A program made the position numbers and the translations under genes. A DNA stretch of 28,938 nucleotides from a virus, in IMG/VR virus record IMGVR_UViG_3300046517_001251, positions 1 through 28,938 of that record; one strand, given 5' to 3'. Of the stretch, positions 1 through 28,938 are shown one piece after another; within the stretch, counting starts at the first letter, position 1, and the number at the start of each line of letters is the position of its first letter. The notes under the pieces were generated by a model, which was not told where the DNA came from, searched no databases, and saw only the letters and a program-made list of their open reading frames with translations.

Positions 1-245
1 GCCTGTTCGGGCCGCATCCACCAGGCGCTCACGGTGAAGTCGCGGCGTTCGACGTAGTCCGCGAGCTGCGTGCCTACGGCTTTGACGATCTTCTCGGCAC
101 CGTCGCTACCGGGCATGCCACCGTCGCTATCGGGCATGAGGTGAACGGCACCGATCAGCGGTCGATCATATTTCTTTTCGAGATCAAAACGTCTTACGAA
201 CAGCGCGGCTGGCCATGGGAAGGTCGATGGATCGGGCTTTTTCAT
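1..245 (-). CDS. Hypothetical phage protein, 3' end cut by window edge
   Basis: Leftward reading frame that stays open to the first base of the window, so at least 81 codons are visible and the C-terminus is missing. It begins MKKPDPSTFPWPAALFVRR. The start is well supported: GGAGGG lies six bases upstream of the ATG, and the ATG overlaps the stop of the preceding leftward gene in an ATGA arrangement, which implies translational coupling. Residues near 37-50 contain two copies of a seven-residue unit, MP(D/G)SDG(G/A), produced by a 21-base tandem duplication. I do not recognise a domain. The sequence is soluble-looking, with no signal peptide or membrane segment in the visible part. Function unknown. 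Confidence 0.7.
   Translation of the reverse strand, partial: MKKPDPSTFPWPAALFVRRFDLEKKYDRPLIGAVHLMPDSDGGMPGSDGAEKIVKAVGTQLADYVERRDFTVSAWWMRPEQ
98..139. repeat. 21-bp tandem direct repeat, two copies
   Basis: Bases 98-118 and 119-139 are near-identical (one internal mismatch plus the last base). The unit length is a multiple of three, so the leftward gene stays in frame and gains a seven-residue repeat rich in Ser, Asp and Gly. It looks like a recent slippage duplication in a flexible loop. Confidence 0.8.
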
Positions 246-487
246 TTCGGTCCCTCCACGATGTTTTCATCGCACCATTGGCACCAGCGTATATGCGCCC
301 AGCTCGGCACATCGAATGTTTCGGTTTCGTAGTTAATGTCGGCGTCTCCCGATGTCCGTATGATCAGCGAGCAGTTCAGCAGCGTGTTGAGCGTGAACGG
401 CGTCGCGCCGTGCGGCAGGTGGACGCAGAGCCGCTCGAACGCCTCGCGGCAGGGTGGAGACAGGCCGACGCAGGGATGATCGATCAT
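242..487 (-). CDS. Small hypothetical protein with a WCQWC motif
   Basis: An 81-residue leftward frame ending SWAHIRWCQWCDENIVEGPK. It is favoured over the rightward frames in the same stretch because its stop overlaps the ATG of the next leftward gene (ATGA) and because that next gene has a clear ribosome-binding site inside its 3' end. Cysteines are spread along the protein (Cys-6, Cys-13, Cys-21, a CxxC near the C-terminus), which could bind a metal, but no family is recognisable. Its own ribosome-binding site is weak (GACGGAA). It starts about 30 bases from the rightward portal gene, so the two are divergently transcribed from a very short shared region. Confidence 0.55.
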   Translation of the reverse strand: MIDHPCVGLSPPCREAFERLCVHLPHGATPFTLNTLLNCSLIIRTSGDADINYETETFDVPSWAHIRWCQWCDENIVEGPK

Positions 488-519
488 TATCGGGGTTCCG
501 TCTTCGACAAGAGGTGATG

Positions 520-2118
520 ATGGCAGAGGAACTACCCGCCGAGAAGCCCAGGATCCGCGTCGCCGCTGGCAACAGTCAGGACCGCCTGGGGGGACTCACG
601 CTCGACAATATCCAGAATTTCGTTTCCCGCGTCGGCATCGGCACGCAGAACCAGAACAGCGCATCGGGCTACGGCTTCCATCCTATCTCGCGCATCAGCC
701 AGATGCTGGAGTGGGCCTACCGTGGCTCGTGGATCATCGGTGCCGCGTGCGACATCCCCGCCGATGACATGACGCGCGCGGGCGTGCAGATGAACAGCGA
801 GACCGACCCCGACGCCATCGAGCAGCTCCATACCGCGATGAACGAGCTGATGCTGTGGCAATCACTAAACGAAACGATTAAGTGGTCCCGGCTCTACGGC
901 GGCGCGCTGATGGTCATGATGATCGACGGGCAGGACATGGCGACCGAGCTGGACCCGACCACGGTCGCCGAGGACCAGCTCAAGGGTTTTCAGGTGATCG
1001 ACCGGTGGATGGTGCAGCAGAGCTTCCGCGACCTGGTGCTGGACTATGGGCCGGACTACGGCATGCCGCGCTACTACGATGTCATGGCGACCGCGCCATT
1101 CATGCCGCGCCAGCGCATCCATTACACCAGGGTCGTGCGCATCGATGGCGTGATGCTGCCGTTCCGCCAGAAGATCGGCGAGAACGGCTGGGGCATGTCG
1201 GTGGTCGAGCGGCTGTATGATCGGCTGATCGCTTTCGATAGCGGAACGATGGGCGCGGCGCAGCTCCTCTACAAGGCCTACCTGCGCACCTACAAGGTCA
1301 AGGGCTACCGCACCCTGATCGGGGCCGGTGGAGAGCTGACAGAGAAGTTCATGAAGACCATGGACCTCATGCGCATGCTGCAAAGCAATGAGGGCATGAC
1401 GGTCATCGATAGTGAAGATGAATTTGAAACGCATGCGTATTCATTCGCCGGGCTCCCCGAGACGTTGATGATCCTGGGTCAGCAGATATCCGGCGCGCTC
1501 GGTATCCCGCTCACCCGCCTGTTCGGTCAATCGCCAAGCGGAATGAACGCGACCGGCGAAAGTGACATGCGTAACTATTACGATATGATCAAGGCCACGC
1601 AAGAGGCGCGGCTGCGCCGACCGCTGACCAGGGTCATGGACGTGATGTGGCACAGCGTGCTCGGCACCGAGCCGCCCGATACGTTCAATTTCGATTTTAG
1701 ATCGCTTGAGCAACTAAACGAGCAAGAGAAGAGCGAGATCACCGAGCGTGACGTGGCCAGCATCGTCAGTCTGCACAACGCCGGGATCATCTCCACCAGC
1801 ATCGCGCTGAAGGAACTGAAGCAGGGGTCGATCCTCACGGGTCGTTTCACGAACATAACGGACGAGGACATCAAGGAGTCCGAGGAGATGCCCGCGCCGT
1901 GGTCCGAAGAGGCGCAGCAACAACAGCAACAACAGGCCATGATGGGCGGCGGCATGCCCGGCGGGGATCCCAACGATCCGAACGGCGGCGCGCCAGGCGG
2001 CGAGGGCGGCGGCATGCCGGGCACACCGACCGAGAGCCAGCCGCCTGGCGCTGGCATGCCGGGCGCGAGCGTCCCGGCACCGAGCGCGGGCGAGCCGACG
2101 AACAATGCCGACCGCTGA
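520..2118 (+). CDS. Portal protein, DUF1073 / phage_portal_3 type
   Basis: A 532-residue portal protein, the ring at the capsid vertex through which DNA is packaged and ejected. The N-terminal third (SQMLEWAYRGSWIIGAACDI, then SRLYGGALMVMMIDG) and the central LFGQSPSGMNATGESDMRNY segment with its following helix TQEARLRRPL are hallmarks of the DUF1073 family. The C-terminal 90 residues are low complexity: a run of seven glutamines and then repeated Gly-Met-Pro units. The family gives its name to an Acb1-like N-terminal domain because some members carry a fused Acb1 nuclease, but no Acb1-type HxT pair is visible here. AGAGGTG precedes two adjacent ATGs (517 and 520); the second has the better spacing. 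The last 14 bases overlap the MuF gene. Confidence 0.93.
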   Translation: MAEELPAEKPRIRVAAGNSQDRLGGLTLDNIQNFVSRVGIGTQNQNSASGYGFHPISRISQMLEWAYRGSWIIGAACDIPADDMTRAGVQMNSETDPDAIEQLHTAMNELMLWQSLNETIKWSRLYGGALMVMMIDGQDMATELDPTTVAEDQLKGFQVIDRWMVQQSFRDLVLDYGPDYGMPRYYDVMATAPFMPRQRIHYTRVVRIDGVMLPFRQKIGENGWGMSVVERLYDRLIAFDSGTMGAAQLLYKAYLRTYKVKGYRTLIGAGGELTEKFMKTMDLMRMLQSNEGMTVIDSEDEFETHAYSFAGLPETLMILGQQISGALGIPLTRLFGQSPSGMNATGESDMRNYYDMIKATQEARLRRPLTRVMDVMWHSVLGTEPPDTFNFDFRSLEQLNEQEKSEITERDVASIVSLHNAGIISTSIALKELKQGSILTGRFTNITDEDIKESEEMPAPWSEEAQQQQQQQAMMGGGMPGGDPNDPNGGAPGGEGGGMPGTPTESQPPGAGMPGASVPAPSAGEPTNNADR

Positions 2119-2989
2119 ACAGCGGGCCGCGCATCGCCGCTGGAAGCGAGCCGAACAGGCGGCGGAGACCCATTTCGCCAAGGCGCACAACGCGGCGGCG
2201 TCCTACGGGGCGGCGCTGCGGCGCTACGCGCGCAGCATCCACGAGATCATCCAGCATTTCGTCCCGCGCATCGGCACCGCCGGGCAGCCCGAGCTGATAC
2301 GCCTACGCGAGGCGCTGGGGGCCTACGGGGCGGCGAACGAGCCATGGGCGAGGCGGGTGACCGGCAGGATGGTCGCCGAGGTGTCGCGCCGCAACCTGTC
2401 GGCCTGGAAAGCTCACTCTGGCGAGATGAGCCGTGGGCTACAGGTGGCATTGCAAACCGCGCCGATTGGTCTGCCGGTCGCGACCATGATGGGCGAACAG
2501 GTCGAGCTGATCAAGTCCATGCCTGTCGAGGCCGGTCAATGGGTCCACGAGCAGGTGCAACAGGCGCTGGTCGATGGCGAGCGATACGCCGAGGTGACCG
2601 CCCGCGAGGCGGGCTACGTCGGCACCGAGACATGGGCGGCACCGGGGGATCCCCGGCTGACCGAGCTGGGCCGCAGGTTGCAAGAGGCACAGTTCGCCAA
2701 AGGCGAGACACGCAGCCTGGAGTGGCTGATGAACCGCGCGACGCTGATCGCCCGCACCGAGACCGCCAGGGCCAACAGCGTGCTGACCCAGGCCCGCGCC
2801 GAGCACGTCGGAGCGGAGCAATACATCTGGAAGACGGCGGGCGACGCGCGGGTGCGCGAGAACCATCGACGGCTCAACAACACCGTGCAATCATGGTCCG
2901 ACCCGCCTGAGTCCGACCCGCCGCTCCACTCACACCCAGGCGCGATCTTCAACTGCCGCTGCATCGCGTTACCCATTATTCCGAGCTAG
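2105..2989 (+). CDS. Minor head protein, SPP1 gp7 / Mu gpF family
   Basis: A 294-residue protein with a C-terminal phage_Mu_F domain. The diagnostic elements are an Arg-Thr-Glu helix (LIARTETARANSVLTQAR, about residue 214 onward), the W-K-T-A-G-D-x-R-V-R-x-x-H-R segment, and the terminal HPGAIFNCRC signature (His-277 to Cys-286). The N-terminal half is helical and charged, as expected for a protein packaged with or bound to the portal. It starts inside the 3' end of the portal gene with a 14-base overlap, which is a classic portal-MuF pairing. Members are minor capsid components thought to enter the head and, in some phages, the host cell. Confidence 0.92.
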   Translation: MPTAEQRAAHRRWKRAEQAAETHFAKAHNAAASYGAALRRYARSIHEIIQHFVPRIGTAGQPELIRLREALGAYGAANEPWARRVTGRMVAEVSRRNLSAWKAHSGEMSRGLQVALQTAPIGLPVATMMGEQVELIKSMPVEAGQWVHEQVQQALVDGERYAEVTAREAGYVGTETWAAPGDPRLTELGRRLQEAQFAKGETRSLEWLMNRATLIARTETARANSVLTQARAEHVGAEQYIWKTAGDARVRENHRRLNNTVQSWSDPPESDPPLHSHPGAIFNCRCIALPIIPS

Positions 2990-2991
2990 CA

Positions 2992-3192
2992 ATGATACCT
3001 CTCTGGCAGCAACGTGTGTTGGCTGAACGTGACGAGACAAGGGCGCGAGTCCTGAAGCTCGGCACGTTCATCCAGAGCCCGGCGTTCGATACGGTTCCGC
3101 AACGTGAACGTATCCGCCTGACACGTCAGCAATACATCATGGGGGCGTATCTGCGGGTGCTCGAAGAGCGGATCGACAATCTGTTCACGTGA
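2992..3192 (+). CDS. Short helical phage protein, crAss001_48-like
   Basis: A 66-residue protein with the pattern QRVLAERDETRARVLKLGTF, then FIQSP.F..VP..ER.RL, then M.AYLRVLEERI. This is a two- or three-helix hairpin widely scattered in phage genomes and, from memory, annotated as crAss001_48-related; the assignment is not verified. The role is unknown. It begins two bases after the stop of the MuF gene, has only a weak ribosome-binding site, and probably depends on coupling to it. Its 3' end overlaps the convergent zinc-ribbon gene by eight bases. I considered the anti-CBASS protein Acb2/Tad1 and rejected it because that family's GYREL motif is absent. Confidence 0.75.
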   Translation: MIPLWQQRVLAERDETRARVLKLGTFIQSPAFDTVPQRERIRLTRQQYIMGAYLRVLEERIDNLFT

Positions 3193-3370
3193 TCTCCTTG
3201 CACGACCACGACCAGTGGACGTTCGGCGAGACGACGATCTTCATTCCGCATTCATGGCATTCCAGCTCGAAGCCGGACTCATCGAAGTAGTGACTATCTT
3301 CGGGACGCCAGACGTGGCCGCAGCCGGGGCACTCGGGGCCGTCCGTATTGTATGTTGATCGTTTCATCAT
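3185..3370 (-). CDS. Small zinc-ribbon protein, leftward
   Basis: A 61-residue protein with four cysteines in two CxxC knuckles (CPGC at 14-17 and CHEC at 38-41), a spacing typical of a zinc ribbon. The C-terminus is rich in Trp and Ser. Lar-type restriction-alleviation proteins and many phage transcription or nucleic-acid factors share this layout, but nothing identifies which. The gene is isolated on the opposite strand within the head operon: it is convergent with the 66-residue gene and starts 32 bases before the start of the giant rightward protein, head to head. Two adjacent ATGs (3370 and 3367) are possible; neither has a convincing ribosome-binding site, so the start is tentative. Confidence 0.65.
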   Translation of the reverse strand: MMKRSTYNTDGPECPGCGHVWRPEDSHYFDESGFELECHECGMKIVVSPNVHWSWSCKEIT

Positions 3371-3401
3371 GGCGCGCCGATCTAAACAGGGGGGATCGCA
3401 T

Positions 3402-6400
3402 ATGCAATGGCACACGGTCTCTCGCATATCCGACCATCTGGAGCTGACCCCCGAGGGGTTCCTGCTTTGCCGGGACGTGGCCATCGCGCGCACGGGGCTG
3501 CAGTATTATCGGGACGCGGAGCTGCCCGACGTCGATGCCGGGCCGGACGGCTGGATCATGGTGGAGCGCGAGCCCGAGCAGGTGTTCGCGGAACGATCCA
3601 TCGCGAGCTTCACCGGCAAGCCGATCACCAATGACCACCCGAACGATGAGGTGACGCCGGACACGTGGACGCACCTGGCCATCGGCAACATGCAGAACAT
3701 CAGGCGCGGGACCGGCGCGAACCATGACGTGCTGCTCGCCGACCTGCTGTTCACCACCCGCCGGGGCATCAATCTCGTTACGTCGGGGAAACGTGCTCTC
3801 AGCGTCGGCTATCAGGCGCACTACGATCAGCAGATACCCGGCAGGGCGCGCCAGCTCAACATCATCGCCAACCACGTGGCGCTGGTCGATGAGGGGCGAT
3901 GCGGCGACCGATGCGTGATCATGGACGGCTCGCCGTTCTACAACATCGATGCGGAAGCAGAATGGAACGAGGGCGACCATCCGCGCGACGAGACCGGACA
4001 GTTCAGCCTCGCCGGGGCGCAGGGTATAGTCGATAAACTATCGAAACAATACAACACCGGGCCGGTGAAGGCGGAGATCGATGATCTGGATCTGCCCGAC
4101 GCCATGGCGACGCACCGGGGCGGCACGATCTACCTGTCGCCGAAGCATTGGAACGAAACCGAACTGACCGACTATGCGAAGAAGTGGGACGGTCTGGTCA
4201 ATGACTCATCGGTCGAGGGTCTGATCACGCATGAGTTCGGGCATTATCTCAATCATAAGCTCGAAGAGAAGATCGATCCGATAACGTTATGGAATATCGT
4301 CTACAAGTGGCTGGGCTATAGCGGCACTGGCAATCTCAGCATCATGGGCAACCAGACGTCCCCCTACGGGCAGGAAAACGTCCATGAGTTCCTGGCCGAG
4401 GCGTTCTCCGCGTTTCACAACGGCAAGCACTCGGTCGGTCCCGAGAACCCGCTGCACGCCGAGATGGAGCGGGTGCAGAAGGGCGTGTGGAACGAGCTGA
4501 TCGAGACCGCCGCCGGTCCCGCGCTGCCAAAGACGCAAGAAGCGGCGCGCTATATCGCGGGCGACAATGACCACGCCAAATACAGCGTCGAGCGGTTGAA
4601 GGCCGCGCGCGGGCTGTTGGAGGGGTCCACCGCGCGCGGCGACGTCGGCAAGCGGGCGATCCTCGACCGTGAGCTGAAGGCGCGCGGCAAGGCGGAACGT
4701 TTCCCGCCGAAGCCGATCCGGCCATCGGCGGAGGGGGTCACGGCGGCGGCGCACCTTGAGCATGCCGAGAAGGCGCACGCGGTGGCGACGTCCCGGCTCG
4801 ACGCGGTGCCCGATGAGTATGTGCCCGCGATGGCGCGGGCGGTGGCGCACACCGAGGCGCATCTGTCGAAAGCCCGAGAGGCGCACGCCATGATCCACGG
4901 GTTACTCACCGCCGACGATTGGAACGAGTCGGCGCACAAACGCGGCCAGCCGCATAACAAGGGCCAGTTCGGCCCCGGTGGCGGTGGTGGCGGCGGCAAG
5001 AGCCAGAGCTATGTCCAGGCCGGTGAGGCGGGCGAGCCTGGCGGCAGGACGGCAGCGCGGCGACCGCCCGCGCAGACCTACGTGCGCGCGGGCGAAGCGG
5101 GCGAGCAGACCGGCGGCGGTGGCGCGAAGGAGCCATCGACCGGCGAGAAGATCGATGCGGTAGCGAAAAAGATGGCCGGGAAAGTCCTTGGGGGAGCGAA
5201 ACATTTCGTCGCCGAGGACTACGAGATCGTGCATGAGCATTTCAAGGCGGCGAAGGCCAACCCGAAGGCGATGCACCAGATTGGCCGGGCGATCCGCGCC
5301 ATGGGCGCGTCGCTGCCGCAACTGGCGAAGGCGCACTTGCTCGAAGAGAAGGCCCACGCGGTCAACGCCGCCGGGGGCCTCAAGGCGTTGGCGACCGGCA
5401 ACAAGCCGTCGCCGGAACAGGTCAAGGGGCTGAAGTCTTTCGCGATACGCGCCATGATGGTGGCGGCGGGCATGGCGCTGGGGGATCCCACCGGGTCGGC
5501 GGGCGAGCTGGCCATGCATTTCGGCGAAGATGCCGTGCATCACGTGATCATCGAGCACGCGTTGAAGCTCTTCGTCGGCGGCGGTGCGGGCATGGTCAAG
5601 GGCGCGCTGGCGGCACCGCAGAAGGACGCGCTACCGGAACAACCCGAGAACGACGACTCGGACGACTCGGACGACCCGAAGGCCGACCCGAGCGGCGGGA
5701 CGCAGATCGAGCTGAGCGAGGAAGACCTTGCGATACTGAAACAGTTTCTCGAGAGTCTCTCCGAGGCCATCGAGGACATGGACGAACAGGATGCGCATAC
5801 CATCCTGTTCCAGGGGCAGACGCCGGACGAGGACGATGACAAGGCGGACGGCTCGGATGACAAGCCAGACGACCCGTCTGTCAAGGCGAAGCGGCCCGAT
5901 GACAACGACGACGTGGACTATGCGCAGACCGAGGATGCCGATTGGAACGAGGCGGCGCACCCGCGCGGGCAGCCCGAGAACGCCGGGGAGTTCAGCTCGG
6001 GCGGCGGTGGCGGGGGCAAGAAGGCCCCGGCGCGCGAGATCCATTCGGCGGCGTTCGTTTCACCCAGTGTGACGGACAAGGATTTCCCCGGCGCGGTCAA
6101 GGGGCTCGGATCCGAGCGCCAGCATATCCTCGAAAAGGCGTCGGCGGAGATCGACCGCGCCATGGGGCTGCGCACCCGTGATCGACCGGCCATCGGCGCG
6201 TGGTCGGACGGGGCCGAGAACAGCATCATGACGGAGATCGACGGGGGCACCTTCGACCAGCTCCGCGTCGCCGCCGCGATGAAGGCGCATATTGCCGATC
6301 AGAAGGCGACGCTTATATTTCAGGAGCAAGACGGCGGCGACGCTCACCTCTACCATTTCGAGGCGACGGGCGAGCTGGCCGATATACACGCCAACCTGTT

Positions 6401-8576
6401 GAAGGACGGGGTGGCGTTTCATACGATCATCCCGAACAAGGGCGGTGGTGCCACCGTCTACTCGGTCGATCTGGAAGGTGGAGCGGAACATGACATCGCA
6501 CGAGCAGCGAGTCGCTACGGCTCGAAGGTTAGGGCTCAGCGTGGACGCGCGGAGTTCGTTGGAACCGCCAAACAAGACGGGACCGACAGGGAGCAACGGG
6601 ACGACGCGCGCGAAAACTACGAACGAGTCATTGGCGGCTCTGGGGATCGAGCTGCTCAAACCCTCTGGCAAAGGATACATGCTACCCACGGGGCGAAGCT
6701 CGACGTAACGAAAGATCGTCGCGCTCTGGCAATGACTATCGACTACGCCTGGACGGAGGACATCGATTTCGATCCCGCCGACCATCCGCGTGGTGGCAAT
6801 CCGAAGAGCCCAGGGGAGTTTTCCAAGGGCCCCGGTGGTGGCGGGGCCGCGCCCGAGACGAAGGCACCGGGCCCTACCAGGGGGGCGACCGCCAAACACG
6901 ACCGGCCCGACGCCCCCGCGCCTAGCAGCAACACCGCGAAAGAGGTCAGGGCGGAGAAGGGCAAGGCGGCGCGGGCGACCATCCGCGCGCACCTGAAGTC
7001 CGCCCGCGAGGCGGTGCGCGCCGCCGCGTCGGCGATGCGGATCAAGACCCGCGCCGAGGCGGCGACCGCCAGGGAAGCGGCGGTCAAGGCGGAGAAGGCG
7101 GGCAAGCTCGTGGCCAAGGTGGCGGCGGCGAGGGAACCGCCGAGCGCGATCCTGCACACGCCCAAGCACGAGGCGGCGATATCCACCCGGATCCCGAGCG
7201 AGCCGCAACAGCGGCTGACCGGCGTCGATGTCCACAAGCTCAACACGTCGGTCGTGGATTGGCAGTCGGCGACGATGCCCCAGGCCAGCGAGTGGCTGGA
7301 GAAGGCGAGCAACCTGCTGACCGGTAAGAGTCAATACACACCCGGAAGGAACGCCAAGGGCAAGGCGAACCCTCCCGTGGAGTATATCGGCATGCGGCCA
7401 GGCCCGCCGGGCGAGACGCCTAAACAGGCGGCGGAGCGGTTTATTTCGTTCGCGCAAGGTAACATCCTCGCGCTGTATAACGCGGTGCCGATGTCATGGC
7501 GGGCGGACGCGTCCAAATGGTATGACGGCGCGCAGACGCTCACGACCAACTGGTCGAAGGATTATAACTACACGCCGCAGCAAATCGCCGGGGCCATCGC
7601 CGCGATGTCGCCGAAGAAGGACTGGTTCCAGAACGTTGATATAACAAAACGATTGATGGACTACCGGCGCGACTACGCCAAGGGTGGCAAGTTCGAGAAC
7701 GAGCGGTTTGATACCAAGGCCCAGGCCGCGATGCTGGACATGATGAGTCGTTCCGGTGACAAAAGGAAAGCGGAGTTTCAGGCGATCTTCGACCGCATCA
7801 AGGGCCAGCGGCTGCAGGATCTCACGACATCACTGGACCAGGCGACGTGGATCAACATGCACGACATGGGACATGGCGACCGGCGCTATAAGAAGATCTC
7901 GCCCGAGGGTAAGTTCAGCGACGATTGGATGACCAACAAGGAAGCCGATACCGATGATGACGACGACGACACGTCGGGGAACGCCGCCGCCGCGACGGCA
8001 TCGACCTGGGCCACGGGCAAGAACATCGCCAAGGCCATCGACATCCTGAACGACGGCAGCACCGAGAACATCTCGAAAAACCTGGGTGAGGCACACAAGG
8101 TTCGCAATTTCTACATGAACATCATCGATCCCATGAGTAAAGACGGGCACGTAACGATTGACACGCACGCCATCGCCGGGGCGTTCCTGCGCCCGCTGGG
8201 GCAGAAAAACGTCGAGGTGCAGGTGGGCCTGGGCAACAGTAGCCCGAGCGACAACACCTATGGCCTGGGCGGCACCTACCCGATGATCGCCGAGGCCTAC
8301 CGGCGGGCGGCGGCATCGGTGAACCCGCCGTTGCTGCCGCGCCAGATGCAGAGCATCGCCTGGGAGTCGATGCGCGGGATCTTCACGCCCGAGGGCAAGC
8401 GGGACAAGAAGCTCCGCGCCGCCGTGGATAACCGCTGGAAAACCTACATGCACACCCAGAGCCACAGCCCAGAGGAAGAAGCGAAGCAGCTCGCCGCGAC
8501 GCGGGCGTCGATTATGCGGCTGGGATCCCCCGAGCTGCGGGGCGTGCCGCGCACACCGTCATGGAAGAAGTCATGA
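3402..8576 (+). CDS. Prohead protease (DUF2213) fused to a polyvalent module chain
   Basis: A 1724-residue protein from the ATG at 3402, chosen because AGGGGGG lies seven bases upstream; an earlier in-frame ATG at 3348 has no such site. Residues 1-182 are a DUF2213 prohead protease: TNDHP (His-79), SVGY (Ser-134) and NHVALVDEGRCG (His-158) are plausible catalytic residues of an assemblin-like Ser-His-His enzyme. Module 2 is a metallopeptidase-like domain (HEFGH 277-281, downstream HEFLAEAF 328-335). Module 3 is helical with two hydrophobic stretches and an acidic tail. Module 4 carries GAWSDGAENS (932-941). Module 5 has an Ala-rich coiled coil, then a domain with HVTIDTHA near 1583-1590. Linkers at 188, 507, 848 and 1123 separate the modules. 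Module functions beyond the protease are inferred from motifs only. Confidence 0.9.
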   Translation: MQWHTVSRISDHLELTPEGFLLCRDVAIARTGLQYYRDAELPDVDAGPDGWIMVEREPEQVFAERSIASFTGKPITNDHPNDEVTPDTWTHLAIGNMQNIRRGTGANHDVLLADLLFTTRRGINLVTSGKRALSVGYQAHYDQQIPGRARQLNIIANHVALVDEGRCGDRCVIMDGSPFYNIDAEAEWNEGDHPRDETGQFSLAGAQGIVDKLSKQYNTGPVKAEIDDLDLPDAMATHRGGTIYLSPKHWNETELTDYAKKWDGLVNDSSVEGLITHEFGHYLNHKLEEKIDPITLWNIVYKWLGYSGTGNLSIMGNQTSPYGQENVHEFLAEAFSAFHNGKHSVGPENPLHAEMERVQKGVWNELIETAAGPALPKTQEAARYIAGDNDHAKYSVERLKAARGLLEGSTARGDVGKRAILDRELKARGKAERFPPKPIRPSAEGVTAAAHLEHAEKAHAVATSRLDAVPDEYVPAMARAVAHTEAHLSKAREAHAMIHGLLTADDWNESAHKRGQPHNKGQFGPGGGGGGGKSQSYVQAGEAGEPGGRTAARRPPAQTYVRAGEAGEQTGGGGAKEPSTGEKIDAVAKKMAGKVLGGAKHFVAEDYEIVHEHFKAAKANPKAMHQIGRAIRAMGASLPQLAKAHLLEEKAHAVNAAGGLKALATGNKPSPEQVKGLKSFAIRAMMVAAGMALGDPTGSAGELAMHFGEDAVHHVIIEHALKLFVGGGAGMVKGALAAPQKDALPEQPENDDSDDSDDPKADPSGGTQIELSEEDLAILKQFLESLSEAIEDMDEQDAHTILFQGQTPDEDDDKADGSDDKPDDPSVKAKRPDDNDDVDYAQTEDADWNEAAHPRGQPENAGEFSSGGGGGGKKAPAREIHSAAFVSPSVTDKDFPGAVKGLGSERQHILEKASAEIDRAMGLRTRDRPAIGAWSDGAENSIMTEIDGGTFDQLRVAAAMKAHIADQKATLIFQEQDGGDAHLYHFEATGELADIHANLLKDGVAFHTIIPNKGGGATVYSVDLEGGAEHDIARAASRYGSKVRAQRGRAEFVGTAKQDGTDREQRDDARENYERVIGGSGDRAAQTLWQRIHATHGAKLDVTKDRRALAMTIDYAWTEDIDFDPADHPRGGNPKSPGEFSKGPGGGGAAPETKAPGPTRGATAKHDRPDAPAPSSNTAKEVRAEKGKAARATIRAHLKSAREAVRAAASAMRIKTRAEAATAREAAVKAEKAGKLVAKVAAAREPPSAILHTPKHEAAISTRIPSEPQQRLTGVDVHKLNTSVVDWQSATMPQASEWLEKASNLLTGKSQYTPGRNAKGKANPPVEYIGMRPGPPGETPKQAAERFISFAQGNILALYNAVPMSWRADASKWYDGAQTLTTNWSKDYNYTPQQIAGAIAAMSPKKDWFQNVDITKRLMDYRRDYAKGGKFENERFDTKAQAAMLDMMSRSGDKRKAEFQAIFDRIKGQRLQDLTTSLDQATWINMHDMGHGDRRYKKISPEGKFSDDWMTNKEADTDDDDDDTSGNAAAATASTWATGKNIAKAIDILNDGSTENISKNLGEAHKVRNFYMNIIDPMSKDGHVTIDTHAIAGAFLRPLGQKNVEVQVGLGNSSPSDNTYGLGGTYPMIAEAYRRAAASVNPPLLPRQMQSIAWESMRGIFTPEGKRDKKLRAAVDNRWKTYMHTQSHSPEEEAKQLAATRASIMRLGSPELRGVPRTPSWKKS

Positions 8577-9480
8577 TAACCGCACAAGATCTGGAACCGT
8601 ATCGAAAAGACCCGGTGGTCAATCAGATGCTCACCTACGGCGGCGAGCTGACGCGCGAGCGTTACATCATCCTGGCGACGCTGAACATGCCGGAAACGTA
8701 TCAATGGGACGGCGAGGACGAGAAGGATATGCCGCCGCCGTTCCGGCTCGCGGACACGGCGTTTTGACCGCGTGCGGCTGCGCCCCGTGCGTCGCCGCGC
8801 GACGGTCGGCGGATGCCGAGGCCTGGGAGACCGAGGCGCGGAACGCGGGCGGTGAGTGGACGTCGGGCGGCGGTGGCGGCGGCACCGAGGGCGCGAAGAA
8901 GGTCGGCGCGGCGAAACCGAAGTGGGGCACCAGCGCCAAGAAAAACGCCGAGCTGGCGGCGGAGCTGTTGCGCTCCGCCGGGTTCAACGGGGTGACCGAG
9001 AACCCATCGGGGCACAAGCTCGACTCCCGCTTCGCGGCGATGGGCAGCGCGACCAATGGCATCCTCGTCAACCCGCGCTGTTCATTCTGGAAGGATCCCG
9101 TGGCGTCGGCGAAGCGCAACCACGAGGTCGGGCACCTGTCCACGCCGCACCCGATGGGCGTGTTGCTGCACGAGATCGCGCACACGATGTATCCCGACGT
9201 GCAGGGCTACTGGTCGGCGGACAGCCAGAAGGCCATCGCCGGTCGGGTCGGCAAGTATGCCATGACCAACCCGAAAGAGTTCGTATCCGAAACGTTCGCC
9301 GGGCTGCACACCGGTATGACGTATGACGATGACGTAATGAATTTATATAAGATCCTGACGTGGAAGCGGACGGGCGATCACGTGGACGTTGACTACCCGT
9401 GGACGGCGGACGCCGAGGGGTGGGAGACCGAGGCGCGCAAGGGCAAGGGGCCCGGTGGTGGCCAGTGGACGTCCGGTGGT
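3963..9480 (+). repeat. Six dispersed inter-module linkers (W/F..HPR..GQF type)
   Basis: Short protein-level repeats lie between domains of the two giant proteins. In the first protein they begin at nt 3963 (WNEGDHPRDETGQF), 4920 (WNESAHKRGQPHNKGQF), 5943 (WNEAAHPRGQPENAGEF) and 6768 (FDPADHPRGGNPKSPGEF). In the second they begin at 8824 (WETEARNAGGEWTSGG) and 9421 (WETEARKGKGPGGGQWTSGG). All but the first are followed by a glycine run. The conserved elements are an initial Trp or Phe, acidic residues, usually Pro-Arg, and a final Gly-Gln/Glu-Phe/Trp. The related phrase PRDEKGRW is, from memory, common in phage MuF and polyvalent proteins. Confidence 0.85.
8573..8767 (+). CDS. Small hypothetical phage protein
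   Basis: A 64-residue protein beginning MITAQDLEPYRKDPVVNQML. The start at 8573 is chosen because the ATG overlaps the stop of the giant protease fusion (ATGA) and GGAAGAAG sits just upstream; the ATG at 8561 lies within that ribosome-binding region. It is polar, with an acidic C-terminal third (GEDEKDMPPP) and no membrane segment. Its 3' end lies inside the likely 5' part of the next giant gene. No family is recognised. Its position between two polyvalent proteins suggests a partner or chaperone role, but nothing in the sequence proves it. Confidence 0.75.
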   Translation: MITAQDLEPYRKDPVVNQMLTYGGELTRERYIILATLNMPETYQWDGEDEKDMPPPFRLADTAF

Positions 9481-11100
9481 GGCGGCGGTGGCGCGAGCGG
9501 GCCGACCGGCGGCGAGGCGATGAGCGCGGAGGAACCGCCAGGCGCTGGCCGGTTCACGCCGCCAACGAAGTCCGTCAAGGCCTACAAGCTCTTCGAGCAG
9601 CGCGGCGGCAAGCTCTACCCGCTGTTCATCGGGGCCAAGGAACCCGTTTCGCAGGGGGAATGGATCGAGGGTCGGTTTCAGCCGACGAAGGGCTACGCCG
9701 AGCGTCCTGGCTGGCACGCGGGCGTGCTGCCCATCGCGCCGCACCTACGGCAGCTCTCGACCGGTAAGATGGCACCGTCCCGCGTCTGGGCGGAGGTGGA
9801 GCTGCCCGCCGACGTGGACTACCAGGCGGAAGCGGAAAGCTCGCCGAAGCGGGACATCCGGGGCAAGGTGCCAGCGGGCGGGTTCTATCGTTTCAAGACG
9901 AACAAGATGCAGGGCGGCGCGTGGATGATCGGCGGCGCGGTGAAGGTCAACCGCGTGCTGTCGAACCGCGAAGTGGGCAGCATCCTGCGCGAGCATGGCT
10001 ATCCCGAGGACGAGATCGCGCGCGAGACGCACCCGGAGACGGCGGTGTCCGCCGAGCCGGTGGAGTCGGGCCGGATGCCACCCGTGACGCGAACGAAGTC
10101 TGGCCGGGAACGTTACGATAACATCAAGAAGCTCTCGTTGCTGATCGACCGCGCGCAGGGCGGGCCCGAGGGGTCGATGGACAAGGTGCTGTTGTCGCGG
10201 ATCCCCGGCGCGGATCTGCGCGAGGCGATGCTCGACCTGCAGACGCTCCGCCGGGATGACGTGACAGGCAAGCTCTCGAAGGACGACAAATACATGCTCG
10301 ACCGGCTGACCGGCGAGATGGCCAAACGGTTCACGGTCGCCCGCGAGGCGCGCGAGAAGCGGGCCAACGATTACGCGTGGATGAGCGCCGAGGATCTCAA
10401 CACCGAGCTGAGCGAGAACATCAACGCGCCGAAGACGATCCCGTTTTTCGGCGGCGACTCATCGATCAGGATCGCGCTGCAGCGCCAGCTCGGGTTGCTG
10501 CCCAAATCGCACGTCGAGGCGCTGCTCCGCGACAACGTCACCATCCGCGCGGTGCATGAGTGCGAGCCGTTCGGCGCTAACCATCCCGGCGCGCCGGGGA
10601 TGCAACCGGCGGGCGTGTTCTTCGGCGGCACGGGCGAGATACAGGTGGCTGACGACATCACGCTGCCGGACGGGACGAAGCGGCACCTGTCGCAGCGCGA
10701 CGCGACGCTGCGCCACGAGATCGGCCATGCCATCGACCGGATCACGCGGTTGAGCGAAGACCCGGAGTTCATCGCGGCGGTGGACGAGGGCGTCAACAAG
10801 ATGACGCCGGAAGAGTATGAGGCGGCGGCATACTGGCTAGGCGAGAAGTATGCTCTGGGCGGGTTCCAAAACCCGCGCATGGGGGAGATCCTGAAGCGGG
10901 AGATGCGCCGCAAGGAGACCTGGGCGGAGATGTATTCCTACGCCTACGATGACTCCGCCGATGGCTATACCGCCTTCGGCGGGCTGTCGGGGTTCCGCCT
11001 GGCGATGCTGTTCGGGCACGCCAAAGCGGTTATGCGTAGCAGACTCGGGGCGTTCATGTCCGACCGGACGCTCGACCACGTGCGGAGGATGGCGGCATGA
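8704..11100 (+). CDS. Polyvalent protein with two metallopeptidase-like domains
   Basis: Up to 798 residues from the ATG at 8704; an in-frame TTG at 8764, at the stop of the preceding gene, gives 778 and starts nearer to recognisable sequence, so the N-terminus is uncertain. Numbering is from 8704. A linker at 41-60 leads into a metallopeptidase-like domain with HEIAH (156-160) and a downstream KEFVSETF (Glu-192, Glu-196). A second linker at 240-263 leads into a domain with YKLF, PGWHAG (335-340) and a GAWMIGGAVKVNRVL segment, recurrent in phage multidomain proteins but uncharacterised to my knowledge. A helical stretch follows, then a third metallopeptidase-like domain with RHEIGH (671-675) and ETWAEMYSYAY (Glu-738, Glu-742). 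It ends overlapping the next small gene by ATGA. Confidence 0.85.
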   Translation: MGRRGREGYAAAVPARGHGVLTACGCAPCVAARRSADAEAWETEARNAGGEWTSGGGGGGTEGAKKVGAAKPKWGTSAKKNAELAAELLRSAGFNGVTENPSGHKLDSRFAAMGSATNGILVNPRCSFWKDPVASAKRNHEVGHLSTPHPMGVLLHEIAHTMYPDVQGYWSADSQKAIAGRVGKYAMTNPKEFVSETFAGLHTGMTYDDDVMNLYKILTWKRTGDHVDVDYPWTADAEGWETEARKGKGPGGGQWTSGGGGGGASGPTGGEAMSAEEPPGAGRFTPPTKSVKAYKLFEQRGGKLYPLFIGAKEPVSQGEWIEGRFQPTKGYAERPGWHAGVLPIAPHLRQLSTGKMAPSRVWAEVELPADVDYQAEAESSPKRDIRGKVPAGGFYRFKTNKMQGGAWMIGGAVKVNRVLSNREVGSILREHGYPEDEIARETHPETAVSAEPVESGRMPPVTRTKSGRERYDNIKKLSLLIDRAQGGPEGSMDKVLLSRIPGADLREAMLDLQTLRRDDVTGKLSKDDKYMLDRLTGEMAKRFTVAREAREKRANDYAWMSAEDLNTELSENINAPKTIPFFGGDSSIRIALQRQLGLLPKSHVEALLRDNVTIRAVHECEPFGANHPGAPGMQPAGVFFGGTGEIQVADDITLPDGTKRHLSQRDATLRHEIGHAIDRITRLSEDPEFIAAVDEGVNKMTPEEYEAAAYWLGEKYALGGFQNPRMGEILKREMRRKETWAEMYSYAYDDSADGYTAFGGLSGFRLAMLFGHAKAVMRSRLGAFMSDRTLDHVRRMAA

Positions 11101-11276
11101 TCGACTACGGTTACCGGATCTATGACGGATCCGATGGGACGCTACACTTCGACCAGATCGTCGCCGGGCGGGTCTACCCGCTGAAGCCGTTACCGGCGGA
11201 CGAGCAGATGCGCCGGGGCTACTATTCGCCGGACATGCACTGGCTGGGCGACACCGAGCCCAGGGACGACCGGTAG
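11097..11276 (+). CDS. Small hypothetical protein closing the rightward block
   Basis: A 59-residue protein, MIDYGYRIYDGSDGTLHF onward, ending EPRDDR. Its ATG overlaps the stop of the polyvalent gene (ATGA), and GGAGG lies nine bases upstream, so it is very probably translated by coupling. The composition is Tyr- and Asp-rich with a short beta-like N-terminal half. No family is recognised. It is the last gene before a strong hairpin terminator, so it closes this transcription unit. Confidence 0.75.
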   Translation: MIDYGYRIYDGSDGTLHFDQIVAGRVYPLKPLPADEQMRRGYYSPDMHWLGDTEPRDDR

Positions 11277-11293
11277 CGGCCCTAAACGAAAAA

Positions 11294-11326
11294 CCCGCCA
11301 GGCCCCCCTCTGGGGGCTCTGGCGGG
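11294..11326. terminator. Bidirectional intrinsic terminator between convergent operons
   Basis: An inverted repeat of 14 pairs: CCCGCCAG followed by GCCCCC, loop CTCT, then GGGGGC, one bulged T, and CTGGCGGG. On the leftward strand the stem is followed at once by GGGTTTTTCG, a good U-tract; on the rightward strand by CCTGTTCTTG, a weaker one. It lies between the last rightward gene (ending 11276) and the last leftward gene (ending 11352), exactly where two convergent transcripts need to stop. Confidence 0.9.
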
Positions 11327-11332
11327 CCTGTT

Positions 11333-11351
11333 CTTGTCGATGCCTGTCAAG
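11333..11351. promoter_or_regulatory. Repeated dyad, copy a
   Basis: CTTG and CAAG arms separated by 11 bases, with the same inner bases as the other copies (TTGACA...ATCGACAAGA when read leftward). It abuts the stop codon of the last leftward gene and precedes the terminator. Function unknown; see the related copies at 13372, 14998 and 15830. Confidence 0.5.
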
Positions 11352-11591
11352 CTAGGGGTAGGTCGAGGGATCCGCCGCCGGGCAGTCCCAACCGAACATC
11401 GACCCGGCCAGCATGGCGGCGACCTGCACCGGGGTGACGCCCAGGTGCTGGTTGAAGGCGTCGATGCTGATCGAACCAAGCTCGACGGGGGCGGGGAAGT
11501 ATCCCTCGACCCCGCGTTTGATCAATATCATCTCGCCGGTCGAGGGTTGGACGGCGGCGCACAGCGGGGGCAGGTTTTTCGCGGTTTTCAT
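11352..11591 (-). CDS. Small conserved phage protein, last of leftward cassette
   Basis: A 79-residue protein, MKTAKNLPPLCAAVQPSTGE onward. The start is set by AAGGAGA eight bases upstream rather than at the earlier in-frame Met. It contains a beta-like segment (EMILIKRGVEGYFPAP), a short helix (VTPVQVAAMLAGSMFGWD) and a Pro-rich tail. Similar small proteins occur in phages of alphaproteobacteria as far as I recall; no function is known. The leader (AAGGAGA, ACCATGAAA) closely resembles that of the gene just upstream, suggesting matched translation of the pair. Confidence 0.8.
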   Translation of the reverse strand: MKTAKNLPPLCAAVQPSTGEMILIKRGVEGYFPAPVELGSISIDAFNQHLGVTPVQVAAMLAGSMFGWDCPAADPSTYP

Positions 11592-11604
11592 GGTGTTGTC
11601 TCCT

Positions 11605-11820
11605 TTATTGAACAAATAGCGGAGTGTTGGGGTATTCCCGCAGGGTCTCTTGGATTTCGCTCATCGCGGCCAGGAAGGCGGCGCGGTCGTCTTCCGACAG
11701 GTGGGCGATGGCGTCCTCCAGCGTGAGGATGATCCTGGCGACGTCCCGAACGGACAGGCCGGTTTTTTTGGCGATCTTCGCCAGGGCGCGTTCGAGGTTC
11801 TGGTTTTTCGCGGGTTTCAT
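11605..11820 (-). CDS. Small helical protein, possible HTH
   Basis: A 71-residue protein starting MKPAKNQNLERALAKIAKK. AAGGAGA upstream fixes the start and rules out the longer frame that overlaps the previous gene. Predicted to be almost entirely helical: KKTGLSVRDVARIILTLEDA resembles a helix-turn-helix, followed by an acidic helix (HLSEDDRAAFLAAMSEIQE). It could be a small DNA-binding regulator, but the HTH is weak and unproven. Its first residues (MKxAKN) match those of the downstream neighbour although the rest does not, perhaps from a shared translation-start segment. Confidence 0.78.
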   Translation of the reverse strand: MKPAKNQNLERALAKIAKKTGLSVRDVARIILTLEDAIAHLSEDDRAAFLAAMSEIQETLREYPNTPLFVQ

Positions 11821-11851
11821 GGTGCGGTCTCCTTCAGTGAACGAGAAAAGG

Positions 11852-12154
11852 TCAGTCCATCCGGCATGCTTCAAAGGATCCATCCGGCTGCAGGATGACG
11901 ACGTAGCCGTAGGGGTAGAGCCGGATCGTCTCATCGCGTAGCCGGGTCTGCGCCAGCACCGTGAGCGGCGGATCGTTCGGGTAGCAAAGGTCGGTGCCGC
12001 GCAGCTCGAAGCGAGCCTGGGGACGCCAACCCCCGCCGTGCTGGTAGTTGGCGTCGAATTGCTCGCGGGCGGGGCGGGGATCCTCCTCGCTGAGCATGCC
12101 CGGCAAGAAGCCGAGCAGCTCGGGGAACGCGCCGTTGTGAAGTGTCCAGATCAT
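11852..12154 (-). CDS. Conserved small phage protein of unknown function
   Basis: A 100-residue protein, MIWTLHNGAFPELLGFLPGM onward. The phrases GFLPGML, DPRPAREQFDANY, GGGW, YPNDPP, LYPYGYVVILQPDGSFE and RMD match a family that recurs in small-gene cassettes of phages and prophages, to my recollection without assigned function. It looks like a compact alpha/beta protein with no membrane segment. AAGGAG lies upstream, inside the 3' end of the preceding gene; only three bases separate the two genes, so they are co-translated. Confidence 0.82.
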   Translation of the reverse strand: MIWTLHNGAFPELLGFLPGMLSEEDPRPAREQFDANYQHGGGWRPQARFELRGTDLCYPNDPPLTVLAQTRLRDETIRLYPYGYVVILQPDGSFEACRMD

Positions 12155-12157
12155 GGG

Positions 12158-12853
12158 TCAGACTCCTTGAAGCAGGGGGAAGAGGGCGGCGACCGGCACA
12201 CCTTCGCAGGTGATCTTGCCGACGCCATCGCCGGACACGGCATAGCCGTAGCCAAGCTCGGGGCCGACGCCGACCCATTTCTGGGCGAAGCTCTGGGCAC
12301 CTTTCAGGGTTTTGAATTTCATGGTCTTGCACCCGCCGCCGTCGATGGACGAGTAGGTCACCCGGATCAGCAATGGCGGCTCTTTCACGGGGAGCACCGG
12401 CTCCACCGGCAGCTCGGCGCGGGGGATCCCCATCTTCGCGGAGCACTCGGGACCGAAGCCGGTCGCGATGGACTCGGGCACGGTCAGGGCGCGACCGCAG
12501 CAACCGCATTTGCCTTCGTGCATCACGTCGGCGTCGCGCGGCAGGGCGTCGCGGCCCAGGTGGCTGGCCAGGTAGTTCCACGCCCGCACCGGGATGCTGT
12601 CGGCGGGCAGCCGCGAGGCGCGGGTCTGGATCAGGCGGTTGTCATACTTATCCATGACGCCGAGGTAGGTGTAGTCTTCGGTGTTGTCGGGACCGGTCAG
12701 CAGGGCGACGAAGTAGGGCGAGCTTTCGTCCTTACGCGAGACCCGGTAGGTGCGGTGCTCGCCGCTCTTGTGCGAGCGGAGTGAGAGGACCGCGCGCCCG
12801 CCGAGTAAGAAACGGCGGACGTCGGCGGCATTGGTGAAATTAGAAGCGGACAT
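12158..12853 (-). CDS. DUF6011-like zinc-finger protein
   Basis: A 231-residue protein. Residues 112-140 (HEGKCGCCGRALTVPESI, then ATGFGPEC) form the DUF6011-type zinc motif, with Cys-116, Cys-119 and Cys-137 as likely ligands plus a nearby His-112. The N-terminal domain (YRVSRKDESSPYFVALLTG, YTYLGVMD) is beta-rich and common to this family in phages and plasmids. The C-terminal part after residue 165 has a further small beta domain (GYGYAVSGDGVGKITCEGVP). The role is unknown; such proteins are thought to bind nucleic acid or partner proteins. It sits mid-cassette, four bases after the preceding gene. Confidence 0.82.
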   Translation of the reverse strand: MSASNFTNAADVRRFLLGGRAVLSLRSHKSGEHRTYRVSRKDESSPYFVALLTGPDNTEDYTYLGVMDKYDNRLIQTRASRLPADSIPVRAWNYLASHLGRDALPRDADVMHEGKCGCCGRALTVPESIATGFGPECSAKMGIPRAELPVEPVLPVKEPPLLIRVTYSSIDGGGCKTMKFKTLKGAQSFAQKWVGVGPELGYGYAVSGDGVGKITCEGVPVAALFPLLQGV

Positions 12854-12856
12854 GGT

Positions 12857-13108
12857 TCAGGACTCCGAGGTTAAGAGGAAGAGCTGGTGGCGGGAGCCAC
12901 CGAGGGTCGATCCGCAGCATTCGCATGCGCGCCAGCTGAACTCATCGTCTTGTTCGCTGTCGCCGCACACGAGGTGCTGCAGGGGGCGGAGGTCGAGGTG
13001 GGCGGTGATACAGGCACCGAGGTCGATGCTTTCGTCTTCGGGCTCGTCACCGTTGGCGACGAACATCAGGCAGTCCACGCAAGCCATCAGGGGGTCTGAG
13101 GTGATCAT
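12857..13108 (-). CDS. Small cysteine-rich conserved protein
   Basis: An 83-residue protein with start MITSDPLMACVDCLMFVANG, chosen because GGAGAAAA lies seven bases upstream. It has paired cysteines: CVDC near residue 9, a later Cys, and CECC near residue 60, consistent with zinc binding. The ACxDCLxxxANGD start is a recurrent motif of small proteins in phages, with no known function. It is acidic overall. It lies between the 69-residue protein and the DUF6011-like gene with short spacers. Confidence 0.78.
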   Translation of the reverse strand: MITSDPLMACVDCLMFVANGDEPEDESIDLGACITAHLDLRPLQHLVCGDSEQDDEFSWRACECCGSTLGGSRHQLFLLTSES

Positions 13109-13124
13109 TGGGTTTTCTCCAGGG

Positions 13125-13334
13125 TTACCAGCGGATTTCGAGACCGGCGTCGGCGGCACCATCGAGGATCGGGCCGACGTAGCGGGGCTCTACCGCGAAG
13201 CCGTTGCCCCAACGCATCGCGTCGGGGTCGATGTTATCCGTCAGCCAGGCGCGGCCTTCGGGGGTGACACCGGTCAGGACCACGACAGAGCCGTGGTTTC
13301 TGATGCTGATGTCGGGGCAGTCGTAAACGGTCAT
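13125..13334 (-). CDS. Small conserved protein, first gene of a leftward unit
   Basis: A 69-residue protein, MTVYDCPDISIRNHGSVVVL onward, with a strong AAGGAGA upstream. The pattern GSVVVLTGVTPEGRAWLTDN, then VEPRYVGPILDGAADAGLEI belongs to a phage small-protein family often seen next to major capsid regions; function unknown. It is the first gene after dyad b (13372-13394) and after a short hairpin in its leader (13351-13365), so it probably opens a transcription unit of six genes running to 11352. Confidence 0.8.
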   Translation of the reverse strand: MTVYDCPDISIRNHGSVVVLTGVTPEGRAWLTDNIDPDAMRWGNGFAVEPRYVGPILDGAADAGLEIRW

Positions 13335-13350
13335 GGGTTCTCCTTCCGCT

Positions 13351-13365
13351 TTCGCGTCTAGCGAA
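13351..13365 (-). promoter_or_regulatory. Leader hairpin before the 69-residue gene
   Basis: Perfect inverted repeat TTCGC, loop GTCTA, GCGAA. It lies between dyad b and the ribosome-binding site of the 13334 gene, where it would form in the 5' leader of the leftward transcript. Confidence 0.45.
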
Positions 13366-13371
13366 TGTGGG

Positions 13372-13394
13372 CTCTTGTCGATCTTTGTCAAGAG
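13372..13394. promoter_or_regulatory. Repeated dyad, copy b
   Basis: CTCTTG and CAAGAG arms with an 11-base spacer. Read leftward it holds a perfect TTGACA. A sigma-70 promoter would need a -10 near ACATTC, which is poor, so an operator or phage-specific promoter is as likely. It lies in the gap between the genes ending at 13398 and starting at 13334. Confidence 0.55.
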
Positions 13395-13397
13395 GGT

Positions 13398-14507
13398 CTA
13401 ACCGACGATATTGTAGTCGTCATGCGTAATGATCCCGAGCGTTTCATCGCCGCGCTCGTGGTCGCTTTTCCACCACCGCTTGCCGCCGCAGGTGCCGCAG
13501 AGCCAATGGTTCGAGTCGGAGATCTCCACGTCCGGCATGGGGTGCCACTCCTCGTCGGCGACGATCCAATCGTGGATGCACCCGGCGATGCGGTGATATT
13601 CGCGGGCGTCGGCGTTGTGGCAGTAGTGCCCGCGCACGGGGTGACGGCGGCGCAGGGCACCAGCGCCCGCTGGCGTGGCGGTCGAGCGCAGCTCGGGGAT
13701 GGGATCCAGATCGATGGTCACGCTGGTGTGCTTGTTGTAGGTCATGCTTTTGCCGCGATAGATCCCGTGCCCGCCGGGCACGCCGGTCATCCTGGCGATT
13801 TTGGGCCGGTTCATGATCAACAGCATCGCGATGATGTTGCGCAGCTCGCCCGCGCCGAGGGCGAAGGTTCGATGCAGCGTGGCCCGGTGCTTGTCGGCGT
13901 CTCGCGTGTGCAGCAGACCGGGGATCACCGAGACGACGTTGCGGTGCCGTAACCGGTCGCGGGTCTCCAGATCGAGCCGGTGGTAGGTCGATCCCCAGAG
14001 GCACTGGTCGATCCGGTCGAGGGTGACCCCGGTGCCGCCGATGGCGGCGAACGCGTCCATCGCTTCTTGCGGCCATTCGGTGTTGAGCTGGTATTGCAGG
14101 ATCCCGACGCTCGGGCCGAGATGCGGCTGGCTGATCGTTCCGCCGGTCACGACGGTGACCGTGCCGTGGTCGATCAGGTATCCGACCGTATGATCGGCGG
14201 TGTCCGACCGGTGACCTCTGGGATTGCCGAGGGCGTCCCAGTAGACCCAATGGGGGAACTCCAGCCAGGTCAGCTCGAACGGCGCGCGGGCGAAGGCGGA
14301 CTCGCGCACGAGCAGCTCGGGGATATCGCGGACCACGTTGGCGACCCGCCGGGTCGCCGCCTCATCGAAGATGAATTTCGCGGCTGACCGGGTTTTTCGT
14401 TTCAGGGCATCCATCGTCATGGTGCCGATGTATCGCTCGTCGGCTTTATACGTTTTCGCAATGAACCGGTCAGCCAGGGATGCCTCGCGGCGGGTGGGGT
14501 TTTTCAC
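13398..14507 (-). CDS. Conserved phage protein, 369 aa, function unknown
   Basis: Largest protein of the leftward cassette. The GTG at 14507 is preferred: GAGGAG is eight bases upstream and the GTG overlaps the previous stop (GTGA). The N-terminal region KFIFDEAATRRVANVVRDIP, then LVRESAFARAPFELTWLEFP, and GYLIDHGTV belong to a phage protein family I know only as hypothetical. The C-terminal region has RRRHPVRGHYCH, a CGTC pair, and HERGDETLGIITHDDYNIVG, the recurring ending of this family. Cys and His in this C-terminal part could bind zinc. No enzymatic motif is evident. It is the last gene before dyad b. Confidence 0.82.
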   Translation of the reverse strand: MKNPTRREASLADRFIAKTYKADERYIGTMTMDALKRKTRSAAKFIFDEAATRRVANVVRDIPELLVRESAFARAPFELTWLEFPHWVYWDALGNPRGHRSDTADHTVGYLIDHGTVTVVTGGTISQPHLGPSVGILQYQLNTEWPQEAMDAFAAIGGTGVTLDRIDQCLWGSTYHRLDLETRDRLRHRNVVSVIPGLLHTRDADKHRATLHRTFALGAGELRNIIAMLLIMNRPKIARMTGVPGGHGIYRGKSMTYNKHTSVTIDLDPIPELRSTATPAGAGALRRRHPVRGHYCHNADAREYHRIAGCIHDWIVADEEWHPMPDVEISDSNHWLCGTCGGKRWWKSDHERGDETLGIITHDDYNIVG

Positions 14508-14989
14508 GACGCGGACTCCTCTTCGCTCTCGAACCGCCAGCCGTTGACGCGGCGATGCGCGCGGTCCCACGCCGCCTGTCGGGTAATGCCGAACGCGTCA
14601 CCGGCCTTGCGGGCGGATCCGAAGCGACCTTCGGGGGTGATCACGGCACGGCTGAGATAATGCTCGCGCGGCTGCGCGACGTAACCGTCAGGCACGGGAA
14701 CCTCGACGCCGCCGTGCCTTTTCGCGATGGCGGCGAGCGCGGCGACGGCTCCATCGCGCGGGATCGCATACCACGCGCCCGCGCGATAATCGCGCAGCGC
14801 ATCGTGGATCTCGGTTATGGCGATATTCCGTTCCTCGTGTGGAATGATCCACATCGAGGTGATCTCTATCGGAAGATCGACAATCGACCGCGTCTCGTTG
14901 ACGCGGGCCAGGGGACTCTCGGCGAGGCCGAAGAGCGCGAACGCGCCGCTCTGGGCGGCGAAGTGGATCAGGGGGTTTGCCATGGACAT
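14504..14989 (-). CDS. Conserved protein with C-terminal HTH/NUMOD-like motif
   Basis: A 161-residue protein from MSMANPLIHFAAQSGAFALF; the ATG at 14989 has AGAGGAT seven bases upstream, while longer in-frame starts overlap the previous gene. The middle section (DLPIEITSMWIIPHEERNIA) is alpha/beta. Residues 116-153 read TPEGRFGSARKAGDAFGIT, then RQAAWDR and NGWRF, closely resembling NUMOD-type helix-turn-helix modules found on homing endonucleases and phage proteins. The protein probably binds DNA through this end; there is no nuclease motif. The stop overlaps the GTG start of the next gene. Confidence 0.8.
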   Translation of the reverse strand: MSMANPLIHFAAQSGAFALFGLAESPLARVNETRSIVDLPIEITSMWIIPHEERNIAITEIHDALRDYRAGAWYAIPRDGAVAALAAIAKRHGGVEVPVPDGYVAQPREHYLSRAVITPEGRFGSARKAGDAFGITRQAAWDRAHRRVNGWRFESEEESAS

Positions 14990-14997
14990 GAGTGTAT

Positions 14998-15020
14998 CCT
15001 CTTGTCGGTGATGGAAAAGG
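14998..15020. promoter_or_regulatory. Degenerate dyad, copy d (one arm kept)
   Basis: CCTCTTGTCGGTGAT matches copy c exactly over the left arm and spacer, but the right arm is replaced by GGAAAAGG. Read leftward, its ACAAGAGGAT doubles as the ribosome-binding region of the gene starting at 14989. Confidence 0.4.
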
Positions 15021-15044
15021 GGAGACCGAAGTCCCCCCTCCGGG

Positions 15045-15233
15045 TCAGCTCTTTTCGACGTGCAGCATGAGCTTGCCGTCGAGAAAATTGAACTGAACAC
15101 CGGTGATGTTCAGCTCTTCCCCGGCGTCGTTGAAGGCCACGACGCGGCTGTCGCGGTATTTCGACATGAAGAGGTCGAGCGCCGAGAAGCGCACGGTTTC
15201 CTCGCCCCGTTCCGGGTAAACCATATGTCGCAT
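15045..15233 (-). CDS. Small conserved phage protein
   Basis: A 62-residue protein beginning MRHMVYPERGEETVRFSALD. GGAGGG lies six bases upstream of this ATG; an in-frame TTG six bases earlier sits against the ribosome-binding site and is rejected. It contains a helix (SALDLFMSKYRD) and a two-strand C-terminal part (ITGVQFNFLDGKLMLHVEKS). The gene starts just after the stop of its upstream neighbour, so the three genes from 15778 to 15045 form one tightly coupled unit. No function is known. Confidence 0.78.
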   Translation of the reverse strand: MRHMVYPERGEETVRFSALDLFMSKYRDSRVVAFNDAGEELNITGVQFNFLDGKLMLHVEKS

Positions 15234-15235
15234 TT

Positions 15236-15427
15236 TCAACCCTCCACGAGGGCGAAGCCCCCGACCTTGTTGCCGTTGCTGTCGCGCAGGTGAGTCGTCA
15301 CGCCGGGCCCGCCGAAGCCGTCAGCCTCGATGATGTCCGCCGCCAGGCGCAGGAGGTCACCGACCTCCCCGGTGGCGTTCTCCTCGAACGCCGCGTTGTC
15401 GATGCGGATGCGTAATATGAAGTCCAT
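15236..15427 (-). CDS. Small conserved phage protein
   Basis: A 63-residue protein, MDFILRIRIDNAAFEENATG onward. AAGGAAC eight bases upstream fits the start. The arrangement RIxxDNAAFxEN, then a helix EVGDLLRLAADIIE, and a C-terminal LRDSNGNKVGGFAL is a family that I recall in many phages and prophages of proteobacteria, always without an assigned role. It looks like a compact alpha/beta fold. It lies second in the leftward unit that begins at 15778. Confidence 0.82.
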   Translation of the reverse strand: MDFILRIRIDNAAFEENATGEVGDLLRLAADIIEADGFGGPGVTTHLRDSNGNKVGGFALVEG

Positions 15428-15439
15428 CGTTTTGGTTCC

Positions 15440-15778
15440 TTATCCGTAATGGTTTTCCAGCTCGTCGGCGACGCTGTTCGCGCCTTCGAGCAGGGTTTCG
15501 AGGTTGACGCTGTAGTCGTGGATCACGTCCCAACCATCGTTGCCGTAGACCAGATGCACCCAGCCTTCGGCCTTGCCTTCGGCGGGGTGCAGCCAGAGCG
15601 TGTCGTCATCGGTGGTGAACAGCGCGGCCATGACCTCTTTCAGGTCACGCGACCGGCGGATGGTGAACACCTCACCATCGAAGACCGAGACGCTCATGTC
15701 TTCATACAGGGCGTCTTTCACGATCTGCCGCGCGATCTGGGTCTCCATCCTGCGGCGGGTTTTGAACGGCATCGTCAT
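15440..15778 (-). CDS. Conserved phage protein, first gene of leftward cassette
   Basis: A 112-residue protein. CGGAGAAA precedes the ATG at 15778. The phrases SVFDGEVFTIRRS, EVMAALFTTDDDTLWL and GWVHLVYGNDGWDVIHDY identify a small phage protein family of unknown function. The N-terminus is basic (MTMPFKTRRRMETQIARQIV) and the C-terminus acidic. It opens the leftward cassette, divergent from the scaffold gene at 15887. Its leader holds a 7-bp hairpin and dyad c. Confidence 0.82.
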   Translation of the reverse strand: MTMPFKTRRRMETQIARQIVKDALYEDMSVSVFDGEVFTIRRSRDLKEVMAALFTTDDDTLWLHPAEGKAEGWVHLVYGNDGWDVIHDYSVNLETLLEGANSVADELENHYG

Positions 15779-15798
15779 TCGTTTTTCTCCGGGTTCGA

Positions 15799-15818
15799 GG
15801 CGGGCGCGATTGCCCGCC
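15799..15818 (-). promoter_or_regulatory. Leader hairpin before the 112-residue gene
   Basis: GGCGGGC and GCCCGCC form a perfect all-GC 7-bp stem with a six-base loop. It lies between dyad c and the ribosome-binding site, in the same relative position as the hairpin at 13351. There is no U-tract, so it is not a simple terminator. Confidence 0.45.
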
Positions 15819-15829
15819 CCCTACGTGAT

Positions 15830-15854
15830 CCTCTTGTCGGTGATCGTCAAGAGG
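15830..15854. promoter_or_regulatory. Repeated dyad, copy c, in the divergent intergenic region
   Basis: The best copy: seven-base arms CCTCTTG and CAAGAGG with an 11-base spacer. Read leftward it contains TTGACG. It sits between the divergent genes starting at 15778 (leftward) and 15887 (rightward), a natural place for a shared promoter or operator. No convincing -10 box follows in either direction. Confidence 0.6.
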
Positions 15855-15886
15855 TAGGCTGTATCTTTTTTTGGAGGTGTTGAAAC

Positions 15887-16846
15887 ATGGGTGCAGTAGC
15901 GGCGCGCCGGTCAATCGGCGACTACGTGCGGGACGCGTTCTTCGCCCGCGACAAGGCGACCCTCGCGGCCATCGTGAAGGATGCCGAAGAGGCGGTGTTG
16001 CCGATGCCGCCGGTCGAGGGCGAGCACAAAGAGCCGGACGGCGATGAGGACGACAACCAGCGCCACAGCGTCCACGTCCACGTCGAGCACGGCAAGGACG
16101 CGGCGGCTCTTGAAGGCCGCGTCGGCAAGATCGAGGACAGCCTCAAGGCGCTGGACACCAAGATCACGTCCTTCTTCGACGCGATCATCAAGGACGGCGA
16201 CCTGCCGCCGTGGCTGCAGAAGGGCGGCGAAGGCGGCGAGGGCGAGGATCCGCCGAAGGATGACGACAAAGACCCGCCCCCGCCCCCGCCCGAGGATCCG
16301 ACCAAGGACGAGGACGTCAAGGAAGGCGAGACCGGCGCGCTGAGCGCCGAGAAGCTGACCGCCGCCGAGCCCGAGCTGATGGACGCGGACGGCAGCCTGA
16401 AGACCGGGCCCATGAAGATGGGCGACGCCGCCTACGTGGCGGCGGTGCAGAAGGGCATCGGACGCCTGGTCAGGGACGTTCGCGCCCGCGCGGAGATCCT
16501 CTCGCCGGGGATCAAGTTCCAGACCATCGACGCGAAGCCCGGCATGGGCACCGCGAAGGCGCTCTGCGACATGCGCCGCCAGGCGCTCGGCAAGGCCGGG
16601 AAAGCGGCGCTCGGTCGTTTCACGACCGACGCGATCAAGGGCATGAGCTGCGAGAGCGTTCGGGTGTTGTTCCTCGATGCGTCGGATCGTCAGGCGGCGG
16701 CGAACAAGCTCGCGTCTTCGCAGCAGGGCTACGTGACCGGAGACGACGTGTTCACGCCGAACGACACGCAGGTCGGGCGGCTGAAGGCCATCAATACCGC
16801 GAACCGGGATTTTTGGTCGAAGCAGACGAACGGCGTTCGTCATTAA
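15887..16846 (+). CDS. Probable capsid scaffold protein (DUF2213 C-terminal type)
   Basis: A 319-residue acidic protein with GGAGGT nine bases before the ATG. The N-terminal helix (SIGDYVRDAFFARDKATLAA), a His-rich HSVHVHVEHG, a coiled coil (RVGKIEDSLKALDTKITSFF), a Pro/Asp-rich stretch with six consecutive prolines, and a C-terminal AINTANRDFWSKQ helix match the scaffold half normally found downstream of the protease in DUF2213 proteins. Here the protease is encoded separately at 3402, about 12 kb upstream. It probably nucleates prohead assembly and is removed by that protease. Its position directly before the decoration and major capsid genes supports this. The assignment is from layout and composition; there is no catalytic motif. 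Confidence 0.72.
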   Translation: MGAVAARRSIGDYVRDAFFARDKATLAAIVKDAEEAVLPMPPVEGEHKEPDGDEDDNQRHSVHVHVEHGKDAAALEGRVGKIEDSLKALDTKITSFFDAIIKDGDLPPWLQKGGEGGEGEDPPKDDDKDPPPPPPEDPTKDEDVKEGETGALSAEKLTAAEPELMDADGSLKTGPMKMGDAAYVAAVQKGIGRLVRDVRARAEILSPGIKFQTIDAKPGMGTAKALCDMRRQALGKAGKAALGRFTTDAIKGMSCESVRVLFLDASDRQAAANKLASSQQGYVTGDDVFTPNDTQVGRLKAINTANRDFWSKQTNGVRH

Positions 16847-16861
16847 CTGAAAGGAGTCAGA

Positions 16862-17368
16862 ATGGTTGCGTTTACGTATTCACTGCCCACGGGTATTCCG
16901 GGGGCTGTGAACCGGGTCGGAGCGGGTAACACCGTCGAGGCCCAGATCATCGATAACACCAACCCGCCCCCGGCTTACGGTCTCGCCGTGATGATCGATC
17001 CGGTGACGGGCCAGGTCCGCCCGCCCATCGCGGCGGACGGTGCCACGCCCGCGATCTATGGGATCTACGTGCGGCCTTATCCGACGCACGCGACCCAGGA
17101 CGCACTCGGTGTCGATACGCCGCCGACACAAGGCGAGGCCAACGTGCTGAAGCGGGGCTACATCATCACGCGCCTGACGTCGGGCACGGCGGTGAAGGGC
17201 GGTCCCGTGGGCGTGTCTCTGGCGACGGCGGTGGCACCGGATGTTCCCGGTGGCATCACGGCGAACGCGCCAGGCGCGGACGTGGTCGCGCTGGGTAGTC
17301 CGGCGACGACATACTTCATGGGACCGGCGGATGCCACCGGGATCGTGGAGATCGCGTTCAACATCTAA
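16862..17368 (+). CDS. Probable capsid decoration/cement protein
   Basis: A 168-residue beta-rich protein, low in charge and high in Gly, Pro, Thr and Val, beginning MVAFTYSLPTGIPGAVNRVG. AAGGAGTCAGA precedes the ATG. The phrases GLAVMIDPVTGQVRPP, AIYGIYVRPYPT and VLKRGYIITRL fit the small structural proteins found between scaffold and major capsid in DUF2184 phages, which stabilise the mature shell. No signal peptide or membrane segment. A tail-related role is less likely given the position. Known by context more than by sequence. Confidence 0.7.
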   Translation: MVAFTYSLPTGIPGAVNRVGAGNTVEAQIIDNTNPPPAYGLAVMIDPVTGQVRPPIAADGATPAIYGIYVRPYPTHATQDALGVDTPPTQGEANVLKRGYIITRLTSGTAVKGGPVGVSLATAVAPDVPGGITANAPGADVVALGSPATTYFMGPADATGIVEIAFNI

Positions 17369-17392
17369 CCGTAACGAAAGGAGGGTCACGGA

Positions 17393-18397
17393 ATGCCTGA
17401 TGGTATGGGCAGGTTTGGCATGGGAGGTAACGGCGGACCCGCTTTTACTTTCGATGCCAAAACAAGGGACGCCACTGGCGTCTTCTTGATTGGCGAGCTT
17501 GAGCGGTTAGACCAGACGCTGCATGAGCCCCTTGTCGCGTATACGTGGGGCCGTGACATCGATGTCCGCGAAGACGTTACCATCGCGGACGAAGTGTCGA
17601 GCTTCACGCTGTCGTCCTACGCGGCGACCGGCGGCATCGACCCGGCTGGCGTGAGCTGGATCGGCAAGGACGCCAACGCGATCACGGGCGCTCAGCTCGA
17701 TATCGGCAAAGTGCCACAGCCTTTGTATCTGTGGGGCATGGAGCTGAACTACACGATGCCGGAACTCGAGTCCGCCATGCGTGTGGGCCGACCCATCGAT
17801 GATCAGAAGTATCAGGTGATACGGCTGAAGTATCAGATGGACGTGGACCGGTTGGTCTACGTGGGCGATCTCACGGTGAACTCGTTCGGGTTGACGAACC
17901 ATCCGAGCGTGACCAACGTGGCGAACGTTACCGGCGGCACGTGGGCGGCGGCGCAAACCGCGAACACGCCCGACGTCATCCTGCAGCAGATCAACGAGCT
18001 GCTCGAAGCGACGTGGCGCGCCTCTGGCTGGGCTATCATGCCGACTGAACTACGGGTGCCGCCGACTGAGTTCGGCATCTTGGTCAGCATGAAAGTTTCA
18101 GATGCTGGCAACATCTCTCTGATGCGGTTCATTCAGGAGAACAGCCTCTGCAACACGGCCAACGGCAAACCGCTGAACATTCAACCGCTCAAATGGTTGA
18201 ACGGACGCGGCGCGGCGGGCAGCCAGCGGATGATGGCATACACCAAAGAGTATGACCGCGTTCGTTACCCGATGACATCGATGTCGCGCACTCCGCTTGA
18301 GTGGCGCTCGCTGTATAACCTGACCACGTATTATTGCCGGTTGGGTGTGCTTGAGTATGTCTACCCCGAGACGTGCGGATATCGCGACGGGATCTGA
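17393..18397 (+). CDS. Major capsid protein, DUF2184 type
   Basis: A 334-residue major capsid subunit. GGAGGG eight bases upstream gives a strong start. The family signature is present: VFLIGELERLDQTLHEPLVA, then YTWGRDIDV, PLYLWGMELNYTMPELESAM, KYQVIRLKYQMDVDRLVYVG, GLTNHPSVTNV, and LEWRSLYNLTTYYCRLGVLE near the end. DUF2184 proteins adopt the HK97-like fold. The length is typical. The first 20 residues are glycine- and methionine-rich (DGMGRFGMGGNGG) and may be flexible. The gene follows the decoration gene by 24 bases and is followed by a 94-base gap. Confidence 0.92.
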   Translation: MPDGMGRFGMGGNGGPAFTFDAKTRDATGVFLIGELERLDQTLHEPLVAYTWGRDIDVREDVTIADEVSSFTLSSYAATGGIDPAGVSWIGKDANAITGAQLDIGKVPQPLYLWGMELNYTMPELESAMRVGRPIDDQKYQVIRLKYQMDVDRLVYVGDLTVNSFGLTNHPSVTNVANVTGGTWAAAQTANTPDVILQQINELLEATWRASGWAIMPTELRVPPTEFGILVSMKVSDAGNISLMRFIQENSLCNTANGKPLNIQPLKWLNGRGAAGSQRMMAYTKEYDRVRYPMTSMSRTPLEWRSLYNLTTYYCRLGVLEYVYPETCGYRDGI

Positions 18398-18412
18398 AAC
18401 GTTCATACGGTT

Positions 18413-18441
18413 TTGTTTTAAGCTCCGAGACGGTAGATTAT
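18413..18441 (+). promoter_or_regulatory. Possible sigma-70 promoter after the capsid gene
   Basis: TTGTTT, a 17-base spacer, and GATTAT, matching three and four of six consensus positions. It lies in the 94-base AT-richer gap after the major capsid gene, one of the few gaps in the rightward block. Low confidence. Confidence 0.25.
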
Positions 18442-18491
18442 CTCGTGCCTCGCGCACGCACGCTGTCTCAAAGCCTTGGAAGGACAATTAG

Positions 18492-18764
18492 ATGGAATGG
18501 CCCAAATACCGCAGCCATAAGGTCATCATGGCGGCTCGCATCGCCGGGTTCGATACCCGCGACACGGGCGGGCGCGTCTGCGCCATGGTGGATCCCGGCG
18601 ACGGGGAGTATGTGACGTTCACACCCACCGTGGGCGAGATGCTCGAAAGGGCCAATGTCGGCGACTACGCCGTCATCTACGATAATGGCTACGGGAGCAT
18701 TTCGCCCGCGAAAGAATTTGAGGAAGGATACACGCCATGTCAGACGCCAACCGAGACAACGTAG
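18492..18764 (+). CDS. Small conserved phage protein
   Basis: A 90-residue protein, MEWPKYRSHKVIMAARIAGF onward. GGAAGGAC eight bases upstream fits the start. The middle (VDPGDGEYVTFTPTVGEML, DYAVIYDNGYGSISPAKEFE) is a beta-rich small domain of a type often found just downstream of phage capsid genes; no function is known. The C-terminus overlaps the next gene by 28 bases. Confidence 0.8.
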   Translation: MEWPKYRSHKVIMAARIAGFDTRDTGGRVCAMVDPGDGEYVTFTPTVGEMLERANVGDYAVIYDNGYGSISPAKEFEEGYTPCQTPTETT

Positions 18765-18949
18765 AGCCCATCTTGCAGTTCTTTGAATACGCGCATTTGC
18801 CGACGCATTTGGCGGAGGTGTCCGCGCTGTTTTGCATCCTCGCCACGAGGATAGTTGAAGACCTGCCGCGCAATCCCGAGCGCACGGTGGCGCTGCGCAA
18901 ACTGCTCGAAGCCAAGGACGCCGCCGTCCGCGCGCGATTGTATCAATAG
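18737..18949 (+). CDS. Small conserved phage protein (FEYAHLP family)
   Basis: A 70-residue helical protein: ILQFFEYAHLPTHLAEVSAL, then LPRNPERTVALRKLLEAKDA. This sequence pattern is, from memory, very widespread in phages and integrated elements, and remains without an assigned function to my knowledge. GAGGAAGG lies about ten bases before the ATG, within the preceding gene. The next gene appears to be a divergent relative. Confidence 0.85.
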   Translation: MSDANRDNVEPILQFFEYAHLPTHLAEVSALFCILATRIVEDLPRNPERTVALRKLLEAKDAAVRARLYQ

Positions 18950-18961
18950 GAGTAACGTTCC

Positions 18962-19111
18962 ATGGACGAAACGGAGATGATCCTGCGTTTCCTTGAATAT
19001 GGTCTGCTGCCGGACCAGACCGAGGAGGTGGTGGACATGGCGACCGACCACGTGGCCCATCTGCGCTCCCTGGTCGAGGCCGATGGTCCGGTCCTCGCGC
19101 CGCTCGAATAA
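18962..19111 (+). CDS. Tiny helical protein, relative of its upstream neighbour
   Basis: A 49-residue protein, MDETEMILRFLEYGLLPDQT onward, ending in GPVLAPLE. GGAGTAACGTTCC precedes the ATG, giving acceptable spacing. It aligns with the start of the preceding protein (I-L-x-F-x-E-Y-x-x-L-P, then E-V, a helix and V-x-x-L), but lacks the conserved RNPERTVALRKLLEAKDA half. It looks like a shortened tandem paralogue. Confidence 0.7.
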   Translation: MDETEMILRFLEYGLLPDQTEEVVDMATDHVAHLRSLVEADGPVLAPLE

Positions 19112-19123
19112 CCGGAGGATCCC

Positions 19124-19471
19124 ATGCCTATCATCACGGTAGTGAAACAGTTTATGTTGAAGGATGAGAACAATCATCTGACCGAGTATCTCGTGGGCAA
19201 GTATGACGTGGCCGATGAGATCGCCGCGCACTGGTATGTCCAGGCGCATTGCGAGGGCTTTGTCGAGCCGCCGCCGAAGACGGGCACCGATCAACAGGCG
19301 GTGCTGCTCGCCACCCAGGCGGCGCGGCTGAGCGAGGCGGTCGCCGAGACGGCGCAGCCGAAGGCCGAACCGCCAGCCGGAACGAAGAAGCAGAACCGTT
19401 TCGCTGGCAATACGAGACCCGTCGCCAAGAACGATCCGACGCCGAGCTTCATCAATCCAGCCGACAGGTGA
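19124..19471 (+). CDS. Conserved phage protein, hypothetical
   Basis: A 115-residue protein with CGGAGGATCCC directly upstream. The N-terminal 45 residues (MPIITVVKQFMLKDENNHLT, KYDVADEIAAHWYVQAHCEG) form a small beta-alpha domain seen in many phages after the capsid gene; the HWYVQAHCEG element is its signature. The rest is a low-complexity linker rich in Ala, Pro, Gln and Lys. Possibly a head-completion or tail-associated component from position. Function unknown. Confidence 0.78.
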   Translation: MPIITVVKQFMLKDENNHLTEYLVGKYDVADEIAAHWYVQAHCEGFVEPPPKTGTDQQAVLLATQAARLSEAVAETAQPKAEPPAGTKKQNRFAGNTRPVAKNDPTPSFINPADR

Positions 19472-19475
19472 TGCC

Positions 19476-19661
19476 ATGAAAGCACCGTCCAACATGGGAC
19501 CGAACCAGCAACCGCCGGTCCCGCCGAGCGTCAACCCGGCGGTGAAGTCCACGGCACCATCCGGCATGACCACCGGCATCAAGGGCCCGGTGAAGACCAC
19601 GGGCGGCGACGAGATCGTCGGCAGCGCCAAATCGTTCGCGAAGGCGGCGGGGGCCAAGTAG
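19476..19661 (+). CDS. Small Pro/Gly/Lys-rich protein
   Basis: A 61-residue low-complexity protein, MKAPSNMGPNQQPPVPPSVN onward, ending VGSAKSFAKAAGAK. AGGTGATGCC precedes the ATG. It is basic and mostly disordered, without any recognisable domain. It starts four bases after the preceding stop and its own stop is immediately followed by the GTG of the next gene, so it is embedded in a coupled unit. Reality rests on this spacing. Confidence 0.6.
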   Translation: MKAPSNMGPNQQPPVPPSVNPAVKSTAPSGMTTGIKGPVKTTGGDEIVGSAKSFAKAAGAK

Positions 19662-19988
19662 GTGGCGGACCCCTCGCGGGCGGTCTGGAACGACCGGCGC
19701 GACGCCTTGCTGATCAGGCTGTCCGAAGAGGGCATGCCGAACGCCGATATCGCCGAACGCCTGGGGATCACGCCCGAGGCGGCGAAGAGCCGCCGCATTC
19801 GGCTCGGCGCGACCAACCTGCGCGCCAGACATATCCAGGGCGATACCGCCGAACGTAACGACGAGCCGTGGCAGCCGCTGCCCGGCATGGTCAAACGGCG
19901 CTGCACCGGCTGCACGCTCTGGTATGCCGCGCGCGTGGGCAAGACCGGATCCATGTGTCCCGAATGTTCAGCGAAGGTGAGGCGATGA
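19662..19988 (+). CDS. HTH/zinc-ribbon regulator, GcrA-like
   Basis: A 108-residue protein starting at a GTG placed directly after the preceding stop. Residues 9-50 (WNDRRDALLIRLSEEGMPNA, then DIAERLGITPEAAKSRRIRL) form a helix-turn-helix similar to GcrA and sigma-region-4-like domains. Residues 81-102 contain CTGC and CPEC pairs forming a probable zinc ribbon, also seen at the end of GcrA-type proteins. It probably binds DNA and may affect transcription, either phage late genes or host cell-cycle genes. It lies within the structural operon, and its stop overlaps the next ATG. The GcrA comparison is by pattern and not by alignment. Confidence 0.78.
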   Translation: MADPSRAVWNDRRDALLIRLSEEGMPNADIAERLGITPEAAKSRRIRLGATNLRARHIQGDTAERNDEPWQPLPGMVKRRCTGCTLWYAARVGKTGSMCPECSAKVRR

Positions 19989-20548
19989 GCGAGATCGTTT
20001 CCAATGACAGCATCGTGCAGACGGCGTATTTCCCAAGCACGCCGTTCGACGCGCCGCATAATCGTATCGTTTCCGTAGCGAGATTTCGGAAGGATTTCCC
20101 GCTGTTCGCGGATGACACGGTCTACAACGACCACACCGTGCAATTCTGGCTCGACATCGCGGGCATCGGTGTGCTGCCCAGGTTCTGGTGCCAGTTCACC
20201 GTGCTCGGCCAGGAACTCTACGCGGCGCATTTCCTGGCGCTGCAGCAGTATAACATGCTGCGCTCGATGGGTGGCACGGCGGCATCGGTGCCCGGCATGC
20301 CGATGGGGCTGATGACGTCGAAGAGCGTTGGCAAGGTGTCCGTTGGTTACGATTATTCATCGTCTTCGATGGAGGGTTGGGGCCCATGGAACCTGACGAT
20401 GTGGGGTCAGCAATACGCGTTCTACGCCCAGATGGTCGGGACCGGCGGTTACGAGACGTTGGGCGTCGGGGTCGAGGCATCTCTGGTTGGCCGCGTCATG
20501 AGCTGGTCGCACGGGGTGATGCAGGGCTACTACGCGTCAACCGGATGA
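19985..20548 (+). CDS. Head-tail connector, DUF4054 type
   Basis: A 187-residue protein. The ATG overlaps the previous stop (ATGA), with GAAGGTGAGG upstream. Signature segments are RFRKDFPLFADDTVYNDHTV, FWLDIAGIGVLP, LGQELYAAHFLAL, SKSVGKVSVGYDYSSSS, GPWNLTMWGQQYAFYAQMVG and the final Gly-rich part. DUF4054 proteins act in joining the filled head to the tail. The length is slightly long for the family because of a 30-residue C-terminal extension (GVGVEASLVGRVMSWSHGVM). Confidence 0.85.
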   Translation: MSEIVSNDSIVQTAYFPSTPFDAPHNRIVSVARFRKDFPLFADDTVYNDHTVQFWLDIAGIGVLPRFWCQFTVLGQELYAAHFLALQQYNMLRSMGGTAASVPGMPMGLMTSKSVGKVSVGYDYSSSSMEGWGPWNLTMWGQQYAFYAQMVGTGGYETLGVGVEASLVGRVMSWSHGVMQGYYASTG

Positions 20549-20736
20549 CCCATGAGTTCATGGCCTACGGGCAATGGTGGGAGACCGAGGTGATCCTGGC
20601 CTCGACGCCTTACGCGCCGCGCATGTCCCCCGCGCCTGTTCCGACAGTGGAACAATACGAGGCGCTCGATCAGTCGCTGTTCCGGCGCATGGAAGTCCTT
20701 TCGTATACGAAACCAATGGAGATCCCCGATGCTTGA
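20545..20736 (+). CDS. Small hypothetical protein after the connector gene
   Basis: A 63-residue protein, MTHEFMAYGQWWETEVILAS onward. Its ATG overlaps the connector stop in an ATGA arrangement, and no independent ribosome-binding site is evident, so it depends on coupling. It has a Trp-rich start, a Pro-rich middle (PYAPRMSPAPVPTVEQYEAL), and a helical end. No family is recognised. The eight-base overlap with the next gene also supports it as real. Confidence 0.65.
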   Translation: MTHEFMAYGQWWETEVILASTPYAPRMSPAPVPTVEQYEALDQSLFRRMEVLSYTKPMEIPDA

Positions 20737-20926
20737 GGACAACGAACTGACCCGGTTGATGGAGTTCATCGAGGATGCCGAGCATCACTCGGAAAAGCTC
20801 ACCGATTGGGAGGTGAGCTTCTATGAGGACATGCGCGACCGCATCCTCGACTACGGCTCCACGACCATGGTCTCCGATGAGCAATGGTTGAAGATGGACG
20901 AGATCGCCAAGAAGTTCATTCGTTAA
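20729..20926 (+). CDS. Small helical phage protein
   Basis: A 65-residue helical, acidic protein, MLEDNELTRLMEFIEDAEHH onward. The pattern KLTDWEVSFYEDMRDRIL, then SDEQWLKMDEIAKKF is one I associate with small phage and plasmid proteins of unknown role that share an LTDWExxF core. GGAGATCCCCG precedes the ATG. It overlaps the preceding gene by eight bases. Confidence 0.78.
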   Translation: MLEDNELTRLMEFIEDAEHHSEKLTDWEVSFYEDMRDRILDYGSTTMVSDEQWLKMDEIAKKFIR

Positions 20927-20937
20927 GGAGAACGAAA

Positions 20938-21372
20938 ATGAGTGAAGCACACGCCGCCGACCCGCGCGACACGCGCGACACGCGCGAGATGCCGGTCGAT
21001 ATCGCGTTTCGTTTCCCCGACAACGCGCGAACCGGTCAGGTGATCACCTCGACCTTCGGCAAGGCCTACCAGTTCGACGGTCGGCAGTGGCGCGAAGTCG
21101 CGGCACCGACCGGCACGCCGGTCACCTACGGCACCGGCCTGACGCAGGTGGGCGACACGGTGAACCTCGACGCGGCGACCGACGCCATCATCGGCGGCGT
21201 CATGGAAGCCCCACCGGACGGGCAGCTCTATGGCCGGGTCAACACGGGCGGTGTTGGCGGCTACGCCGTGGTCCCCGCCGCTCCCGCCGCCATGCCACTG
21301 CCACCGGCTGATGGGCTGACCTACGGCTGCGTCAACACGGGCGGGGTGATCACCTGGGTGGTCATTCCATGA
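20938..21372 (+). CDS. Probable tail appendage protein with YGRVNTGGV repeats
   Basis: A 144-residue protein starting at the ATG at 20938, with AAGGAGAACGAAA upstream. The first 20 residues are charged (DPRDTRDTRE). A small central domain (TGQVITSTFGKAYQFDGRQW) is typical of phage appendage proteins. The C-terminal part has two copies of DG.(L)YG.VNTGGV.....VVP (around residues 92-118 and 122-144), a repeat pattern of tail-fibre surfaces. It starts the fibre gene group, and its stop overlaps the next start. Confidence 0.7.
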   Translation: MSEAHAADPRDTRDTREMPVDIAFRFPDNARTGQVITSTFGKAYQFDGRQWREVAAPTGTPVTYGTGLTQVGDTVNLDAATDAIIGGVMEAPPDGQLYGRVNTGGVGGYAVVPAAPAAMPLPPADGLTYGCVNTGGVITWVVIP

Positions 21373-22286
21373 GCGGAAGGACCGGCATCGCGCGGGTCAA
21401 ACGAACGCCGACCCCCAACAAGCCACCGCCCGACAACATGCTGCTCGATGGCGAGATCTGCATCGAGCAGAACGATCCAATGCGCATCTGGGTCGGCGTG
21501 CCGACGTCGCTGGATCCTTCAGGGCGTCGGCTGCTCTACGACAAAAGCACGCTCGCGCCTGGCGGCAGCCTGACGACGGTCGTCCACGATGCGTCGATGG
21601 CGGGCGATGGCTCGCCCGCGAGTCCGTTGTCGCTCAACCAGGCGACGCAGACCCAACGCGCGGGCGCGCGTGTCGCCACGCCAGCGGAAGTCGCCGCCGT
21701 CACGCCGGACGATCTGCATATCGTGACACCGCAGGGTCTGCGCACGCAGACCGGCCTGAACGTCACGGCTCTGCAAACAACCAACAAGACGATCATTCCG
21801 GCGATCAACGAGATCCTCGATGCCATCGCCGCCGTGCTCGGGGTGCTGGTGTTCGCGGGGATCTATGACCCCTCGACGCATGAGGGGCGCTACAACGGGC
21901 ACGGCGGCATGCCTCTGGGCGGGCCGCTACCGCTGCCGCCATCGACCGCCGGAAACGATAACGCCTTCCTGATCTGCTTCAAGGACGGGCCCGGTGGCGG
22001 GCCGAACGAACCCGCCGAGCCGCTCCATATGGAGGATTGGCTGGTCTCCGATGGGGACTCCTGGGTGCCGATCCATTTGCACCGGGTATCGATCCTGGCG
22101 CGTAACGTCGGCGTGGTTCCTCCCGTGGCCGGTGGCAGTGATGTTCAGCTCGCGTTGGAGAACATCTGGGAGGTCGCGCAGTCTTCGCTGCAAAACCTAT
22201 ATTTCGTTTCCCCAACGTTTACCGGCGACGGGCTGACGCCCGGCACCGCGCTCGACATCGGCGTCATCGACGCCGGGACATACTGA
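21369..22286 (+). CDS. Tail appendage / short fibre protein
   Basis: A 305-residue protein overlapping its predecessor by ATGA. Residues 11-58 (KRTPTPNKPP, LLDGEICIEQNDPMRIWVGV, PTSLDP) match the start of the giant fibre encoded next, so this looks like a shared attachment module. The middle holds TQTQRAGARVATPAEVAAVT and HIVTPQGL, a motif common in tail fibres. A later section (LVFAGIYDPSTHEGRYNG, EDWLVSDGDSWVPI) resembles baseplate or appendage domains. It probably forms a short fibre or adapter. A 46-base gap holding a palindrome follows. Confidence 0.78.
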   Translation: MSGRTGIARVKRTPTPNKPPPDNMLLDGEICIEQNDPMRIWVGVPTSLDPSGRRLLYDKSTLAPGGSLTTVVHDASMAGDGSPASPLSLNQATQTQRAGARVATPAEVAAVTPDDLHIVTPQGLRTQTGLNVTALQTTNKTIIPAINEILDAIAAVLGVLVFAGIYDPSTHEGRYNGHGGMPLGGPLPLPPSTAGNDNAFLICFKDGPGGGPNEPAEPLHMEDWLVSDGDSWVPIHLHRVSILARNVGVVPPVAGGSDVQLALENIWEVAQSSLQNLYFVSPTFTGDGLTPGTALDIGVIDAGTY

Positions 22287-22287
22287 T

Positions 22288-22301
22288 CCGATACATATCG
22301 G
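22288..22301. promoter_or_regulatory. Intergenic 14-bp palindrome before the giant fibre
   Basis: CCGATA, CA, TATCGG. It directly follows the stop of the preceding gene and lies about 30 bases before the giant fibre start. There is no U-tract. It could be an operator or a leader hairpin, or chance. Confidence 0.3.
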
Positions 22302-22332
22302 TAACGTCTTCCTGACATGATAGGAGACTGAC

Positions 22333-25300
22333 ATGGCCGTCATTCCGACGATCATCAAGCGCACAGCCACGCCCGGCAATTCGCCGATTGAGGGCTCGCT
22401 GCGTCCTGGCGAGCTGGCCGTCGAGATGGCCGATCCGCTGCGGCTATGGGTCGGCGTGCCGTCGTCGGTCGATCCGGCCATGCAACGGAACATTTTCGAC
22501 GCGGCGTCTGACGTCTACCTGAAGCTCGACGGCGGCACGATGCGCGGTCGGCTCAACCTGGGCACCTCGTCGGCGATCTATCCGCGCCTGGGAACGGCGG
22601 ACGCCGTCGCGGGTTCGGGTCTCGCGGCGTTGACGATGACGATCCAGCCGGGCGTGAGCGACGGTGGTTTCGGCGCGGGCGTCGGGATCGTGGCGGGAAA
22701 CGCGGGGACCACGACGTCCGGCAATGGCGGCAACGTCGGACTGAGCGGCGGCAACGCCAGCCCGCTGGGCGGCGCGGGCGGAGCGATCACTCTTCAGGCG
22801 GGTAGCGGTTTCGAGGACGGCGGCGCTATCCAGATGCGCGCCGGGACCGCCCGCATGGGCGGTGGCGGCGGTGGCGGTGACGTCAATATTGTCCCTGGCG
22901 GGGGACAGGAAGGTGCCAGGGGCGGCGATCTCACGTTGCGCGCTGGCGGTGCCGTCGCCGGGGGTCCGGCGGGGCTCCTGCAGATCGTGGGCGGTATCAC
23001 CATCGGCGGCACGGCGGGCACGATCCAGATCGTCGCCGGGGTCGGCTTCGGCGGTTCGCGCGGGCCCATCATGGTCTCCGGTCTGGGTTCGGTGAAGCCG
23101 ACGCCGGTCGGACAGCTCTGGAACAACGGCGGGCTGGTGGGTCTCGTCGCGGCCAATCCGGCGGCGGACACGCCCGGCTTACCGATCCTGATCCATGCCC
23201 AGGCGGGCGGCGGCGGCGTGGCACCTGGCGGTGGCATCGAGCTGTTCGGCGGATCCTCCAGCACCGGGCCCGGTGGCAACGTCACGCTCGGCGGCGGACT
23301 CAGCACCAGCGGCACGACCGGCCTGATCCGCGTGCTCGGTCTGCCGACCGTGGCGCAGACCGATATTCAGGCGGTGTGGAACAACAACGGCATCCTGAAC
23401 ATCGGCGCGGGCGGCGGCTCGGAGTTCCTGAACGACGCGCCGAGCGACACCTTCGCCTACGGTCGGCGGGACGCGGCCTGGGCCAAGGTGCTCGGGCTGA
23501 CCGGCGGCACGATGATCGGCGATATCGTCATCGACGGATCCGTCGCGCGCGTCACGACGGCGGTCCTGGCGAGCGGCGTGGGCTCAAGCCTGGCGCTGGC
23601 GGTCGCGGCCAGCACCGGCCTGGCGGGTGCCGCTGGCGTGGCGTCGCTGCAGGGCGGCAACGCATCGACCGATGGCATCGGCGGCAACGCGGTGCTACGC
23701 GGCGGCGCGGGCGGGGCGATCTCTGGCAACGCTGGCCAGGCGCGCGTCGAGGGCGGCGCGGGCACGGCGGGCGCGGGCGGCGACGCCTTCGTCAAGGGCG
23801 GCGACTCAGGCATGGGCGCGGGGGGCTCGGTCAACCTTCAGGCGGGATCCAGCGCCACCGGCTACGGCAAGATCAACCTGCTGTCGCTGCCGAACGCGGC
23901 ACAGCCGGACAACGCGGTCTGGAACAACCAGGGCGTGCTCAACATCGGCGCGGGCCGGGCCAACAGCCCGCTGGACGCGCCGCTCGATGCCAATACCTGG
24001 GGACGCTATCAGGGCACCTGGGAGCCTGTCCTGTCGCTGCTCCGGGGCGGCGCGGTGCAGGGCCCGGTCTACGTCCAGAACAACGTCGTGGTGCAGGGCA
24101 TCCTGACGGTCGGCATGAACGGCTACCTGCTCCTTGAGGGTCAGGGCGGGATCGCGCCGCCCATCGTGACCGGAGGGGCGAGCGCGGTCGGCGGCAATGG
24201 CGGCGAGCTGCGGTTGCTGACCGGCGCGGGCGACGGCGCGGGACGCGGTGGCGATATCGTGCTCGACCCTGGCGGCGTCGGCACGGCGGCGGGGCGCATC
24301 CGGCTGGTCGATCTGCCGACCGTGCCGCAGTCCGAGCCGGACGTGGTCTGGAACAACCTGGGCGTGGTCAGCGTCGGCGCTGGCCATTCGGCGATTGAAG
24401 CTCCGGTCGATGGCGTGACCTACGGGCGCAAGGATGCCGCATGGAAAGCGGTGCTGCCGCTGACCGGCGGCGAGCTGTCCGGCAACCTCTACATGGCTCT
24501 GGGCACGTTCATCACGACCCCGGCCATGACCGTTCCCGACATGGTCCGGGCCAACCATCTGTCCATTGGGCCGGGGCATTCAACGGTCGATGTCGGCGCG
24601 GGCAACCTGAACCTCGAAGGCGGCGCGACGACCCAGGCGGGTCCGGCGGGGAACGTGCTCATCAAGGGCGGCAACCCCGGCACGCTGGGCCGGGGCGGCA
24701 ATGTTTACGTGTCGGGCGGCACCGACTCCGCGCTCGGCGGCGGCGAGATCCGCCTCACGGGCGGCACCGGCACGGGCGCGAGCGCGGGCGGCGGCTGGAT
24801 CAGTCTCCAGGGGGGCAACGGGTCAACGCTGGGAACCTCGTCCAATGGCGGCGGCGTGCAAGCCTGGGGCGGGTCCGGCTCCTGGGGCGGCGACAGCACG
24901 TTCGGCGCGGGGAACGGCGGGGATTTTGGCGGCATCGCTTTGTTTCGTGCTGGTAACAGCACCCGCGAAAATGGCGGGCCCATGCTCATCCGCTCGGGCG
25001 TGTCGGCGGAGAACAGCGGCGGCGGCATCATGATCCTGGCCGGGCGCGGCACGAACGATCCCACCAAGACCGGCGCGGGCGGCAAGATCCTGATCATGGG
25101 CGGCGGTGCCCATAATGGCTACGCCGGGGACGTGGCGCTCTACGGCGGCGCGACCTGGGGCGTGGAAGGAAGACCGGGCAACATCCTGCTGCACGGCGGC
25201 AACAGCACCTATGGGGGTTCGACGCAGCCCACGGGCAAGGTGTCCATCATCGGCGGCATCTCTTACGCGAACGTGCAAAGCCCTGGCGGCGAGGTGATCG

Positions 25301-28300
25301 TCAGCGCGGGCGACTCGCAGAACGGGGTGCAGCGCGGTGGCGACCTCACGTTGTCGGGGGGCGTCAACACCATCGACCCGGCGATGAACGGCTACATCAT
25401 CCTGAAGAACCTGCCGAGCACGGCACCGGAGAACCCGGAAGCGTTGTGGTTAAGCAACGGTATTCTGGGCATCGGTTCGAGCGGCACCAACGCCTACATG
25501 CCGATCACGGGCGGGCAGCCGCCAGCCGTGGACTCGGGCGTCGGCGCGGCGGTCAACATCACGGGCGGTCGCGGTGTCAGCATGGGCGGCGCGCTGACCT
25601 TCGACGGTGGCGCGGGGGCCATCGGCGGCAATATCAACCTCATTGGCGGCGTCGGTAGTGGCGCGGGCCGGTCGAGCGGGCACGTCGTCCTCAAGGGCGG
25701 TCATGGGGCCCAGGGTCTGGCTGGCGGCGTCTTCCTGAATGGCGGCGACGGTCTGGACGCGGGCGATATCGGACTCACTGGCGGCAACGCACACGCGAAG
25801 ATCGCGGGCAACATCAACATCCAGGGCGGCATCGCCAACGCCGCCGCCGATCCCGGCGAGGGGCTCGGCGGCTATGTCATGCTCAGGGGCGGTCAGGGCA
25901 AAGGGGTCAGCGGCAGCGTCTTCATCGAGGGCGGCGCGTCACTCGGCGAACAGAGCGAGCCGGGCAACGTCGAGATCCGGGGCGGCAGAAGCCCCAGCGG
26001 CGCGCCATCGCATCGGACCAACGGCAAGGTGCTTATTATCGGGGCCGAAACGTTCGAGAACGGTTTCGTCGCGGGCGGCGACGTCGAGCTGGCGGGCGGG
26101 CCATCCGCCAGCGCCACGCAAATGGGTGGCGACCTCGTGTTGTCGGCGGGGGTAAATAGTGTCGATCCGTTAATGAACGGGCGGATCTTCATCGAGAACG
26201 CGCCGCTCTCGTTCGGCTCGTTCGGCACCATCGGCACCGAGGTGAACGAGAGCGGCGAGGGGATGGACGTCAAGATCGCCGCCGCCGACAGCTCGGGCAC
26301 GTCGGGCATGGGGCTGCTCGGCGGATCGATCCAGATCAAGGCGGGCGATCATACGGACCCGCTGGGGCGCGGTGGCAGCATCTTCATGGTCGCGGGTTCG
26401 TCGGTGGGAGAAAACCGTTACGCTGGCGGTATTTTTCTAAAAGGCGGCAAGGGTGGTTACGGTGGAGGAGCGGTAACCATCTCGGGCGGAGATGCTCAGC
26501 CGGGGAGCAACTCGCAGGGCGGGTATCTCAATCTGTATGGTGGTTACGGCGACGGCACCGGGGCGCTCGGCGGTGTTTATGTCTATGGTTCGACGTTCTC
26601 CGTTGCCGCCGAGTCCCTGTTCCAGCGTGACGTGCTGTTCAGCGCATCCGCGACGCTGCGACCGGAACGCATCTCCTCGCCGGAAGGTAAGGGGTTGTCC
26701 ATTAGCGCCGCGACGTCGATCAACATCATGGGCGGTGTCGGCAGTGTCAGCGGCGACGTCGTGGTCGTGGGCGGCACCGCGCAGAACCCCACCGAAGGTG
26801 ACCCGACCGCCGCTGGCTACGCGAAGCTCCAGGGTGGGCTCGGTTGGAACCGCGCGGCCAATGTTCCCGGCGACGCGATTGTTTCGGGTGGCGATCATAA
26901 TTGGGCCGGTGGTTTGCCGGGCAATGTCGTCATCATGGGCGGTCGTAACAGTGACAGCACGATCTTCGGCGTCATCAAGCTGCAGCATTTGCCGACCGTT
27001 ACGCAAACAGATCCAGATGTCCTCTGGAACAATGCTGGAGTTTTGAACATCGGCGCGGGCGGTGTCGCGGGCGGTGGCGGCGGCGCGGGTCTGCCCACGA
27101 CCGGCGGCACCATGACCGGCGATATCGTCATGACGAACGGCGCGCGGATCACCGCTCCATCCGCCGCTGATGGTTCGCTGGCCATGGGCGAGGATATTGT
27201 TATCGAGGCGGGCAACGCGGATGGAGCGTTCCGAGGCGGCAGCGTTTATTTGCGGGCGGGGCTGAGTGAGGGTTCCGCGCGAGGGGCCATCAATGTTGAT
27301 GGTCCGCTGGTCATGGGTGTCGATAGTTACATTACGTCATCGGACAATTTAACCCTCCATCTCAACGCGCACGTAGCGGTCAGTCAGACGATCTTCACGA
27401 TGGGAGGCCTCACTGGTGCGCCCCAAACAGTAGTTGATACCGATGGCTACGATCTTCGTATCTATTCTAGCAGCGCCAACGGTGTAGGGCTGGGCGGTGA
27501 TCTTATTCTGTTCGGAGGTCCTTCGGGAGCGCATAACGGCGGGCTTGGGTTCGGCAAGGTGTTCGTCGGCGGCGAGACATCTGGCGGCGGCTGGGTCTCC
27601 GCTGTTCATTTCGGCGATGTAATTATTTCTGACTCTCGCCACACCGATATCCTGGCGGGCTCCACGGCGAACGCGGGCAACGTCATCATCCGCCGTCCGC
27701 TGAAGCACCCCAACTCCACCGGGCTCGACGGCAACCTGTTCATTGAGAACCTGCCGACGGTGGCGCAGGCCGATCCACGCGCGGTGTGGGACAACGCGGG
27801 CGTCCTGAACATCGGCGCGGGTGGATCGTCCGGCGGCGCGGGTCTGCCCACGACCGGGGGCACCATGACGGGGCCGCTGCTCCTGGCGAGCGGCCCAAGC
27901 TCTTACGTCCCCATTTCGACCCCGGACGAGCCCGGCGGAAGCAGCCTGGAAGGTGGGGATCTGATCCTCTCGACCGGACTCGGCGATCCCGTGGCGGTCC
28001 TGAAGGCCGGGGATATCCAGTTGATGCCCGGCACGGGCGGCAAGATCCGCGTCCTGGCCGATCTTCAGATGTCCGAGGGGAATATCGTCCTCTTCGAGGA
28101 CCGGGAGATCACGTCGTTCTTCAATCCGCTCGCGGGCGACTCAAGCAACATCATCCTTCGGACAGCCGACTCCACGGGCCTGGCGGGGCGTTCAGGTGAT
28201 ATCCGTCTGATTGGGGGTGTTGGGCCGACCTACGGCGGCGGCATCACCATCGCGTCCGGCGCGGGGGCTTCGGGCGGACCCATACTGATCAGCGCGGGCG

Positions 28301-28938
28301 CGTCCCGTCAGGATGATTTCGGCGGCGCGCCGGTCGTCATCAAGGCGGGTCAGGCCCAGGGCGTGGGCGGTTGGGGCGGCAATCTCGTGCTACAGGCCGG
28401 TGCCACGACGGGTGATGGCGGCGGCGGGCACGTCGAGATCACGGGCGGGTCCGGCGGCACGGGCGACGGCGGCGATGTCATCCTGAACGGCGCGGCGGGA
28501 ACCGCGACCTCGCGTCCCGGTGGCGTTCAAATCAAGGGCGGCGGCGGGCATGTCGCCCCGGACAGCCACGGCGGCAGTGTCAACATCAAGGGCGGCGACG
28601 CGGCCACGCAGGAGGGCGGGGATATCATCCTCACGGCGGGGGCGACGTCCGGCCTGTTCCGGGGCGGCGCGGTCGTGCTCACGGCGGGCCGGTCGGATCT
28701 CGCCCGAGGCGGCGACGCCTCCGTGACCGGCGGGCACTCCTCGACCACCGAGAAGGGCGGTGACGCCGTCCTGACCGGCGGGCGGTCGGACGAGGGGCTG
28801 GGCGGTGACGTCAGGCTCGTCCCCGGCGCGGGCCCGCTCGGGGCTGGCGTGGTCAAGATGACCTTGCCGACGGTGGCGCAGGCGGATCCCGAGGCGGTCT
28901 GGAACAACGCGGGCGCGCTCAACGTCGGCGCGGGTGCC
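22333..28938 (+). CDS. Giant glycine-rich tail fibre, 3' end beyond window
   Basis: One open frame of 2202 codons without stop to the window edge; the start ATG at 22333 has TAGGAGACTGAC upstream. Residues 7-56 form the anchoring module shared with the preceding protein (ELAVEMADPLRLWVGVPSSV). The rest repeats short units of the form GG(D/N/A)(V/I)x(L/I)xGG, as expected of a beta-solenoid or polyglycine-type fibre. Connectors of the form LPTVAQ.D...VWNN.G.LNIGAG recur seven times, several followed by LTGGTMTG, the classic fibre trimerisation or shaft motif. It is probably the host-recognition fibre. A less Gly-rich, less GC-rich segment lies near 27181-27720. No C-terminal knob or chaperone domain is visible because the end is missing. 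Confidence 0.9.
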   Translation, partial: MAVIPTIIKRTATPGNSPIEGSLRPGELAVEMADPLRLWVGVPSSVDPAMQRNIFDAASDVYLKLDGGTMRGRLNLGTSSAIYPRLGTADAVAGSGLAALTMTIQPGVSDGGFGAGVGIVAGNAGTTTSGNGGNVGLSGGNASPLGGAGGAITLQAGSGFEDGGAIQMRAGTARMGGGGGGGDVNIVPGGGQEGARGGDLTLRAGGAVAGGPAGLLQIVGGITIGGTAGTIQIVAGVGFGGSRGPIMVSGLGSVKPTPVGQLWNNGGLVGLVAANPAADTPGLPILIHAQAGGGGVAPGGGIELFGGSSSTGPGGNVTLGGGLSTSGTTGLIRVLGLPTVAQTDIQAVWNNNGILNIGAGGGSEFLNDAPSDTFAYGRRDAAWAKVLGLTGGTMIGDIVIDGSVARVTTAVLASGVGSSLALAVAASTGLAGAAGVASLQGGNASTDGIGGNAVLRGGAGGAISGNAGQARVEGGAGTAGAGGDAFVKGGDSGMGAGGSVNLQAGSSATGYGKINLLSLPNAAQPDNAVWNNQGVLNIGAGRANSPLDAPLDANTWGRYQGTWEPVLSLLRGGAVQGPVYVQNNVVVQGILTVGMNGYLLLEGQGGIAPPIVTGGASAVGGNGGELRLLTGAGDGAGRGGDIVLDPGGVGTAAGRIRLVDLPTVPQSEPDVVWNNLGVVSVGAGHSAIEAPVDGVTYGRKDAAWKAVLPLTGGELSGNLYMALGTFITTPAMTVPDMVRANHLSIGPGHSTVDVGAGNLNLEGGATTQAGPAGNVLIKGGNPGTLGRGGNVYVSGGTDSALGGGEIRLTGGTGTGASAGGGWISLQGGNGSTLGTSSNGGGVQAWGGSGSWGGDSTFGAGNGGDFGGIALFRAGNSTRENGGPMLIRSGVSAENSGGGIMILAGRGTNDPTKTGAGGKILIMGGGAHNGYAGDVALYGGATWGVEGRPGNILLHGGNSTYGGSTQPTGKVSIIGGISYANVQSPGGEVIVSAGDSQNGVQRGGDLTLSGGVNTIDPAMNGYIILKNLPSTAPENPEALWLSNGILGIGSSGTNAYMPITGGQPPAVDSGVGAAVNITGGRGVSMGGALTFDGGAGAIGGNINLIGGVGSGAGRSSGHVVLKGGHGAQGLAGGVFLNGGDGLDAGDIGLTGGNAHAKIAGNINIQGGIANAAADPGEGLGGYVMLRGGQGKGVSGSVFIEGGASLGEQSEPGNVEIRGGRSPSGAPSHRTNGKVLIIGAETFENGFVAGGDVELAGGPSASATQMGGDLVLSAGVNSVDPLMNGRIFIENAPLSFGSFGTIGTEVNESGEGMDVKIAAADSSGTSGMGLLGGSIQIKAGDHTDPLGRGGSIFMVAGSSVGENRYAGGIFLKGGKGGYGGGAVTISGGDAQPGSNSQGGYLNLYGGYGDGTGALGGVYVYGSTFSVAAESLFQRDVLFSASATLRPERISSPEGKGLSISAATSINIMGGVGSVSGDVVVVGGTAQNPTEGDPTAAGYAKLQGGLGWNRAANVPGDAIVSGGDHNWAGGLPGNVVIMGGRNSDSTIFGVIKLQHLPTVTQTDPDVLWNNAGVLNIGAGGVAGGGGGAGLPTTGGTMTGDIVMTNGARITAPSAADGSLAMGEDIVIEAGNADGAFRGGSVYLRAGLSEGSARGAINVDGPLVMGVDSYITSSDNLTLHLNAHVAVSQTIFTMGGLTGAPQTVVDTDGYDLRIYSSSANGVGLGGDLILFGGPSGAHNGGLGFGKVFVGGETSGGGWVSAVHFGDVIISDSRHTDILAGSTANAGNVIIRRPLKHPNSTGLDGNLFIENLPTVAQADPRAVWDNAGVLNIGAGGSSGGAGLPTTGGTMTGPLLLASGPSSYVPISTPDEPGGSSLEGGDLILSTGLGDPVAVLKAGDIQLMPGTGGKIRVLADLQMSEGNIVLFEDREITSFFNPLAGDSSNIILRTADSTGLAGRSGDIRLIGGVGPTYGGGITIASGAGASGGPILISAGASRQDDFGGAPVVIKAGQAQGVGGWGGNLVLQAGATTGDGGGGHVEITGGSGGTGDGGDVILNGAAGTATSRPGGVQIKGGGGHVAPDSHGGSVNIKGGDAATQEGGDIILTAGATSGLFRGGAVVLTAGRSDLARGGDASVTGGHSSTTEKGGDAVLTGGRSDEGLGGDVRLVPGAGPLGAGVVKMTLPTVAQADPEAVWNNAGALNVGAGA
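23341..28935 (+). repeat. Seven connector repeats within the giant fibre
   Basis: Repeats of about 70 bases start near 23341, 23887, 24313, 25411, 26989, 27751 and 28864; the fourth is the most diverged (LPSTAPENPEALWLSNG). A degenerate copy near 23089 keeps only LWNNGG. Intervals vary from 426 to 1578 bases, so the connectors separate Gly-rich blocks of unequal length. Copies 5 and 6 are followed by almost identical DNA encoding GLPTTGGTMTG. Confidence 0.85.

Follow-up and report, generated by a model that had tools for sequence, protein, structure and literature searches.

A peptide of 14–18 residues recurs six times over two neighbouring head-cluster proteins, A and B, encoded in a virus fragment of 28,938 nt that we call the window (the whole of IMG/VR record IMGVR_UViG_3300046517_001251). 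It falls in segments predicted to be disordered, related phages exchange protein modules at it, it frequently stands near the N-terminus of otherwise free proteins, and its genes lie among head genes. We put the chances at about even that this short linear tag marks the N-terminal end of head-carried effector modules and docks them as cargo, with release perhaps following; the virus head probably takes up the tagged modules so that they can be injected.

Six copies of one peptide in two head-cluster proteins

The consensus reads [W/F]x[E/P]xxHPRxxxG[K/R/Q/E][F/W], with a variable spacing x(n) between HPR and G and often a Gly/Ser tether behind it. All six linker sites of the original prediction could be located and are in frame (Table 1), and runs of at least four glycines stand behind the last five, as had been claimed. 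HPR, described there as usual, is present in the four copies of protein A, but both copies in protein B are degenerate and lack it; the full motif is thus not always needed, which counts against reading it as a targeting tag. The claim that every site marks a domain boundary likewise holds with one exception, motif 5, which lies near the N-terminus of B and not between two domains. In 5000 composition shuffles the strict pattern, with four matches in the window, was expected 0.0086 times, and the pattern followed by GGGG, with five matches, 0.0 times. Since the copies differ in their synonymous codons (CAT/CAC, CGC/CGT, GGA/GGC/GGG), they are alike at the protein level and are not a recent DNA repeat.

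Table 1. Genes, modules and tag motifs in the window
Feature	Position	Strand	Remarks
Portal gene	454–2118		Pfam, PHROGs
MuF gene	2105–2989		Pfam, PHROGs
Protein A, 1724 aa	3402–8576	+	four linkers and four cargo modules behind a DUF2213 prohead-protease domain
DUF2213 (head maturation protease) domain	3444–3926	+	residues 15–175, E 8e-45
Tag motif 1	3963–4004	+	WNEGDHPRDETGQF, in frame; at least 13 aa behind DUF2213 in relatives
Module M1, zincin-like	4005–4919	+	HEFGH at residue 277; weak ATLF match
Tag motif 2	4920–4970	+	WNESAHKRGQPHNKGQF, in frame, polyglycine behind
Module M2, helical then acidic tail	4971–5942	+	cluster c3; other positions in relatives
Tag motif 3	5943–5993	+	WNEAAHPRGQPENAGEF, in frame, polyglycine behind
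Module M3, alpha/beta	5994–6767	+	confidently folded, pLDDT about 90; directly behind DUF2213 in L143
Tag motif 4	6768–6821	+	FDPADHPRGGNPKSPGEF, in frame, polyglycine behind; pLDDT about 33
Module M4, contains DUF7178	6822–8573	+	PF23802, E 3e-25
64-aa ORF	8573–8767	+	joins A and B via ATGA and TTGA overlaps
Protein B, three modules	8764–11100	+	listed from ATG 8704
Tag motif 5	8824–8859	+	WETEARNAGGEW, in frame, polyglycine behind; about 21 residues from likely B start
Module M5, zincin-like (HEIAH)	8860–9420	+	66% identical to module fused to DUF2213 in L148
Tag motif 6	9421–9468	+	WETEARKGKGPGGGQW, in frame, polyglycine behind
Module M6, phrog_30118	9469–10071	+	missing between M5 and M7 in L148
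Module M7, zincin-like (HEIGH)	10072–11097	+	42% identical to L148 ORF1 394–716
Scaffold gene, split from DUF2213 protease	15887–16846	+	matches C-terminal half of phrog_1961
Major capsid protein (MCP) gene	17393–18397		Pfam, PHROGs

Protein A starts at an ATG with a purine-rich stretch just upstream. Its N-terminal part matches head maturation protease PHROGs and, in BFVD, prohead-protease folds, and its DUF2213 domain keeps the conserved DHP, SVGY and NHVALV. With this head-protease fold and the conserved H/S/H positions, whose catalytic roles are assumed, the domain looks like a prohead protease of predicted activity. AlphaFold2 modelled DUF2213 and M3 best (pLDDT about 90), with weaker modules between them, and placed all four linkers of A within segments predicted to be disordered (pLDDT below 50). 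A PDB search with the N-terminal 1165 residues of A gave no match at E 0.001. M4 had no match in a fold search; from its sequence we would guess at a DNA-glycosylase-like domain.

For protein B we prefer the TTG at 8764 over the ATG because of the TTGA overlap with the 64-aa ORF; it is the likely start, and it would make motif 5 an N-terminal tag as well. Sequence similar to the 64-aa ORF is present on the opposite strand in a related locus (L143, 12190–12050). The start of B also carries a CxCxxC peptide followed by basic residues (8764–8810), and the same peptide opens the scaffold ORFs of relatives (L135 11561, L137 5571, L139 11205, L140 8871, L143 15388, L147 10006), which suggests a possible further tag at the N-terminus. 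No motif stands at the junction before M7, the last module of B. In L148, residues 389 to 394 run contiguously across the place where the window has M6, so M6 and its motif were inserted in the window, or lost in L148, as one unit.

Module exchange among DUF2213 relatives

The window was compared within a set of 80 DUF2213 loci that includes it. In 20 of these, at least 13 residues separate the domain from the motif, with cargo following; one more, L132, carries a degenerate form with HPH. The motif-bearing loci and L142 together make up a supported clade of 22 rows. In L142 (3188–4822), which is nested there, DUF2213 is fused directly to the scaffold and cargo is absent; this locus has probably lost its cargo. 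Most DUF2213 phages encode the scaffold behind the protease in one ORF, whereas the motif clade has it as a separate gene farther downstream, so that cargo sits between protease and scaffold. The DUF2213-scaffold genes of phrog_1961 share with the window the protease and its place between the MuF and capsid genes, but have the scaffold directly behind the protease, with neither motif nor cargo.

Relatives permute the modules and split them into genes differently. L143 has the order DUF2213-M3-M2-M4 against DUF2213-M1-M2-M3-M4 in the window, and the alignment ends fall inside motifs. Three loci (L146–L148) have one gene for DUF2213-M5-M7 followed by another for a tagged M2-M3-M4 chain, indicating that module sets have swapped genes relative to the window, and L123 combines DUF2213, the motif and a Nudix-like cargo, with the motif again at the start of the next ORF. 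Within the clade, a motif is no more than 25 residues away for 74 of 138 internal homology ends, against 15% expected. Over all motif ORFs the figure is 23% against 9% expected, so breakpoints also lie elsewhere; within the window's clade the association is strong. The proposal that the linker is a standard joint flanking exchangeable modules is, at the level of sequence comparison, strongly supported.

Spread and N-terminal use of the motif

A scan of viral contigs with a DNA pattern for HPRDxxGxF, which favours G+C-rich codons and from which no total can be derived, matched at least 120 stretches, at least 111 of them in frame with an aromatic residue upstream. The information profile is high at W/F, E, HPRD, G and F and close to 0.1–0.5 bit in the flanks; conservation of HPRD..G.F is largely set by the search pattern, that of the aromatic residue and E much less so. 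The motif thus stands out as a conserved stretch within linker sequence that varies. Among the matches listed, 123 distinct proteins have a closed 5' end, and in 70 of them the first motif lies at most 60 residues from the N-terminus (17 expected); the same holds for 29 of the 74 proteins of at least 500 aa (4.6 expected). On these positions the motif is as much a tag as a linker.

Among the matches listed, the motif is preceded by portal, MuF or DUF2213 protease domains or by other effectors, and followed by ADP-ribosyltransferase (ART; 15 of 104), zeta toxin (6), topoisomerase IB (4), Nudix, DUF7178, PBECR3, InPase, KptA and LPD domains. Tagged free proteins have portals, terminases and MuF among their gene neighbours. 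Cultured isolates carry the motif too: gp15 of Mycobacterium phage Leopard and gp78 of Gordonia phage Boopy have it at the N-terminus, and in Pseudomonas phage Orimi01 it joins portal and ART. In a search of one genome per bacterial species, a stricter pattern gave 11 matches in prophage-like loci of at least seven phyla, as judged from record titles, several of which are of metagenome-assembled genomes (Elusimicrobia, Bacteroidetes, a spirochaete, Firmicutes, Verrucomicrobia, a betaproteobacterium and Gastranaerophilales). The prophage-like contexts include portal-motif-LPD13, LPD3, ART-PolyVal and glutamine deamidase. At one locus (L093) several short adjoining ORFs each carry a tag, as would arise if a polyprotein split into genes of one cargo each.

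Being so short, the motif makes a poor query: it found no relative among solved structures, and tblastn returned only 20 phage records. Open-access text yielded no account of it. That the motif is a general head-loading address in tailed phages of many phyla, any module behind it being packed and injected, is an extension we would advance only tentatively. Were it true, the address would be the phage counterpart of a secretion signal. How phages choose the proteins they pack and inject is known in only a few models, and a tag readable from sequence would list candidate injected effectors across phage genomes, many "hypothetical proteins" included, and make the packaging rule directly testable. 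Tagged chains would also be a natural example of multi-effector assembly by cassettes.

Proposed head loading, possible cutting and known systems

The suggestion that the peptide targets proteins to the head is plausible and is the one we prefer; we infer packaging and docking from its N-terminal place in free proteins, the portal, terminase and MuF neighbours, and the head proteins among its fusion partners. In the scheme we propose, the tag would label free cargo proteins at the N-terminus and, where cargo is fused behind portal, MuF, protease or another cargo module, form the joint. As the procapsid assembles, it would dock cargo to a component of the head, like the capsid-targeting sequences (CTS) of T4 and P1, while the Gly/Ser tether would allow the modules to fold independently; cutting near the tag might then free the cargo, as an optional step. 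Cassettes of tag plus module are gained, lost, reordered and shifted between genes. In the window's clade, cargo sits between protease and scaffold, now separate genes, with the tag following the protease.

The original prediction also offered the linkers as cleavage sites of the DUF2213 enzyme. As a general rule this is not supported: motif-bearing phages mostly lack DUF2213, and most DUF2213 phages lack the motif, which is absent from the stretches of flank covered at all 58 DUF2213-scaffold loci outside the window's clade. Nor does it occur in the window's MCP and scaffold, the classic substrates, or in its portal and MuF proteins. It does not regularly co-occur with the protease, within the limits set by fragments and model sensitivity: a recognised prohead protease was present in 21 of 52 motif-bearing records (DUF2213 10, S78 8, S78_2 3, S49 0) and none was recognised in the other 31, where records may be fragments and distant proteases may be missed. 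In two complete actinophage genomes the stretches covered contain no annotated head protease, although unassigned head-cluster genes remain there. A processing site at which a prohead protease (DUF2213 here) cuts at or near the tag, turning one chain into several effectors within the head, is also hard to square with P in place of E in about 15% of copies and with a conserved core longer than known prohead-protease sites; we regard it as unlikely. Yet the protease does head protein A, [W/F]xE is similar to the L/IxE and AxE sites cut by the T4 and giant-phage enzymes, targeting alone needs no repeated tags along one chain, and portal-ART fusions would require release before the ART could be injected. 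Portal-cargo and MuF-cargo fusions would moreover make a targeting tag redundant, which favours release or mere inheritance. Release may therefore matter alongside targeting: cutting may take place in the window's own clade, or one signal may combine targeting with cleavage, as it does in T4.

The clustering of breakpoints at the linker, its predicted disorder and the Gly/Ser runs that 70 of 211 copies have in the next 14 aa (among the matches listed) would also suit a recombination joint and flexible spacer selected only for shuffling, with no partner that binds or cuts it. Such a spacer needs no conserved positions, but these are kept over very diverse phages; synonymous codons differ between the window's copies, and in free proteins with an N-terminal motif nothing is joined there. 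We consider this reading decidedly improbable. That the chains are cut at the linkers by their own zincin-like modules is prompted by HEXXH in M1, M5 and M7 and by the autoprocessing proposed for the metallopeptidases of other polyvalent proteins (PMC5512222). However, the window modules match a peptidase family only weakly, and the domains identified in the motif-bearing chains sampled include no metallopeptidase family, which makes self-cutting very improbable indeed.

Our preferred reading, a head-loading tag, has its closest parallels in T4 and P1. The T4 CTS (the first about 10 residues of IPI–IPIII) is likewise short, N-terminal and found on diverse proteins that are taken up into the head and then injected; exchangeable cargo in general can take this route. 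In the T4 internal proteins the same ten residues are used for targeting and for processing (PMC9026906). The T4 sequence is cut by gp21 at L/I-x-E and, unlike the tag, is not known as a repeated internal joint. In P1 DarB, a signal in the first 30 residues suffices to pack a reporter (PMC9024508). The tag shares the N-terminal position, with internal copies in addition, but the DarB N-terminus lacks the motif and the two are not similar in sequence.

Proteins A and B also resemble the phage polyvalent proteins of Iyer et al. 2017 (PMC5512222) in joining several unrelated domains in one polypeptide encoded among virion genes of the head cluster. As candidates for known polyvalent domains, the window offers the HEXXH modules, the weak Pfam ATLF match and fold matches to phage proteins named large polyvalent; clear LPD and ART domains occur in other motif-bearing proteins, and the tagged proteins taken together have ART, LPD, PBECR, InPase and zincin-like modules in common with the polyvalent proteins. 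The main text of that paper mentions neither the linker nor an HPR motif. MuF polymorphic toxins (PMC5576092, PMC11699363), like the tagged fusions, place a head protein before variable effector domains, but their joint is not described as a motif, and here the carrier may also be a portal, a protease or nothing.

M4 has a counterpart in a separate head-locus protein of Roseobacter phage CRP-738, gp40 (L129, 4873–7380), in which the DUF7178 module follows a methyltransferase-like part without the motif; the gp40 gene is next but one to the portal gene. At the far end of the window, an ORF of at least 2202 aa (22333–28938), very rich in glycine repeats and running off the end, is likely a tail or fibre protein.
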